A stretch of 55,448 nt of DNA from Streptomyces amritsarensis (GTDB lineage Bacteria; Actinomycetota; Actinomycetes; Streptomycetales; Streptomycetaceae), in the NCBI RefSeq assembly GCF_001953875.1, contig NZ_MQUR01000006.1, positions 91,937 through 147,384 on the forward strand, written 5' to 3'. Numbering within the stretch: position 1 is the first letter of the stretch; each line of letters starts with the position of its first letter. The position numbers and the translations under genes were made by a program. Below, piece by piece: positions 1 through 55,448 of the stretch. The notes beneath the pieces are model-generated. The model saw only the letters and a program-made list of their open reading frames with translations. It searched no databases and was not told the origin of the DNA.

Positions 1-1712
<1,712 letters not shown>

Positions 1713-2126
1713 GTGATCCCTTTCGAGGGCCTGTTCCGGGCAGGCCGGAACGGCCGGTTCGGTGCAGTGTGGGAGGTTCCGGCGGCCGCGGGGCCGGGAG
1801 CGAGTTGGTCGGTCTCGCCCCGGCTGCCGCCGCACGCCACGTTGTCCCGGCCGCAACGGCGAGGCAGGGGCAACGGCGGTCCCGGCGCGCTTCCCCCGGT
1901 GGTAGGCCTACACGCCATGTGGGGTTGGAGTGTGTACCGCCCGGCCTGGAGAAGATCGCCGGTGGGCAGACAGTAGGCAACGCGGGGATGAACTGGATAC
2001 CGGGAAAACCCTTGTCCGCCCCCTTCGGCTCCCCCCGGGGTTCCCTCAGCAGGGGGTGTGATCAGGTCTTTCCCTGTTCACGGGCACGGCACCGGGCGCC
2101 GCGCGGCGCGGCGCGGCGCCGGGGGC
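1713..2126. other. Intergenic region upstream of the protease gene
   Basis: This 414-base stretch separates the protease start from the stop of the DUF1838 gene on the same strand. It should hold the protease promoter and leader. I see no tRNA, convincing small ORF or strong terminator hairpin. The long open frames across it on either strand look like GC-bias artefacts. Confidence 0.4.
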
Positions 2127-2885
2127 TCACTCCCCGCGGTCCGGCGGGAACAGCTTGCGGAAGTACGTCCAGCTCGTCTCGTTCGGTTCGCTCCATTTCT
2201 CCGGCGCGTGGGCGAACTCGGGATGGTGGTCGGCGATGTACGCGCGGGTGCGTTCGGGGACCTGCGCGTAGGCGTCGAGCTTGCGGCCGCGGCAGTGGAA
2301 GGTGAGGCCGCCGGGGCGGGGGCCCTGTTCCATCCACGGCAGCCACGGGGACATCCGCGTCCAGGACATCGTCGCCGGGACGCTCGCCTCGTCGGTGGTC
2401 AGGGCGGTGGCGGGTGCGAAGAACTGGAAGAGTTCCAGCGCCCGGTAGGTGTCGTCGGCGCAGTGGTCCGGGTACTCCTCGACCGGCAGCGGCGAGGGGT
2501 AGGCGAGCGGGATCTCCAGGCTGAAACAGATCTGGTCGCCCAGCTCGGTCACGGGGACGGGGAAGGGGCGCCACCTCTGGTTGGCCGGGTCGTTCCAGAC
2601 GTGGACCACGGGCTTGTCCTGCCAGGTCTCCATGATCTCGCGGGTCACCGGGTCCAGGTAGAACGCGGCCTCCCGGGACAACAGCCGGTAGCCGCCGGCC
2701 TCCTCGTCCGCCACCAGGCGCGAGACGTTGACCCCTTCGAAGCCGAACAGCCGCCGGTAGGGCTCGCCCGGTGCCCAGGAGTGGACGTCGCCGGTCCACC
2801 AGTAGGCGACCTCGCCGCCGTCGAGTCGGCAGCGGGTGCGGGCGAATGCGTGCAGGAGCTCGGCGGGGGTCGCTGCTGGTGTCAT
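2127..2885 (-). CDS. DUF1838 family protein
   Basis: A 252-residue protein of no known activity, matching the DUF1838 family by its aromatic pattern (AYWWTGDVHSW, LLSREAAFYLDPVTREI, NQRWRPFPVP, TMSWTRMSPWLPWM). No signal peptide or membrane segment is visible, so it is probably cytoplasmic. The ATG at 2885 was chosen because family similarity begins at MTPAATPAELLHAF. The open frame continues upstream only as low-complexity Arg/Pro/Gly sequence. There is no clear Shine-Dalgarno site, so the start could shift slightly. It is monocistronic, 380 bases from the divergent DUF1996 gene. Some family members are annotated near SnoaL-like or carotenoid-associated genes, but nothing here supports a pathway. 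Confidence 0.8.
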   Translation of the reverse strand: MTPAATPAELLHAFARTRCRLDGGEVAYWWTGDVHSWAPGEPYRRLFGFEGVNVSRLVADEEAGGYRLLSREAAFYLDPVTREIMETWQDKPVVHVWNDPANQRWRPFPVPVTELGDQICFSLEIPLAYPSPLPVEEYPDHCADDTYRALELFQFFAPATALTTDEASVPATMSWTRMSPWLPWMEQGPRPGGLTFHCRGRKLDAYAQVPERTRAYIADHHPEFAHAPEKWSEPNETSWTYFRKLFPPDRGE

Positions 2886-3265
2886 GCGCCCACTGTGTCG
2901 GCTCCCGCACGGCCCGACAAGCGGCCCCGCGGACAGGACCGGCCGTGCGCCGGCGCCCACTTCGGCGCCCCGCCCCGCACTGCCCCGTACCGCCCCGCAC
3001 CGCACCGCCGTGCTGCCCGATGTGGCGGATGCGGGCGTCGCGGCCCGTCCGGAAGGGCCGTACGCGCCCTCCGCGGGCCGCGGGCCGCGATGCGGGAGGG
3101 GCTCGCGCTCCGGATCCCGGGGGACGGCGGCACCACCGTTCACCTGCGGCCCTACCGTCCCGCGCGACGCATCGCCCCACACCGGACCGTGCGAACCGCC
3201 GTGCGGGCGACCGCCATGCGGATGCCAGGTTGACGGCTGGGTCGCCACCGGCAACCGTGACCGCC
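2886..3265. other. Divergent intergenic region with GC-rich short repeats
   Basis: This 380-base gap lies between two divergently transcribed genes and should contain both promoters. Around 2975-3010 there is a run of short imperfect direct repeats built on CCGCCCCGCA/CCCCGTACCG. I see no recognised operator or RNA gene. Confidence 0.35.
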
Positions 3266-4273
3266 ATGGGGAAAGAACGCCGACTGCTCACTCTCGTCAT
3301 CTGCCTGGTCCTGGGGGGTGCGCTGACCGCCGCGGTGCTGGGCGCCACGCGCACCGCCGGACCGCACGCGGGTGCGCCGGCCGGTGCCCCCGCACCGTCC
3401 GACTACGTGGACATACGTGATGTTCCGCCCGCCCCCGCCGCCGCTCCGGCCACCCCCGCCGACCGGAGCGACGGCTCGCCGGGCTCGGTGGCGGTGGACT
3501 GCGGCCGCAACGAGCAGGGGCACTACAACGAGGACAACCTGGTGGTCTCGCCCGGCCTGCGGGCCGGCGCCCACCACACGCACTCCTACGTGGGCAACCT
3601 GTCCACGGACGCCATGTCGACCGACGAGTCGCTGGCCGCCGCCGCCACGAGCTGCGCGGGCGGCGACCGTTCGACGTATTACTGGCCCGTCCTGCGCCGC
3701 CTGGACCGGCCGGGGGTGCGCCCCCACGAGACCTCGGCGGGGCACGGCAACAGCGGCGAGATCGTGCCCGAGACCTCGGTGCGGGTCGAGTTCCGCGGCA
3801 ACCCGGTGAGCAAGGTGGTGGAGATGCCGCCCTTCCTGCGCGCGATGACCGGCGACGCGGTCGCCCGCACTGCGGGCAGCGACGCCCATGTCCGGGCCCG
3901 CTGGGGGTGTTCCGGCTCCCCCGACCGCTCCACCACCCGCTACCCGCGCTGCCCCGAAGGCGACCGCGTCACCCGCACGCTGGTCTTCCCGAGCTGCTGG
4001 AACGGCCTCGACACCGCGAGCGCCGGGCACCGCTCGCACCTGTTGTTCCCCGGGGGCAACGGCGTCTGCCCCACCGACACCTTCCCCGTGCCCGAACTGC
4101 GCCTCTCCCTCGCCTACGAGGTCCCCGCGGGGGTGCCGGTCGCGATCGACTCCTTCCCCGAGCAACGGCACAGCCCCAGGACGGACCACGCGATGTTCGT
4201 GAACGCGATGACCGGGCCGCAGATGGCCGCGGTCGTCGACTGCCTCAACGAGGGCCGGGCCTGCCGGACTTGA
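3266..4273 (+). CDS. Secreted DUF1996 domain protein
   Basis: A 335-residue exported protein. The N-terminus MGKERRLLTLVICLVLGG begins a signal peptide or anchor, followed by an Ala/Pro-rich linker to about residue 75 and then a DUF1996 domain. Family hallmarks are AHHTHSYVGNLSTDA, FPSCWNGLDTASAGHRSHL and CPTDTFPVPELRLSLAY, with several Cys that may form disulfides. DUF1996 occurs in secreted fungal and actinobacterial proteins, sometimes with carbohydrate-binding modules, but its activity is not established. The ATG at 3266 is favoured because the signal peptide starts there. A GTG three codons earlier is possible. It ends 99 bases before the sigma factor gene without a visible terminator. 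Confidence 0.82.
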   Translation: MGKERRLLTLVICLVLGGALTAAVLGATRTAGPHAGAPAGAPAPSDYVDIRDVPPAPAAAPATPADRSDGSPGSVAVDCGRNEQGHYNEDNLVVSPGLRAGAHHTHSYVGNLSTDAMSTDESLAAAATSCAGGDRSTYYWPVLRRLDRPGVRPHETSAGHGNSGEIVPETSVRVEFRGNPVSKVVEMPPFLRAMTGDAVARTAGSDAHVRARWGCSGSPDRSTTRYPRCPEGDRVTRTLVFPSCWNGLDTASAGHRSHLLFPGGNGVCPTDTFPVPELRLSLAYEVPAGVPVAIDSFPEQRHSPRTDHAMFVNAMTGPQMAAVVDCLNEGRACRT

Positions 4274-4372
4274 ACACCCCGAACCTCGGGTGACGCAGGT
4301 CACATGAACCGTTTCGGCTCCGCCGGCGTGTTCCGACCGCACCACGCAAGCGAGGAAGACGGAGAGGGTGAG

Positions 4373-4984
4373 ATGGCCGGACCACTGTGGCCCCGCACTC
4401 GGCGGGGCTCGACCGACGAGGCACTGATCAAGTCCGTGTACGAGGAGCACGGCCACGCCCTGCTCGCGTACGCCACCCGGCTGACCGGGGACCGGGCTGC
4501 GGCCGAGGACGTCGTGCAGGAGACCCTGATACGTGCCTGGCGGCACTCCGAGGTCCTCGTGAACGGAAAGGGCTCGGTACGCGGCTGGCTGCTCACCGTG
4601 GCCCGTAACATCATCACCGACCGGTACCGGGCCAGGGCCGCCCGGCCGCCGGAGGTGTCCGGTTCGGCGGCCGCTCCCCCGGTGGAGGCGGACCACGCCG
4701 ACTCCGTGGTGGACAGCATGACGGTGCTGGGGGCTCTCGACCGGCTGTCCCCGGAACACCGGGACGTGCTGAAGGAGTTGTACTACCGGCAGCTCAGTGT
4801 GGCGGAAGCCGCCGACACCCTCGGCATCCCGGCGGGTACGGTCAAGTCGCGTTCGCACTACGCGCTCAAGGCCCTGCGCGACGTCTTCAGGGACGACGGC
4901 TTCCGGGAGAGCGGAACAAAAGACGGAAAAAGATCGGGCAGGCCGCCCCAGCAGCCGGCCGGACTGCGTGAGGTGGTGGCATGA
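4373..4984 (+). CDS. ECF RNA polymerase sigma factor
   Basis: A 203-residue group 4 (ECF) sigma factor. Region 2 is seen as LIKSVYEEHGHALLAYATR through DVVQETLIRAWRH and WLLTVARNIITDRYR. Region 4 is LDRLSPEHRDVLKELYYR followed by the helix-turn-helix LSVAEAADTLGIPAGTVKSR. The ATG at 4373 was chosen for the GGAGAGGG ribosome site four bases upstream. An in-frame ATG at 4304 lacks one. Its stop overlaps the start of the anti-sigma gene by ATGA, so the pair is translationally coupled. The sigma factor is presumably held inactive at the membrane until the anti-sigma factor releases it. The inducing signal is unknown. Confidence 0.92.
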   Translation: MAGPLWPRTRRGSTDEALIKSVYEEHGHALLAYATRLTGDRAAAEDVVQETLIRAWRHSEVLVNGKGSVRGWLLTVARNIITDRYRARAARPPEVSGSAAAPPVEADHADSVVDSMTVLGALDRLSPEHRDVLKELYYRQLSVAEAADTLGIPAGTVKSRSHYALKALRDVFRDDGFRESGTKDGKRSGRPPQQPAGLREVVA

Positions 4985-5706
4985 ACCGGCAGCGGCACGA
5001 GGAGGAACTGCTCGGCCCGTACGTGCTCGGCGTCCTGGACGACGAGGAGGTCCGCCGGGTCGAGGGACACATGAGCGGGTGCGTGCAGTGCCGGGAGGAG
5101 GTGGCCGCGTTGCGTGAGATGGAGGCGGCACTGGGCGAGGTGCCCGAGGAGGCGTTCCTCGACGGACCGCCGCAGGGCGGCGACCTGCTGCTCCAGCGCA
5201 CGCTGCGGCAGATGCGGGGCGAGCGCGCCGGTGCCGCACGCCGTCGTGCGGGGCTCACGGGCCTGGCGGTGGCGGCTTCCCTGGCCGCCGTGTTCTGGGC
5301 CGGTACGCAGCTGGGCACGGGCGGTCCCGACCCCGTCGCACTGCCCCAGCCCCCGTCGCCGACCGCTCCGGCGGACCCCTCTCCCCCGCCCAAGGGGACC
5401 ACGCTGCACTCCGCGACCGATGCGGGCACGGGTGCGCGGATGACCGTACAGATGACGCCGGCCACCAAGTGGGTGCGGTTGCGGGCAGCGGTCACCGGTG
5501 TGCCGCCGGGCGAACGCTGCAGGCTGATCGTGGTCTCCAAGGACGGCAAGCGCACCACCGCGGGCAGCTGGGTCGTGGGAAGCCAGGAGAACGGCGAGGC
5601 CAAGGGCGCCGGTCTGGACGGTTCGGCCGCCGTCGACCGGGCGGACGTCAAGGCCGTCCTGGTCGAGAACGAGGCCGGCAGGACCTTCGTGTCCGTCCCC
5701 GTGTGA
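4981..5706 (+). CDS. Zinc-type (zf-HC2/ZAS) transmembrane anti-sigma factor
   Basis: A 241-residue partner of the ECF sigma factor just upstream. The N-terminal ZAS domain carries His-x3-Cys-x2-Cys (GHMSGCVQC, near residues 30-38), which binds zinc and packs against sigma. One membrane segment follows (GLTGLAVAASLAAVFWAG, about residues 87-104), then a Pro-rich spacer and a C-terminal extracytoplasmic domain of the RskA type (TGARMTVQMTPATKWVRLRA to the end). This layout implies a signal perceived outside the membrane, probably through regulated proteolysis. The 4-base overlap fixes the start. A strong hairpin lies 50 bases downstream. Confidence 0.93.
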   Translation: MNRQRHEEELLGPYVLGVLDDEEVRRVEGHMSGCVQCREEVAALREMEAALGEVPEEAFLDGPPQGGDLLLQRTLRQMRGERAGAARRRAGLTGLAVAASLAAVFWAGTQLGTGGPDPVALPQPPSPTAPADPSPPPKGTTLHSATDAGTGARMTVQMTPATKWVRLRAAVTGVPPGERCRLIVVSKDGKRTTAGSWVVGSQENGEAKGAGLDGSAAVDRADVKAVLVENEAGRTFVSVPV

Positions 5707-5755
5707 CCCGGGGACGGTTGACCGGTTGACCGCGTGACCTCGGGGCGGACGTGAC

Positions 5756-5788
5756 GGAGCCCGGGAGCATATCCAGCTCCCGGGCTCC
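5756..5788. terminator. Strong bidirectional hairpin between convergent transcripts
   Basis: A perfect 13-bp stem (GGAGCCCGGGAGC at 5756-5768 with its complement at 5776-5788) closes a 7-base loop. It sits between the anti-sigma stop at 5706 and the tRNA-like units arriving on the minus strand. There is no long T run, which is usual for Streptomyces terminators. Confidence 0.85.
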
Positions 5789-5790
5789 TG

Positions 5791-5819
5791 CGTGCCACCC
5801 AATTGCGCACACCGGCACG
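5791..5819 (-). other. Hairpin in the 3' trailer of the tRNA-like transcript
   Basis: CGTGCC at 5791-5796 pairs with GGCACG at 5814-5819, leaving an 17-base loop that contains the short self-complementary stretch GTGCGCAATTG. It lies between the 5'-half module of the Gly-like unit and the terminator. It may shape the trailer for processing or form part of the termination structure. Support is pairing only. Confidence 0.4.
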
Positions 5820-5843
5820 TTTAAGAGTCGCGGATCATTCTGA

Positions 5844-5920
5844 GATCGACGTGTTCTACCTTTGAACTACCGCGCCACGGTAGAGGCGCAGGAGGGACTT
5901 GAACCCCCATCCATCGATGG
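5844..5920 (-). tRNA. Circularly permuted tRNA-like gene B, reconstructed as tRNA-Gly (NCC)
   Basis: In minus-strand order: anticodon-loop bases CCAT (5920-5917), anticodon-stem 3' strand CGATG (5916-5912), a 3-nt variable region, T-stem GGGGG with T-loop TTCAAGT (5903-5897) and CCCTC, acceptor 3' strand CTGCGCC (5891-5885), discriminator T5884 and a 7-nt linker. Then come acceptor 5' strand GGCGCGG (5876-5870), TA, D-arm GTTC/AAAGGTA/GAAC (5867-5853), A26, anticodon stem CGTCG (5851-5847) and ATC. Acceptor strands pair 7/7 with one G-U, but only across the linker. Joining the halves gives loop A-T-C-C-C-A-T, anticodon CCC (ACC if the junction is one base earlier), about 70 nt. The D-arm and U73 match bacterial tRNA-Gly. 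CCA is not encoded. The 3-nt variable region is short. The exact junction is inferred. Confidence 0.75.
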
Positions 5921-5984
5921 TCGTCCACGCTCGGTCGATCCGGTGTTCGGCGGCGAATACTGAGACTGGAGCGAGAATCTGAGA

Positions 5985-6068
5985 TTCATGGGGCCGCCTC
6001 TACCAGCTTGGGCCACCCCGGCACGCAATGCCGGGGGAGGGATTCGAACCCCCAACTGACACCCCTGT
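5985..6068 (-). tRNA. Circularly permuted tRNA-like gene A (anticodon unresolved, GAA/Phe possible)
   Basis: In minus-strand order: ACA (6068-6066), anticodon-stem 3' strand GGGGT (6065-6061), a 7-nt variable region, T-stem GGGGG, T-loop TTCGAAT (6048-6042), CCCTC, acceptor 3' strand CCCCGGC (6036-6030), discriminator A6029 and a 6-nt linker. Then come acceptor 5' strand GCCGGGG (6022-6016), TG, D-arm GCC...GGTAGA...GGC (6013-5996), G26, anticodon stem GCCCC (5994-5990), A32, T33 and GAA. The acceptor pairs 7/7 by Watson-Crick and the anticodon stem 5/5 with one G-U, again only with the 3' half first. No encoded CCA. The mature loop cannot be fixed: GAA fits Phe and A73, but position 37 would then be C, which is unusual. 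No normal-order partner exists for either half. Confidence 0.7.
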
Positions 6069-6107
6069 TTCAGCTTCAACATCAGTTTCAGCTTGCGCTC
6101 TCGCGCA

Positions 6108-6129
6108 CCTCCCGCAGACATACGGGAGG
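6108..6129 (-). other. Leader hairpin between the DUF7873-like stop codon and tRNA-like unit A
   Basis: CCTCCCG at 6108-6114 pairs with CGGGAGG at 6123-6129 around an 8-base loop, 12 bases after the upstream stop codon. Immediately downstream on the transcript, TGCGC-GAGA-GCGCA (6107-6094) forms a second small hairpin with a GNRA tetraloop. With no T run, and with RNA structure continuing through it, this looks more like a processing or leader element than a terminator. Confidence 0.5.
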
Positions 6130-6141
6130 GGTTCTTGAGGG

Positions 6142-6873
6142 CTACCTGAACAGGTAGCCGAACACCGCGTCCCCGACCCGCTGGTCGGTGACCTCGGCGC
6201 TGTTGGCCTCCTCACGGGCGTACTTGACGGCCTGCTGGAGCTTCTCGACACGGTCGAGCAGCTCGTTGACCCGCCGGGCGGGCAGCGCGCCGGAGAACTT
6301 CACGGTCGTCCAGTATCCGACCGGCACGTCCTCGTAGTACACCTCGACCTGGGCCGGGTGCTTCTCGGTGGCCTCGGCCTTGACGTGGTTGCGCGGCACC
6401 TTCTTGGTGCGGATCGTGCGTACCGGGTCCGTCTTCCAGGAGTCCGTGGACGGGTCCAGGTTCCAGGATTCGGATGCGTCCAGCACCGGCAGCTTCCGCA
6501 CGAAGGTGTGCAGGTCCGTGAGCTGCTTCTCCAGGAAGAGCAGATACGGCACGGGCACCTGCGCCAGCAGGACGTTGCCGTCGACGACCACGTCCGCGGC
6601 GGCGCTGCGGTTCGCCCAGTCCTTGGTGGCCGTCACGTCGAAGAGCCGTGTGAGCGTCCCGGCCGTCGCGCGCAGCACGTCCTCCGCCTTGACCTGCACC
6701 CGGGTGGACTCGGGCGGCAGCTGCTCGCCCTCCTCGTCCTTGGGCTGGTACGTCCGCGAGATGCCGGCCAGCAGGGCGGGCTTCTGCACGTCGTGGTGAG
6801 CCTGGGTCAGCTCCTGGAGGGACTTGGACTTGACGCCCTTTTCGACTGCGATGATCTGATTCAGCTTCGGCAC
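6142..6873 (-). CDS. Conserved protein of unknown function, DUF7873-like, upstream of the permuted tRNA-like units
   Basis: A 243-residue soluble protein with a GTG start at 6873 (MPKLNQIIAVEKGVKSKS). It is charged, has no signal peptide or membrane segment, and contains ISRTYQPKDEEGEQLPPES, RLFDVTATKDWANRSA and a C-terminal helical region (RRVNELLDRVEKLQQAVKYAREEA). From memory the sequence resembles DUF7873 proteins of Streptomyces and actinophages. That assignment is recall, not a search. Its start lies 12 bases after the stop of the leucine-rich-repeat gene, and its stop is about 75 bases before the first tRNA half, so one transcript probably carries all three. No catalytic motif is recognised. 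A role in RNA processing would be guesswork from position. Confidence 0.7.
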   Translation of the reverse strand: MPKLNQIIAVEKGVKSKSLQELTQAHHDVQKPALLAGISRTYQPKDEEGEQLPPESTRVQVKAEDVLRATAGTLTRLFDVTATKDWANRSAAADVVVDGNVLLAQVPVPYLLFLEKQLTDLHTFVRKLPVLDASESWNLDPSTDSWKTDPVRTIRTKKVPRNHVKAEATEKHPAQVEVYYEDVPVGYWTTVKFSGALPARRVNELLDRVEKLQQAVKYAREEANSAEVTDQRVGDAVFGYLFR

Positions 6874-6885
6874 GTGATCAACCTA

Positions 6886-8307
6886 TCAGCCGCTTGTCCG
6901 ATCATTCACCCGGATTTCCGGCACGCCCGCCCGGTCCAGGATCCGGCGCATGTCCTCGGGCGGGAGAGCCGGGTTGGTGGCCGCGGCGGCCGCGGTGTGC
7001 TCGTCCGGATCGGCGAGCAGTTCGCGGATCCGCGCCACGGGGAGCCGGGGGTGCCGGGCGGCGGCGTTCCTCGTCCCGGGGTCCTGGCTGAGGCGGTCGA
7101 GGAGTTCCGGATCCAGGCCGGGGTCGTGCAGGGCCAGCATCCGGCGTTCGGGATCCGGCGAGTCGCCGAAGCGGGCGGCGAGCCCGGCGAAGGGGAAGCC
7201 CGGCCGGGCGGTCAGCATGCCGACGGCGCGGTGGGTGCCGCCCAGGTAGAGGTCGAGGAGCAGCTCCGGCGGCGGTGCCGGGTGGAACTCCGCGAGCAGC
7301 AGTCGGACGGCGAAGTCCTCGTCTTCCGCGAGCAGTTCGACGGCGTCGGCCGGCAGGCCCGGGCAGACGGCGGCGCTGCGGCGCAGCCAGGTGTGCGCGG
7401 ACCGGGCGCACTGCCGCAGGAACTCGGCGTCCTCACGGCGCTCCCACACCCATTGGAGCGTGCCCAGCCGGGCCTCGGGGTCCACGGTGTAGTCGATGGC
7501 GGCCCGGTCGGCCTCGCTCAGCTCGGGGCGGGCGGAGACCACCAGCCGGACCGCCGGGTCGGGGTCGACGGCGAGGCGTGCCACCAGGTCGGGCGCGAGC
7601 GACGGGTTGCCCGCGAGCTCCCGGAGCCGATCGCCCTCGGCGACCAGGCGTTCGGCGAGTTCCCGGGGGAGCCGGCCGGTCCGCAGGATTTCGGCCGCCG
7701 GCCACGAGCCGTCCAGTTCCCCGATGAGCCAGGCAGTGCGTTCCTCGTCCTCGGGGCAGACCTGTTCGGCGGCCGCCAGCCGTACCTCGCGGTCGTCGTC
7801 GTGCAGGAGTCGCTGCCGCGCTGCGTCCGGGAGCTCGTGCCAGGCGTACCGGCAGGCGGCCAGGCGGAACAGCGGGTCCTCGTGGTCCGCGAGGCCGACC
7901 AGCACGTGGGCGGGCGGCCGCCCGCCCCAGCTGAACAGTTCCTGGCGCACCAGGGCCTCGGGGTGCTTCAGCAGCCGCTCGTACGCCCAGTCGGGCAACG
8001 GGGGCACCGGCTCCCGGTAGGGCATGGGACCGACCGCGAGGCTGAGGTGGACCGACTTGGACGGGTCGTCGACCAGCCGGGCCCGCTGCTCGGGGTCGGC
8101 GTCGGCGTTCTCCGCGAAGGCCTTCCGGACCTGGCGGTCCGGGTGGACCAGAATGGCCTCGATCACTTCCTGCGGCAGAACGGCACGCTTCGGAACCGGG
8201 CGCCGCGCGCACTCGTCCTCCTGGCCGAGCAGCCGCAGCAGCACATCCGCCGGTGCCGCTCTGTTGACCGCCAGCGCGCACAACTGACGCGTCCACTGGT
8301 CGCACAT
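6886..8307 (-). CDS. Leucine-rich-repeat-variant (LRV)/HEAT-like repeat protein
   Basis: A 473-residue alpha-solenoid protein. Repeats of about 24 residues recur throughout, with cores such as LAGNPSLAPDLVARLAVDPDPAVRL, here shortened in mention, including RLAVDPDPAVRLVVSARPEL, LLHDDDREVRLAAAEQV, LLAEDEDFAVRLLLAE and ELLADPDEHTAAAAATNPAL. This is the LRV pattern seen in many Streptomyces proteins and normally means a protein- or nucleic-acid-binding scaffold. An N-terminal Cys pair occurs (MCDQWTRQLC) but no clear Fe-S cluster motif. The ATG at 8307 has a GGGGGGAAG ribosome site. It is probably first in the transcript that continues into the DUF7873-like gene and tRNA-like units. Function is unknown. 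Confidence 0.8.
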   Translation of the reverse strand: MCDQWTRQLCALAVNRAAPADVLLRLLGQEDECARRPVPKRAVLPQEVIEAILVHPDRQVRKAFAENADADPEQRARLVDDPSKSVHLSLAVGPMPYREPVPPLPDWAYERLLKHPEALVRQELFSWGGRPPAHVLVGLADHEDPLFRLAACRYAWHELPDAARQRLLHDDDREVRLAAAEQVCPEDEERTAWLIGELDGSWPAAEILRTGRLPRELAERLVAEGDRLRELAGNPSLAPDLVARLAVDPDPAVRLVVSARPELSEADRAAIDYTVDPEARLGTLQWVWERREDAEFLRQCARSAHTWLRRSAAVCPGLPADAVELLAEDEDFAVRLLLAEFHPAPPPELLLDLYLGGTHRAVGMLTARPGFPFAGLAARFGDSPDPERRMLALHDPGLDPELLDRLSQDPGTRNAAARHPRLPVARIRELLADPDEHTAAAAATNPALPPEDMRRILDRAGVPEIRVNDRTSG

Positions 8308-8476
8308 GTTCCGTACTTCCCCCCGTCGAACGGAAACGGGAAGCCTAACAAGGAGGCCGGAGGGTCACACCGCAGCCCACAGGCGGACCGATCATCACAT
8401 TGCGGTCCATGACATCCTGTGACGTCACAACTCGCCGGGCGGATTCGGCGGACGTCCGGGAATTTGGGGAAGGTCG

Positions 8477-9448
8477 ATGAGGCTCTGCTTCCTGGTGGAG
8501 GAGCACTACCGTCACGACGGTATGCCGAACGAGGTGATCGGACAGCTGACCGCGTGGGGGCACCGTGTGGACGTCCTGCGGCCCGGCGGCTCGCTGCTGC
8601 GCATGACCGAGGTCGTGGCCGAGGGTGCGCACGACGCCTGGGTGCTCAAGACGGTGTCGGGCGGCCCGGGGCTGACCCTCCTCGAAGCCGCCGCTGCGAC
8701 CGGGCTGACCACCGTCAACGACGCCCGCTCGATCCGCGGCGTACGGGACAAGGCGCTGGCCGCCGCCATCGGGCGCGGCCGCGGCCTCCCGCTGCCGCCC
8801 ACCTACGCCGTCGCCCGCCCCGAGTTGCTCAGGGAGATACCGGCGGCCGAGTACCCGCTCGTGGTCAAGCCCGCCGACGGCAGCTCCGGGCGGGCGGTGC
8901 ACCTGGTGTCCTCGCCCGGGCGGCTGGAGACACTGCTGCCCGTGCTCGCGGGCGAGGGCATGCTCATCGCCCAGCCGTACGTACCCAACTCGGGCACGGA
9001 CATCAAGGTGTACGCGGTCGGCGGGGAGCTGTTCGCGACCGAGCGGTGTTCCCCGCTGCACCCCGACCCCTCGGTCCGTGAGCGCCGCGTACCGTTGTCG
9101 TCCGAGGTCGCCGCGATCGCCGCCCAGGTGGGGGCGGTCTACGGGCTCGACCTGTACGGGGTGGACGTACTGCTGGGTCCCGACGGACCGGTGGTCGTGG
9201 ACGTCAACGACTTCCCGAGCTTCCGGCAGGTGCCGGACGCGGCGGCGCGGGTGGCCCGCGCCGTACTGGGGCTGGCGCGGGCCGGCGGCGGCCCCGCGAC
9301 GGCCGCACCCGTGCCCGCGGTCGCGCCCGTGGCACAGGCACCGGCAGCCGCGACGACGATGGCGGCGGCGCCCGTGTCGCTCCCCCTGTCGATCCCGGCC
9401 CAGTCGTCTCCGGCGCAGATCTCCGCCGCGGCGGGTGACACCGTATGA
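8477..9448 (+). CDS. ATP-grasp (RimK/glutathione synthetase-like) ligase 1
   Basis: A 323-residue ATP-grasp carboxylate-amine ligase. The N-terminal domain (MRLCFLVEEHYRHDGMPNEV) is followed by ATP-binding segments LVVKPADGSSGRAVHLV and LIAQPYVPNSGTDIKVYAVG, and the metal-binding end VVVDVNDFPSF with Asp and Asn. A Pro/Ala/Ser-rich tail of about 60 residues is probably disordered. The family activates a carboxylate as acyl phosphate for amide bond formation. The acceptor substrate cannot be read from sequence. It overlaps the next ATP-grasp gene by ATGA. The start has a GGGGAAGG ribosome site and faces away from the LRV gene. Confidence 0.87.
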   Translation: MRLCFLVEEHYRHDGMPNEVIGQLTAWGHRVDVLRPGGSLLRMTEVVAEGAHDAWVLKTVSGGPGLTLLEAAAATGLTTVNDARSIRGVRDKALAAAIGRGRGLPLPPTYAVARPELLREIPAAEYPLVVKPADGSSGRAVHLVSSPGRLETLLPVLAGEGMLIAQPYVPNSGTDIKVYAVGGELFATERCSPLHPDPSVRERRVPLSSEVAAIAAQVGAVYGLDLYGVDVLLGPDGPVVVDVNDFPSFRQVPDAAARVARAVLGLARAGGGPATAAPVPAVAPVAQAPAAATTMAAAPVSLPLSIPAQSSPAQISAAAGDTV

Positions 9449-10242
9449 GGATCGGCCTGATCACCCCGGAGCCCGGACACCCGCTGCTGGCGGACACCAC
9501 CGCGCTGCTCACGCCGGAGCACGAGGTGGCGGCGCTCGATCCGATCACCCTCGGGGACGTACCCCTGCCGCTGGCCGATGTGTACCTGCTGAAGTCGCGG
9601 ACGCCGCACGCGCTGGGGCTCGCGCGGTACCTGGAGCGGCGGGGCGCGCCGGTGGTCAACACGGCGTCGGCCACCGCGCTGTGCCAGGACCGCACGGAGA
9701 TGGCCGGGCTCGCCCTGCGGGCCGGTCTGCCGTTCGCCGCGACCCGTACCGTCGGCGCGTTGGGGGCGTGGGCGAGCCGGGCGCGGCCGTCCGCCCCCGT
9801 GGTGGTCAAGAGCCGGCGCAGCCGGCGCGGCGACCTCGTCGCCCGTGCCGACGGCCCCGCGCGGCTGCGGGAGTTGGCGCGGGACTGGCCGCGGGAGCCG
9901 GTCGTGGTGCAGGAGTACGCGCCCAACAACGGCTGGGACCACAAACTGTGGGCCGTCGGCGACCGGGTCTTCTCCGCCCTGCGCCGGTCGGAGCTCTCCC
10001 CCGGCGGACGCGGCCCCACCCTCCCGTCGGCCGTGGACGAACTGCCCGCCGGCTGGGCCGATCTGGTGCGCCGGGTCGGATCGGTGTTCGCGCTGGACGT
10101 CTACGGCGTGGACATCATCGACACCGGCGGTGGGACGCCCCTGATCGTGGACGTCAACGCCTTCCCCGGCATCCGCGGCCAGGCCGGCGCCCCGGAGGCC
10201 CTCGCCGCGCTGGCCCTGCGGCGGGCGGCCGGCCGGACCTGA
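9445..10242 (+). CDS. ATP-grasp (RimK-like) ligase 2
   Basis: A 265-residue ATP-grasp protein, shorter than its neighbour. Visible elements are MRIGLITPEPGHPLLADT, the ATP-binding strand APVVVKSRRSRRGDLVARA, VVVQEYAPNNGWDHKLWAVG and the metal site LIVDVNAFPGIRG. Gene order and shared motifs suggest a diverged paralogue of the upstream gene, perhaps adding a second residue or forming a heteromer. The 4-base overlap implies translational coupling. A DMT transporter follows after 112 bases, so the set could make and export a small amide-linked compound. That is inference. Confidence 0.85.
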   Translation: MRIGLITPEPGHPLLADTTALLTPEHEVAALDPITLGDVPLPLADVYLLKSRTPHALGLARYLERRGAPVVNTASATALCQDRTEMAGLALRAGLPFAATRTVGALGAWASRARPSAPVVVKSRRSRRGDLVARADGPARLRELARDWPREPVVVQEYAPNNGWDHKLWAVGDRVFSALRRSELSPGGRGPTLPSAVDELPAGWADLVRRVGSVFALDVYGVDIIDTGGGTPLIVDVNAFPGIRGQAGAPEALAALALRRAAGRT

Positions 10243-10354
10243 CGCGGCTCGGCGGCGCCGCGCGGCAGGTCCGGACGGGGGAATGCGGCCCCCGCGACGC
10301 CCGCGGCCCGGTGTCGCGGCACGGGCGGGCGCCGGACGCGGTGAGGATCGGGAC

Positions 10355-11209
10355 ATGGGCGTCGTCCTGCCGGTCTTCTTCGCGCTGTTCGCGGCCTTCA
10401 GCAACGCGCTGGCCACCGTGCTCCAGCGGCGGGCCGCGCTCACCGTGCCGCAGAGCGAGGGCTTTCGCCCCGGTCTCGTCCTGGACCTGCTGCGCCGGCC
10501 CGTGTGGGTCGCGGGCATCCTGGCCGTGATCGCGGCCGGTGCCGGTCAGGCCGCGGCGCTGGCCACGGGCGCGCTGGCCCTCGTACAGCCCCTGTTCGTG
10601 CTGGAGCTGCCGCTCGCCCTGCTGATCGCCTCCCTGCTGACCCGGCAGCGGCTGCCGGGAGCGCTGTGGCTGGCCGTGGCGGGGGTGGTGGCGGGGCTCG
10701 GGGTCGCGCTGGTGGCCGCCTCGCCGTCGGGCAACCGCACCGACGTGCCGACCGAGCGGTGGGTGGTGGCGCTGCCGGCCTGCGCGGTGATCGTCGCCCT
10801 GCTCGCCGTGGCCGGCCTGCGGCGGCCGCCGGGCCGTTCGCGGGCCGGCTTCCTCGGCGCGGCCACCGCAGTCTGCTACGCGCTCACGGCCGCCCTGATG
10901 AAGTCCTCCGTGCACGTCCTCGACGAACACGGCATCGGCGGGTTCCTCACCGCCTGGGAGACGTACGCCTTCGGCGCGAGCGGCATCTGCGCCCTTCTGC
11001 TGCTCGAACACGCCATGCAGGGCGGCCCGCTGGTCGCCTCGCAGCCCGCCCTGACCCTCGGCGACGCGAGCATCAGCATCGCGCTGGGCGTGGTCCTGTA
11101 CGAGGAACACCTGCGCGCGGGCTGGTGGCTGCTCCCCCAGCTGCTGGGCGTGGCCCTGGTCTGCGCGGGGGTGTTCGCCCTGTCCCGGGCCGGGGAGGGC
11201 GCGCCCTGA
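10355..11209 (+). CDS. DMT/EamA-superfamily membrane transporter
   Basis: A 284-residue integral membrane protein with about nine to ten hydrophobic segments (MGVVLPVFFALFAAFSNALA, VWVAGILAVIAAGAGQAAAL, LWLAVAGVVAGLGVALVAA, WWLLPQLLGVALVCAGVFAL) in the two-repeat arrangement of drug/metabolite transporters. The segment ATVLQRRAAL is typical of Streptomyces DMT proteins with an N-terminal Gln-Arg pair. The ATG at 10355 follows GAGGATCGGGAC. It is downstream of and co-oriented with the two ATP-grasp genes and converges on the MatB-like gene. The substrate is unknown. Confidence 0.82.
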   Translation: MGVVLPVFFALFAAFSNALATVLQRRAALTVPQSEGFRPGLVLDLLRRPVWVAGILAVIAAGAGQAAALATGALALVQPLFVLELPLALLIASLLTRQRLPGALWLAVAGVVAGLGVALVAASPSGNRTDVPTERWVVALPACAVIVALLAVAGLRRPPGRSRAGFLGAATAVCYALTAALMKSSVHVLDEHGIGGFLTAWETYAFGASGICALLLLEHAMQGGPLVASQPALTLGDASISIALGVVLYEEHLRAGWWLLPQLLGVALVCAGVFALSRAGEGAP

Positions 11210-11225
11210 CCCGGCCGGACACCCG

Positions 11226-13547
11226 CTACGGGTACGGATGCCCCTGCGGGGACGGCCAGATGTGGTTCTGCGGGCCCGGCGCCGCGGGGTGGGGCGCCCA
11301 GGGGTCCGTGTCGTAACCCCCGTACGGGCCGGCGGGATCCGGCCAGGGCTCGGGCCGGATCTCGGCGGCCGGCGGGGCCGCGGTCACGAACTGCGGCTCG
11401 GCCGGGGGTTCCGACGGGCCGACGGGCACCTGGAGGCTGCCGTAGCGCTCCATGCGCTGCCAGCGCAGGCGGGAGCCGGCCACGGCGGTGAAGACGGACT
11501 GGATCACGACCAGGTACATGAGCTGGCGGTAGACGAACTGCTGGAGGGGCAGGCTCCAGAGCGGGCCGGGACGTTCGCCGTCCAGCCGGAACGCGTACAC
11601 GCCCATCAGCACCTGGAGCAGCAGGAAGGCCGTCCACAGACCGAGGATGCGCAACGGGTCGAGGAAGACCAGCCCGTAGACGGCGAAGACGTCCACGACG
11701 GGAGCGAGCAGCGGCAGCAGGACCTGGAACATCAGGAGGTAGACCAGGCCGCGGCGGCCGAGCTTGCCGGCCTGGCCGCGCTGGGCGAGTGCCCCGCGGT
11801 GCTTCCACATGGCCTGCAGGGTGCCGTAGCACCACCGGTAGCGCTGCTTCCACAGGGCGCCCAGCGATGCGGGGGCTTCGGTCCAGGCCTTGGCCCGCTC
11901 CTCGTAGACCACGCGCCAGCCGTCCCGGCACAGGGCCATGGTCAGATCGGTGTCCTCGGCCAGCGTGGCGTCGCTGACACCGCCCACCCGCAGCAGGGCC
12001 TCGCGGCGGAACGCCCCGACCGCGCCGGGGACGGTGGGCATGCACTCCGCGAGGTCGAACAGACGGCGGTCGAGGTTGAATCCGACGACGTACTCGATGT
12101 GCTGCCACCGGCCGAGCAGGCCTCCCCGGTTGACGACCTTGGCGTTGCCGGAGACCGCGCCGACCCTGCGCTGGGCGAAGGGCTGGACGAGCATGCGGAC
12201 CGCGTCCGGTTCGAAGACGGTGTCGCCGTCGACCATGACGAGCAGGTTGCAGGAGGCCGCCGCTATCCCCGTGTTCAGGGCGGCCGGCTTGCCCGCGTTC
12301 TGCTGCCGGATGACCCGTACGCCGGGCAGCCGGAGCGCCTCCACGATGTCGGCCGTGCCGTCGGTGGAGCCGTCGTCGACCACGATGACCTCGACGGGGT
12401 GGTCGGAGGCGAGCAGGGAGCGGACGGCCGCCTCGATCCCGGCGCTCTCGTTGTACGCGGGCACGATGACGCTCACCGGCTCGGTCACCGCAGCGCCCCA
12501 GGGCCTGCGCCGCATCCGCACGTGCCGCCGGGCGGCGACGAACACGGCGACCGCGCGGAGCAGGCTGATCGCGCCCGCCGCCCACAGCAGCCACGACAGC
12601 ACGTCGAGGATCCAGCCGCTGGTGCGGAGTGCGGCGATCAGTGCCATGCCCTGCCACCGGTCGGCGGTGTCGGCGCTCCGCACGGCGGTGGGGAGGGCGA
12701 CCGCGTCGCCCACGGTGGCGAACGTCCAGCCGGACGCCTTCAGCCGCGGCACGAGCTGTTCGAGCGCGGCCACCGTCTGGGAGCGGTCCCCGCCGGCGTC
12801 GTGCAGCAGCACGACCTGGCCGGCGGAGTCGGCGGGGGTGGCGGCGGCGACGATCGCTTCGACGCCGGGGCGGCGCCAGTCCTGGCTGTCCAGGGTCGTC
12901 AGGACGGTCAGGTACCCCTCCTCCCCGGCCTGGACGACCGCGTCCCAGTCGGCGTCGCCCAGCGCTTTGCCGGTGGAGGAGTACGGCGGGCGCAGCAGGG
13001 GCGTGGTGACCCCGGTGGCGCCGGCGATGACGAGCTGGGTCTCGCGCAGCTCCAGGGAGCGGCGCCAGGCGGACACGGCGCCGAGGTCGGTGTGCGTGAA
13101 GCCGTGCAGGCCGATCTGGTGGCCCTCGGCGACGATTCGGCGGGCCAGGTCCGGGTTCTCGGCGACGCGGGTACCGACGGTGAAGAACGTCGCGGGCACC
13201 CCGTTGCGGCGCAGCACGTCGAGGATCTTCGGGGTCCAGACGGGGTCGGGGCCGTCGTCGAAGGTCAGGGCGATCGTGCGGGGTGCCGGGGTGGCGGTCC
13301 GGCCGGCCGCCCCCTCGATGACCGGGCCGCCGGAGCCGATCGCGGCCGGTACGGACGTCGCGGCCGCCTGCCGGCGGGGAGCCCCGTCGGGGCGCTCGTC
13401 GAACAGGTGCTGGGTGTAGCCCTCGAGGAGCAGCGCCGCCGAAAGCGTCAGCACGAGGGTGGTGAGCAGCAACCAGTGAGTACGCAGGGGGACATCGCGT
13501 ACGGAGGTGTGCCTGCCCTGCGGGCGGCGGCGGCGGTTCTTCGACAC
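11226..13547 (-). CDS. matB: Bifunctional polysaccharide deacetylase / family 2 glycosyltransferase (MatB-like)
   Basis: A 773-residue membrane protein. After one N-terminal membrane segment (WLLLTTLVLTLSAALLLEG) comes a NodB deacetylase domain (IALTFDDGPDPVW, metal ligands in HGFTHTDL, RPPYSST). Two further membrane segments follow, then a GT2 synthase domain (VSVIVPAYNES, VVDDGSTDGT, MVDGDTVFEPDAV, EDTDLT, KQRYRWCYGT, the QxxRW motif) and C-terminal membrane helices. This order matches MatB of S. coelicolor/lividans, which with MatA makes poly-beta-1,6-N-acetylglucosamine for hyphal aggregation. The GTG at 13547 is chosen. The frame upstream is low-complexity and belongs to the preceding gene region. 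Gene identity rests on domain order and the partner. Confidence 0.82.
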   Translation of the reverse strand: MSKNRRRRPQGRHTSVRDVPLRTHWLLLTTLVLTLSAALLLEGYTQHLFDERPDGAPRRQAAATSVPAAIGSGGPVIEGAAGRTATPAPRTIALTFDDGPDPVWTPKILDVLRRNGVPATFFTVGTRVAENPDLARRIVAEGHQIGLHGFTHTDLGAVSAWRRSLELRETQLVIAGATGVTTPLLRPPYSSTGKALGDADWDAVVQAGEEGYLTVLTTLDSQDWRRPGVEAIVAAATPADSAGQVVLLHDAGGDRSQTVAALEQLVPRLKASGWTFATVGDAVALPTAVRSADTADRWQGMALIAALRTSGWILDVLSWLLWAAGAISLLRAVAVFVAARRHVRMRRRPWGAAVTEPVSVIVPAYNESAGIEAAVRSLLASDHPVEVIVVDDGSTDGTADIVEALRLPGVRVIRQQNAGKPAALNTGIAAASCNLLVMVDGDTVFEPDAVRMLVQPFAQRRVGAVSGNAKVVNRGGLLGRWQHIEYVVGFNLDRRLFDLAECMPTVPGAVGAFRREALLRVGGVSDATLAEDTDLTMALCRDGWRVVYEERAKAWTEAPASLGALWKQRYRWCYGTLQAMWKHRGALAQRGQAGKLGRRGLVYLLMFQVLLPLLAPVVDVFAVYGLVFLDPLRILGLWTAFLLLQVLMGVYAFRLDGERPGPLWSLPLQQFVYRQLMYLVVIQSVFTAVAGSRLRWQRMERYGSLQVPVGPSEPPAEPQFVTAAPPAAEIRPEPWPDPAGPYGGYDTDPWAPHPAAPGPQNHIWPSPQGHPYP

Positions 13548-13618
13548 GGGGTGGGGCTTCCTGACTGCTGCGGCGGGCGGTGCGGTACGGGCGGTGTGGA
13601 CGGTGCCGGCCCGCAGGC

Positions 13619-14164
13619 TCAGGGCCGGCCCGTGGGTTTGCCGCCGCCCTGACCGGGCGGCGTGGTGAAGCGGCCGCGGCCGCCCGGGGACGCCTCGGCC
13701 GGGTTCCCCGGCCCGTCGGTCGACTGCGTCGGCGCCGGTCCGGTGCCGGGGGTCCTGCTGCCCGCGGTGGCGGCCGGCGCGGGCGCGCTGGGCCGTGAGG
13801 CGGCCGGGGTGGCCCGGGGGGTTCCGCCCGCCGTGCCGCGGGGGGACGGGCCGGTCGTCCCGGCCTTGGCCGGCTCCCCGGGCGCCGGGGTGTGCGGGGA
13901 CTGGGCGGAGGGCAGGAACGGCGAGGGGAAGGTGGGGCCGCCCATCAGCGTGCTCAGGAGCAGGATGACGTAGGCGGCGGCCGGTATCACCAGGAGTCGG
14001 CCCCATCGGCGCACCCACCGCTGCCTGCGCCCGGAGCTGTCCACGAACACGGGTGCCTCGGCGCGGGGAGGGTCCGGCGGTCCCGGCGCCGTGCGGGCGG
14101 CGGACACGTCACCGAGGAAGAGCTCCAACGTGTCCTCGTCGTGGGCGCCTGGGGCTGGGTGCAT
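13619..14164 (-). CDS. Membrane-anchored Pro/Ser/Gly-rich protein in MatA position
   Basis: A 181-residue protein with a short cytoplasmic N-terminus (MHPAPGAHDEDTLELFLGD), an Arg-rich stretch, one membrane helix (LLVIPAAAYVILLLSTLM, near residues 58-75) and a low-complexity extracytoplasmic tail. It ends 71 bases before the MatB-like gene on the same strand, so the two are probably one operon. By position it is a MatA candidate, but I cannot confirm homology. The tail has no catalytic motif and codon bias there is extreme. Confidence 0.6.
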   Translation of the reverse strand: MHPAPGAHDEDTLELFLGDVSAARTAPGPPDPPRAEAPVFVDSSGRRQRWVRRWGRLLVIPAAAYVILLLSTLMGGPTFPSPFLPSAQSPHTPAPGEPAKAGTTGPSPRGTAGGTPRATPAASRPSAPAPAATAGSRTPGTGPAPTQSTDGPGNPAEASPGGRGRFTTPPGQGGGKPTGRP

Positions 14165-14408
14165 GCGTCGTGGCCTCTGGGGATCGGGCGACGGGTGTCG
14201 GACGTCGTGGCGGTGACCCGGTCACCGGATGGCGACCCATGCCCCTCAGCGCTGCAGACGCCGCTGGTGTCACTCCCGAGAGCACGAATCGGGCCGTTTC
14301 CACACGTTGCGGGTACGGCGGGGGGCGCGCGCCCGGATGCGGTGCGCCCCTGTGGGCCGGCATCATCCGACCCGGGGGCGGACGGACCGTGCCGGGACGG
14401 GGTGGGTG

Positions 14409-14703
14409 ATGGCTGTGGGTGGCAGGGGCGCGGTGACGGGTGCCGCGGCGGTGGCGCTGGCGGGCGCCCTGGCGCTGGGCGGCTGCTCGGGCGAGCCGGC
14501 CGGCGCGAAGCCGACCGCGCCGGCTCCCGCCTCGACGCCGCCGGTGGCCGAACCGCCGCCCTCCCCCTCGGAGCCGGGGACCGCCGAGCCGTCCGCGACG
14601 CCGTCGACGCCGGCCGCGGCGCCGCGGCCTTCGGCCACCGGCGGCCCGGCGCACGAAGGACCCGTCGATTCCGAACTACACCGTGCCGCCGCCCATGCGG
14701 TGA
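14409..14703 (+). pseudogene. Lipoprotein reading frame, apparently frameshifted
   Basis: From ATG 14409 the frame encodes a clear lipoprotein signal (GAAAVALAGALALGGCSGEP, lipobox LGGC) and a Pro/Ala/Ser-rich segment. That frame then runs without a stop across the following genes in nonsense composition. The +1-shifted frame over the same DNA ends naturally as TKDPSIPNYTVPPPMR and a TGA at 14701-14703. The simplest reading is a short lipoprotein of about 98 residues with a frameshift, real or a sequencing error, in the GC-rich hairpin-prone stretch near 14600-14660. Function is unknown. Confidence 0.45.
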
Positions 14704-14933
14704 CGGGCGGGCCCGGCTGCTGCCGGGACGGCGGCATCGGCAGGCCGTGGGACGCCCCCGCGGCGGCCCGAAAGCGGGGCGGAAGCGCACGACTCGGCCG
14801 CCGCGGCCCAAGGCCGCCCCGGCCCGGGGCGGGGCGAACCTGCGGCTGCGCCGGGCGCCCACCGCGGCGCCGTGCGACCGAGGCGGCGCCGTGCCGGTAT
14901 GCGACTCCCGCCGCCCCGGCGGGGGGGCTTCCC

Positions 14934-14950
14934 CGCCCCGGTGAGGGGCG
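14934..14950 (-). terminator. Hairpin downstream of the small secreted protein gene
   Basis: CGCCCC at 14934-14939 pairs with GGGGCG at 14945-14950 around a GGTGA loop, 13 bases past the stop of the minus-strand gene. Position suggests a terminator. The stem is short, so support is moderate. Confidence 0.5.
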
Positions 14951-14963
14951 GAGAAGCCGGGAC

Positions 14964-15287
14964 TCACTTGCCGAGGATGCTGCCCGTCCACTGGCCGGCC
15001 GCACCGTGCATCATGGCCTCGTTGCTCAGGACCTGCGTGCCCGGCAGGGCCGCCATGCCGATGTCGCCGGCCGGCGCCGCGCCGTTGTGGGAGCCGACGG
15101 TGTTGTCGCGGCCGGCGTTGAAGACGTCGTCGCCGGCGACCTGGCTCAGGTCGCCGAAGACGATGGAGTACGTGTTGCTGACCGGGGCGTAGATGGTGAA
15201 GGTGTCGTCGGCGGAGGCCGCGGACGCGCCCGCCAGGATGATGCCGCCGGCGGCGAGAGCGGTCAGGGCGCAACGGATCGAACGCAC
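14964..15287 (-). CDS. Small secreted protein of unknown function
   Basis: A 107-residue protein with a clean signal peptide (RCALTALAAGGIILAGASAASA, cleavage after ASA near residue 26, mention abbreviated to the core TALAAGGIILAG). The mature part of about 80 residues is polar and lacks Cys (DDTFTIYAPVSNTYSIVFGD, VFNAGRDNTVGSHNG, GAAGQWTGSILGK). The NAGxDNTVGSHNG stretch loosely recalls chaplin-like surface proteins, but the chaplin motif and Cys pair are absent. It stands alone with its own hairpin downstream and a promoter-sized gap upstream, suggesting strong independent expression. I do not recognise the family. Confidence 0.7.
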   Translation of the reverse strand: MRSIRCALTALAAGGIILAGASAASADDTFTIYAPVSNTYSIVFGDLSQVAGDDVFNAGRDNTVGSHNGAAPAGDIGMAALPGTQVLSNEAMMHGAAGQWTGSILGK

Positions 15288-15407
15288 GAGTCACTGCCTT
15301 TCGTGGAGGGTGGAGGAAGCAGTGCGAAGGTAGGGCGCTTCGCACGGCGAAGGCCCGTACCCGGCGCTGTACGGCCCGAGTCCATCCGTACGGCGCAGCT
15401 TCCCCGG

Positions 15408-16484
15408 CTAGGCAGTGGGCCCGGCGGGCCGGCGGCGGGTCCGTACGTAGGCGGCGGACGCGAGGGCCACGGCGCCCGCCGCGACCGTCAGGAGCCAGAG
15501 CGGGATGCCGCCCCCGACCGTGAGCAGCTCGTCGCGGTGGACGACCCGGCGGTACGGCGTGTCCTTCGGGGTCGCGCGCAGTTCGTGGTCGGCGTCGATG
15601 CGGCCCGGCTCCGGGAACTCCTGCTCGATCGCCGTCAGGAACACCGGCTTCGCGTCGGCGAGGGCGGCGAGCGGGCCGTCCTCGGGGTGGATGGTTCCCG
15701 CGAACGTCACCCTCGGCGCGGAGCCGCCGATCGAGGTGGCGGGCTCCATGCGGTGGTCCGCCAGCACGTACAGGCCCAGCGACTGCGGCGTCCTGGCCAT
15801 GCGGGAGAGCCGCATCGGGTAGACCAGCCGGTCGCTGTCGAAGCGGATCTTCAGCGGGTCCAGGTCGCCCCGGAGCACCCTGCCCTGGCCGCCGCGCGGG
15901 GCGAGCCGTATCGCCACGTACTCCCAGCGCTGGTCGACGTACGGCTTGACCTCGGTGGCGAGGCGTTCGGGGAGCTGGAAGCCGTTGCTCTCCAGCCAGT
16001 TCCTCAGGGCGTCGGGGTCGGTGGCGGTGAGCCTGGCGACGTCGAAGTCGCCGAGCTGCTCGCGGCCGACCACGCCCACGGACGGTGCGGCGCCGGGCGC
16101 CGGGGCGCCCGCGCTGTCGCCCGTGTGGCGGGAGAAGGGCCAGTCGCCTTCGCGCGGCCAGAAATGGCTGCGGGTCCTGCGCTCGGGCCGGGTCAGATCG
16201 CGTAGTTCGTCGAACATGTCCCCGTCGCCCAGCTCCACCGTGGCCCGTCCCGGCACCGGCATGATCCAGGCGGCCCGCTGTGCGTTGCCGGCGACGGTGA
16301 AACGCATCACGATCTGTTCCGTACGCCCGTCCCAGCGCACGACGGAGGTCTCCCGGTCGACGCCGATGCGCGACCGGCTGTCGGGGATCATCGCTCCGCA
16401 GCCGCACGCGTAGGCCGGGTTGACCAGCGCGCCCACCTGGGTCGCGAGCAGGGCGAACAGCAGTATCAGGATCCTTCGTCTCAT
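15408..16484 (-). CDS. DUF2330 membrane-anchored extracytoplasmic protein
   Basis: A 358-residue protein with signal peptide (MRRRILILLFALLATQVGAL), the DUF2330 signature ACGCGAMIPDSRSRIGVDRE and a C-terminal membrane helix (IPLWLLTVAAGAVALASAAYV) followed by basic residues. DUF2330 proteins are exported and anchored at their C-terminus. Their role is unknown, though the CGCG motif could bind metal or form disulfides. The ATG at 16484 is taken as start because the signal peptide begins there. The ribosome site is weak. Transcribed divergently from the next gene. Confidence 0.85.
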   Translation of the reverse strand: MRRRILILLFALLATQVGALVNPAYACGCGAMIPDSRSRIGVDRETSVVRWDGRTEQIVMRFTVAGNAQRAAWIMPVPGRATVELGDGDMFDELRDLTRPERRTRSHFWPREGDWPFSRHTGDSAGAPAPGAAPSVGVVGREQLGDFDVARLTATDPDALRNWLESNGFQLPERLATEVKPYVDQRWEYVAIRLAPRGGQGRVLRGDLDPLKIRFDSDRLVYPMRLSRMARTPQSLGLYVLADHRMEPATSIGGSAPRVTFAGTIHPEDGPLAALADAKPVFLTAIEQEFPEPGRIDADHELRATPKDTPYRRVVHRDELLTVGGGIPLWLLTVAAGAVALASAAYVRTRRRPAGPTA

Positions 16485-16569
16485 CTGCACGGGGTCTGGG
16501 ACGGCCGACCGGGTGATCCGGTTCCGCCCCCTCTCGCTGCACGATCCGCCCTGGCTCATACTGTGGCGC

Positions 16570-17082
16570 ATGAGGGGGAGTGAGAAGCAGCCGCACGTTC
16601 TGCGGCGTCTGAATGCGCTGCCGCGCAGCCCGATGGTTCCGGACTCCGTGATGGCGGAGATCGCCCGGCACGACTGGGAGGGCATCGAGTGCGGCTGCGG
16701 CCGGTCCGCCGGCCATCTGGTGGATGCCGTGCGCGACGCCGCCGAGGGGCATCCCGCAGCGTTCCATGCGCTGGAGGGCCACGCCTTCTTCGCACAGCAT
16801 CTGAAACCGCCCGCTCCGGCGGTGTGTGCCGTGCTGATGGCGGTGTGGTCGGCGGGTCCTCCCCGGCGGGCGACCCGCGAGGCGCTGCTGTGGACCCTGC
16901 TGGCGCTGCTGTGCACGGTGGACGACGGCGGCACGCACGAGGCGGGGCTGCACGGGCAGTGCGCCGCGTTCATCCGGACCGGTGTGGACGGTTTCCGCCA
17001 GGAGCTGGCCGCCGTACCGGGATCCGGGACGGCGGCGTACGCCGAGGGCATCCTGGAGATCCTCGGCCTGTCGGCGTCCTGA
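16570..17082 (+). CDS. Hypothetical protein, Streptomyces-type
   Basis: A 170-residue soluble helical protein beginning MRGSEKQPHVLRRLNALPRS. It contains ECGCGRSAGHLVDAV and a hydrophobic helix (ALLWTLLALLCTVDDGG) that looks buried rather than transmembrane. No catalytic motif is recognised. It lies 85 bases from the divergent DUF2330 gene and converges on the epimerase gene. Codon bias and the consistent frame support it as real. Confidence 0.65.
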   Translation: MRGSEKQPHVLRRLNALPRSPMVPDSVMAEIARHDWEGIECGCGRSAGHLVDAVRDAAEGHPAAFHALEGHAFFAQHLKPPAPAVCAVLMAVWSAGPPRRATREALLWTLLALLCTVDDGGTHEAGLHGQCAAFIRTGVDGFRQELAAVPGSGTAAYAEGILEILGLSAS

Positions 17083-17117
17083 CGCGGCAGTTCCGCGACG
17101 GGGCGGCGGCCGGCCCG

Positions 17118-18050
17118 TCAGGGGGTGTCGCGTGCGGTCTCGGCGACCGCGCCGGGCAGCCAGTCGGCGACCCGGCCGAAGGTGAAGCCCAGGGCCGTGG
17201 CCCGGCTGTTGTCCATGGCGTAGGCGCGGTCGAAGGAGAAGGGCGAGGCGTCGGCGCCGGCTTCGACGACCCGGTGGCGGGGCCGTCGTCCGAGCTGTTC
17301 CCCGACCGCCGCGCACAGCGCGTGGACGTCCGGTGCACCGTGCGAGGCGGCGTTGACGGGCCCGGTGAAGGTCTGCCCCGCCGTCCACCGCAGGAAGTCG
17401 GCCATCTCCAGGTGGTGAATGAACGACGTGCCGTACGGGGCTTCGTGGACATCGACCGGGGTCCCGGCCCCGATCCGCTCCACGTAGTGCGCGAGGCGCC
17501 CGGTGAACTCCGCGCGGCCGCCGCCGAGGACGTGCGCGGTCCGCACGGTGACGTACGGGAAGGGCGGCTCGCGCAGGAAGACGGCCTCGGCCCGCCGCTT
17601 GCCCTCCGCGTAGGCGTGGGCGGCGCCGGCCCGTGCGGGGCGGCCGGCCTCCGGCCCGGATCCGAACGGCGGGCGCGCGGGGTCCAGGGACTCCTCGGCG
17701 ACGGGCACGGTGTGCGGCGCGGAGCCGGCCGGGAGGGTGGCCGGGTCGTAGACCTCCATCGTCGAGGTCATCACGTAGCGCCCGGTCCTCCCGGTGAACA
17801 CCCGGCGGGCGACGGCGGCCTGGAGCGGCGTGTAGCAGACCTGGTCGACGACCACGTCGAAGTCGCGTCGGCCGAGGGCCGCCCGCAGCCCGGCCTCGTC
17901 GTCGCGGTCGGCGAGGAGGCGGCCGACGCCCGGCGGCGGGGCGCTGGAGCCCCGGTTGAGGACCGTGACCGTGTTCCCCTCGTCACGCAACCGCGCGACC
18001 AGGGACTTCCCGAAGTACCGGCTGCCGCCGATGACAAGTATCCGCTTCAT
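17118..18050 (-). CDS. NAD(P)-dependent epimerase/dehydratase (extended SDR)
   Basis: A 310-residue Rossmann-fold protein. MKRILVIGGSRYFGKSLVARL is the nucleotide-binding glycine motif (GGSRYFG), shared with atypical SDRs and chloroplast-type RNA-binding CSP41-like proteins. The Tyr-x3-Lys pair appears as AYAEGKRRAE. A conserved DFLRWTAGQTFTGPVNAASH segment follows. Substrate is not evident. It is divergent from a LysR regulator gene 71 bases away, which may control it. Confidence 0.85.
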   Translation of the reverse strand: MKRILVIGGSRYFGKSLVARLRDEGNTVTVLNRGSSAPPPGVGRLLADRDDEAGLRAALGRRDFDVVVDQVCYTPLQAAVARRVFTGRTGRYVMTSTMEVYDPATLPAGSAPHTVPVAEESLDPARPPFGSGPEAGRPARAGAAHAYAEGKRRAEAVFLREPPFPYVTVRTAHVLGGGRAEFTGRLAHYVERIGAGTPVDVHEAPYGTSFIHHLEMADFLRWTAGQTFTGPVNAASHGAPDVHALCAAVGEQLGRRPRHRVVEAGADASPFSFDRAYAMDNSRATALGFTFGRVADWLPGAVAETARDTP

Positions 18051-18121
18051 GCGTCCGACTCTCGCGTTGTATCGTCCCCAGCGGAACCGATCGGCTGCTG
18101 AACGGGTCGTAAGGAAAACTG

Positions 18122-19087
18122 ATGATCGATGTGCAGCGGTTGCGCGTCCTGCGGGCCGTGGCCGAGCACGGCAGCTTCAACAAGGCGGCGGGGGCGCTGC
18201 TGCTGACCCCGTCGGCCGTCTCCCAGCACATCGCGGCGCTGGAGCGCACGCTCGGCCACCCGGTGGCGGTGCGCAGCACGCGCGGTGTCACGCTCACGGA
18301 GCCGGGGCGGTTGCTGGTGGAGGCGGCGGAGACGATCTCCGCCGAACTGGACCAGGTCCGCCGGGCGATCGACCGGCTGGCGCAGGATCGGCCGCGGCTG
18401 ACCGTCGCCACGTTCACCAGCGGGGGCCGTCACCTGCTGCCGGCGGCGCTCTCCCGGTTCGTGGAAGCACATCCGGAGGTGGAGCTGACGGTACGGGAGA
18501 GCGAACCGGAGGACGCCGTGCCGATGGTGCGCGGCGGTGCGGCGGATCTCGCGCTGGCCTACCACTTCGACGGGCCGCCGCCGGTGCGGCCGGGTGGGAG
18601 CACGGGCCTCGGCTGGCGGCCGCTGATGGAGGATCCGCTGTGGCTGGTGCTGCCGCGCGGCCACCGCCTGGCCGGCCGGTCCTCGGTGGACCTCGGCGAG
18701 CTGTCCGGCGACCGGTGGGTGCTGGGCTGCCTCAAGACGGAGGCCTTCCTGCGCCGGTACGCGGAGCTCGCCGGTTTCGACCTGCGCGTGGGGGCCTCCA
18801 CCACCGACTACTTCTTCGCCCAGACACTGGTCGCGGCGGGGGTCGGGGTCTCCCTCGTCCCGCAGGTCGCGCTGGCCGGTGCGCCGGAGGTGGTCGCGGT
18901 CCGGGTCGAACCCCCGCGTCCGGCCCGGCACATCGGCCTGGTCCTGCCGCGCCGGCGCCGCGCGAACCCCTGCGCCGAGGCGCTGGCCGAAGCCCTCGCG
19001 GCCGCCGCCACCACCGCCACCGGCACCGGTACCGGCAGCACAGGCACAGGCACCGGCACCCGCACGCAGATCGGAGCCCGTCCCTGA
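18122..19087 (+). CDS. LysR-family transcriptional regulator
   Basis: A 321-residue regulator with an N-terminal winged helix (MIDVQRLRVLRAVAEHGSFN, AAGALLLTPSAVSQHIAALE) and a C-terminal periplasmic-binding-like effector domain (RLTVATFTSGGRHLLPAALS, DYFFAQTLVAAGVGVSLVPQ). It ends in a Thr/Gly-rich low-complexity tail (TGTGTGSTGTGTGTRT) encoded by short tandem CACCGG-type repeats near 19015-19070. It is divergent from the epimerase gene, the usual arrangement for a LysR regulator and its target. Confidence 0.92.
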   Translation: MIDVQRLRVLRAVAEHGSFNKAAGALLLTPSAVSQHIAALERTLGHPVAVRSTRGVTLTEPGRLLVEAAETISAELDQVRRAIDRLAQDRPRLTVATFTSGGRHLLPAALSRFVEAHPEVELTVRESEPEDAVPMVRGGAADLALAYHFDGPPPVRPGGSTGLGWRPLMEDPLWLVLPRGHRLAGRSSVDLGELSGDRWVLGCLKTEAFLRRYAELAGFDLRVGASTTDYFFAQTLVAAGVGVSLVPQVALAGAPEVVAVRVEPPRPARHIGLVLPRRRRANPCAEALAEALAAAATTATGTGTGSTGTGTGTRTQIGARP

Positions 19088-19166
19088 GCCACCTCCTGTG
19101 TGGCCTCGCCGCCAATCCCTCGCTGCCGCCCGCCGTGATGGCCCGGCTGGTGCCGTGTCGGCGGAT

Positions 19167-19871
19167 TCAGCCCCCCGAACCGGGTGTCACGAGGCCGGTC
19201 TCGTAGGCGAGGACCACGGCCTGGGCACGGTCGCGCAGCGACAGCTTCGCGAAGATGCGGGCCACGTGGGTCTTCACGGTGGCTTCGCTGAGCGTCAGCT
19301 CCTCGGCCAGTTCGGAGTTGGAGCGACCGTGGCCCATCAGGGTCAGCACCTCGCGTTCGCGCGGGGTCAGGGCGGCCAGCCCGCGGTGGGTGTCGGCCGT
19401 CGCGACGCGGTCGGACGCGGCCGCGCCCGGGGCGCAGCGCTCCACCAGGCGGCGGGTGATCGACGGGGCGAGCAGGGCGTCGCCGGTGCCGACCAGGCGG
19501 ACGGCGGCGGCGAGGTGTTCGGGGGTGACGTCCTTGAGGAGGAAGCCGCTGGCCCCGGCGGCGAGGGCGGCGTACACGTACTGGTCGAGGTCGAAGGTGG
19601 TCAGCATGATCACGCGGCTGCCGGGGGCCTCGGCGAGGATCCGCCGGGCGGCCTCCAGGCCGTCCATGACGGGCATGCGGATGTCGAGCAGGACGACGTC
19701 GGGACGCAGGCGGCGCACCTGGGCGACGGCCTCCGCGCCGTCGGCGGCGACGCCGACGACGTCGATCCCGCGGGCCGTCAGGATCAGCCGGAAGCCGGTG
19801 CGGACCAGGTCCTGGTCGTCGGCGATCAGCACGCGGGGCGCCGGCCCGCCGGGCGCTGCGGGCGCGGTCAC
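19167..19871 (-). CDS. NarL/LuxR-type response regulator
   Basis: A 234-residue response regulator. Receiver domain: APRVLIADDQDLVRTGFRLI with acidic pocket, phospho-acceptor Asp in DVVLLDIRMPVMDG, Thr in VIMLTTF and Lys in GFLLKD. C-terminal LuxR helix-turn-helix: LTPREREVLTLMGHGRSN and LSEATVKTHVARIF. The GTG at 19871 overlaps the kinase stop as GTGA. Together with the kinase it probably controls the divergent ABC transporter genes. Confidence 0.93.
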   Translation of the reverse strand: MTAPAAPGGPAPRVLIADDQDLVRTGFRLILTARGIDVVGVAADGAEAVAQVRRLRPDVVLLDIRMPVMDGLEAARRILAEAPGSRVIMLTTFDLDQYVYAALAAGASGFLLKDVTPEHLAAAVRLVGTGDALLAPSITRRLVERCAPGAAASDRVATADTHRGLAALTPREREVLTLMGHGRSNSELAEELTLSEATVKTHVARIFAKLSLRDRAQAVVLAYETGLVTPGSGG

Positions 19872-20728
19872 GGCCGGTCCAGGGGGAGGCGGGCGCGCAC
19901 CCGGTAGCCGCCGCCGAGGCGGCGGCGGGCGTCGAGGTCGCCGCCGTAGACCGCAACCCGTTCGCGCAGGCCGAGCAGGCCCCGCCCGGTGCCCTCGGCC
20001 CTGGGTGCGCTCCGGCCCCCGGTGTGCGGGCCGGGGCCGGGTCCACCCGCCGGGGGCCCGCTCGCCGCGCCGCTCAACACCTCCACGCGCAAGGCGTGTT
20101 CCGCGTACCGGACCGTCACCTGTGTCCTGCCTCCCTCTCCGTGTTTGAGCGCGTTCGTGAGCGCTTCCTGGATGATCCGGTACGCCGTGACGTCGATCCC
20201 GGCCGGGAGGGGGCACGGGTCACCGGACACGCGCACCTCCACCGGCAGGCCCGCGAAGGCGAAGCGGTCGACGAGCGCGCTGAGCCGGGTCAGGCTGGGC
20301 TGCGGCGACAGCCGGGCGGCCGCGGCCACCTGCTCCTCGTAGGGGGCGTCCGCGCCGTCCTGTGCGGGCGCGAGCAGTCCCAGCAGGTGGCGCAGTTCTG
20401 TCATCGTGTTCCGCCCGGCCCGTTCGACGGCGCCCATGGCGGCCGCCGCCTCCTCCGGCAGGGTGGTGAGCACCTCGCGGGCCGCCCCGGCCTGGACCAC
20501 CATCAGGCTGACGTTGTGGCTGACGATGTCGTGGAGTTCGGCCGCGATCCTGGCCCGTTCGGCGTCGACCGCGCTGCGGGCCGCGCTCTCCCGTTCCCGT
20601 TCCAGCAGCCAGCCGCGCTCTTCGAGCGCCGTCCGGTGGCCGCGCCGGGCGCGCAGCAGGGCCACGCCCAGGACGCCGGCCGCTGCCGCAGCGACGCAGG
20701 CGACGGCCGTCGCGATGATCTGTCCCAC
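19868..20728 (-). CDS. Sensor histidine kinase (HisKA_3/NarX type)
   Basis: A 286-residue kinase with one N-terminal membrane helix (IIATAVACVAAAAAGVLGVAL). The phospho-acceptor His lies in ELHDIVSHNVSLMVVQAG, followed by ATP-binding boxes (AYRIIQEALTNALKHG, GTGRGLLGLRERV). With almost no extracytoplasmic loop it is an intramembrane-sensing type, often paired with ABC efflux pumps. The GTG at 20728 is preferred over a TTG at 20734 because GGGGAG lies six bases upstream of it. The gene overlaps the response regulator and is divergent from the ABC transporter. Confidence 0.9.
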   Translation of the reverse strand: MGQIIATAVACVAAAAAGVLGVALLRARRGHRTALEERGWLLERERESAARSAVDAERARIAAELHDIVSHNVSLMVVQAGAAREVLTTLPEEAAAAMGAVERAGRNTMTELRHLLGLLAPAQDGADAPYEEQVAAAARLSPQPSLTRLSALVDRFAFAGLPVEVRVSGDPCPLPAGIDVTAYRIIQEALTNALKHGEGGRTQVTVRYAEHALRVEVLSGAASGPPAGGPGPGPHTGGRSAPRAEGTGRGLLGLRERVAVYGGDLDARRRLGGGYRVRARLPLDRP

Positions 20729-20862
20729 CCTCAACTCCCCACCCGTGATGCCCCGGTGTCATTCTGCCGGACGAACCGTGTACATCCCCGGGATGACCTG
20801 CGCCGGCGCTTACATCCGGGGGCTGACGCCCCGCGCCCGGCCGCCGACCTAGGTTCGGGGCC

Positions 20863-21573
20863 ATGACAACCGATCACGACAGCGCACCGCAGGTCGTCGT
20901 CCGACTGGACGACGTGCACAAGGAGTACGGCGACGCGAAGGCCCTGGACGGCCTCTCCCTGGAGATCCGGGCGGGTGACGCGGTGGCCGTGATGGGACCT
21001 TCCGGCTGCGGCAAGTCCACCCTGCTCAACATGGTGGCCGGGCTGGACCGGCCGACGTCGGGCACCGTCGAGGTGCAGGGCCATGACCTGGGCGGGCTCA
21101 GCGAGACGGGGCTGGCGCTGTTCCGGCGCCGGCACATCGGCATGGTCTTCCAGTTCTTCAACCTCATCGACGACCTGCCCGCCCTGGACAACGTGGCGCT
21201 GGCCGCCCAGTTGACGGGCACCCCGGCCCGGCAGGCGCGCCGGCGGGCCCTGGAGCTCCTCGACGAGCTCGGCGTGGCCGACCGCCGCAACAACTACCCG
21301 GCGACGCTGAGCGGCGGCGAGCGCCAACGCGTGGCCGTGGCACGCGCCCTGATGAACCGTCCGGCGCTGCTGCTCGCGGACGAGCCGACCGGCGCCCTCG
21401 ACAGCCGCTCCGGCGAGCAGGTGATGGACCTGCTCATCGACCTCAACCAGATCGGCCAGACGCTGCTGATCGTCACGCATGATCCGGAGCTCGCCACCCG
21501 TTGCGCCAGCCGCCTGGTCGAGGTCGCCGACGGCCGGGTCGCCCGGCAGAGCGTGCTGGAGGCGACCGCGTGA
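20863..21573 (+). CDS. ABC transporter ATP-binding protein (MacB/LolD type)
   Basis: A 236-residue ATPase. Walker A is GPSGCGKST, the signature is LSGGERQRVAVARAL, Walker B is LLLADEPTGALD and the switch His is in LIVTHDPEL. Length and signature match the MacB/LolD/FtsE subfamily that works with FtsX-like permeases in exporting antibiotics, peptides or lipids. The next gene starts inside its stop codon (GTGA). It is divergent from the kinase/regulator pair, the arrangement of a sensor-controlled resistance exporter. Confidence 0.94.
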   Translation: MTTDHDSAPQVVVRLDDVHKEYGDAKALDGLSLEIRAGDAVAVMGPSGCGKSTLLNMVAGLDRPTSGTVEVQGHDLGGLSETGLALFRRRHIGMVFQFFNLIDDLPALDNVALAAQLTGTPARQARRRALELLDELGVADRRNNYPATLSGGERQRVAVARALMNRPALLLADEPTGALDSRSGEQVMDLLIDLNQIGQTLLIVTHDPELATRCASRLVEVADGRVARQSVLEATA

Positions 21574-23876
21574 GCGCCGTGTGGCGGGCTTCCCGCGCGG
21601 CCGTGAAGCGCCGCAGGATGCAGACCTTCGTCATCGGGCTGGTCGTGCTCTGCTCGACCACGACCGTCCTGCTCGCGCTGGGCCTGCTCGACGTCGCCAC
21701 CAGCCCCTTCGACAAGGCGTACGCCGCCCAGCGCGGCCCGCACACCGTCGCGGTGTTCGACACGGCGAAGGTCACTTCGGAGCAGCTGGCGCAGACCGCC
21801 CGGCAGCCCGGCGTGAGCGCCGCGGCGGGGCCGTTCGGGCAGGGCGTCCTGGAGGTGGCCGAGGGCCGGCTCTGGATGCCCGGCGGCTCCCTGCGGGTGG
21901 TGGGGCGGGCCGACCCGGGCGGCCCGGTCGACCGGGTCGAGGTCCTGGAGGGCCGCTGGGCTACCGCGCCGGGCGAGATCGTCATCGCGTGGCCGTCCGC
22001 GGGCACACCCGGGCCGCAGCTGCTCGGAACCACGCTGGACGTCCCCGGATCGGCGCCGTTGCGGGTCGTGGGGTTCGCGGCGGGCATGGGCAGGTCGGCG
22101 GACGCCTGGGTCTCGCCGGAGCAGATGACCGTGCTGCGCCCGACCGCCGCGCAGATGCTGTACCGCTTCACCGACTCCTCGACGCAGGCGCGGCTGGGCG
22201 ACGCACTGGCCCGGGCCACGGCCGGACTGCCCGAGGGGGCCGTGACCAGTGCGCACACCCACCTCGAGCTGAGGAAGGCCTTCTCGTCGCTGGCCGACGC
22301 CTACCTCCCCTTCATGACGCTCTTCGGCGTCCTCGGACTGTTGGTGTCCGCCTTGATCGTCGGGAACGTCGTCAGCGGGGCGGTCGTCTCCGGCTACCGG
22401 CACATCGGCGTGCTCAAGGCGCTGGGTTTCACCCCGAACCAGGTGGTCGCCGTCTACCTGGCGATGATGGCTGTGCCGGCCCTGGTCGGCTCCGCGGCCG
22501 GCACCCTGCTCGGCAACGCGCTGGCGGAGCCGATCCTGAGGATCGCGTTCTCCGGCATCGAGACCGGCCGGGCCGCCGTCGGCGGCGTCTCGTGGTGGGT
22601 GTCGGTCGTCTGCCTGCTGGGGATGCCCGCCCTCGTGCTGCTCACCGCACTGGTTCCCGCGCTGCGGGCGCACAGGCTGCCCGCGGCCCGGGCGATCAGC
22701 GCGGGCGCCGCCCCGCTGACGGGCCGCGGACTGCGCGTCCAGCGCCTCCTCGGAGGCAGCAGGCTCCCCCGCGCCGTGAGCATGGGCCTGGGCCAGCCGT
22801 TCGCCCGCCCCGGCCGCACGCTGCTGACGCTGACGGCCATCGTCCTCGGCGTCACCACGGTGACCCTGGCGACCGGGCTGACCAGCACGATGCTCGCGTA
22901 CAGCGAGGCCGGACACGGCGGCGGCGCGCTGGTCAGGGTGGAAGCCGGCGGGCCCGCCAACGGCCGGGCCGCTCCCCTGGCGGGCGACGCCCGGATCGAG
23001 GAAAGGCTGCGGTCCCTGCCCGGCGCGGCGGGAGTACGGGCCCGAGCACTGGCCCAGGTGACCCTCGTCGGGCAGAGCCGGCCGGCCTTCGCCGACTTCT
23101 ACCGCGGGGACGACTCCTCCTCCGCCGCCCGGATCGCCGAAGGCCGGATGCCCGGGGCGGCCGGCGAGCTCGTCGCCGGACCGGCCTTCCTGACGCAGAA
23201 CGGGCTGCGGCTCGGCGACCGGGTCACCCTGGCGCTGGGCGGCAGGCAGACCTCCGCGACCGTCGTGGGCAAGCTCATCGAGGGCGACGCCCGTGCCCTG
23301 GAGGCCTCCTGGGACACCCTCCTGCCCCTGGCGCCGGACGCCCGCGCCGTCGAGTACGAGGTGCGGCTCGCTCCCGGAGCCGACGCCCGGGCGTACGCCG
23401 CGGCGGCCGAGGCCGCCGACCCGGGGATGCGCGCCTCGGTGTCGGACTCGGGCAACACCGCCACCACCACCGTCGTCGCCTTCTCCACGGTGTTCACGGT
23501 CCTGCTGAGCGCCGTCGCGTCGCTCGGCGTCTTCAACACCGTGCTCCTGGGCACCCGGGAGCGCCGCCGGGATCTCGGCATGCTCAAATCCATCGGGATG
23601 ACACCACGGCAGGTGGTGACGATGACCGTGACCTCGGCCGCGGGGGTGGGCGCGGTCGGCGGGCTGCTGGGCATCCCGCTCGGGATGCTCGCCCACCGGC
23701 TGGTCGTGGACAACGTCGGGATCATCTCCTTCCCCGAGCGGATGAAGGACGTGTGGGGCGCGCCGCAGTTGTCCGGCCTGCTGCTCGCGGGGGTGGCGAT
23801 CGCCGTCGCGGGCGCGCTGGTTCCGGCCCGGGCGGCGGCCCGGACGACGATCGCGGCGGCTCTGCACACCGAATAG
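21570..23876 (+). CDS. FtsX-like ABC transporter permease
   Basis: A 768-residue permease with two FtsX/MacB modules. N-terminal membrane helix TFVIGLVVLCSTTTVLLALG, a large extracytoplasmic domain (about residues 50-240), helices around LFGVLGLLVSALIVGNVVSG, then a second domain (residues about 420-640) and C-terminal helices from VFSTVFTVLLSAVASLGVF, ending IAAALHTE. MLKSIGMTPRQVV and VLKALGFTPNQVV are the paired cytoplasmic coupling loops. Start GTG 21570 overlaps the ATPase stop. The transported compound is unknown. Confidence 0.92.
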   Translation: MSAVWRASRAAVKRRRMQTFVIGLVVLCSTTTVLLALGLLDVATSPFDKAYAAQRGPHTVAVFDTAKVTSEQLAQTARQPGVSAAAGPFGQGVLEVAEGRLWMPGGSLRVVGRADPGGPVDRVEVLEGRWATAPGEIVIAWPSAGTPGPQLLGTTLDVPGSAPLRVVGFAAGMGRSADAWVSPEQMTVLRPTAAQMLYRFTDSSTQARLGDALARATAGLPEGAVTSAHTHLELRKAFSSLADAYLPFMTLFGVLGLLVSALIVGNVVSGAVVSGYRHIGVLKALGFTPNQVVAVYLAMMAVPALVGSAAGTLLGNALAEPILRIAFSGIETGRAAVGGVSWWVSVVCLLGMPALVLLTALVPALRAHRLPAARAISAGAAPLTGRGLRVQRLLGGSRLPRAVSMGLGQPFARPGRTLLTLTAIVLGVTTVTLATGLTSTMLAYSEAGHGGGALVRVEAGGPANGRAAPLAGDARIEERLRSLPGAAGVRARALAQVTLVGQSRPAFADFYRGDDSSSAARIAEGRMPGAAGELVAGPAFLTQNGLRLGDRVTLALGGRQTSATVVGKLIEGDARALEASWDTLLPLAPDARAVEYEVRLAPGADARAYAAAAEAADPGMRASVSDSGNTATTTVVAFSTVFTVLLSAVASLGVFNTVLLGTRERRRDLGMLKSIGMTPRQVVTMTVTSAAGVGAVGGLLGIPLGMLAHRLVVDNVGIISFPERMKDVWGAPQLSGLLLAGVAIAVAGALVPARAAARTTIAAALHTE

Positions 23877-24141
23877 CCGCCGCGCGGGGACGCGTTGCGG
23901 ATGCGGCCGGTGTCCGGGGCTCCGTCGGCTGCTCCCCCGCAACCGGACGGACGAGGAGGGAGCAACGGCGGCCCGCCGGGCACGGAGATCGACGGCTAAC
24001 CCCTCTTCGAGGCCGCTTCCCGCAGGCGGGGAACACCCCCTGCGACCGCACCGCCCGCCCCGCAGGGTCGATTCCGTCACCTCCCCGGGCCGGGGGTCGT
24101 TAGGGCCTGGGGGTTGACTCGGGGGGCGAAGGGATGGCGGT

Positions 24142-25623
24142 ATGCGGCAGTTTCCTCTGGAGACGCACCACGTGGCACCCGGCAGGGTGGTCGAGTGGCG
24201 GCTCAGGTCCACAGCGGCGCAGGCCGAGGAGCCGGGTGACCCGGCGAGCCGGAAAGCGTCCTTCAACCAGGACAAGCACTTCACCGTCGCCGAGGAGAGC
24301 CGGGCCGCCGACGACCCCGTCGCGTCCTGGGTCGCGGTCACCTTCGAGGTGGCCGGCCCGCTGGACGAAGGGGCCCTGGCCCAGTCGCTGCTCTCCTTCG
24401 TCCAGCGGCACGAGGTGCTGCGCTGCGCGTTCCGCAGGCTGGCCGGCGAGGTGGCCTGCGAGCCCTTCGCCCCCGACACGCTCGTCCTCGACCCCGAGGC
24501 CGTGGGCACCTTCGAGGACGCGGCAGTGCTGAGCGACTTCCTCGTCGAGCGCTTCAAGCGGAGCATCGACACCCTGTCCTGGCCGCTGTTCATCATGGGC
24601 GCGGTGGTCCGCGAGGCCTCGGCGACCGTCTACCTGGCCTTCGACCACATCGTCTGCGACGGCATGTCGATGCCCATCGTGGCCCGCGAGGTGCTGACCG
24701 CCTACGAGGGCCTGAGCGGCGGCGGGACCGCCGAACTGCCGCCCGCGCCCAGCTATCTCGACTTCGCCGAGGAGCAGCGGCGCCGCTACCTGTCCATCGA
24801 CGCCCGCGACGGCCGTCTGGACTACTGGAAGGCCTTCATGGGGCCGGCGGGCGAGTTCTTCCCGCGCTTCCCCCTCGATCTGGGCGTGGAGCCGGGCCGC
24901 ATGTACCCCATCGTCAACGAGGCGTCGATGCTGCTGGACGCCGGTGAGGCGGAGGTCTTCGAGAAGACCTGCCTGGCGGTCGGCGGGAAGCCGTTCATGG
25001 GCGTGCTCGGGTCGGTGGCCGTGTGTCTGCGCGAGGCCGGCGGGCCGGGCGTCTACCGGGGCTTCATGCCGGTCAGCGAGCGCGGCCGGAGCACCTGGAC
25101 GAACTCGGTGGGCTGGTTCGTCAACACCCTGCCGATCGAGTTCGACGCCTCGCCCGGCCGGGACTTCGCCCAGGTGATGGCCTCCGTCCGGGCCGGGTTC
25201 ACCGAGATGATGACCCATCTCGACGTCCCGTTCGTGCGGGCGTGGGAGCTGTTGGCGCCCGAGGAGTTCGCCGCCCGCTCCTGGCCGTACCCGGTGAACT
25301 TCTTCTCGTACATCGACATGCGCAAGTGCCCGGGAGCCGAGCGCCACGACGACTGGCGGCCCACCACGCACGTGTGGTCGGCACGGGCCAACGGGGCCTG
25401 CTCGTGGTTCCAGCGCGACACGGACGGCCTGCACATGAACTCCATCTACGTCGACACCCCGGCGGCCCGCCGGACCATGCGCGACTTCCAGGATGCGCTG
25501 CGCCTGACGGTCCAGGAGGTCGCCCGCAGCGGCGGTTTCCGCCGGCCCGTCGCGCTGACCGCGCAGCGCCGGCCGGGACGGACGACCCCGCTGGACGTGG
25601 CCGCGTTCGCGCGCCGCGGCTGA
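24142..25623 (+). CDS. Stand-alone condensation-domain (NRPS-like) protein
   Basis: A 493-residue free condensation/acyltransferase domain. The catalytic motif is seen as AFDHIVCDGMSMP (form DHxxCDG of HHxxxDG), with SERGRSTWTNSVGWFVNTLP matching the later DFG/NTLP-type core region. There is no adenylation or carrier domain here or nearby. Such proteins act like PapA acyltransferases or condense carrier-bound substrates supplied from elsewhere. The start has only a weak AAGG site. The 265 bases upstream hold no gene. It is isolated between an exporter operon and an ECF42 sigma operon, so its pathway is not apparent. Confidence 0.85.
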   Translation: MRQFPLETHHVAPGRVVEWRLRSTAAQAEEPGDPASRKASFNQDKHFTVAEESRAADDPVASWVAVTFEVAGPLDEGALAQSLLSFVQRHEVLRCAFRRLAGEVACEPFAPDTLVLDPEAVGTFEDAAVLSDFLVERFKRSIDTLSWPLFIMGAVVREASATVYLAFDHIVCDGMSMPIVAREVLTAYEGLSGGGTAELPPAPSYLDFAEEQRRRYLSIDARDGRLDYWKAFMGPAGEFFPRFPLDLGVEPGRMYPIVNEASMLLDAGEAEVFEKTCLAVGGKPFMGVLGSVAVCLREAGGPGVYRGFMPVSERGRSTWTNSVGWFVNTLPIEFDASPGRDFAQVMASVRAGFTEMMTHLDVPFVRAWELLAPEEFAARSWPYPVNFFSYIDMRKCPGAERHDDWRPTTHVWSARANGACSWFQRDTDGLHMNSIYVDTPAARRTMRDFQDALRLTVQEVARSGGFRRPVALTAQRRPGRTTPLDVAAFARRG

Positions 25624-25670
25624 ACCGCGGGCCGGGAACGCGACTCGGGGCCGCGGCTCGGGAACGCGGA

Positions 25671-26906
25671 TCAGAGGCGGGCCGCACGCCGCAGGAGCAG
25701 GGTGCGTTCCTGCTCGTTGCGGGTAAGGGAGGCCGCGCGTTCGAACTCGGCCCGGGCCTCGTACGGCCGGCCGAGGCGCTCCAGCAGGTCGCCCCGTACG
25801 CTCGGCAGCAAGTGGTAGGCGCTCAGGGCCGGTTCGCCGGCCAGGGCGTCGACGAGCGGTAGGGCGGCCGCGGGTCCGTCGGCCATCGAGACCGCCACCG
25901 CCCGGTTGAGTTCCACGACCGGTGACGGGGTCAGCTGGACCAGGCGTCCGTACAGGACGGCGATCCTGGCCCAGTCCGTTTCCTCGTAGCGGACGGCGGC
26001 CGCGTGGCAGCCGGCGATCGCGGCCTGGAGGGAGTACGGGCCGCTGCCGGCGCGGCTCATCGCCCGGGCGCCCCTGGCGATGAGCAGACGGTTCCACCTG
26101 GCCCGGTTCTGGTCGGCGAGCAGCACCGGTTCGCCGCCGGGGCCGGTGCGGGTGGCCGTCCGGGACGCCTGGAACTCCAGCAGCGCGGCGAGGCCGTGCA
26201 CCTCGCCCTCCTCGGGCATCAGGCCCGCCAGGACGCGGGCCAGGCGCAGGGCGTCCTCGCAGAGGGCGGGCCGGACGAGGTCGTCGCCGGAGGTGGCCGC
26301 GTAGCCCTCGTTGAACACCAGGTAGATGACCTCCAGGACCGACGAGAGCCGTGCGTCGCGGTCGGCCCCGTAGGGGACTTCGAAGGGCACCGCGGCCTTG
26401 GCCAGGGTCCGCTTGGCGCGCACGATGCGCTGGGCGACGGTGCTCTCGGAGGTGAGGAAGGCGCGGGCGATCTCCTGGGTCGTCAGTCCCCCGATCAGGC
26501 GCAGGGTGAGCGCGATGCGGGCCTCGGTGGCGAGGACGGGGTGGCAGGCGGTGAAGACCAGGCGCAGCAGGTCGTCGTCGATGTCGTCGGGTTCGGGCGG
26601 TTCGGCGGGCGGCGGCTGGTCCTCCAGGGTGCGGCCGACCTCGGCGAGCTTGCGCGCGTACGTCTCCTTGCGGCGGACCAGGTCGATCGCGCGGTGCTTG
26701 GCGGTCGCCATGAGCCAGGCGCCCGGTCGGTCCGGGACACCCGCCTCGGGCCATTGCTCCAGTGCGGTGACGAGGGCGTCCTGTGCGATCTCCTCGGCGA
26801 TGCCGACGTCCCGCACGATGCGGGTGACGCCGGCGATGATCCGCGCCGACTCGATCCTGAACACCGCTTCGACCGCCCGGGCCGTATCCACTGCCGTCAC
26901 GGCCAC
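25671..26906 (-). CDS. ECF42-group sigma factor with C-terminal DUF6596/TPR-like extension
   Basis: A 411-residue sigma factor, twice the usual ECF length. Region 2: FRIESARIIAGVTRIVRDVG, EEIAQDALVTALEQWP and AWLMATAKHRAIDLVRR. Region 4: RIALTLRLIGGLTTQEIARA and TSESTVAQRIVRAKRTL. The roughly 200-residue C-terminal extension (EVIYLVFNEGYAA, DWARIAVLYGRLVQLTPSPV) is the ECF42 hallmark and replaces an anti-sigma factor in control. It follows the DGPF-protein gene by 79 bases, the standard ECF42 partner arrangement. GTG at 26906 is used; GTG 26900 is an alternative. Confidence 0.92.
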   Translation of the reverse strand: MAVTAVDTARAVEAVFRIESARIIAGVTRIVRDVGIAEEIAQDALVTALEQWPEAGVPDRPGAWLMATAKHRAIDLVRRKETYARKLAEVGRTLEDQPPPAEPPEPDDIDDDLLRLVFTACHPVLATEARIALTLRLIGGLTTQEIARAFLTSESTVAQRIVRAKRTLAKAAVPFEVPYGADRDARLSSVLEVIYLVFNEGYAATSGDDLVRPALCEDALRLARVLAGLMPEEGEVHGLAALLEFQASRTATRTGPGGEPVLLADQNRARWNRLLIARGARAMSRAGSGPYSLQAAIAGCHAAAVRYEETDWARIAVLYGRLVQLTPSPVVELNRAVAVSMADGPAAALPLVDALAGEPALSAYHLLPSVRGDLLERLGRPYEARAEFERAASLTRNEQERTLLLRRAARL

Positions 26907-26985
26907 CCATCAGAGCAGCCGTGACGGGGCAGGGCAAACCAGGCACGGCGGGCGGAACCACCGCTCCCGGATCCGGTCCGCCGGA

Positions 26986-27342
26986 TCACATCTCCTGGAT
27001 CTCCCGGACCTCGGCGCTGACGTTCCATTCCGCCGGGTGGATCTCCAGGAACCGCCGGGTCCATTCGACGGCCTCGGTCTTGTCCTTGCACTGGGTGAGG
27101 GAGTAGCCGCCGACGACCTCCTTGGTCTCGGTGAAGGGGCCGTCGGTGTAGCTGATCTTCCCGCCGGACCAGCTGAGGCGGGTCGCCTCGGAGGTGGGGA
27201 GCAGTCCCGCCGTGTCGAGCATGACGCCGGCCTTGGTGATCTCCTCGAGCAGGGCGCCCATGCGCTGCTCGAACTCCGGCGGGAACTCGTCGGGGGGCAG
27301 GTCCTGCTCGTCGATGCGGATCATCGTCAGGAAGCGCGGCAT
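26986..27342 (-). CDS. YciI/DGPF-domain protein, ECF42 partner
   Basis: A 118-residue single-domain protein of the YCII superfamily. The DGPF motif is in SYTDGPFTETKEVVGGY. DGPF proteins are the typical regulon members of ECF42 sigma factors, and the sigma gene follows directly. The biochemical role is unknown; YciI relatives have His/Asp pairs suggestive of hydrolase or ligand binding. The ATG at 27342 has an excellent GAGGAGTCACC ribosome site. An ECF42-type promoter lies about 50 bases upstream. Confidence 0.92.
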   Translation of the reverse strand: MPRFLTMIRIDEQDLPPDEFPPEFEQRMGALLEEITKAGVMLDTAGLLPTSEATRLSWSGGKISYTDGPFTETKEVVGGYSLTQCKDKTEAVEWTRRFLEIHPAEWNVSAEVREIQEM

Positions 27343-27393
27343 GGTGACTCCTCGGTCGCGGGGGCGGGGTCCTTCCCCGCCTCTCACCCTTGC

Positions 27394-27420
27394 GTCGAAC
27401 GGGAGGCGCCCGGATCGACA
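27394..27420 (-). promoter_or_regulatory. ECF42-type promoter of the DGPF/sigma operon
   Basis: On the minus strand TGTCGA (27420-27415) is followed after 17 bases by CGAC (27397-27394). This matches the published ECF42 consensus as I recall it: TGTCGA at -35 and CGA/TC at -10. The site is 52 bases before the DGPF start codon, implying autoregulation of the sigma operon. Confidence 0.8.
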
Positions 27421-27426
27421 GCCCTG

Positions 27427-27452
27427 GGGAAAATTCTTCGGGGAATTTTCCC
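27427..27452. repeat. Perfect AT-containing inverted repeat in a divergent promoter region
   Basis: GGGAAAATTC at 27427-27436 is repeated inverted as GAATTTTCCC at 27443-27452 around six bases. A run of A/T this long is rare in this DNA. It lies just upstream of the ECF42 -35 element and 85 bases before the divergent gene at 27537, so an operator is more likely than a terminator. The binding protein is unknown. Confidence 0.6.
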
Positions 27453-27536
27453 GGCCCGCAGCGGCCGGCGCCGCAGGCGGAGGAGCCCGCGTGTCCCGTC
27501 CGGTACCGGCCCTCCGGCGTGAGCAGAATCGGGAGC

Positions 27537-28196
27537 ATGAGCCCTGAAGGCCCGGACCCGGCGCAGACCCGTCCGCAGCGGCGGCGGCGCTTCGACGCGG
27601 TGCACCTGTGGACCACGACGGGGGCGAGCCTGATCGCGCTGGCCGTCTCCCTCTACAACCTCGTGGTCCTGCACCGGCAACCCGACGTGGACGTCGCACT
27701 GCCGCACGTGGTGCGTCTGGAACCGAGGGGGCCGGGAGGGAACGTGCACCTGTCCCTCCAGCCCACGATTTCCAGCCGGGTCCGCGCCGAGGACGTCGAG
27801 ATCATCACCGACACGGAGCTGCGGCTGCTGCCGGCCGATCCGAAGGTCGCGCGCCCCGCGTTCTACTGGGACGAATCGGGCACCTACAGCTACGACCACG
27901 CGTCCAACCGGCTGAGCTACCAGCGCACCGCCGACCCCACCCCGCTCGTGGTCGCCCAGGACAGCCCCCAGCAGCCGACGCTCCTGTTCAACGCCCACAC
28001 GTGGACGGTCGGTCCGGGCAGGTACGAGGGGACGCTCGTCCTGCACCGCGCCAGTACCGGGAGCCCGATCGAGAAGCCGTTCTGCCTCACGGTGTCCGCC
28101 GCGGCCGTGCGGACCTTCACCGCGGCTCCCGAACGCACGTTCTTCGAACTGCGCGACGACGTTCCGGGCGCGCCGGGCGCCTGTTACACCTTCTGA
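27537..28196 (+). CDS. Membrane-anchored hypothetical protein
   Basis: A 219-residue protein with a basic N-terminus (TRPQRRRRFDAVHLW), one membrane helix (TTTGASLIALAVSLYNLVVL, about residues 27-46) and a beta-rich extracytoplasmic domain of about 170 residues (GNVHLSLQPTISSRVRAEDV, WTVGPGRYEGTLVLHR). No family is recognised. The ATG at 27537 was chosen by its fit to the hydrophobic N-terminus. GGGAG lies just upstream, although closely spaced. Divergent from the DGPF operon and sharing the inverted repeat between them. Confidence 0.7.
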   Translation: MSPEGPDPAQTRPQRRRRFDAVHLWTTTGASLIALAVSLYNLVVLHRQPDVDVALPHVVRLEPRGPGGNVHLSLQPTISSRVRAEDVEIITDTELRLLPADPKVARPAFYWDESGTYSYDHASNRLSYQRTADPTPLVVAQDSPQQPTLLFNAHTWTVGPGRYEGTLVLHRASTGSPIEKPFCLTVSAAAVRTFTAAPERTFFELRDDVPGAPGACYTF

Positions 28197-28234
28197 CGCG
28201 CTGCGGCGGCTCCCCGCGCATGCGGGGGGTGTGG

Positions 28235-28504
28235 TCAGCGGCTGTCGCCGGTCCAGTCCCAGTGCCCCGGGTCTCCGGCGCGGCGGCGGTAGTGGGCGCG
28301 ACCGCCGGCCCCGTAGCGCCCTATCTCGGTGGGGAGGCGGGCCTCCTCGTCGAGCTGGGGCGCACTCCAGCCCGTGATGTCCAGGAGAAGGCCGTCGAGC
28401 GGGCCGCCGACCAGTTCGCCGTAGTCGTGGCCGGGGCGCGGGCCGGGATCGGGGTCCTCGTGGTCGGCGCCGTAGACCCGGCGCCGGAGCATCCTGTCGT
28501 CCAT
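28235..28504 (-). CDS. Small hypothetical protein
   Basis: An 89-residue acidic and Gly-rich protein (MDDRMLRRRVYGADHEDPDP, HDYGELVGGPLDGLLLDITG, GDPGHWDWTGDSR). The motif ELVGGPLDGLLLDITGW resembles small conserved Streptomyces proteins of unknown role. The ATG at 28504 is a guess. A GTG at 28519 would add five residues, and neither has a strong ribosome site. It converges on the preceding gene and is divergent from the thioredoxin-like gene. Confidence 0.55.
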   Translation of the reverse strand: MDDRMLRRRVYGADHEDPDPGPRPGHDYGELVGGPLDGLLLDITGWSAPQLDEEARLPTEIGRYGAGGRAHYRRRAGDPGHWDWTGDSR

Positions 28505-28618
28505 GTCGATCAGCTTCACAGGCGGCACTGACAACGGCCCGGCGGCCGCTCGTCCGGCCGGCGGCGATGATGGGGGCCGCGCCCCTGCGCAGGGGCCCAC
28601 GAGCGAGGAGCGACACGC

Positions 28619-28957
28619 ATGGCACACGGGGTGCACCGGCCGCAGGAGGACGCGGAGTTCGACTTCGTCCTGTCGATGGCGAGGGGTCCCGTCCTCGCCT
28701 ATTTCTGCGGCACCTGGCCCAAGGCGCTGGAGTCCTGCCGGGTGATGGACACGGTCGTCGGCGAGCTGGCGCGGGAGTACGGGACGCGTCTGACAGCCGT
28801 GCGCGCCGACATGACGCGTTGTCCCGGGCCGACGAAGCGCTACGGCGTGACCGGCGCGCCGACCGTCGTGCTCATCGAGGAGGGCGAGGCGGTCGCGAGC
28901 CAGGCGGGCCCGATGGACGTCGAGGAGTTCCGGGCGTTCCTGGACGCCCACCTCTGA
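28619..28957 (+). CDS. Thioredoxin-fold protein with atypical active site
   Basis: A 112-residue single thioredoxin fold: VLAYFCGTWPKAL at the active-site position, RADMTRCPGPTKRYGVTGAPTVVLIEEGE with the cis-Pro loop (GAPTVV), and a terminal helix. The usual WCxxC is replaced by FCGTWPKALESC, leaving one Cys in register and another ten residues on. It may act as a monothiol protein or chaperone rather than a disulfide reductase. The start follows GCGAGGAG nine bases upstream. Confidence 0.8.
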   Translation: MAHGVHRPQEDAEFDFVLSMARGPVLAYFCGTWPKALESCRVMDTVVGELAREYGTRLTAVRADMTRCPGPTKRYGVTGAPTVVLIEEGEAVASQAGPMDVEEFRAFLDAHL

Positions 28958-28974
28958 CCCGGGGCCCGGCGGGC

Positions 28975-29952
28975 TCACAGCTGGGCGACGGCCCGGCGTT
29001 CCAGGGCCAGCGACTGCTCCACGAGGGTGGCGAAGCCGTCGAGGAGCGCGCGCCGCGCGTCCGCGTCCGGGCCGGCGGTGCGGGCCAGTTCCGCGAGTCG
29101 GGACCAGTGCCCGGCCGACTCCCGGAACAGGGCGGCCGCGGCGGGCCGTCCGACGAGGTCGAGGAAGTCGGCGTAGAGCGGCCGGGTGGCTCCTGGGGCG
29201 GTCCACTCCCGCTCCAGGCAGGCGTACAGCCGGCGGGTCCCCGCGAGGAAGGCCTCCGGGGTGCCGAAGCGGCGCTCCCAGCCGTTCTTGGTGCGCCTGT
29301 CGCGCAGGTGCGCGGCGAGCTTCTCCATGCCGGAGAAGCCGAAGTTCACATCGAAGCGGTTGCCGAGCACGGGCCCGGTGAGGCGCGCGGCCGTGGCGGC
29401 GAGGGCCCCTTCGACGTCGGGGTCCCCGGTGGCGGGGCCGGTGGGCACGATCATCTCGTGCCGGCCCTTGCGGTGCCCGGACCAGGCTGCGCCGAACTCC
29501 TCGCGGGGGATCCGGTGGGGTGTCGGGGCCGTGTCCTCGACGTAGAGGGTGTCGCCGTCGCGGCCGGCGAGGACCACGGTGTACGGATCGGCTCCGGCCG
29601 GCTCGTCGCCGGCCCCGTGCCACGGGAGCCCTGACCGGTCGACGGTGCAGAACACCGGGCGCCCGGCGTCGAGCGCCGCGTGCACCCGGTCCCAGCGCGG
29701 CCCGGCGCTGTGGGCCACGTCGTAGGGGACGCGGAGCCGGTCGAGGGCGGAGCGGACCCAGGATCCGGGGTGGGCCTGGGCGACGATCGTGAGCTGGGGC
29801 GGGCGGCCGGTGTACTCGAAGACGAAGTACATGAAGCCGATGCCGCCGGCGAGGCCGGCCACGAGCGCCTCGTCGTGCGTGCCGCCGAGGGCGTGCCGGA
29901 CGAGGGAGCTCTCCCGGTGGCGCCCGGTCCCGAATTCCTCGTACAGGAGCAT
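28975..29952 (-). CDS. BtrH N-terminal / DUF4872 domain protein
   Basis: A 325-residue protein. Residues about 10-140 match the BtrH N-terminal domain, a papain-like Cys-protease fold of acyltransferases (GTHDEALVAGLAGGIGFMYF, GRPVFCTVDRSGLPWHG, DPYTVVLAGRDGDTLYVEDT), followed by a helical DUF4872-like region (MEKLAAHLRDRRTKNGWERR). BtrH transfers an acyl group from a carrier protein in butirosin biosynthesis. In this relative the N-terminal Cys nucleophile is not obvious: the Cys-rich position reads GGTHDEA, so activity may differ. No carrier protein is nearby. Its start is 32 bases from a TetR-type palindrome. Confidence 0.78.
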   Translation of the reverse strand: MLLYEEFGTGRHRESSLVRHALGGTHDEALVAGLAGGIGFMYFVFEYTGRPPQLTIVAQAHPGSWVRSALDRLRVPYDVAHSAGPRWDRVHAALDAGRPVFCTVDRSGLPWHGAGDEPAGADPYTVVLAGRDGDTLYVEDTAPTPHRIPREEFGAAWSGHRKGRHEMIVPTGPATGDPDVEGALAATAARLTGPVLGNRFDVNFGFSGMEKLAAHLRDRRTKNGWERRFGTPEAFLAGTRRLYACLEREWTAPGATRPLYADFLDLVGRPAAAALFRESAGHWSRLAELARTAGPDADARRALLDGFATLVEQSLALERRAVAQL

Positions 29953-29983
29953 GCGAGCAGCGTAGCGGCGGGGTCGGACAGCC

Positions 29984-30011
29984 AACTTCCTGTACAGTTG
30001 TCCAGGAAGTT
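29984..30011. promoter_or_regulatory. TetR-type operator palindrome
   Basis: AACTTCCTG (29984-29992) and CAGGAAGTT (30003-30011) form a perfect 9-bp inverted repeat around TACAGTTGTC. It sits between the divergent BtrH-like gene and the DUF1304-TetR operon, directly upstream of the latter. The TetR protein encoded at 30401 is the obvious candidate ligand and would autoregulate. The same palindrome style is common before DUF1304/TetR pairs. Confidence 0.82.
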
Positions 30012-30050
30012 TCCCTCCCTCGTTCCTTCTCGCAAGAAGTGGAGGCGGCC

Positions 30051-30404
30051 ATGCAGACGGTCGCTCTGATCCTGATCGGCCTCGTGGCCGCCCTGCACGC
30101 GTACTTCCTGGTCCTGGAGATGTTCCTGTGGCAGCGGCCGCCGGGCCGGGCGCTGCACGGCTTCGACGCCGACACCGCCCGGCTGACCGCGCCGCTCGCC
30201 GCCAACCAGGGCCTGTACAACGGCTTCCTCGCCGCAGGCCTGGTGTGGGGGCTGGTCATCGGCTCGCTCGCCGTGCAGGTCTTCTTCCTCGTCTGCGTGA
30301 TCGTCGCCGGCGTGTTCGGGGCGGCGACCGCCAACCGGCGGATCCTCTTCGCCCAGGCCGTACCGGGCGCCCTCGCGCTCGGCGCCGCACTGGCGGCCGC
30401 ATGA
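30051..30404 (+). CDS. DUF1304 membrane protein
   Basis: A 117-residue membrane protein with four helices (ALILIGLVAALHAYFLVLEM, QGLYNGFLAAGLVWGLVIGS, VQVFFLVCVIVAGVFGAATA, LFAQAVPGALALGAALAAA). The motif EMFLWQRPPGRALHGF and NQGLYNGFLAAG are DUF1304 hallmarks. Function is unknown, but these are commonly controlled by an adjacent TetR repressor. The ATG at 30051 has GGAGG five bases upstream. It overlaps the TetR gene by ATGA. Confidence 0.9.
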   Translation: MQTVALILIGLVAALHAYFLVLEMFLWQRPPGRALHGFDADTARLTAPLAANQGLYNGFLAAGLVWGLVIGSLAVQVFFLVCVIVAGVFGAATANRRILFAQAVPGALALGAALAAA

Positions 30405-30970
30405 CCCCGGAGGATCCGCGTACGGCCCGGACGAAGGGGCGGCTGCGGGAGGGCCTGCTGGCCGAGTGCGCCGGCCGGCCGCTCGCGGAGGTCAGCGTCT
30501 CGGCGGTGGTCCGCCGGGCCGGCGTCGGGCGGGCCACCTTCTACCTGCACTACGAGGACCTCACCGCCCTCGCCGTCGACGCGTGCGCGGACGTGGTGCA
30601 CGCGGCGGTGGACGCGCTGCACGCCTGGCAGACCGGCCCCTCGCCGCTGCCCCCGGCGAGGCCCCCGGCGGCCCTGGCCGAGTTCCTGGCGGGGGCGGCG
30701 GCCCGGGCGCCGCTCTACCGCACCCTGCTCCTCCCGGGCGGCGGCGGCCCCCTCGGCGACCGGCTGCACCGGGAGCTGCGCGCCCGCGCCCGCGCCGAGC
30801 GCGCGGCGGTGGGCGCCCCCCGGCCCGAGCTCGTGGCCTCGGCGGTCGCCGCCACCTTCACCGGGGTCCTCGCGGACTGGCTGCACGAGGAGATCCCGGC
30901 GGACCCGACCGCCCTCGCGGATCACTTGTGGCCGCTACTGCTGGCCCTGCACCGGGCCGCCACGGCCTGA
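30401..30970 (+). CDS. TetR-family transcriptional repressor
   Basis: A 189-residue regulator. N-terminal helix-turn-helix: RTARTKGRLREGLLAECAGR, VSVSAVVRRAGVGRATFYLH with the TFYxHY signature. The C-terminal ligand domain is all-alpha (ALAEFLAGAAARAPLYRTLL, ATFTGVLADWLHEEI). Translationally coupled to the DUF1304 gene and probably repressing it through the palindrome at 29984-30011. A terminator hairpin follows 20 bases after the stop. Confidence 0.92.
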   Translation: MTPEDPRTARTKGRLREGLLAECAGRPLAEVSVSAVVRRAGVGRATFYLHYEDLTALAVDACADVVHAAVDALHAWQTGPSPLPPARPPAALAEFLAGAAARAPLYRTLLLPGGGGPLGDRLHRELRARARAERAAVGAPRPELVASAVAATFTGVLADWLHEEIPADPTALADHLWPLLLALHRAATA

Positions 30971-30990
30971 GGCCGGTCCGGAATGCCGAA

Positions 30991-31016
30991 AGCCCCGCCG
31001 GCGGACCGGCGGGGCT
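30991..31016. terminator. Bidirectional terminator hairpin
   Basis: AGCCCCGCCG (30991-31000) pairs perfectly with CGGCGGGGCT (31007-31016) around GCGGAC. AAA precedes and TTCGTT follows. It lies between the convergent TetR and cold-shock genes and serves both. Confidence 0.85.
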
Positions 31017-31046
31017 TCGTTCACGGCACGCGGCTCGTGGTGGCGG

Positions 31047-31253
31047 CTATCCGATGGGGACCACGTTCTCGGCCTGGGGGCCCTTCGGCCCCTGGGTGAC
31101 GGTGTAGTCGACCCGCGCGTTCTCCTCCAGCGACTTGAAGCCCTGGGTCTGGATCGCGGAGAAGTGCACGAACACATCAGGACCGCCGTCGTCCTGCTGG
31201 ATGAAGCCGAACCCCTTCTCCGAGTTGAACCACTTCACGACACCTGTTGCCAT
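31047..31253 (-). CDS. Cold-shock family RNA chaperone
   Basis: A 68-residue single cold-shock domain, full length. RNP1 is KGFGFI and RNP2 VFVHF, with [13 protein letters not shown] at the N-terminus and the C-terminal [10 protein letters not shown]. It binds single-stranded RNA/DNA and loosens secondary structure in the cytoplasm. The 171 bases upstream contain no gene and probably form the long leader typical of csp mRNAs. Streptomyces carry many paralogues, so no specific symbol is given. Confidence 0.96.
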
Positions 31254-31424
31254 CTTGCTGATCCTTCACAATGGTCCACTGCGGGCCGCACACGCGGCCG
31301 TCTCGATCCTGCCCAACAGTCCCGCGGAGCACACGCCGGACGCGGCCAACTGGGGCGCGTCGCGCGCTCGAACTTACGATCGCCCTGTCCGCGATACGAG
31401 GGATCGGGCCCGCACCGCACGGGC

Positions 31425-31796
31425 TCACGCGCCCTCCCCGGCGGCCGGCAGCGGCGCCGCGGGACGGGGGTGGGACCGGGCGGCCGCGACGGCCCGGCGG
31501 GGTCCGCCGGCCCGGCAGCCCAGGCAGTCGGCATGCCCGGCGCGGGCCGCGCTGTCGCGGGTGCGCCAGTCCCATGCGGATTCCGGACGGGGGCCGCTCG
31601 GCTTGCCCCATCCGGCCAGGTGCAGCAGCCAGGTGACGACGCCGGCCAGGACGACGACGGCGAGGCCGATCAGGATCCCGGGCGGCCAGGCCGCGCAGAC
31701 GGCGACCCCCGCGCCGGTGAAGCCCAGCAGGGCCAACGTGGTTCCGGTCCAGCCGGCCACCGTGTGGCCGAGATCGACGTGACCGTGCGCGCTCAT
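31425..31796 (-). CDS. HGxxPAAW-type small membrane protein (DUF6704-like)
   Basis: A 123-residue membrane protein. N-terminal HGHVDLGHTVAGWTGTT precedes two membrane helices (LALLGFTGAGVAVCAAW, ILIGLAVVVLAGVVTWLLHL), and the cytoplasmic tail has ADCLGCR. The combination of His-Gly start and CxxC tail marks a family of small Streptomyces membrane proteins I know as HGxxPAAW/DUF6704. The role is unknown. The C-terminal 25 residues are low-complexity. It is divergent from a MarR gene and shares palindromic operators with it. Confidence 0.7.
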   Translation of the reverse strand: MSAHGHVDLGHTVAGWTGTTLALLGFTGAGVAVCAAWPPGILIGLAVVVLAGVVTWLLHLAGWGKPSGPRPESAWDWRTRDSAARAGHADCLGCRAGGPRRAVAAARSHPRPAAPLPAAGEGA

Positions 31797-31843
31797 GATT
31801 CTCCCTGGTCGGAGGGCAGCAGTAGGCTCAGGACAAGGAGATG

Positions 31844-31885
31844 CTTATTTCGCGAGATAAGTATCTCATCAGCTAAGTAACTTAG
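31844..31885. promoter_or_regulatory. Two palindromic MarR-type operator sites
   Basis: An 18-bp palindrome with one mismatched pair (31844-31861, CTTAT...ATAAG with TCGCGA at its centre) and a 13-bp palindrome CTAAGTAACTTAG (31873-31885) lie in an AT-rich island between divergent genes. The second ends 19 bases before the MarR start codon. They are probable autoregulatory sites for the MarR protein. Confidence 0.75.
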
Positions 31886-31903
31886 ATGCTAAGGAGTATG
31901 TGC

Positions 31904-32425
31904 GTGCAGGGCAAGCCCCGCCCCTCGGCCACGGCCGCGGAGGCGCTTTCGCGCATGGACCAGTTCGTCGCACTGGGCATCGTCGGCCAGCAGGAGGTGG
32001 CGCAGCGGCTCGGGCTCAACGTCACCGACCTGACCTGCCTCGGGCACATCCTGGGTGCCGGGGAGAACCCGCTCGCCGCCGGCGACCTGGCCGAGCTGGT
32101 GGACCTCACCACGGGCGCCGTCACCGGCGTCCTCAACCGCCTCGAGAAGGCCGGCTACGCGCGCCGCCGGCCCGACCCTGCCGACCGGCGCCGGGTGCGG
32201 GTCGTGGCCGAGCCGGCCGCGGCGGCCCGGGTCTTCGCTGTCTACCAGCCGTTCTACGACCGCCTCGGCACGCTGTTCGCCGACTACACCCCCGACGAGA
32301 CCGCCGTGATCGCGGACTTCTTCGAGCGCGCCGCGGCCGAGGTCCGCGCCCACTGCGCCGAGGTCCGCTCCGGCGGTCTCGACGCCCCGGAGGGCCTGCC
32401 CCCCGCTGGTACCATGGGCGGTTGA
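31904..32425 (+). CDS. MarR-family transcriptional regulator
   Basis: A 173-residue winged-helix regulator: helix-turn-helix LAAGDLAELVDLTTGAVTGV and LNRLEKAGYARRRPDPADRR (wing DPADRRR). Dimerisation helices lie at both ends. GTG 31904 is preferred because AAGGAG lies seven bases upstream; the ATGs at 31886 and 31898 are respectively upstream of and too near that site. The DEAD-box helicase gene follows after 42 bases and could be cotranscribed. Confidence 0.88.
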   Translation: MQGKPRPSATAAEALSRMDQFVALGIVGQQEVAQRLGLNVTDLTCLGHILGAGENPLAAGDLAELVDLTTGAVTGVLNRLEKAGYARRRPDPADRRRVRVVAEPAAAARVFAVYQPFYDRLGTLFADYTPDETAVIADFFERAAAEVRAHCAEVRSGGLDAPEGLPPAGTMGG

Positions 32426-32467
32426 CCATCTTCTTTTCTTCTTCCCCGCTGCTTCGAAAGGTCCTGC

Positions 32468-33955
32468 ATGAGGAACCCGTCAGCTCATGGCCGCTTCGGT
32501 GTGAAGGGCGGTGCGAAGGGCGGCGCCAAGTCCGCCGCCAAGGCCCCCCGCAGCATCGGGCCGCAGGGTGAGTTCGCGATGCCCGAGCCGAAGTCGCCGG
32601 CGCTGGCGCCGGTGGAGTCGTTCTCCGAGCTCGACCTGCCCGTGGAGCTGGTGGAGACCATGGCCGCCCAGTCGGTCACCCGGCCGTTCCCGATCCAGGC
32701 CGCCACCCTCCCGAACGCCCTCGCCGGGCGTGACGTCCTCGGGCGCGGGCGGACCGGCTCCGGCAAGACCCTGGCCTTCGGGCTGGCCCTGCTGGCGCGC
32801 ACCGCGGGACGGCAGGCCGACCCGAAGCGCCCGCTGGCGCTGGTCCTGGTACCGACGCGCGAGCTGGCGCAGCAGGTGACCGAGGCGCTGGAGCCGTACG
32901 CGGCGGCCCTGCGGCTGCGGATGGCCACGGTGGTCGGCGGACTCTCCATCGGCCGGCAGGTGAGCGCCCTGCGGACCGGGGCCGAGGTCGTCGTGGCCAC
33001 CCCGGGCCGGCTCAGCGACCTGGTCGGGCGGCGCGACGTGCACCTGGAGCGGGTACGCATCACCGTGCTCGACGAGGCCGACCAGATGTGCGACATGGGC
33101 TTCATGCCGCAGGTCACGGAGATCCTGGACCAGGTGCACCACGCGGGCCAGAAGATGCTCTTCTCGGCGACCCTGGACCGCAACGTCGACCAGCTGGTGC
33201 GCACGTACCTGAAGGACCCCGTCTCGTCGTCCGTCGACCCGCAGGCGGGCGCCGTGACGACGATGGACCACCACGTCCTGCACATCCACGCGGCCGACAA
33301 GGTCTCGGCGGCGACCGAGATCGCGGCCCGCGACAACCGGGTGCTGATGTTCCTCGACACCAAGCACGGCGTCGACCAGTTCGTGAAGCACCTGCGCGCG
33401 ATGGGTGTACGGGCGGAGGGGCTGCACAGCGGCAAGTCGCAGCCGCAGCGCACCCGCACCCTGGCGCAGTTCAAGTCCGGGGCCGTCACCGTGCTGGTCG
33501 CGACGAACGTCGCCGCGCGCGGCATCCACATCGACGACCTCGACCTCGTCGTCAACGTCGACCCGCCGGCCGACCACAAGGACTACCTGCACCGCGGCGG
33601 CCGGACCGCCCGGGCCGGCGAGTCCGGCCGGGTCGTCACGCTCGTCACCCCCAACCAGCGCCGCGACATGGTGCGGCTGCTGTCCGACGCCCGGATCCGG
33701 CCGACGATCACGCAGGTCCGCTCCGGTGAGGCTGCGCTCAGCCGGATCACCGGCGCGAAGGCCCCGTCCGGCGTGCCGCTGTCCGGCTCGGCGCCGACCG
33801 ACGCCCAGGGCAGGCCGTCGGGGACGGAGCTCGGCTTCCGCGGCATCGGCACCCGGCCGGGCCGGCCCGGGAAGGGCAAGGAGTCCCGCAAGACGCTGGA
33901 GGCCCGCCAGCAGGCCGAGGCGCGCCGCGCCGCCCGGGTGCGCCGCGGCATCTGA
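32468..33955 (+). CDS. DEAD-box RNA helicase
   Basis: A 495-residue ATP-dependent RNA helicase. Motifs in order: Q-motif FPIQAATLPNALAGRDVLG, I GRTGSGKT, Ia PTRELAQQ, Ib TPGRL, II DEAD, III SAT, IV region VLMFLDTKHGVDQFVKHL, V ARGIHIDDLDLVVN, VI HRGGRTARAG. The N-terminus is Lys/Gly/Ala-rich and the C-terminus Arg-rich, both likely RNA-binding. Motif V has ARGIH in place of ARGID. Such helicases work in ribosome assembly and RNA decay and are often cold-induced. AAAGG precedes the ATG. Confidence 0.94.
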   Translation: MRNPSAHGRFGVKGGAKGGAKSAAKAPRSIGPQGEFAMPEPKSPALAPVESFSELDLPVELVETMAAQSVTRPFPIQAATLPNALAGRDVLGRGRTGSGKTLAFGLALLARTAGRQADPKRPLALVLVPTRELAQQVTEALEPYAAALRLRMATVVGGLSIGRQVSALRTGAEVVVATPGRLSDLVGRRDVHLERVRITVLDEADQMCDMGFMPQVTEILDQVHHAGQKMLFSATLDRNVDQLVRTYLKDPVSSSVDPQAGAVTTMDHHVLHIHAADKVSAATEIAARDNRVLMFLDTKHGVDQFVKHLRAMGVRAEGLHSGKSQPQRTRTLAQFKSGAVTVLVATNVAARGIHIDDLDLVVNVDPPADHKDYLHRGGRTARAGESGRVVTLVTPNQRRDMVRLLSDARIRPTITQVRSGEAALSRITGAKAPSGVPLSGSAPTDAQGRPSGTELGFRGIGTRPGRPGKGKESRKTLEARQQAEARRAARVRRGI

Positions 33956-33988
33956 CCGTCTGGACACCGTCCGGGGCGGCCCGCCAGG

Positions 33989-34750
33989 TCAGTCCCGTTC
34001 GAAGGCGTGCGAGTGGCCGATGACGCGGAAGCCGCGCCGCTCGTACCAGTGGCGCGGCCAGTCCGTCGCGTCGGCGGTCAGGAAGCGGGTGTCGCAGCCC
34101 TCGTCCGCGGCCAGGCTCAGGGCGGTGGCCACGACGGCGTCGGCGTGGCCGCGCCCGAAGTGCGCCTGCGAGGTCATCAGGTCCTCGATCTGGGCCGTGC
34201 CGGCCGCGGGGTCGAGGTAGAGGTCGGCCCAGGAGGCGACCTCCCCGTCCTCGGCGCGGGAGCCGATGAAGCGGACGTCGTCGGCGCCGCGCAGGCGGGC
34301 CTCGCGCCGGTCGACGAGATGGCGCACGACCTCGTCGTCGACGTCCGGGAGGATGCCGCGCCAGCGGGTGGTGAGCGGGCCGCGCAGTGCGTCGAGGCCG
34401 ACCTCCTGCGCGTCCGCGCGGGCCGGCACCGGTCCGGTGTGGAGCATCACCAGATAGGCGGTGTGGGTGTAGCCGGCACGGACCAGCGGTCCGGCGCACG
34501 CCCGGGCGGTCTCGTCGTCGAGGACGCTGACCAGGCGGTGCGGCAGGTGGCCGAGTGCCTCCTCCGCGACGGCGGGCAGCGCCTCGGGGTCGACGGCCCC
34601 CTCGATGACGACCTGGTTGTTCCCGCGGGAGTGCGCGAAGGCGTCGTCGTAGGCGGCGAACCCGCCGGGCAGCCGGACGGTACGGGCGGCCTGGCGGCGG
34701 GCGAAGGCCGCCAGGAACCCGTTGATCCTGGAGAGGTGCTCGCTGGTCAC
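33989..34750 (-). CDS. GNAT-family N-acetyltransferase
   Basis: A 253-residue protein with a C-terminal GNAT domain: ASWADLYLDPAAGTAQIEDL and FGRGHADAVVATALSLAADE hold the acetyl-CoA loop (here HFGRGHAD for QxxGxA), and WYERRGFRVIGHSHAFERD is the final strand. The N-terminal half is a diverged partner domain. GTG start at 34750. Substrate unknown. Its start is 10 bases from the MITE-like element, which therefore occupies its promoter region. Confidence 0.85.
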   Translation of the reverse strand: MTSEHLSRINGFLAAFARRQAARTVRLPGGFAAYDDAFAHSRGNNQVVIEGAVDPEALPAVAEEALGHLPHRLVSVLDDETARACAGPLVRAGYTHTAYLVMLHTGPVPARADAQEVGLDALRGPLTTRWRGILPDVDDEVVRHLVDRREARLRGADDVRFIGSRAEDGEVASWADLYLDPAAGTAQIEDLMTSQAHFGRGHADAVVATALSLAADEGCDTRFLTADATDWPRHWYERRGFRVIGHSHAFERD

Positions 34751-34760
34751 CCGGGCAGCC

Positions 34761-34926
34761 TAAGGGCTGTCCCGCAATCCCCGGTGGATCGGCGCACGGC
34801 GCCAGATGCGGTGCATCGCAAGGCGGAGGAGCGTCCTCGTACTGGGCGTATTCGGGCGTTCCGACAACGCAGCGAGGTGCCGTAGCCGTCGTCGTGCGCC
34901 CGCCGGGGATTACGGGACAGCCCTTA
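34761..34926. mobile_element. MITE-like element with 24-bp terminal inverted repeats
   Basis: The left end (34761-34784, TAAGGGCTGTCCCGCAATCC then CCGG) and the reverse complement of the right end (34903-34926) match at 23 of 24 positions. The element is 166 bp, has no coding capacity, and both ends begin at TA, as expected for elements moved by a transposase that duplicates TA. Similar AGGGCTGTCCCG-ended sequences recur in Streptomyces genomes as I recall. No transposase is nearby. It lies between the GNAT gene start and the stop of the next minus-strand gene. Confidence 0.85.
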
Positions 34927-34946
34927 AGCGGCGGGTCGGCGGCGGG

Positions 34947-35432
34947 TCACATGGATTCAGGCGACCGGGCCCGGCGCAGGCGCTCGGCGGCGGCGTTGCG
35001 GACGCGGCGGGTGCGGGCGGCGGCGGCCAGCAGTTCCAGCGCCTCCCGGGACGCGAGCAGCCGGACCGCGGTGCGCTGGCACCAGTCGGACGCGCCCGTC
35101 AGCTCGGCGGCGGACCAGGGCTCGCCCCGGGTGGCGGCCTTGAGCAGGCTCCACTCCCGCAGCCGGCGCTCGGGGAAGGCACGGCCGCCGAGCACGCCGG
35201 ACATGGCCCGCGCCCAGAGGGTGAACCCGTCGTCGTCGAGCAGGCCCGCGGCCCGGCGGTCGAGATGGGTGACCACTGCCGCCTCGGCCATCACCCGGTC
35301 GGGATCGCCCAGTACGGCGGTCACGGCCTCGGCCTCGGCCTCGGCGTTCCCGCCCGGCACCGCGGCCAGGGACTCCAGGTGGCGGGCGTAGCGCCAGTGC
35401 TCGTGGGGCGTGTCGGAGTCGGCCAGGCTCAT
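34947..35432 (-). CDS. Hypothetical helical protein
   Basis: A 161-residue helical protein (MSLADSDTPHEHWRYARHLE, AEAAVVTHLDRRAAGLLDDD, LREWSLLKAATRGEPWSAAE, LASREALELLAAAARTRRVR). The composition and heptad-like spacing recall a HEAT-type or regulatory scaffold, but no family is recognised. Repeated Ala-Glu (NAEAEAEAV) is noted. Its 3' end is 20 bases from the MITE. The 242 bases upstream of its start hold no gene. Confidence 0.65.
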   Translation of the reverse strand: MSLADSDTPHEHWRYARHLESLAAVPGGNAEAEAEAVTAVLGDPDRVMAEAAVVTHLDRRAAGLLDDDGFTLWARAMSGVLGGRAFPERRLREWSLLKAATRGEPWSAAELTGASDWCQRTAVRLLASREALELLAAAARTRRVRNAAAERLRRARSPESM

Positions 35433-35674
35433 CGGAAGGCCCCCTCACGGCCGCGTGCCCCCCGGTCGGCACCCGTGGTGGACCCCTCCCGGCCTGCGCC
35501 CGCCCGCACGGCCGGCGCCCTCGCCGGCGTGCCTATGGCGGGTCGCGCCTGTTCCTTGCCTGTCCGCATGGCGCCCATTCCACACGATCACCGCGGCGGG
35601 CCGGCGGTCAGGGTGCCTTCCCGCGGTCTCGGGGCGCGGCGTCCAGGATCTCCGTCAGGGGCGGCGGCCGTGCC

Positions 35675-36409
35675 TCACACCTGCTCGAAGTGGAAGGACT
35701 TGATGAAGCAGTCGCGGGGCTGGCCGATCGCGAAGAAGACGCAGTCGACCAGCGACTGGGCGGTGAGGGGGTCCTTCGCCGTGCGCGGGGCTCCCTCCCA
35801 GGCTTCCGACAGTGGGTCGTGGTTGTCGAAGTCGGGTGGGTAGAGCGAGATCACGCGGACGCCCCGGTCGCGCAGCCGGCGGGAGAGGATCTCGGTGAAG
35901 CCGGCCTGGGCGCTCTTGGCGGCGTAGAAGGCGTCGTGGGCGTCGGAGCGGTGGTGGCCGGCCTCTCCGCAGCCGGACACCATGGTGACGATGTCCGGGC
36001 GGGGCGACTTCAGCAGCAGCGGAAGGAACGCCTTGGTGGCCAGTACGGTGCCGGTGGCTCCGGAGGCGAGGGTGTCGACGACGTCCTCGTCGGAGGCGGA
36101 CAGCAGGTCGGTGCCGTGCTGGTAGCGGGAGCCGTTGTTGACGAGTACGTCGACGCGGTCGGTGCGGGCGGCGACCGCGGCGGCGAACTCCCGTACGGAG
36201 GCGGGGGCGGTGAGGTCGCAGGCGTAGGCGTGGACGCGGTCGGCGCCGTGGCCCTGTGCCCTGATCTCGTCGCGGACGCGTTCGGCGGCGTCGAGGGTGC
36301 GGGCGGAGAGGTGGACCTCCGCTCCCCGGTCCGCGAACCGGAGGGCGAGGGTACGGCCGAAGTCGCGGCCGGCGGCGGTGATGACGACGCGGTGGTGTGC
36401 GAGTGTCAT
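35675..36409 (-). CDS. Short-chain dehydrogenase/reductase
   Basis: A 244-residue classical SDR. Cofactor motif is VVITAAGRDFGRTLALRF (TAAGxxxG form of TGxxxGxG), with NNGSRYQHG for NNAG, catalytic Ser in VTMVSGCGEAG and Tyr-x3-Lys in AFYAAKSAQAG. The Asn-Asn-Gly and Ala-Ala-Gly variants are unusual but acceptable. Arg/Thr after the second strand (SARTLDAAERV) suggests NADP(H). Substrate unknown. The C-terminus is SFHFEQV. Confidence 0.88.
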   Translation of the reverse strand: MTLAHHRVVITAAGRDFGRTLALRFADRGAEVHLSARTLDAAERVRDEIRAQGHGADRVHAYACDLTAPASVREFAAAVAARTDRVDVLVNNGSRYQHGTDLLSASDEDVVDTLASGATGTVLATKAFLPLLLKSPRPDIVTMVSGCGEAGHHRSDAHDAFYAAKSAQAGFTEILSRRLRDRGVRVISLYPPDFDNHDPLSEAWEGAPRTAKDPLTAQSLVDCVFFAIGQPRDCFIKSFHFEQV

Positions 36410-36561
36410 GGATGCGCTCCTGATTCGTGGTCGCTACACATGATCTCAGGTGCGGAGCGGGGCAGTTCGGGCGGGTCGTGCAGTTCGGGCGGGTCGGGCG
36501 GCCGGTACGGGGACGGGCTCCGGGCGACCGCCCGGCGCCCGTCGGCTCTCGGTGCCACGGG

Positions 36562-37104
36562 TCAGGCCCCGCGGGTCTCGTGCGCCTCGTATCCGCCGGC
36601 CCCCTGGCTCGTCTCGTGTTGCGGCTCGGGAAGCGGCGCCCCGGTCTCCAGCAGGGTCTTGAGGCTCGACGCGAGCATCGGCCAGGCCCGGCGGCACATT
36701 CCGATCAGGGTGCCGCCCGGCACGAAGCCCTCGTGGCGGATCGTCAGCCGGGCGAGGGTGTCTCCGACCGGCGAGATCTCGTACGTCACTTTCGTGCGGG
36801 GCTCCTTCGCCAGCTCCGACCGCAGCGCCTCGTCGATCCCGACGGCGGCGGCCCACTGCGGGCTGAAGGTGTGCCAGGTGTAGGACAGCAGGCGGTCCGG
36901 GACGCAGCCCAGGACCAGCTGCCCGGGGTCGCTGGTGCGGGCCCCCCGCTCGACCCAGGCCATCGCCGAGCCCACCGCCCAGTCGGTCTCGAAGCTCAGC
37001 CCCCAGTACCGGCGGGTGAAGGCGGGGTCGGTGAGGGCCTGCCAGACCCGGGACGGGTCGGCCTGGATGTAGAGGGTGTAGGTGATCGCGCTGTCGTCGC
37101 TCAT
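36562..37104 (-). CDS. SRPBCC/AHSA1-type START-like protein
   Basis: A 180-residue protein with a SRPBCC ligand-binding fold: TYTLYIQADPSRVWQALTDP, RYWGLSFETDWAVGSAMAWV, LLSYTWHTFSP, LTIRHEGFVPGGTLIGMCRR and WPMLASSLKTLLETG are the AHSA1 hallmarks. These often sit beside ArsR regulators, but none is present. Ligand unknown. A C-terminal hydrophilic tail of about 20 residues extends beyond the fold. Confidence 0.85.
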   Translation of the reverse strand: MSDDSAITYTLYIQADPSRVWQALTDPAFTRRYWGLSFETDWAVGSAMAWVERGARTSDPGQLVLGCVPDRLLSYTWHTFSPQWAAAVGIDEALRSELAKEPRTKVTYEISPVGDTLARLTIRHEGFVPGGTLIGMCRRAWPMLASSLKTLLETGAPLPEPQHETSQGAGGYEAHETRGA

Positions 37105-37182
37105 GGCCCCATGCTGCGGGACCGCGGACCGCGGACGAGGGATTTCCCGATCACGGCGGTGGCGGGCGGGCTCCGCCGCCGG

Positions 37183-38208
37183 TCACCAGCGCACCCCCTC
37201 CTCGGGGAGCTCCGCGAGCGGGGTGCGGGCGGGGTCCGGGAGGCCCAGCCGGGCGCGGGCCGCACGGACCGCGGCGAGTTCGTCCTCGCCGGCCGGTCCC
37301 CAGTCGCTGAGCTCGCGGACCTGTTCGGGGGTGGCCAGCAGCCGGGCGTACGCCGGGTCCGCGGCCGGCGGGAGGCCGGTGAGGCGGCCCGCGACGCGGA
37401 CGTGCGCGCCCTCCTCGCCGCACCGGTAGCCCAGCGGGGCGGTGCCCGCGGAGCCCTCGGCGGCCGGGGGCGGGAGGTGGGCGGCGCCGGTGGCCCGGGC
37501 GATCAGGAGCAGGACGCGGCCGTCGGGGGCGAACAGCCAGGCGGAGACGTCCCGTACGGGCAGTTGCGCGGGGACCGGGCCGCAGTGCCAGGCGCCGCGC
37601 TGCGGGATCCGGCGGGCGCGGAGCACGCCGAGCCGGTCCAGGGCGGTCGGCGCGGTGGGGCGGCCGTCCTCCAGCAGGGCGGCGCCGCAGCCGTTGATGC
37701 GGGCGCGGAGGGCGGACAGGGCGCGGCGGGCGTCGCCGGGGTCCATCACGGCGGGCAGGTCGGCCGGCTCGGCGAAGTGGATGCCGGTGATCTCCTGCGG
37801 CGGGAGGCTGACGGCGTCGATCCGCTCCGGTGTCCACGTCCCGCCGTCGTAGACGTGCAGGATCTCGCCGGGGAAGCGCATCTCCGGCGGGAAGCCGGGG
37901 GTGTCGGCCGGGATCCAGTCGACGGCCAGGCCGCGCGGGTAGCGGCCGTCGACGCCGAGCTCCTCGCGCAGCTCGCGGGCGGCCGCCGCGGACGGGGCCT
38001 CGCCCGCGTCGATCGCCCCGCCGGGGAGCATCCGCTCGGCGCGGTAGTCGACGCTCTGGACGAGGATCCGGCCGTCGGTGTCGGTGACGAGGACGACGGC
38101 CGCGGTCCAGACGGCGGCGCGCGAGGCGCCGTACTCCTGCGGGCTCATCCAGGTCCCCGCGTCGCACTCACGGTCGTCGGTCGCGCTGTGGTCGGTCAGC
38201 TGCGGCAT
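37183..38208 (-). CDS. Nudix hydrolase with C-terminal second Nudix-like domain
   Basis: A 341-residue protein. The N-terminal domain has a complete Nudix box, GGAIDAGEAPSAAAARELREELGV with a split mention: GGAIDAGEAP then ARELREELGV, so it should hydrolyse a nucleoside-diphosphate-linked compound with Mg2+. The C-terminal half (DVSAWLFAPDGRVLLLIARA) has Nudix-fold strands but no catalytic box. ATG 38208 is chosen for GGAG six bases upstream, over GTG 38223. Confidence 0.85.
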   Translation of the reverse strand: MPQLTDHSATDDRECDAGTWMSPQEYGASRAAVWTAAVVLVTDTDGRILVQSVDYRAERMLPGGAIDAGEAPSAAAARELREELGVDGRYPRGLAVDWIPADTPGFPPEMRFPGEILHVYDGGTWTPERIDAVSLPPQEITGIHFAEPADLPAVMDPGDARRALSALRARINGCGAALLEDGRPTAPTALDRLGVLRARRIPQRGAWHCGPVPAQLPVRDVSAWLFAPDGRVLLLIARATGAAHLPPPAAEGSAGTAPLGYRCGEEGAHVRVAGRLTGLPPAADPAYARLLATPEQVRELSDWGPAGEDELAAVRAARARLGLPDPARTPLAELPEEGVRW

Positions 38209-38423
38209 CGGGACTCCGTTCACCTGGGTGGACCCGCCACCTGTGCAACAGCGGGCGCGGCCCGCTGGTTACGGCGGGCCGTGGAGCCGGAACCGGCCTG
38301 GCCGCTCTGCCGCGCCCCTCCCTCCTTATTACCTGGTTATGCCGTCGTTGGTACGGTGCGGGGGCGGACTGGCGGCGTGAACACCGCCGGTCCGACCAAC
38401 TTCGGGGCGGAGCGGGAACGGCA

Positions 38424-39692
38424 GTGGCGGGGACAGCGGTGGGAACAGCGGCCGGGACGGGTGCCGGGGCAGGTGCCGGGAAGGAAGCGGAAGCGGGCGG
38501 GCGGGGCGGCGGCTCCGGCCGGCTGGCCGGGGTGGACGCGGTGCGCGGCATAGCCGTCCTCGGCATGTTCGCCGTGCACGTGGGGCCCAGCCCGCAGCCC
38601 GAGGGCGCCGGGTACCTGCTCGTCGCGGCCGACGGGCGCGCCCCGGCCCTCTTCACCCTCCTCGCGGGCTTCTCCCTGGTCCTCGCGCAGCGCGGCGCCG
38701 ACCCGGCGCGGCGCCCAGAGGGCTGGGCGTCGCGGTGGCGTCCGCTGCTGATCCGGTGCGCCGTCCTGGCCGTACTCGGCCTGTACCTGGCCTCGCTGTG
38801 GCCCGGGATCCTCGTCATCCTGGCCTTCTTCGCCGTGTACTTCCTGGCGGCCGAGCCCTTCACGCGGCTCTCCACCCCGGTGCTCACCGCCGTCGCGGGG
38901 GCGTCGGTGGTGGTGGGGCCGCTGCTGTCGTTCCTGCTGGGCCCGCTGTTCGGGTACGGGTCCTCCGGGCGCGGCCTGGTCCCCGAGGCCGCGGACCTGA
39001 CCAGCTGGCCGGGGCTGGGGGCGGCGGTGTGCGAGCTGCTGCTCACCGGGGCCTATCCGCTGGCGACCTACTTCCCGTACGTCCTGGCCGGTATGGCCCT
39101 GGCCCGGCTGTGCGACGTGCGGGAGCGGCCGATGGCCCGGCGGATGGCGGTGTGGGGCACGGCGGCCGCGCTCGCCGGGTACGGTTCCGCGTGGCTCGCC
39201 ACCCATGTGTTCGGGACCCGGCAGCGGCTGCTGGAGGCGATAGCGGTCCACCACCCGGAGGCGATGGCCGCCGCCGACCCCGTACGGGAGGTGCTGCGCG
39301 GCCAGTTCGGCGCCGTGCCGAGCACCTCGTGGGACTGGCTGCTGCTGGCCGACCCCTACAGCCAGACCCCGCTGGAGACCCTCGGCAACGCGGGGGTCGG
39401 GTGCGCCCTGATCGGCCTGTGCGCCCTGGCCGCGCGGCACGCGGTGGGTGCCCGCCTGCTGCGGCCGCTGGCGGTGCTGGGGGCGATGGCGCTGAGCGCG
39501 TACGTCGCCCACGCCCTGGTGCTGGCCGGCCCGGCCCACGGTGCCGCGTCCTGGTCGGCGTGGATCGCCTTCAGCGGCGCGGCACTGGCCCTGACCTGGG
39601 TCTGGCAGCGGGTCTGGGCCGACAGCCCGCTGCGCCGCGGCCCGGTGGAACACGCCCTGCGGCTGGCCACCCAGGTGGGCGGCCGAGCCTGA
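38424..39692 (+). CDS. DUF418-family multipass membrane protein
   Basis: A 422-residue membrane protein with a Gly/Ala-rich N-terminus and about ten helices. LAGVDAVRGIAVLGMFAVHV is the opening of the DUF418/heparan-glucosaminide acetyltransferase-like family (xDxxRGxAxxGM), and LGAMALSAYVAHALVLAG with the C-terminal WADSPLRRGPVEHALR is the DUF418 end motif (PLRxGPxExL). Thought to transfer acyl groups across the membrane; not proven. GTG 38424 follows a GGAG. A preceding AT-rich patch near 38328 may hold the promoter. Confidence 0.85.
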   Translation: MAGTAVGTAAGTGAGAGAGKEAEAGGRGGGSGRLAGVDAVRGIAVLGMFAVHVGPSPQPEGAGYLLVAADGRAPALFTLLAGFSLVLAQRGADPARRPEGWASRWRPLLIRCAVLAVLGLYLASLWPGILVILAFFAVYFLAAEPFTRLSTPVLTAVAGASVVVGPLLSFLLGPLFGYGSSGRGLVPEAADLTSWPGLGAAVCELLLTGAYPLATYFPYVLAGMALARLCDVRERPMARRMAVWGTAAALAGYGSAWLATHVFGTRQRLLEAIAVHHPEAMAAADPVREVLRGQFGAVPSTSWDWLLLADPYSQTPLETLGNAGVGCALIGLCALAARHAVGARLLRPLAVLGAMALSAYVAHALVLAGPAHGAASWSAWIAFSGAALALTWVWQRVWADSPLRRGPVEHALRLATQVGGRA

Positions 39693-39738
39693 CGACTGTC
39701 CGGCCCTGAGCCGCCGGACACCCCGGGGCCGGCCCGTT

Positions 39739-40818
39739 TCAGTCGTCGAGGCGGACCGGCATGAGGAGGGAGAAGGTGTCCTCGCTGTCGGTCCGCCGGA
39801 CGGCCAGCGGCGCCGTGGGGGCGCCGGCCTCGACGATCAGCTCGTCCCGGGCCCCGGCCGCGAGGGCCTGCAGCAGGAAGGCGCGGTTGACGGCGACGCG
39901 GTCCGGGGCGCCGCGGCCTTCCTCGCAGACGCTCACCGCGCCGTCGGCCACCTCGAGCACGGTGAGGTCGACGAGCGGGCCGTCCGGCTCGCGCGGCTCG
40001 CCGTCCCGGACGGGGCCGGTCTCCACCGCGTGGCGGAACGCCTCGACGTCGACGAGGGCCCGGCGTCCCGCGGGCAGGCGCACGAGGCGGCGGTAGTCGG
40101 GGAAGTCGTGGTCGAGGCACTGGCCGGCCGCCTCGTGGTCGCCCGCCCGCAGGGCCACGCGGTCGGCGTCCACGGTCAGCTGGACGGACGTGTCCTCGCC
40201 CAGCAGGGCCCGCATGGCGTCCGCCAGCCGGCAGGGCACGAGCACCTGGACCCGGGGTCCGTCGTACCCGGCGGCCCCGACCCCGGCGACGGCCATCCGG
40301 TACCGGTCGGTGGCCGCGAGGCGGAGCGCCCCGCCGTCGACGTCGAAGAGGACGCCGCCGAGCATCGGCAGCTCCGGGTCGGTGCCGGCGGCGAAACGCA
40401 CCGCGTCCAGGGCCTCGGCCAGCTCCGGTGCGCGGAGGGTGAGTCGGACGGTGGCGGTGCGGAGCGGTGTCATGGGGTTCTCCCTGCGTTCGAGTAGCGC
40501 TCGGACCGTGGAGAACTCACCGCGGGCATCGGACAGCCCCTGCTCGAGGCGGCGCAGGTGCGCCCGGAGGAGCCCCCGCACCAGGTCGGTGTCCGCGCCG
40601 GACAGGCCGGCCAGGACCAGCCGGATGTCCGCCAGCGGCATGCCCGCCCGGCGCAGCCGGGCCAGCACCCGGGACTCCTCGAGCTGTTCGGGGCCGTACC
40701 AGCGGTAGCCGGTGGCCGGGTCCACGCGGGCCGGGACCAGCACGCCGGCACCGTCGTAGAACCGCAGCGCGCTCACGCTCAGGCCGCTGTCCCTGGCCAT
40801 CTCACCGATGCTGTGCAT
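39739..40818 (-). CDS. MerR regulator fused to a DNA polymerase III beta-clamp-like region
   Basis: A 359-residue fusion. Residues 1-75 are a MerR winged helix (MHSIGEMARDSGLSVSALRF, TGYRWYGPEQLEESRVLARL), followed by a dimerisation coiled coil to about residue 110. The rest matches two clamp-type folds: ELPMLGGVLFDVDGGALRLA, ATDRYRMAVAGV, DFPDYRRLVRLPAGRRALVD, FRHAV and a terminus SLLMPVRL, all like DnaN. Bacterial beta clamp has three such folds; here one is lacking. Clamp-like folds may serve as the effector or DNA-ring module. ATG 40818 has GGAG six bases upstream. Confidence 0.85.
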   Translation of the reverse strand: MHSIGEMARDSGLSVSALRFYDGAGVLVPARVDPATGYRWYGPEQLEESRVLARLRRAGMPLADIRLVLAGLSGADTDLVRGLLRAHLRRLEQGLSDARGEFSTVRALLERRENPMTPLRTATVRLTLRAPELAEALDAVRFAAGTDPELPMLGGVLFDVDGGALRLAATDRYRMAVAGVGAAGYDGPRVQVLVPCRLADAMRALLGEDTSVQLTVDADRVALRAGDHEAAGQCLDHDFPDYRRLVRLPAGRRALVDVEAFRHAVETGPVRDGEPREPDGPLVDLTVLEVADGAVSVCEEGRGAPDRVAVNRAFLLQALAAGARDELIVEAGAPTAPLAVRRTDSEDTFSLLMPVRLDD

Positions 40819-40837
40819 GTCGTTCTCCACAGCCGGA

Positions 40838-40868
40838 ACTCTGCGCCCTCCACCAGGTCGAGGGTCAA
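40838..40868 (-). promoter_or_regulatory. MerR-type promoter/operator of the MerR-clamp fusion gene
   Basis: On the minus strand TTGACC (40868-40863) and CAGAGT (40843-40838) are 19 bases apart, the overlong spacer characteristic of MerR-controlled promoters. Within the spacer CCCTC-N9-GAGGG (40846-40850 and 40860-40864) forms the expected dyad. It lies 20 bases upstream of the start codon, indicating autoregulation and perhaps control of the divergent AraC gene. Confidence 0.75.
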
Positions 40869-41161
40869 ACGGCGGTCCGCAGCGAAGGACGGGAGGCGAC
40901 CGCGCGCCATGGGTCCGAGCCCCCCACCCCCGTGGGGGGACTCCGATCCGGACGGGACCTCCCGTACTCGTCCCCGGGTGCCGGGCACCCCGCGGGAACG
41001 ATCACAACGCTAGGCCGGGGAGGCCTGCTCGACCCATGGCAGCGGACGTCAGCAAGGGGACCGAACGCGCCAAGGGGGGACCCGGCGCGTCGGATTGGGG
41101 ACATCAGGACCCAAATGGCGGCGATGAGCTGGTATTTCGCGCTGGTCTATGCTCACCACCT
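40869..41161. other. Intergenic region between MerR-clamp and AraC genes
   Basis: No convincing gene. It has GC-rich sequence with a CCCCCACCCCCGTGGGGGG-type near-palindrome at about 40920-40940 that could be an additional regulatory dyad for either divergent gene. Confidence 0.35.
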
Positions 41162-42223
41162 GTGGTCTCGCATACGCATCGGGGGACAACGTCCTCGGCC
41201 CTCACCCGACTCAACGTCAATGCCGCACGTCTGCTCGGAATACCCCCGACCGGCTACGCGCACCTGCTGGGCATGGCGCCCGAGCACCTCAACGACGACC
41301 TGTGCCGGCCGCCCGCCGTCACGAGCATCCGCATCGCGGAACTGGCGACCGTCCACGCTCCCTGGACCGAGGTGTCCCTGCTGCTGGCCCAGGAGTCGGG
41401 CGTCGGGAGCCTCGGGGTGTGGGACTACCTGATCACCTCCGCGCCCACTCCGCTCGAAGGGATCCGGGACGCCGCGGCCTACCTCGCCGCCGTCGTCGAC
41501 ACCAGCACGGACGACCTGCGGATCACCGAGGACGGGAACCGCGTCACCCTCAGCCACCTCAACAGGGGCGATCTCGCCCACGAGGCCGCCTGCGCCGTAC
41601 GTGCCTGCGCCCTCGGCCTGTACCTGCGCCGCCTGAGGGAGGCCGCGCAACGGCCGCTCGTCCCCCTCCACGTGGCCCTGGCCGCCGAGGCACCCCGAAA
41701 CCACGACGCGCTGATCGAGCTCTACGGCACCCGCACCATCGAGTTCGGCGCCCCGGTCAGCTCGATCACCTTGCGCACCGCCGACCTGACCGCCCCGACA
41801 CCGCACGCCCAGCCCGGGCTGTCGGCCGTGCTGCGCAGGCACGCCGACCAGACCCTCGCCTCGGCCGTCCCGCTGCGCGACTGGCTGGATCTCTTCCGCA
41901 GCGCGCTCGCCTCCGTCCAGGACGAGGCCGGACCGGCCCTGGCCACCGTCGCGCGGCGCATGGCCGTCAGCCCGCGGACCCTCCAGCGCCGCCTGGACGA
42001 ACACGGCACCACGTGGAGCGCCGAGGCGGAGGCCGTGCGCCGGGACCACGTCGCGCGGCTGCTCCACACCACCGACCTGGGCATCGACGCGATCGCCGCC
42101 CGCAGCGGCTACGCCGACGCCCGCGCGCTGCGCCGGGCGGTCCAGCGCTGGTACGGCACCACGCCCGCCGCCCTGCGCCGGGCGGGCCACCCGCACGGCG
42201 GGGCGCTGGAACCCGCCCCGTAG
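41162..42223 (+). CDS. AraC-family transcriptional regulator
   Basis: A 353-residue regulator. The N-terminal half matches the arabinose-binding-like domain of AraC type PF12625 (AARLLGIPPTGYAHLLGMAP, HEAACAVRACALGLYLRRLR, PVSSITLRTADLTAPTP). The C-terminal AraC helix-turn-helix is VARRMAVSPRTLQRRLDEHG and AIAARSGYADARALRRAVQR ending in WYGTTPAALRR. The GTG at 41162 is chosen because family similarity starts soon after; no clear ribosome site is seen. Target genes unknown. Confidence 0.85.
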   Translation: MVSHTHRGTTSSALTRLNVNAARLLGIPPTGYAHLLGMAPEHLNDDLCRPPAVTSIRIAELATVHAPWTEVSLLLAQESGVGSLGVWDYLITSAPTPLEGIRDAAAYLAAVVDTSTDDLRITEDGNRVTLSHLNRGDLAHEAACAVRACALGLYLRRLREAAQRPLVPLHVALAAEAPRNHDALIELYGTRTIEFGAPVSSITLRTADLTAPTPHAQPGLSAVLRRHADQTLASAVPLRDWLDLFRSALASVQDEAGPALATVARRMAVSPRTLQRRLDEHGTTWSAEAEAVRRDHVARLLHTTDLGIDAIAARSGYADARALRRAVQRWYGTTPAALRRAGHPHGGALEPAP

Positions 42224-42243
42224 TACGTCCAGGCCCGGGCGGG

Positions 42244-42597
42244 TCAGCGGTGCAGCCGGCGCGTCCAGTCCTCGGGCACCCGGCCGGCCGGTCCGGGGGC
42301 CGGCTGGTCCGCGGGGTGGTGGCCGGGCGGGGCCAGGGCGGGCCCGGACTCGTACATCTCGTTGCCGTCGTAGTCCCAGAACCACTCCTCGCCCGGCTCG
42401 AAGCTCTGCACCAGCGGGTGTCCGGTGGCCTTCCAGTGGGCGGTGGCGTGCCGGCCGGGCGACGAGTCGCAGCAGCCGACGTGTCCGCACTGGGCGCAGC
42501 GCCGCAGGTGGAACCACCAGCCGCCGGCCGCGTCGCAGTCGGCGCACCCGGTGCCGGTCGGCGGGACGCCGGCGTCGATCCCCTTGATGTCGGTCAT
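42244..42597 (-). CDS. UBP-type zinc finger protein
   Basis: A 117-residue small zinc-binding protein. Cys/His ligands lie in GCADCDAAGGWWFHLRRCAQ, CGHVGCCDSSPGRHATAHWK and TGHPLVQSFEPGEEWFW, the zf-UBP pattern. In eukaryotes this fold binds the free C-terminus of ubiquitin. In bacteria it occurs beside redox and signalling genes with unknown ligand. Its start overlaps the kinase gene stop by ATGA, making a three-gene operon with the kinase and flavoprotein. Confidence 0.9.
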   Translation of the reverse strand: MTDIKGIDAGVPPTGTGCADCDAAGGWWFHLRRCAQCGHVGCCDSSPGRHATAHWKATGHPLVQSFEPGEEWFWDYDGNEMYESGPALAPPGHHPADQPAPGPAGRVPEDWTRRLHR

Positions 42598-44081
42598 GCG
42601 GGCTCCTCGGCGGTCTCGGTTCCGGCCGGGTTCCCGGGGTCGGGGTCCGGTTCCGGTGCGGTCAGCGGCAGCAGTACCTGGAAGCGGGTGTCGCCGGGGG
42701 CGGATTCGACCTGGAGGCTGCCGTGGTGCTTGTTGACGACGATCCGCCAGGAGATGTCCAGGCCGAGTCCGGTGCCCTCGCCGACCGGTTTGGTCGTGAA
42801 GAAGGGGTCGAAGATGCGGCTGCGGATGTCGGCCGGGATTCCGGGTCCGGTGTCGCGGAACTCCACCAGCAGCCGGTCGCCCTCCCGTGCCGTGCGGACC
42901 GTCAGGGTGCCGTCCCCTCCGGTGCTCCCGATGGCGAAGACGGCGTTGTCGACGAGGTTGGTCCACACCTGGTTGAGCTCCGCCGGGTAGGCGGGTACGT
43001 CCGGCAGGGTGCGGTCGTAGTCCTTGACGACCCGCACCCGGGGGCCGATCTTGCCGGACAGCATCAGCAGGGTGCTGTCGAGGAGTTCGTGGACGTCGAC
43101 GACGCGGGTGGGGGCCCGGTCGAGCTGCGAGTACTGCTTGGCGGCGTCGACGAGCTGGGAGATGCGGGTGGTGGAGTCGTCGATCTCGTCCATCAGCAGC
43201 TCGGTCTCGACCGAGTAGTTGAGCCAGCCGACGGCCCCGGGGAGGATGTCGTCGCCGACGGCCGCCGCGACCTGCTCCAGCCAGTCCACGTCCAGTCCGG
43301 CCTGCACGAAGGTCGGCGCGATCCGCCAGCCCTCCGCGACGCCGTGGTCGTCGAGCCAGTCGGCGAGCTCGTCCTCCCGGTCGGAGGCCTCCAGCGGGCT
43401 GAGGGCCGTCGCCTTGGCGACGCGCTCCACCGTGCGCTCCTGGACCTCGATGAGGTCGGCGATCGCCTCGCGGGAGTAGTGGCCCTGCGCGATGACGGCC
43501 AGCTTGTGCCGCATCTTGCCGACGCGTTCGCGCAAGGTGGCGGTGGCCCGGACGGCCGCCGCGGCCGGGTTGTTGAGCTCGTGGGTGAGGCCGGCGGACA
43601 ACGACCCGAGGGCCAGCAGCCGTTCGCGCTGGCCGATGGCCCGCTGGGTGTTCTTCGCGCCGAAGAACAGCCCTTCCAGCAGGTGCGCGGCCATCGGGAA
43701 CCACTCCTGCATGAAGTCGGAGAACGCCAGGGCCGGGAGCACGAAGAACCGGGTCGGCTCGGTCACCCGCATCGAGTTGGTGTACGTCTGGGGCACCCGG
43801 TCGCCGAGGTAGGCCTGCATGGCCCCCGCGTACACGCCGCGCTGCGAGGTGCGGCTGACCTCGATGTCGTCGCCGCCGACCCGGCGGGACAGTACGACGG
43901 TGCCCTCGATCATCACGTAGAAGCAGGACGCGGGGTCGCCCTCGGTGTACACGGGGCCGGTGTCGAAGCGCTCCACGCGCCCCTCGGCGCACAGTTGCCC
44001 GAGCTGCTGCGGGGTGAGCTTCTCGAACAGGAACAGCGAGGCGATCTCCTGCGGGTCGCAGCGCACGGGCCGCCCGCTCAT
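42594..44081 (-). CDS. Cyclic-nucleotide-binding-domain sensor histidine kinase
   Basis: A 495-residue cytoplasmic kinase. N-terminal cNMP-binding fold (ASLFLFEKLTPQQLGQLCAE, GDPASCFYVMIEGTVVLSRR, residues about 10-140), then a dimerisation/phosphoacceptor region with His in LSAGLTHELNNPAAAAVRA, and a C-terminal ATPase with N box NLVDNAVFAIG, G1 DTGPGIPADI, F box FDPFFTTK and G2 GEGTGLGLDI. Length and the missing membrane anchor suggest intracellular sensing. It overlaps both neighbours by 4 bases and probably phosphorylates the receiver domain of the flavoprotein next to it. Confidence 0.9.
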   Translation of the reverse strand: MSGRPVRCDPQEIASLFLFEKLTPQQLGQLCAEGRVERFDTGPVYTEGDPASCFYVMIEGTVVLSRRVGGDDIEVSRTSQRGVYAGAMQAYLGDRVPQTYTNSMRVTEPTRFFVLPALAFSDFMQEWFPMAAHLLEGLFFGAKNTQRAIGQRERLLALGSLSAGLTHELNNPAAAAVRATATLRERVGKMRHKLAVIAQGHYSREAIADLIEVQERTVERVAKATALSPLEASDREDELADWLDDHGVAEGWRIAPTFVQAGLDVDWLEQVAAAVGDDILPGAVGWLNYSVETELLMDEIDDSTTRISQLVDAAKQYSQLDRAPTRVVDVHELLDSTLLMLSGKIGPRVRVVKDYDRTLPDVPAYPAELNQVWTNLVDNAVFAIGSTGGDGTLTVRTAREGDRLLVEFRDTGPGIPADIRSRIFDPFFTTKPVGEGTGLGLDISWRIVVNKHHGSLQVESAPGDTRFQVLLPLTAPEPDPDPGNPAGTETAEEPA

Positions 44082-45754
44082 GACTGCTCCAGGTAGCGGT
44101 GGACGAGCATGACGGCCATGGCTCCCTCCCCGACCGCGGAGGCGACGCGCTTGGCGGACCGGGCCCGCGCGTCACCGGCGACGAACACGCCGGGAATGTT
44201 GGTCTCCAGGTGGTAGGGCGGCCGGTCCAGAGGCCAGTCGGCGGGCGGCCGCCCGTCGGGTGTGAGGTCGGGGCCGGCCAGGATGAACCCGCGGTCGTCG
44301 CGCAGTACCGTGCCGTCCAGCCAGTCGGTCAGCGGGGCCGCGCCGATGAAGACGAACATCCACTGGGCGTCGACGAGTTCCGTCCCACCGCTGTCGACGT
44401 CGCGCAGGGACAGCCGCTCCAGGTGCTCCTCGCCGTACGCGGCCTCGACGGCGGTCCGGGTGCGCACCGAGATGTTCGGCGCCTCCTCGATCTGCTGGAT
44501 CAGGTAGTACGACATCGACGCCGCCAGGGACGGCCCGCGCACCAGCAGCGTCACCGACTTCGCGCCCCGGGACAGGTACATCGCCGCCTGGCCGGCGGAG
44601 TTGGCGCCGCCCACGATGTACACGTCGTGGCCCTGGCAGGAGGCGGCCTCGGTCAGCGAGGAGCCGTAGTACACCCCGCGGCCGGTCAGGTCCTCGCAGC
44701 CCGGCGCCATGAGCTGCCGGTAGGACACCCCGGTCGCCAGGATGACGCTGTGCGCGGCGACGGACGAGCCGTCGGAGAAGCGGACGACGCGTGCGGGGCC
44801 GACGGCCTCCAGGCCGGTGACCTCGCGCGCGGTGAGGATCTCGGCGCCGAACCGGCCGGCCTGGCGGCGGGCGCGTTCGGTGAGCTGCGCTCCCGACACG
44901 CCGTCGGGGAAGCCGAGGTAGTTCTCGATGCGGGAGCTCTGCCCGGCCTGCCCGCCGGTCGCCGACCGCTCGACCAGTACGGTCCGCAGGCCTTCGGAGG
45001 CCCCGTACACGGCCGCGCCGAGCCCGGCCGGGCCGCCGCCGATCACGACGAGGTCGTAGAAGTCGGCGGACGGTGTCGTCGCGAGCCCCACGTGGGCGGC
45101 CAGGTCGGCCGGCGCGGGCTCGATGAGCACGGTGCACTGGGGCGTGACGACCAGGGGCAGCCGCTGTCCGTCGGCCCCGGCCGCCTCCAACAGCCGGCGT
45201 CCCTCGGGCTCGTCGCAGGAGTACCAGCGGTACGGCACCTGGTTGCGCGCCAGGAACTCCCGCACCTGCGAGGAGCGGGCCGACCACCGGTGCCCGACGA
45301 CCTTGGTGGCGGGGACCGGGCGGTAGTCGCTGGACCGCCACGCGGCGAGCAGGTCGTCGACGACCGGGTAGAGCTTCTCCTCGGGCGGGTCCCAGGGCTT
45401 GAGCAGGTAGTGGTCGAGGTCGACGACGTTGATCGCGTCGATCGCCGCGTTGGTGTCGGCGTAGGCGGTCAGCAGCACGCGCCGCGCGCCCGGGTACACG
45501 TTCAGGGCCTGCTCGAGGAACTCGATGCCGTTCATCTGCGGCATGCGGTAGTCGGCCAGGATCACCGCCACCAGGTCGCCGCGCAGTTTCAGCTCGCGCA
45601 GTGCCTCCAGCGCGGACTCGCCGGACTCGGCGCGCACGATCCGGTACCCGGCGCCGTAGTGGCGGCGAAGGTCGCGGGCGACGGCGCGGGAGACTCCGGG
45701 ATCGTCGTCCACGGTCAGGATGACGGTCCGCGCCGGTTCGGCGGCCTGTGTCAT
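44078..45754 (-). CDS. Response-regulator / thioredoxin reductase-like flavoprotein fusion
   Basis: A 558-residue fusion. Residues about 10-130 form a receiver domain (ILTVDDDPGVSRAVARDLRR, phospho-acceptor Asp in VILADYRMPQMNG, LLTAYAD, HYLLKPWDPP). Residues about 150-230 look like a glutaredoxin-type fold (HRWSARSSQVREFLARNQVP). The rest is a pyridine nucleotide-disulfide oxidoreductase (LVVIGGGPAGLGAAVYGASE, TGGQAGQSSRIENYLGFP, DVYIVGGANSAGQAAMYLSR, GVFVAGDARA). The CxxC redox pair of thioredoxin reductase is replaced by YYGSSLTEAASC. Phosphorylation by the neighbouring kinase may gate NAD(P)H oxidation. It is first in the operon. Confidence 0.9.
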   Translation of the reverse strand: MTQAAEPARTVILTVDDDPGVSRAVARDLRRHYGAGYRIVRAESGESALEALRELKLRGDLVAVILADYRMPQMNGIEFLEQALNVYPGARRVLLTAYADTNAAIDAINVVDLDHYLLKPWDPPEEKLYPVVDDLLAAWRSSDYRPVPATKVVGHRWSARSSQVREFLARNQVPYRWYSCDEPEGRRLLEAAGADGQRLPLVVTPQCTVLIEPAPADLAAHVGLATTPSADFYDLVVIGGGPAGLGAAVYGASEGLRTVLVERSATGGQAGQSSRIENYLGFPDGVSGAQLTERARRQAGRFGAEILTAREVTGLEAVGPARVVRFSDGSSVAAHSVILATGVSYRQLMAPGCEDLTGRGVYYGSSLTEAASCQGHDVYIVGGANSAGQAAMYLSRGAKSVTLLVRGPSLAASMSYYLIQQIEEAPNISVRTRTAVEAAYGEEHLERLSLRDVDSGGTELVDAQWMFVFIGAAPLTDWLDGTVLRDDRGFILAGPDLTPDGRPPADWPLDRPPYHLETNIPGVFVAGDARARSAKRVASAVGEGAMAVMLVHRYLEQS

Positions 45755-46007
45755 GCGTCTCCCAGGGGCGGCCCGGTCCGGCGGGGCCGCGAGCCGCCCG
45801 CGCCGGTTCCCGCCCATCGTATGTTCGATCGCCCGGATCCGCTCCGGCTTCCGGCCGGGCCGGCACGGAGCGTGCTCGCCGCACCGCGTGGAGCGGGTGG
45901 CGGGTGCCGCCGCCGCGCTCGCCGAGAGGTTTCGGGTCGCGGGGCCGCAGTCACCCGACCGTGTGATCGGCGCGGCCCGCGCGGCGGCGGTGCGGCAGGG
46001 TGGTCGG

Positions 46008-46511
46008 ATGCAGCTGCGCCGGGCCCTGCCCCTGACACTTGCCGCGCTCGTCATGGCCTCCGGATGCGTGACGGTGCATCCCGCTCCGGTGCCCGCGCCG
46101 GAGCCGCCGCAGCCGGCTCCCGCCGCGGACCGCGGGCTGCCGCGTGAACCCGCGGCCGTGGCCGGACCGTTGGTCCGGCTGCCGTCGGTGCCGTCGGTGC
46201 CGTCGGTGCCGTCCGGGCAGACCGCGCCGGCGCCGGACGACCCCGTCTTCGCACCGGCGTCGGCGCCGCACCGGCCGGCCGCCGCCGCGGACCTGCCGGC
46301 CCGGCCGGTGCGCGCGCCGCGGAGGGCCGAGGCGCCCAGGACCGTGAGAACCGTGAAACCGGCGAAGCCCGCGCCCCGGGCGAAGGCCCGCCGGCAGCCG
46401 GCGGCTCCGGCGAAGCCCCGGCCCGTCCCGGGGCGTTCGTACGACATGGGTCCGCTGTGCGAGGCGGCCAAGGGCACGGTGTCACCGGCCATCGTGGCCC
46501 TGTGCCGCTGA
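46008..46511 (+). CDS. Proline-rich lipoprotein of unknown function
   Basis: A 167-residue lipoprotein: signal LRRALPLTLAALVMASGC with lipobox ASGC (Cys about residue 20). The mature part is Pro/Ala/Arg-rich with an SVPSVPSVPS tandem repeat encoded by nine-base repeats at about 46187-46210. A compact C-terminal motif has two Cys (DMGPLCEAAKGTVSPAIVAL, CR). It is probably anchored outside the membrane. Precedes the RNA ligase-kinase gene by 70 bases, but the function relation is unclear. Confidence 0.75.
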   Translation: MQLRRALPLTLAALVMASGCVTVHPAPVPAPEPPQPAPAADRGLPREPAAVAGPLVRLPSVPSVPSVPSGQTAPAPDDPVFAPASAPHRPAAAADLPARPVRAPRRAEAPRTVRTVKPAKPAPRAKARRQPAAPAKPRPVPGRSYDMGPLCEAAKGTVSPAIVALCR

Positions 46512-46581
46512 ATTGGGTGGATCCGCCCGGTCCCGGATACCTACAGTGACGGCGGACCCCGTCGTCGAGCCGGAGCGGATC

Positions 46582-48345
46582 ATGCGCACCCACTACCCCC
46601 GTACGCCCCATCTGCCCTGGTCGCCCGGGGCCTCGGCGGACGACGTCCGGGCCGCCGGGTCCGCGGGGCTGGCCGGACGGGAGGTCGTGGTCACCGAGAA
46701 GCTCGACGGGGAGAACACCACCCTGTACGCGGACGGGCTGCACGCCCGCTCGCTCGACTCCGGGCACCACCCCTCACGAGCCTGGGTCAAGGCCCTCCAG
46801 GGGCGGATCGGACCCGGCATCCCGGCCGGGTGGCGGGTGTGCGGGGAGAACCTCTACGCACGCCACTCGATCCCGTACGAGGACCTGGACAGCTGGTTCT
46901 ACGGCTTCTCGGTGTGGGACGGGGAGCACTGTCTCGACTGGGACCGGACCGTACGGTTCCTGCGGGGCCTGGGCGTGCCCACCCCGCGCGTGCTGTGGCG
47001 GGGCACGTTCGACGAACGCACGCTGCGCAGGCTGAGGCTCGACACCGCCCGCCAGGAGGGCTACGTCGTGCGCGCGGCCGCCGGCTTCGCCCGTGCGGAC
47101 TTCGGGAGTCGCGTGGCCAAGTGGGTGCGGGGCGGGCACGTGCAGACCGGCACCCACTGGATGTACGCGGAGGTCGTGCCCAACGGGCTCGGTCCGGCGG
47201 CCCCGCTGTGGGCGGTCCGCTCGGGAGCCGAGCCCGATGTCGGGGCCCTGTCGGCGGCCGTCGGCACGGACCCGGACACGGCCGCCGACATCGCCGACGT
47301 CTTCGAGGCCGCCGCCCGGATCGACGCCATGGGGCGGACCGGCGAGGACCGGCTGGCCGGGGTTCTCGCCGCCGCGCTGCGCCGCGAGCCGCGGGCCCGC
47401 GTGGCCGCACGGCTCGCCGCGGGACCGGCCGGGATGGGACTCGCCCGACGCGTCGGCGACCTGCTCGGGCTGTACCCGTACCTCCAGCGGCCGTTCCCCG
47501 ACGCCGATCGGCGGGCCGGGCTCGTACGCATGGCCGCGGCCGCCGATCTCGGGGTGCTGCACGCGCTCGCCGGGGCACTGGCCGACGGGCCGGGGGCGCG
47601 CGAGTGCGTGGAGTGGTCCGCGCTGTGGGCCGAGGAGGCGGGCCTGGTCGGCGGCCCGGATCCGCTGGAGTCCCTGCGCGCCGCGCTGCGGGAGCCCCTC
47701 GCAGGCCTGGACGCGGACGCTGCCGACCGCTGCTGGGCGCAGGCCCGGCGCGCGTTCGCGGACGGCAGGATCTCCGGAGCCGCCGTGGAGGAGGCCGTGG
47801 CGGCGACGTGGCAGTGGCGCGACGGATCGTTTCCCCGGCTGGTGCAGCTGTGCGGCCCCTCGGGCAGCGGGAAGAGCACCTTCGGCCGCGGCCTGCCCGG
47901 TGTGGACGCGTACGTCTGCCTCGACGACCTGCGCACCGCCCGGGGTTCGCGCACGGACCAGCGGGCCAACGCCGACGTGCTGCGCGAGGGTCTGGACCGG
48001 CTCGACGCGGCCCTGGCCCGCGGCGGGACGGTCGTGTGGGACGCCACGTCGCTCACCGACCAGCAGCGCGGTCTGGCCGGGGCGGTCGCGCGCCGCCGCG
48101 ACGCGCTGGTCACCCATGCCGTGGTGCTGGTCGAGGAGGCTGAGCTGGAGCGCCGCAACGGCGTGCGACCGCACCCGGTGCCGCCGCAGGTGCTGGCCTC
48201 GCAGCTGCACCGGTTCAGCCCGCCGTACGCGGGCAGGGCGCACCGTACGTGGTACGTCGGCGCGGGCGGGGACGTGGAGGACACGGCGGGCACGCTTGCG
48301 GCGGGCCCGGTCACGACGGGCGGGGGCTTCGATGCGCACCAGTGA
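46582..48345 (+). CDS. RNA ligase fused to a polynucleotide kinase-type P-loop domain
   Basis: A 587-residue two-enzyme protein. The N-terminal RNA ligase has motif I EKLDGENTTLY, with the AMP-accepting Lys about residue 40, motif III DSWFYGFSVWDGE, motif IV EGYVVRAA and motif V VAKWVRGG, resembling the Rnl2-like group. A helical region follows. The C-terminal P-loop kinase has GPSGSGKSTFGRG near residue 425, CLDDLR and WDATSLTDQQR, like the 5'-OH kinase of Pnkp. The protein could phosphorylate 5'-OH ends and seal them. ATG 46582 has GGAG seven bases upstream. It overlaps the next gene by 14 bases. Confidence 0.9.
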   Translation: MRTHYPRTPHLPWSPGASADDVRAAGSAGLAGREVVVTEKLDGENTTLYADGLHARSLDSGHHPSRAWVKALQGRIGPGIPAGWRVCGENLYARHSIPYEDLDSWFYGFSVWDGEHCLDWDRTVRFLRGLGVPTPRVLWRGTFDERTLRRLRLDTARQEGYVVRAAAGFARADFGSRVAKWVRGGHVQTGTHWMYAEVVPNGLGPAAPLWAVRSGAEPDVGALSAAVGTDPDTAADIADVFEAAARIDAMGRTGEDRLAGVLAAALRREPRARVAARLAAGPAGMGLARRVGDLLGLYPYLQRPFPDADRRAGLVRMAAAADLGVLHALAGALADGPGARECVEWSALWAEEAGLVGGPDPLESLRAALREPLAGLDADAADRCWAQARRAFADGRISGAAVEEAVAATWQWRDGSFPRLVQLCGPSGSGKSTFGRGLPGVDAYVCLDDLRTARGSRTDQRANADVLREGLDRLDAALARGGTVVWDATSLTDQQRGLAGAVARRRDALVTHAVVLVEEAELERRNGVRPHPVPPQVLASQLHRFSPPYAGRAHRTWYVGAGGDVEDTAGTLAAGPVTTGGGFDAHQ

Positions 48346-51220
48346 GCAGCTCTACCACCAGGTCCGCTGGGACCCCCGGTTCGATCCGGCGCGGTTCGTG
48401 CTCGGCCTGCTCCAGCGCGGAGCGGCACCGAAGCGGGTCCCCCTGCCCTCCTTCGTGCCCGGCGGGGACATCCCCTGGCACCGGGTGCTGTTCGTCGAGG
48501 CCGACGGCGAGCTGGTGTGGGACCGGGCCACCGGCGTGGACGTGATCGACGTGACCTCCGCGGGCCGGGTCCGTGATCCGCGCCTGCTGCGGGCGCCGTT
48601 CTTCACCGCGCGGACCCCGTACGCCTGGGATCCGGCGGGCGGCGGCGCCTGGCGTCCCGCGCAGGCCGGCCCCGTGGAGGCGGGGGCGGCGCCGTCCTCG
48701 GTACGGCTGCTGACCTGGAACACCCTGTGGGACCGCTACGACGCCCCGCGCATCGCCACCGCCCGGCGCCGGCCGCTCCTGCTGGACGATCTGGCCGCCT
48801 CGGACGCCGATGTGATCGCGCTCCAGGAGGTCGAGCCGGAGCTGCTCGGCATGCTGCTGGCGGCGCCGTGGGTGCGGGCCGGGTACACCCTGGGCACGGA
48901 TCCCGGCGGCCGGGACGTCGCCGAGTGCGGGCTGCTGGTGCTGAGCCGGCTGCCGGTGCGGGAGGCGGGCCTGCACGTGTTGCGCGCGCACAAGGCGGTC
49001 ACGGCCGTGACGGTGGACACCGCGGCGGGGCCGCTGGTCGTCGCCGCCACCCACCTGACCAGCGACCACACCGAGAACGGGCACGAGCGGCGGGAGGGCG
49101 AACTGGCCCGGCTCGCGGAGGGCCTGGGCGGTGTCGAAGCCGGTGTGGCCCTGCTGGGCGACTTCAACGACGGCCGCCACGGGGTCGCGGGGCCCGCCGC
49201 CGCGCTCGGCATGCGGGACGCCTGGTGCGAGGTGCACGGGGCGGCGGACACCACGCCGACCTTCGATCCGGTGGCCAACCCGCTGGCCGCGGTGGGTTCG
49301 CTGACGGGCCGCGCGAGCCGGCTGGACCGGATCCTGCTGGGCTCCACCCCGGCCCGGGTGATGCGGGCGGCGCTGCGCGGCGACCGCCCGGCAGCCGACG
49401 GGCTGTTCGTCTCGGACCACTTCGGGGTGGAGGCGACGGTGGAGTTCGGGACGCCGTGCGCACCGTCGCCGGCTCGGCTCGACGTGCCGGCGACGGTGCG
49501 TACGGCGGTGGCGTGGCTGCCGCCTCGCCTCCCGGCCGCGGTACGGGAGGTCCGCCGGGACCACGACCCTGCGGACGGCCGCTGGCCCGCGCACGTGAAC
49601 GTGCTCTTCGGCTTCGTACCGGAGTCCTCCTTCACCGAGGCCGTCCCGCTGCTGGCCGAGGCGGCCGCGGAGACCGCCCCGTTCGAGGCCCGGCTGGAGG
49701 GCGTGCACAGCTTCGGGCACCGTGAGGAGGCCGCCGTCTGGCTGGATCCGGCGGCGGCCGGGGAGGCGCCGTGGCTGGAACTGCGGCGCGCGCTGGAGGC
49801 GCGGTTCCCCGGATGCCGGGGGCGTTCCGGCGCGTACGGGGGCTACACCCCGCATCTGACGCTGGGCCGCAGCCGGGATCCGCAGCGGGCGGTCGCCGAG
49901 TTCGCGGCGCGTCTCGGCGGGGGCGTGTCCGCGCGGGTCGGGGAGCTGGCCGTGCTCTCGCGGCGCGGGGACGGCCCGATGCGGGTGCGGGCGACGGTGG
50001 CCCTGGGCACGGGCGAGGTGCGCTGGGCCCCGGAGCCCCTGCCGGAGCACCGGTCGGAGCCTGGTGCCGATCACGCCGAGTCGGTCACCGCGCGCATCGG
50101 GGCCGCGCTGCCGGGCGCGCGGGTGCACGTGGCGGGCTCGCGCCGGATGGGCTGCGACCTGCCGGGCGCCGATCTGGACCTGGTGGCGGCACTCCCGGGA
50201 CCGGTCGACATGGCCTTGGTGCGCGAGCGGGTGGCGGGCGCGCTGCCGCAGGCCCGCGGGCTGCGCGAGGTGACCGGGGCCCGCGTGCCGGGCCTGCGCT
50301 TCGGTGTCGGGCCGCTGTCCGTCGACCTGGTGGTGGTCGCCAGCGGCGGCCTGGATCCGGCGCTGGCGGTGACGCGGCGGGCGGAGCTGGGTGAGGCCGC
50401 CGCCGTCGCGCTGAGCGCGGTGAGCGACGCCGACGCCGTACGGGAGGCGGTGGGTGCGGAGCATGCCGCGTTCGCCGGGCTCGCACGGCGGGTGAAGGCG
50501 TGGGCGCGGGCCAGGGGCCTGGACTCGGCACCGTTCGGGGGCCTGCCGGGCGTGGCCTGGTCGGTCCTCGCGGCGTGCACGGTCCGGCAGGCGGGGGCCC
50601 TGCCTCCCGACGCGCTGGTGCGGGAGTTCTTCGGCAGGTGGGCCGCCTGGGACTGGCGCGAGCCGGTCTCGTGGGCGGGGCCGGCCGCGGGGCCCGATCC
50701 GGTGCCCGCGGCTGCGCCGGGCCCGGATCCGGATCCGGATCCGGATCCGGTCACGGTGCTCACCCCGTCGGAGCCGGTGCGCAGTTGTACCGCCCAGGTG
50801 TCGCCGGGTCTGCGGGACCTGTTGGTGCAGGAGTTGTACGGGGCATGGGAGCTGCTGGAGTCGGGGCTCGGCGTCGAAGCCCTGGCGGCGGCCGCACCGG
50901 CGCCGCACCGCCGGCACGCCGCCTGGGCGGTGGTGACCGTACGGGCGGCCGAGGAGGAGTTCGAGGAGGTGCGGGGCCGGGTGCGCGGGCGGTTGCGGGC
51001 GTTCCTCGGCGCGCTGGAGGAGGCCGGTGTCACCGGGGCGCACGCGTGGCCCCGCCCCTTCGAGTCCGGGCCGGGCCTGGCCCGGTACGCGATCGGCCTG
51101 GGGGCCGCGCCGCCGGACGCGGCGCGGCTGGCCGGGCCGGCCGACCGCTGGCGGGCCGGCCTGCGCGGGGTGGAGGTGTCCTGGGCGGCGGGCGGTGAGG
51201 TGCCGGACCTGGGCGCCTGA
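48332..51220 (+). CDS. Four-domain RNA-repair protein: MJ1316, EEP phosphatase, 2H phosphoesterase, nucleotidyltransferase
   Basis: A 962-residue protein. Residues 1-80: MJ1316/DUF504 domain (VPGGDIPWHRVLFVEADGEL), proposed to recognise cyclic-phosphate RNA ends. About 124-370: endonuclease/exonuclease/phosphatase fold (LLTWNTLWD, ALQEVEPE, ATHLTSDH, LLGDFND, VSDHFGVEA). About 385-550: 2H phosphoesterase with HVNVLFGF and HLTLGRS. About 580-770: poly(A) polymerase-type nucleotidyltransferase (GSRRMGCDLPGADLDLV, VDLVVVA). The C-terminal region is RNA-binding-like. Actinobacterial fusions of these domains are predicted RNA repair proteins (Burroughs and Aravind). It could open 2',3'-cyclic phosphates, trim and extend ends for the ligase. 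A GGATCC-type repeat encodes PDPDPDPDP near 50720-50750. Confidence 0.9.
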   Translation: MRTSEQLYHQVRWDPRFDPARFVLGLLQRGAAPKRVPLPSFVPGGDIPWHRVLFVEADGELVWDRATGVDVIDVTSAGRVRDPRLLRAPFFTARTPYAWDPAGGGAWRPAQAGPVEAGAAPSSVRLLTWNTLWDRYDAPRIATARRRPLLLDDLAASDADVIALQEVEPELLGMLLAAPWVRAGYTLGTDPGGRDVAECGLLVLSRLPVREAGLHVLRAHKAVTAVTVDTAAGPLVVAATHLTSDHTENGHERREGELARLAEGLGGVEAGVALLGDFNDGRHGVAGPAAALGMRDAWCEVHGAADTTPTFDPVANPLAAVGSLTGRASRLDRILLGSTPARVMRAALRGDRPAADGLFVSDHFGVEATVEFGTPCAPSPARLDVPATVRTAVAWLPPRLPAAVREVRRDHDPADGRWPAHVNVLFGFVPESSFTEAVPLLAEAAAETAPFEARLEGVHSFGHREEAAVWLDPAAAGEAPWLELRRALEARFPGCRGRSGAYGGYTPHLTLGRSRDPQRAVAEFAARLGGGVSARVGELAVLSRRGDGPMRVRATVALGTGEVRWAPEPLPEHRSEPGADHAESVTARIGAALPGARVHVAGSRRMGCDLPGADLDLVAALPGPVDMALVRERVAGALPQARGLREVTGARVPGLRFGVGPLSVDLVVVASGGLDPALAVTRRAELGEAAAVALSAVSDADAVREAVGAEHAAFAGLARRVKAWARARGLDSAPFGGLPGVAWSVLAACTVRQAGALPPDALVREFFGRWAAWDWREPVSWAGPAAGPDPVPAAAPGPDPDPDPDPVTVLTPSEPVRSCTAQVSPGLRDLLVQELYGAWELLESGLGVEALAAAAPAPHRRHAAWAVVTVRAAEEEFEEVRGRVRGRLRAFLGALEEAGVTGAHAWPRPFESGPGLARYAIGLGAAPPDAARLAGPADRWRAGLRGVEVSWAAGGEVPDLGA

Positions 51221-51272
51221 ACGGGGCCGCCGGAGCCGCTGCGCGGACACGGTCCGGGCGGGGTCGTGCGGG

Positions 51273-52223
51273 TCAGACCTCGATGATGATCTTTCCGGGG
51301 GTGTGGCCGCCCTGGCTGAGTTCGAAGGCGGCCGCCAGTTCGGCCAGCGGGAACGTCTTGGCGACGGGCACCTTCAGCTGTCCGCTGTCGGCGAGTCGGC
51401 CCAGTTCGGCCAGGTCGCTGCCGACGGGACGGACCCACATCCATTCGCCGCCGGATCCGAGCACGCTGGGGTCGGCGATGGACGCGTGCCGGCCGTCGTC
51501 GTGGAGGACCTCTCTGGTGACGCCGCCGACCCCGCCGACGAAGTCCGCGACGACGGTGGGCCCGTCGGGCACGAGGGCGCGGACGCGGTCGGCGAGGCCG
51601 TCGCCGTATTCGACCGGTTCGGCGCCGAGCTCGCGCACCCGGTCGTGGTTGCGGGGGGACGCCGTGCCGATGACGCGGGCGCCGAGGGCGCGGGCGATCT
51701 GCACCCCGAGGGAGCCGACGCCGCCGGCGGCGCCGTGGATGAGGACGGTGTCGTCCTTGCCGGTGCCGAGGCGGGTGAGCAGCTGGTAGGCGGTGAGCCC
51801 GGCGAGCGGGAGTCCGGCGGCCTCGGCCCAGCTCAGCGAGGCGGGCTTGTGCGCGAGGGCGCGGACGGGCACGGTGACGAACTCGGCGAAGGTCCCGCCG
51901 TGCACGTAGTCCTTGCGGGCGTAGGCGATGACCTCGTCGCCCTCGGCGTACTCGGGGACGTCGATGCCGACCTTCTCGACCGTGCCCGCCACGTCCCAGC
52001 CTGGGACCACGGGGTACACGACGTCCATGAGGGGGTCGAGCCCGCCCGCCATGATCTTCCAGTCGACGGGGTTGACGGCGGCGCACGTGACCCGGACGAG
52101 GACCTCGCCGGGGCCGACCTTCGGCAGCGGCAGCCGGGCCTCGTGGAGCACCTCCGTCCCGCCGTACGTCTCGTACGCCATCGCCCGCATGGTTTCCTGG
52201 CCGCTCCGGCCCGACTCGGACAT
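51273..52223 (-). CDS. Zinc-binding-dehydrogenase-family NADP-dependent oxidoreductase (MDR, quinone-reductase type)
   Basis: A 316-residue MDR enzyme. MRAMAYETYGGTEVLHEARL, VTCAAVNPVDWKIMAGG, GLPLAGLTAYQLLTRLG and cofactor motif HGAAGGVGSLGVQIARAL are typical of quinone oxidoreductase-like, non-zinc MDRs; the zinc-binding Cys cluster is absent. LSQGGHTPGKIIIEV closes it. ATG 52223 has AGAGG seven bases upstream. It converges on the RNA-repair gene and is unrelated in sequence to it. Confidence 0.9.
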   Translation of the reverse strand: MSESGRSGQETMRAMAYETYGGTEVLHEARLPLPKVGPGEVLVRVTCAAVNPVDWKIMAGGLDPLMDVVYPVVPGWDVAGTVEKVGIDVPEYAEGDEVIAYARKDYVHGGTFAEFVTVPVRALAHKPASLSWAEAAGLPLAGLTAYQLLTRLGTGKDDTVLIHGAAGGVGSLGVQIARALGARVIGTASPRNHDRVRELGAEPVEYGDGLADRVRALVPDGPTVVADFVGGVGGVTREVLHDDGRHASIADPSVLGSGGEWMWVRPVGSDLAELGRLADSGQLKVPVAKTFPLAELAAAFELSQGGHTPGKIIIEV

Positions 52224-52312
52224 GTACCCGACCTCTCGGTGTGCTGGTGGACCCCGCCCCGGGCCCATCCCACCACGCGCACGGCGCCCCGGCAGGTCGG
52301 ACACGGCCGCCG

Positions 52313-52383
52313 CTCAGGGGTGCACGACCACTCAGGGGTCACGACCGGTCAGGGGTGCACGACCGCTCCGGGGTGCACAGGAC
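52313..52383. repeat. Four tandem imperfect repeats of about 17-18 bp
   Basis: Units CTCAGGGGTGCACGACCA, CTCAGGGGTCACGACCG, GTCAGGGGTGCACGACCG and CTCCGGGGTGCACAGGACC lie head to tail, sharing CAGGGGTGCACGACC. Spacing near 17 bp is less than two helical turns. They lie upstream of the oxidoreductase gene, so could be operator iterons, or a variable tandem repeat. Confidence 0.6.
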
Positions 52384-52387
52384 CCTT

Positions 52388-52409
52388 CCCCACCGTGCCG
52401 GCGGTGGGG
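52388..52409. terminator. GC-rich hairpin, possible terminator
   Basis: CCCCACCG (52388-52395) pairs with CGGTGGGG (52402-52409) around TGCCGG. It lies 128 bases past the stop of the RNA ligase gene on the minus strand and is the best terminator candidate there. Confidence 0.5.
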
Positions 52410-52536
52410 CGGGGCCGCCGGCGTGCGCGGCAGGGACGGACACCGGTGCGGCAGGGGCCCCACCACCGGCGGCTCCCCCTGTTGGGTCTCGCCGTGGTCA
52501 GGGCGTCGGTCGCAGGCGTCGCAACACCCTGGGCGA

Positions 52537-53613
52537 TCACTCGTACTCGGTGCCGCCCTTGCGGGTCAGGTAGGCCGGGCTGACCGCCTTGGCGATGGCG
52601 CGGCCGCCCACGACGGGGCTGTACCGCTCGGTCGCCGGGCGGATGACCACGCCTTCGCGCAGGTGCGCGGCCCGCCCGGACACCGTCTCGCGTCCGCTCG
52701 CGTGCTCCAGCACCGTGTCCAGGTCGTACGGGCCTTCGTACAGCCGTGGCACGAGCGGCAGTTCGCCGTCCGCGAGGACGGCGGCCGGGTCCAGCCAGCG
52801 GACCTGTCCGTCGATCTCCGCGGACACGTCGAAGACGGCGTATCCGGGAGGCGCGTCGGCGGTGCGCACGTCCGTTCCGTAGGCCAGGTCCTGGACGCCC
52901 GCGCCGTACACCTCGGCGAAGATTCCGACCCGGGTCGCGCCGAGGCGTTCGGCCAGCGCCTCGGCGACGGCGGGCACTCCGTGGCCGCGCACGGCGCGCC
53001 AGTAGAGGTTGCGCCCGTCCTCCTTCAGTGCGAGTCCCTTCGCGCCGAAGCCCTTCGAGGAGACGATGGAGCGTCCGCCCTCGACGACGTACGTGAACAG
53101 GCTGGCCGTTCCGTGCAGTTTCTCGGTGAGGACGACGGGCTCGCCGGCCTCGAAGATGTGGGGATAGCGCTGGAGGTTCTCGATGTCCACCCAGGGCAGC
53201 AGGTCGGCGGCGGCCTCGACGTCGCCGCTCATGGTGGTCGGTATCGGCGGGGCCCATTTGGTGATGCCGAGCAGCTCCGCGAAGTCCGTGCCCTCCTTGG
53301 CCGCCTGCGCCAGGTCGACGTCGGCGAGGGCGCGGGGGCGGCACACCAGGCCCTGCGAGAGTTCGCCGCGCAGCCGGACCGCCTTGACCCGGTCGGCATT
53401 GCCGCCGGCGAGCCGTCCGGTGAGGCCCAGTTCCTCGATCAGAGCGGCGGGCAGCACGGCCTGTTCGGGGATGTAGAGCGCGAAGTCACCGGTGCGGTGG
53501 GCGCCCTTGGCTATCACCGCTCGGTAGAGGCCCACCTGGGCCAGCTCCAACGCGTCGGCGTTGGGATGTTCGTGGACGGTCAGTCCTTCGACGGTGACGC
53601 GCAGGGTCGACAT
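52537..53613 (-). CDS. RNA ligase, Rnl5/DraRnl-like
   Basis: A 358-residue ATP-dependent RNA ligase. The N-terminal OB-type domain (about residues 1-110, TVHEHPNADALELAQVGLYR, GDFALYIPEQAVLP) precedes the nucleotidyltransferase: motif I TEKLHGTASLF with Lys165, motif IV EGVVIRPATER and motif V IAKAVSPAYL. An N-terminal OB domain and nucleophile at Lys165 match Deinococcus radiodurans DraRnl, the prototype of the Rnl5 clade, which seals nicks in RNA with a DNA template or bridged duplexes. ATG 53613 has GGAGG six bases upstream. It is the second RNA ligase in 7 kb, but not in the same operon. Confidence 0.9.
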   Translation of the reverse strand: MSTLRVTVEGLTVHEHPNADALELAQVGLYRAVIAKGAHRTGDFALYIPEQAVLPAALIEELGLTGRLAGGNADRVKAVRLRGELSQGLVCRPRALADVDLAQAAKEGTDFAELLGITKWAPPIPTTMSGDVEAAADLLPWVDIENLQRYPHIFEAGEPVVLTEKLHGTASLFTYVVEGGRSIVSSKGFGAKGLALKEDGRNLYWRAVRGHGVPAVAEALAERLGATRVGIFAEVYGAGVQDLAYGTDVRTADAPPGYAVFDVSAEIDGQVRWLDPAAVLADGELPLVPRLYEGPYDLDTVLEHASGRETVSGRAAHLREGVVIRPATERYSPVVGGRAIAKAVSPAYLTRKGGTEYE

Positions 53614-53846
53614 GGAGGGCCTCCAACGGGTTGTCATGGACGAGACCGACACGCCCGGTCGGGGCCGCCGGGCGGTGCGGCGCATCGGTGATACGCCACT
53701 CTCCGTTCCACCATTTTCGCTGGTCCAGCGATTATCACGGTGTTAGCCTGCCGCACCGTGCGACGCGACGGGCTCCCGCACGCGCCCGCACGGGCCCGCA
53801 CGGGCACGCTCCACGATCCGCGATCCGCGTCCCGCAGGAGGCTCCC

Positions 53847-54590
53847 ATGTCACGTCGTCCGGTCACCGTCGTCACGGGCGGCAGCAGGGGCATCGGTGCG
53901 GCCACGTGTCTGCGACTGGCCGCGGACGGACACGACCTGGTGCTGGGCTACATCCGTGACGAGGCGTCCGCCGAGGCCGTCGCCGGTCGCGTACGGGCGG
54001 CCGGGGCCCGCTGCGTGACCGTACGGGCCGACACCGCCGACGAGTGCGGGGCCGAGCGGCTCTTCGACATCGCCGGCGCCGAACTCGGCACGGTGACGGG
54101 CCTGGTCAACAACGCCGGGGTGACGGGACCGCTGGGCCGGCTCGCCGACACCCGCACCGAGGACCTGCGCCGGGTCGTCGAGGTCAACCTCCTCGGATAC
54201 CTGCTGTGTTGTCGGCGGGCCGCCCGCGACATGGCGGAGTCCGGAGGCGGCGCGATCGTGAACGTCTCCTCGGCTGCGGCCACCCTGGGCAGTCCCGGGG
54301 AGTACGTGCACTACGCGGCGACCAAGGCGGCCACCGATGCCCTGACCGTGGGGCTCTCCAAGGAGCTGGGCCCGGACGGGATCCGGGTCAACGCCGTCGC
54401 GCCCGGCACCGTCGAGACCGACATGCACGCCGCGATGGGCGACCCCGACCGTGCGGCCCGCATCGGGGCCGCGACCCCGCTCGGGCGGCCCGGACGGCCC
54501 GAGGATATCGCCGGGGCGATCTCCTGGCTGCTGTCCCCGGACGCCTCTTACACGACGGGCACCGTGCTGCGGGTCGCGGGCGGCCGCTGA
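53847..54590 (+). CDS. Short-chain dehydrogenase/reductase
   Basis: A 247-residue classical SDR. TGGSRGIGAATCLRLAADG is the cofactor motif, LVNNAGVTGP the NNAG box, catalytic Ser in IVNVSSAAATLG and Tyr-x3-Lys in HYAATKAATDA. The C-terminal ISWLLSPDASYTTGTVLRVAGGR is the FabG-like end. The start follows a consensus AGGAGG six bases upstream. Substrate not apparent. Divergent from the RNA ligase, with 233 bases between them. Confidence 0.92.
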   Translation: MSRRPVTVVTGGSRGIGAATCLRLAADGHDLVLGYIRDEASAEAVAGRVRAAGARCVTVRADTADECGAERLFDIAGAELGTVTGLVNNAGVTGPLGRLADTRTEDLRRVVEVNLLGYLLCCRRAARDMAESGGGAIVNVSSAAATLGSPGEYVHYAATKAATDALTVGLSKELGPDGIRVNAVAPGTVETDMHAAMGDPDRAARIGAATPLGRPGRPEDIAGAISWLLSPDASYTTGTVLRVAGGR

Positions 54591-54604
54591 ACCACGGACG
54601 CCCG

Positions 54605-55390
54605 CTACTCCATGGCGGCCTGCGTGTTCGGCCCGTAGACGCCCTGGGGGTCGCCCTTGATGGAGCGGTCGCGCTGGAGCTGGCCGACACCGCGCTTTGT
54701 CTGGCCGTCGTAGACGCCGGTGACGGCCACGTACGTGAACCCCTGCCCGTAGAGCATCTCCTGGAGGGCGCGCACCTCGGGCCCGCTGTCGCCCATGCGA
54801 AGGGTCACGTACGCGTTCGACGGCCGCGGCGCCGATGCGCTCGGGGCGGCGGGCGGTGTCGTCCCCGGGCCCGTCGGTGCGCCGGTCGCCGAGGCCGACG
54901 GTTCGGCGGACCGGGCGGACGGCGGGCCGGGGGATCCCGTTGCCGCGTCCGGGCTGCGGTCCGGGAGGGCCGGCAGCGACAGGTCGGCCGGCGCCTCGGC
55001 CCGGGGCCGCTCCGGGTCGGGACCGGTCAGCAGGAGCACGAGGGCACCGGCTGCCGCCAGTCCGAGCACGCCGGCCACGGCCACGGGGAGCCGGCTGCGC
55101 CGGCCGGCGCGCGCGGTTCGCCGGGCTCCGCGAGCGGGGGGCGCGGCGGTCGCGGCGGGCACCCCCGCCCGCGCCCCGGCCCCGGCCCCGGCCCCGGCCT
55201 CCGAGCTGTGTCCGAAGGCGTGCGTGGCGTCGTGTCCGGCGTCGTGCTCCGGGCCGGGGAAGGCGAACGGACCGGTCTGCGGCCACGCGGGGACCTCCGC
55301 CTGGGCCGGCGGGCCGGACGGGGCGATGTAGGGGCGTACGAGCAGGGCGTCGTCGGGAGCGAGCCCGTTCTCTTCAGGGTGCTGTGACAT
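54605..55390 (-). CDS. Membrane-anchored peptidoglycan-binding-domain protein
   Basis: A 261-residue protein: a cytoplasmic N-terminal region of about 100 residues with a Gly/Ala repeat (AGAGAGAGARAG), one membrane helix (VAVAGVLGLAAAGALVLLLTG), a Ser/Pro/Ala-rich extracytoplasmic spacer, and a C-terminal PG_binding_1 domain (LRMGDSGPEVRALQEMLYGQ, GVYDGQTKRGVGQLQ, GVYGPNTQAAME). In Streptomyces similar genes follow ECF sigma genes and have anti-sigma-like topology, so the upstream gene off the window may be a sigma factor. That is inference. Confidence 0.85.
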   Translation of the reverse strand: MSQHPEENGLAPDDALLVRPYIAPSGPPAQAEVPAWPQTGPFAFPGPEHDAGHDATHAFGHSSEAGAGAGAGARAGVPAATAAPPARGARRTARAGRRSRLPVAVAGVLGLAAAGALVLLLTGPDPERPRAEAPADLSLPALPDRSPDAATGSPGPPSARSAEPSASATGAPTGPGTTPPAAPSASAPRPSNAYVTLRMGDSGPEVRALQEMLYGQGFTYVAVTGVYDGQTKRGVGQLQRDRSIKGDPQGVYGPNTQAAME

Positions 55391-55448
55391 GGCTGTCTCC
55401 GGCAGGGGCGGGGCCGGCGCGACGGTGCGGCGCCGGCCCCGCCCGGCC

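What the first reader, a model, noticed from the sequence alone, without database searches (positions are those of the whole stretch)
5844..6068. Two tandem circularly permuted tRNA genes in a bacterium
On the minus strand two adjacent units each begin with a T-arm and acceptor 3' strand and end with the matching acceptor 5' strand and D-arm. Unit A: CCCCGGC (6036-6030), then 6-nt linker after A73, then GCCGGGG (6022-6016), 7/7 Watson-Crick. Unit B: CTGCGCC (5891-5885), 7-nt linker after U73, then GGCGCGG (5876-5870), 7/7 with one G-U. T-loops TTCGAAT and TTCAAGT and D-arms with GGTA are canonical. Anticodon-stem strands also pair (GCCCC/GGGGT; CGTCG/CGATG). No normal-order partner exists for any half. 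Permuted tRNA genes are established in red and green algae and in Thermofilum; I know of no accepted bacterial example. Ordinary tRNA finders would miss these or call them pseudo.
Basis: partly seen in the sequence, partly recalled or inferred. Interest (0 to 1): 0.97.

Follow-up and report, generated by a model that had tools for sequence, protein, structure and literature searches.

The report
Paired tRNA-shaped RNAs with DUF7873 gene
In a Streptomyces-like bacterium, and in phages of several distant hosts, a protein gene of unknown function is followed by two small RNA genes whose tRNA-like parts are written in swapped order; they are likely tRNA-shaped scaffold RNAs that work with that protein, rather than tRNAs that read codons.

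Summary
In detail: both units lie where stated, with 7/7 acceptor pairs across the linker. In 63 homologues of unit B, chosen by DNA similarity, acceptor and basal stems show compensatory changes. "Permuted tRNA genes" is not supported: circularised units give no constant anticodon, and in 11 of 80 chromosomal loci unit A has lost its tRNA-like cap but kept its basal strands. The architecture is that of bacterial Y RNA (YrlA), a published circularly permuted tRNA mimic. Yet the locus does not co-occur with Ro60, and unit B's stem differs from that of Ro60-linked copies. It is tied to DUF7873: of 199 genomes of the genus, all 93 with DUF7873 have the RNA and none of 106 without. The pair recurs beside DUF7873 in phages of Arthrobacter, Gordonia, Rhodococcus, Klebsiella and a cyanobacterium, and in viral contigs. 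Best reading: a Ro60-independent RNP cassette in which DUF7873 likely binds two permuted tRNA-mimic RNAs. DUF7873 has no confident fold match; five literature searches showed nothing on it. Binding, expression and function are untested.

The parts
6142..6873 (-). DUF7873 protein gene (243 aa), directly upstream of the RNA pair; predicted partner protein
   Evidence: Pfam PF25283, E 1.7e-121, residues 1-242. In 199 genomes of the genus all 93 with DUF7873 have the RNA and none of 106 without. AlphaFold2 pLDDT 91.1, pTM 0.66; no confident fold match.
5944..6102 (-). RNA unit A (about 160 nt): permuted tRNA-like cap on a basal stem
   Evidence: covariance model R2 of 40 chromosomal homologues, 175.8 bits, E 4.9e-54; Rfam YrlA 33.6 bits, E 5.4e-4, below gathering 69
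6070..6092 (-). unit A basal stem, 5' strand (conserved GCTGAAACTGA...GCTGA)
   Evidence: located; kept in loci that lost the cap
6037..6053 (-). unit A T-arm, loop TTCGAAT
6016..6036 (-). unit A acceptor: 3' strand 6036-6030, A73 and linker 6029-6023, 5' strand 6022-6016
   Evidence: 7/7 pairs; varied pairs in 90 diverse A units, where pairing was a selection criterion
5996..6013 (-). unit A D-arm GCC CAAGCTGGTAGA GGC
5960..5985 (-). unit A basal stem, 3' strand (ATCTCAG...TCGCTCCAGTCTCAG)
   Evidence: TYGCTC in 67 of 67 chromosomal A units and 31 of 63 viral/phage ones, CTCAG-type motif in 67 of 67 and 27 of 63
5796..5955 (-). RNA unit B (160 nt): permuted tRNA-like cap on a basal stem
   Evidence: covariance model R1, 158.5 bits, E 4.3e-37 (this locus is in the model); Rfam YrlA 30.9 bits, E 0.0032
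5924..5945 (-). unit B basal helices, 5' strands: H1 CACCGG 5945-5940, conserved ATCGACC, H2 CGTGGA 5929-5924
   Evidence: H1 98.7% and H2 83.1% of cells paired, double changes in 4 of 6 and 6 of 6 pairs; coordinates and inspection
5892..5908 (-). unit B T-arm, loop TTCAAGT
5870..5891 (-). unit B acceptor: 3' strand 5891-5885, U73 and linker 5884-5877, 5' strand 5876-5870
   Evidence: 99.3% of cells paired across 63 homologues, 6 of 7 pairs with double changes
5853..5867 (-). unit B D-arm GTTC AAAGGTA GAAC
   Evidence: 99.2% paired
5847..5916 (-). unit B anticodon-stem-like helix, CGATG 5916-5912 with CGTCG 5851-5847
   Evidence: sequence, by inspection; anticodon-stem-like 5/5 pairing in 70 of 128 viral/phage units against 7-8% in dealt controls
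5810..5834 (-). unit B basal helices, 3' strands: H2 TCCGCG 5834-5829, conserved CTCTTAAACG, H1 CCGGTG 5815-5810
   Evidence: motif in 70 of 83 chromosomal and 30 of 66 viral/phage B units
5756..5788 (-). 13-bp perfect hairpin downstream, candidate terminator of the cassette
   Evidence: the pattern scan found no terminator with a T run, so the role is inferred

Best explanation
The locus is a cassette of the DUF7873 protein gene followed by two noncoding RNAs, each predicted to fold as a circularly permuted tRNA mimic standing on a long basal stem, and these RNAs likely form a ribonucleoprotein with DUF7873 instead of being made into tRNAs. Shown: the permuted order; compensatory changes in acceptor, T, D and basal stems of unit B; no constant anticodon; strict linkage to DUF7873 and none to Ro60 in one genus; recurrence beside DUF7873 in phages of distant hosts. 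Inferred: the two basal stems, kept even where the cap of unit A is lost, are the protein-binding part (as the YrlA stem is for Ro60), and DUF7873 is the protein that binds them. Inferred: the tRNA-shaped caps (T-arm, acceptor with N73-CCA in many copies, D-arm) attract or imitate tRNA for a tRNA-handling enzyme, by analogy with the YrlA cap, which is modified by tRNA enzymes and binds PNPase. In four of the 12 phage records read the cassette sits inside a tRNA gene array, so I favour a role in handling, protecting or sensing tRNA; that last step is speculative.
For: YrlA hits at both units, also sub-threshold in phage and viral loci. Covariation on 63 homologues of unit B chosen without structure: 95.7% paired, 265 double-change cells against 82 shuffled (0/500), slid controls 37-45% paired. 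DUF7873 in 93 of 199 genomes, RNA by DNA search in 87 of 199, all 87 within the 93; the six others carry both RNAs by covariance model; a scan with R1 finds 92 of 199 at E 1e-9, all DUF7873-positive, one match each. Ro60: 47 of 87 RNA-positive against 48 of 112 negative, Fisher p 0.15. R1, built only from chromosomal B units, finds a near-full-length B unit in 64 of 82 phage/viral DUF7873 loci at E 1.1e-7 or better, 62 of them downstream on the same strand. R2, built from chromosomal A units, gives end-to-end matches in 55 of 82 at E 1e-8 or better, 49 of them above 46.1 bits, the best Ro60-linked score. Either model near-full-length at E 1e-6: 69 of 82. These counts are by hand from the tables; 82 of 92 loci were searched. 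Ro60-linked YrlA match R1 almost only at the cap, positions 48-104. Cap of A lost in 11 of 80 chromosomal loci with basal strands kept. No constant anticodon.
Against: No binding, expression or phenotype data; gene neighbourhood alone links DUF7873 to the RNAs. The structure searches show no RNA-binding fold for DUF7873. R2 also aligns end to end with Ro60-linked YrlA at 15-46 bits, so unit A's stem is less cleanly separated from YrlA than unit B's, and R1 gives one end-to-end match to a Ro60-linked copy (L010, 29.1 bits). The stem motifs are weaker in viral/phage units (A 27-31 of 63, B 28-30 of 66) than in chromosomes. Of 80 viral loci 11 gave no unit with the detector; the models find units in six of them (L246, L270, L274, L313, L315, L317), weak hits in L303 and L312, none beside the gene in L257 and L295; L258 was not searched. 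In L317 the pair lies upstream and in L315 on the other strand. The Vibrio and two Rhizobium phages show one detector unit and no model match. N73-CCA would also fit cleavage into a two-piece tRNA-like RNA.
Confidence: 0.7

Rival explanations
1. They are ordinary YrlA Y RNAs that serve the cell's Ro60 (Rsr) protein in trans, the DUF7873 neighbour being incidental.
For: Same permuted module and Rfam hits. The genome does encode a TROVE protein with two YrlA copies just upstream of it. R2 aligns end to end with Ro60-linked copies, 15-46 bits.
Against: 40 of 87 RNA-positive genomes have no TROVE match. UACUUC stem sequence in 13 of 15 units from Ro60-linked loci, 0 of 67 A and 0 of 83 B chromosomal units. 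RNA and DUF7873 are together or both absent in 199 of 199 genomes.
Confidence: 0.12
2. They are permuted RNAs processed like two-piece tmRNA: RNase P and 3' processing remove the linker, leaving a nicked, CCA-ended tRNA-like RNA that can be charged.
For: CCA at positions 74-76 in 26 of 56 unique A and 26 of 58 unique B phage/viral units; elsewhere in the linkers CCA stands at 2 of 295 and 22 of 725 positions. Only 35 of 278 canonical plus-strand tRNAs in the phage/viral loci scanned encode CCA. Permuted tmRNA precursors are thought to be cut by RNase P and tRNase Z (PMC3985003 passages).
Against: Only 1 of 64 unique chromosomal B units has the CCA, and the window's units have none. No Rfam tmRNA match in window 1-20000. 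Many linkers look like closing loops (TCTCGT, ACTCGA). The cap can be lost.
Confidence: 0.12
3. They are true permuted tRNA genes that yield decoding tRNAs.
For: Canonical T and D loops, G18G19, 7-bp acceptors; ARAGORN calls a tRNA for 258 of 262 circularised chromosomal and viral units.
Against: Anticodon calls differ among close homologues; basal helices outside the anticodon stem covary; cap dispensable.
Confidence: 0.03
4. The RNAs are a 3' UTR control element of the DUF7873 mRNA, bound by DUF7873 to limit its own amount.
For: In the window unit A begins about 40 nt after the stop codon (6142 to 6102). The T-arm of the first unit lies 84-242 nt after the stop in 80 of 80 chromosomal loci, same strand, and 44-603 nt after it in the 80 phage/viral loci with a detector unit.
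Against: In L317 the pair lies upstream of the gene and in L315 on the other strand, which does not fit an obligatory 3' UTR. In the Microcoleus phage the matches lie 1.8 kb downstream, with a HEARO element in the gap.
Confidence: 0.13

Closest known systems
YrlA bacterial Y RNA (Rfam RF02553; PDB 6CU1 as cited in PMC11472068)
   Same: Circularly permuted T-arm, acceptor and D-arm cap on a basal stem formed by the RNA's two ends; also found in tandem upstream of TROVE in this genome.
   Different: Partner gene is DUF7873, not Ro60/Rsr; unit B's basal stem differs, unit A's less clearly; A-B pair; score below the Rfam cut-off.
Circularly permuted two-piece tmRNA
   Same: Permuted acceptor across a linker, CCA encoded in many copies.
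   Different: No Rfam tmRNA match in the window stretch searched; two tRNA-like units in tandem; DUF7873 partner.
Circularly permuted tRNA genes of red/green algae and Thermofilum
   Same: 3' half before 5' half with acceptor pairing across a linker.
   Different: No constant anticodon; cap dispensable; covarying basal stem where an anticodon loop would be.
PF25283 (DUF7873)
   Same: The neighbouring protein is a clear member (405 bits).
   Different: Described as a family of unknown function; its link with RNA genes was not found in the searches made.

Membership tests
Circularly permuted tRNA gene | 3' half precedes 5' half, acceptor strands pair across a linker | tested here: met
   7/7 in both units; covariation in unit B
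Circularly permuted tRNA gene | a conserved anticodon in a 7-nt loop after joining | tested here: not met
   15 different anticodon calls in 67 A and 25 in 83 B chromosomal units, 31 in 57 and 29 in 55 viral units; single calls are noisy because an intron is placed
Circularly permuted tRNA gene | BHB splicing motif at the junction | not tested
   no BHB search was run
Circularly permuted tRNA gene | mature tRNA joined across the termini | not testable with these tools
   needs RNA sequencing
YrlA (RF02553) | permuted tRNA-like cap on a basal stem | tested here: met
   alignments; for unit B
YrlA (RF02553) | Rfam gathering score of 69 bits | tested here: not met
   33.6 and 30.9 bits; the Ro60-linked copies of the same genome also fail it, 39.3 and 37.5
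YrlA (RF02553) | linkage to or co-occurrence with Ro60/Rsr (TROVE) | tested here: not met
   TROVE lies on another contig; 47 of 87 against 48 of 112 genomes, p 0.15
YrlA (RF02553) | stem sequence of the Ro60-linked copies in related genomes | tested here: not met
   UACUUC in 13 of 15 units of Ro60-linked loci (of the other two, one is a spurious antisense call and one reads UGCUUC), 0 of 67 A and 0 of 83 B chromosomal, 2 of 129 phage/viral units; that this is the Ro60 site is inferred. For unit A, R2 does not separate cleanly
YrlA (RF02553) | binds Ro60 and PNPase | not testable with these tools
   needs biochemistry
Two-piece tmRNA | match to an Rfam tmRNA family | tested here: not met
   none at E up to 1 in window 1-20000; one 24.8-bit beta_tmRNA hit in phage locus L160, gathering 84
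Two-piece tmRNA | encoded CCA at the acceptor 3' end | tested here: inconclusive
   26 of 56 unique A and 26 of 58 unique B phage/viral units, 26 of 56 chromosomal A, 1 of 64 chromosomal B; neither unit of the window
DUF7873 (PF25283) | Pfam gathering score of 27 bits | tested here: met
   405 bits over residues 1-242
Ro60/TROVE protein (for DUF7873) | TROVE sequence match or fold | tested here: inconclusive
   no TROVE in the Pfam scan at E up to 1e-3; structure searches give nothing confident

The most novel reading that the evidence does not exclude
DUF7873 and its two permuted tRNA-mimic RNAs form a previously undescribed ribonucleoprotein, parallel to but independent of the Ro60/Y RNA particle, that phages carry among their tRNA genes and that Streptomyces and its relatives have kept on the chromosome; its paired caps, often with a hard-coded N73-CCA end, pose as tRNAs to steer or shield tRNA metabolism.
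Probability: 0.5. Interest if true: 0.9.

Novelty: new variant of a known kind. Interest (0 to 1): 0.8.

Why it matters
Permuted tRNA mimicry in bacteria is known from YrlA, with Ro60 as its partner. Here the same RNA trick is tied to another protein family, of unknown function and with thousands of relatives (7,462 of the 7,999 candidates scored), in chromosomes and in phages of hosts as distant as actinobacteria, Klebsiella and cyanobacteria. It offers a first functional handle on DUF7873, suggests that tRNA-shaped RNA caps are a module that can be mounted on different protein-binding stems, and would give phages a tRNA-related RNP that the phage records read here do not annotate. Loss of one cap with retention of its stem makes the two-part design directly testable.

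Tried and rejected

Detector history: the first versions missed A units with C-initial or 13-nt D-loops; one search is the corrected count and the corrected CCA count. Units are sorted into A and B by D-loop shape; two chromosomal loci read 'BB' (L178, L187), where an A unit is miscalled B, and one 'ABB' has a third, probably spurious unit, so the 83 B units include about three wrong ones. Alignments were thinned by hand, not by structure: A4 has 63 of 85 sequences, A5 47 of 82, A6 40 of 44.

Literature (listings unless said): DUF7873, 0 papers; Streptomyces + Y RNA + Ro60, 0; YrlA + Streptomyces, 4 papers, of which passages of two were read; tRNA-like + phage + permuted and Streptomyces + tRNA-like + small RNA + intergenic + covariation listed nothing on this cassette. 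PMC11109978, PMC2864571, PMC7824862, PMC3985003, PMC3978253, PMC11472068 and PMC8394870 were seen only as passages around search terms. Subscription papers and preprints are not in the library.

Full report
1. Observation. On the minus strand unit A (T-arm 6053-6037, acceptor 6036-6030 / 6022-6016, D-arm to 5996) and unit B (T-arm 5908-5892, acceptor 5891-5885 / 5876-5870, D-arm 5867-5853) each have the 3' tRNA half before the 5' half, with 7/7 acceptor pairs. ARAGORN finds no tRNA in the window.

2. What the anatomy is. In window 1-20000 the only Rfam matches at E below 0.1 are YrlA, Y RNA-like, at 5972-6077 (33.6 bits, E 5.4e-4) and 5825-5930 (30.9 bits, E 0.0032), both below the gathering score of 69. 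YrlA is a published circularly permuted tRNA mimic: passages of PMC11472068 describe PDB 6CU1 superposing on tRNAs with a circular permutation, and passages of PMC8394870 describe its basal stem tethering Rsr and its tRNA-like part binding PNPase and being modified by DusA and TruB. The primary YrlA papers were not held.

3. An artefact to avoid. The genome's best YrlA hit (C165, 40.7 bits) is the junction of two tandem tRNA-Asn genes, which mimic a permuted unit. Many 112-nt hits of about 40 bits probably have the same cause and were not used. In our locus the acceptors of A and B differ, so pairing is unambiguous.

4. Covariation. A DNA search with the locus found it in 87 of 199 genomes of the genus, down to 69% identity; stretches were fetched. 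On 63 of 85 available unit-B homologues (A4), 28 pairs give 95.7% paired cells, 22 pairs with double changes and 265 double-change cells (shuffled 82, 0/500); slid controls are 37-45% paired. Acceptor 99.3%, T 99.7%, D 99.2%, basal H1 98.7%, H2 83.1%. Unit A's basal strands are nearly invariant, so their pairing was not supported by covariation.

5. The cap of A is dispensable. In 11 of 80 chromosomal loci the T-arm, acceptor and D-arm of unit A are gone while both basal strands remain; the gap between the strands shrinks from about 90-139 nt to 44-76 nt, closed by a plain hairpin in the clearest cases by eye (L193, L200, L206). Circularised units give no constant anticodon: 15 kinds in 67 A and 25 in 83 B chromosomal units, 31 in 57 and 29 in 55 viral units (the calls are noisy, since ARAGORN places an intron). 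This is not how a decoding tRNA behaves; it is how a modular Y-type RNA would.

6. The partner gene. Directly upstream is a DUF7873 gene. Of 199 genomes 93 have DUF7873; all 87 genomes with the RNA by DNA search are among them, the other six have both RNAs by covariance model, and a whole-genome scan with R1 at E 1e-9 finds 92, all DUF7873-positive, one match each; the 93rd, G010, reached E 3.5e-12 only in the local search. R1 was built from sequences of this set, so the informative part is that no DUF7873-negative genome has a match. Ro60 (TROVE) is in 95 genomes and independent of the RNA (47 of 87 against 48 of 112, p 0.15). DUF7873 was found in 6 of 296 genomes drawn from the phylum, all of the same genus (1 of 198 genera). 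It is not confined to the genus: named Kitasatospora and Actinacidiphila loci, a Nonomuraea and three Streptomyces records of the plasmid set and the control genome Deinobacterium chartae also have it; the RNAs were not sought in Nonomuraea or Deinobacterium. The organism is taken as Streptomyces-like because the nearest named relatives of the protein are Streptomyces.

7. Phages. DUF7873 occurs in 73 of 50,697 phage records (Vibrio, Gordonia, Rhizobium, Klebsiella, Serratia, Arthrobacter, Pseudanabaena, Rhodococcus, Microcoleus), at 28-58% identity in the 12 aligned, and in viral contigs (80 loci kept of 231). I read 12 phage loci. Racecar, Phendrix, NiceHouse, Pam2 and two Klebsiella jumbo phages show two permuted units by the detector; Ziko shows one by the detector and both by model; PA-SR01 one by the detector. 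Detector counts: 80 of 80 chromosomal, 69 of 80 viral, 11 of 12 phage loci with at least one unit; 69, 41 and 6 with two or more; start-to-start spacing 143-199 nt in 116 loci. R1, trained on chromosomal loci alone, recognises whole B units, basal stem included, in 64 of 82 phage/viral loci. R2 gives end-to-end A matches in 55 of 82 at E 1e-8 or better, of which 49 score above every Ro60-linked copy. In the Microcoleus phage, empty by the detector, R2 has an end-to-end match (42.9 bits) and R1 a partial one (32.6 bits) about 1.8 kb downstream, with a HEARO element in the gap. In the Vibrio phage and both Rhizobium phages only one detector unit was found and neither model gave a match, so these are the weakest cases. 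Of the 11 viral loci empty by the detector, models find units in six, L257 and L295 have none beside the gene, and in L317 and L315 the pair lies upstream or on the other strand.

8. Same cap, different stem. Ro60-linked YrlA from the same genus match R1 almost only at positions 48-104, the cap; the one end-to-end exception at E below 0.01 is in L010, 29.1 bits. UACUUC is in the 5' stem of 13 of 15 units from Ro60-linked loci and in 0 of 67 A and 0 of 83 B chromosomal units; an AUCGAC-type motif is in 67 of 83 chromosomal and 28 of 66 viral/phage B units and 0 of 15 Ro60-linked ones. R2 is less selective and aligns end to end with Ro60-linked units at 15-46 bits, against 176 bits for the window's unit A.

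9. The CCA. Position 74 is C in 52 of 56 unique A and 54 of 58 unique B phage/viral units, and CCA stands at 74-76 in 26 of each, far above the rest of the linker (2 of 295 and 22 of 725). Only 35 of 278 canonical plus-strand tRNAs in 87 phage/viral loci encode CCA. Chromosomal A units have it in 26 of 56, chromosomal B units in 1 of 64, the window's units not at all. So many units imitate, or are processed to, a mature tRNA end.

10. Protein. DUF7873 is predicted with high confidence (pLDDT 91.1, pTM 0.66), with long helices and long strands, but matches no solved or viral structure convincingly and no PDB sequence.

11. Mechanism. By analogy with Ro60 and YrlA: basal stems bind the protein, the cap works on tRNA-binding partners. 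That DUF7873 is the binder, and that the target is tRNA metabolism, are inferences from linkage, stem conservation, cap loss and, in four of 12 phage records, position inside tRNA arrays.

12. Verdict. As a kind it is a new variant of the Y RNA design with another partner.

Noticed in passing
L002 (G000:C165) 1487-1637: Two tandem tRNA-Asn genes give a false YrlA hit of 40.7 bits; the same artefact probably explains many of the 112-nt, roughly 40-bit YrlA hits across the genus.
   Followed up: partly
L001/L003/L004 (G000:C127:8838-9199): Ro60 (TROVE) gene preceded by two YrlA RNAs and, between them, a shorter stretch with similar stem strands but no visible tRNA-like cap (sequence).
   Followed up: partly
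L159 3450-3659: A HEARO element (129 bits) lies between DUF7873 and the displaced RNA matches in Microcoleus phage My-WqHQDG.
   Followed up: partly
L155 572-1100: tmRNA match (89 bits) inside the tRNA array of Gordonia phage Phendrix, not among the annotated features of the stretch.
   Followed up: no
L325 3518-3597: The record of Klebsiella phage FBKp24 annotates a suppressor tRNA (TTA) just before and into permuted unit B (T-arm starts at 3570), likely a miscalled piece of the permuted pair.
   Followed up: no
window 6886-8307 (-): 473-aa open frame with a weak LRV repeat match next to DUF7873; not studied.
   Followed up: no
window 11226-14018 (-): Polysaccharide deacetylase fused to a family 2 glycosyltransferase.
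   Followed up: no
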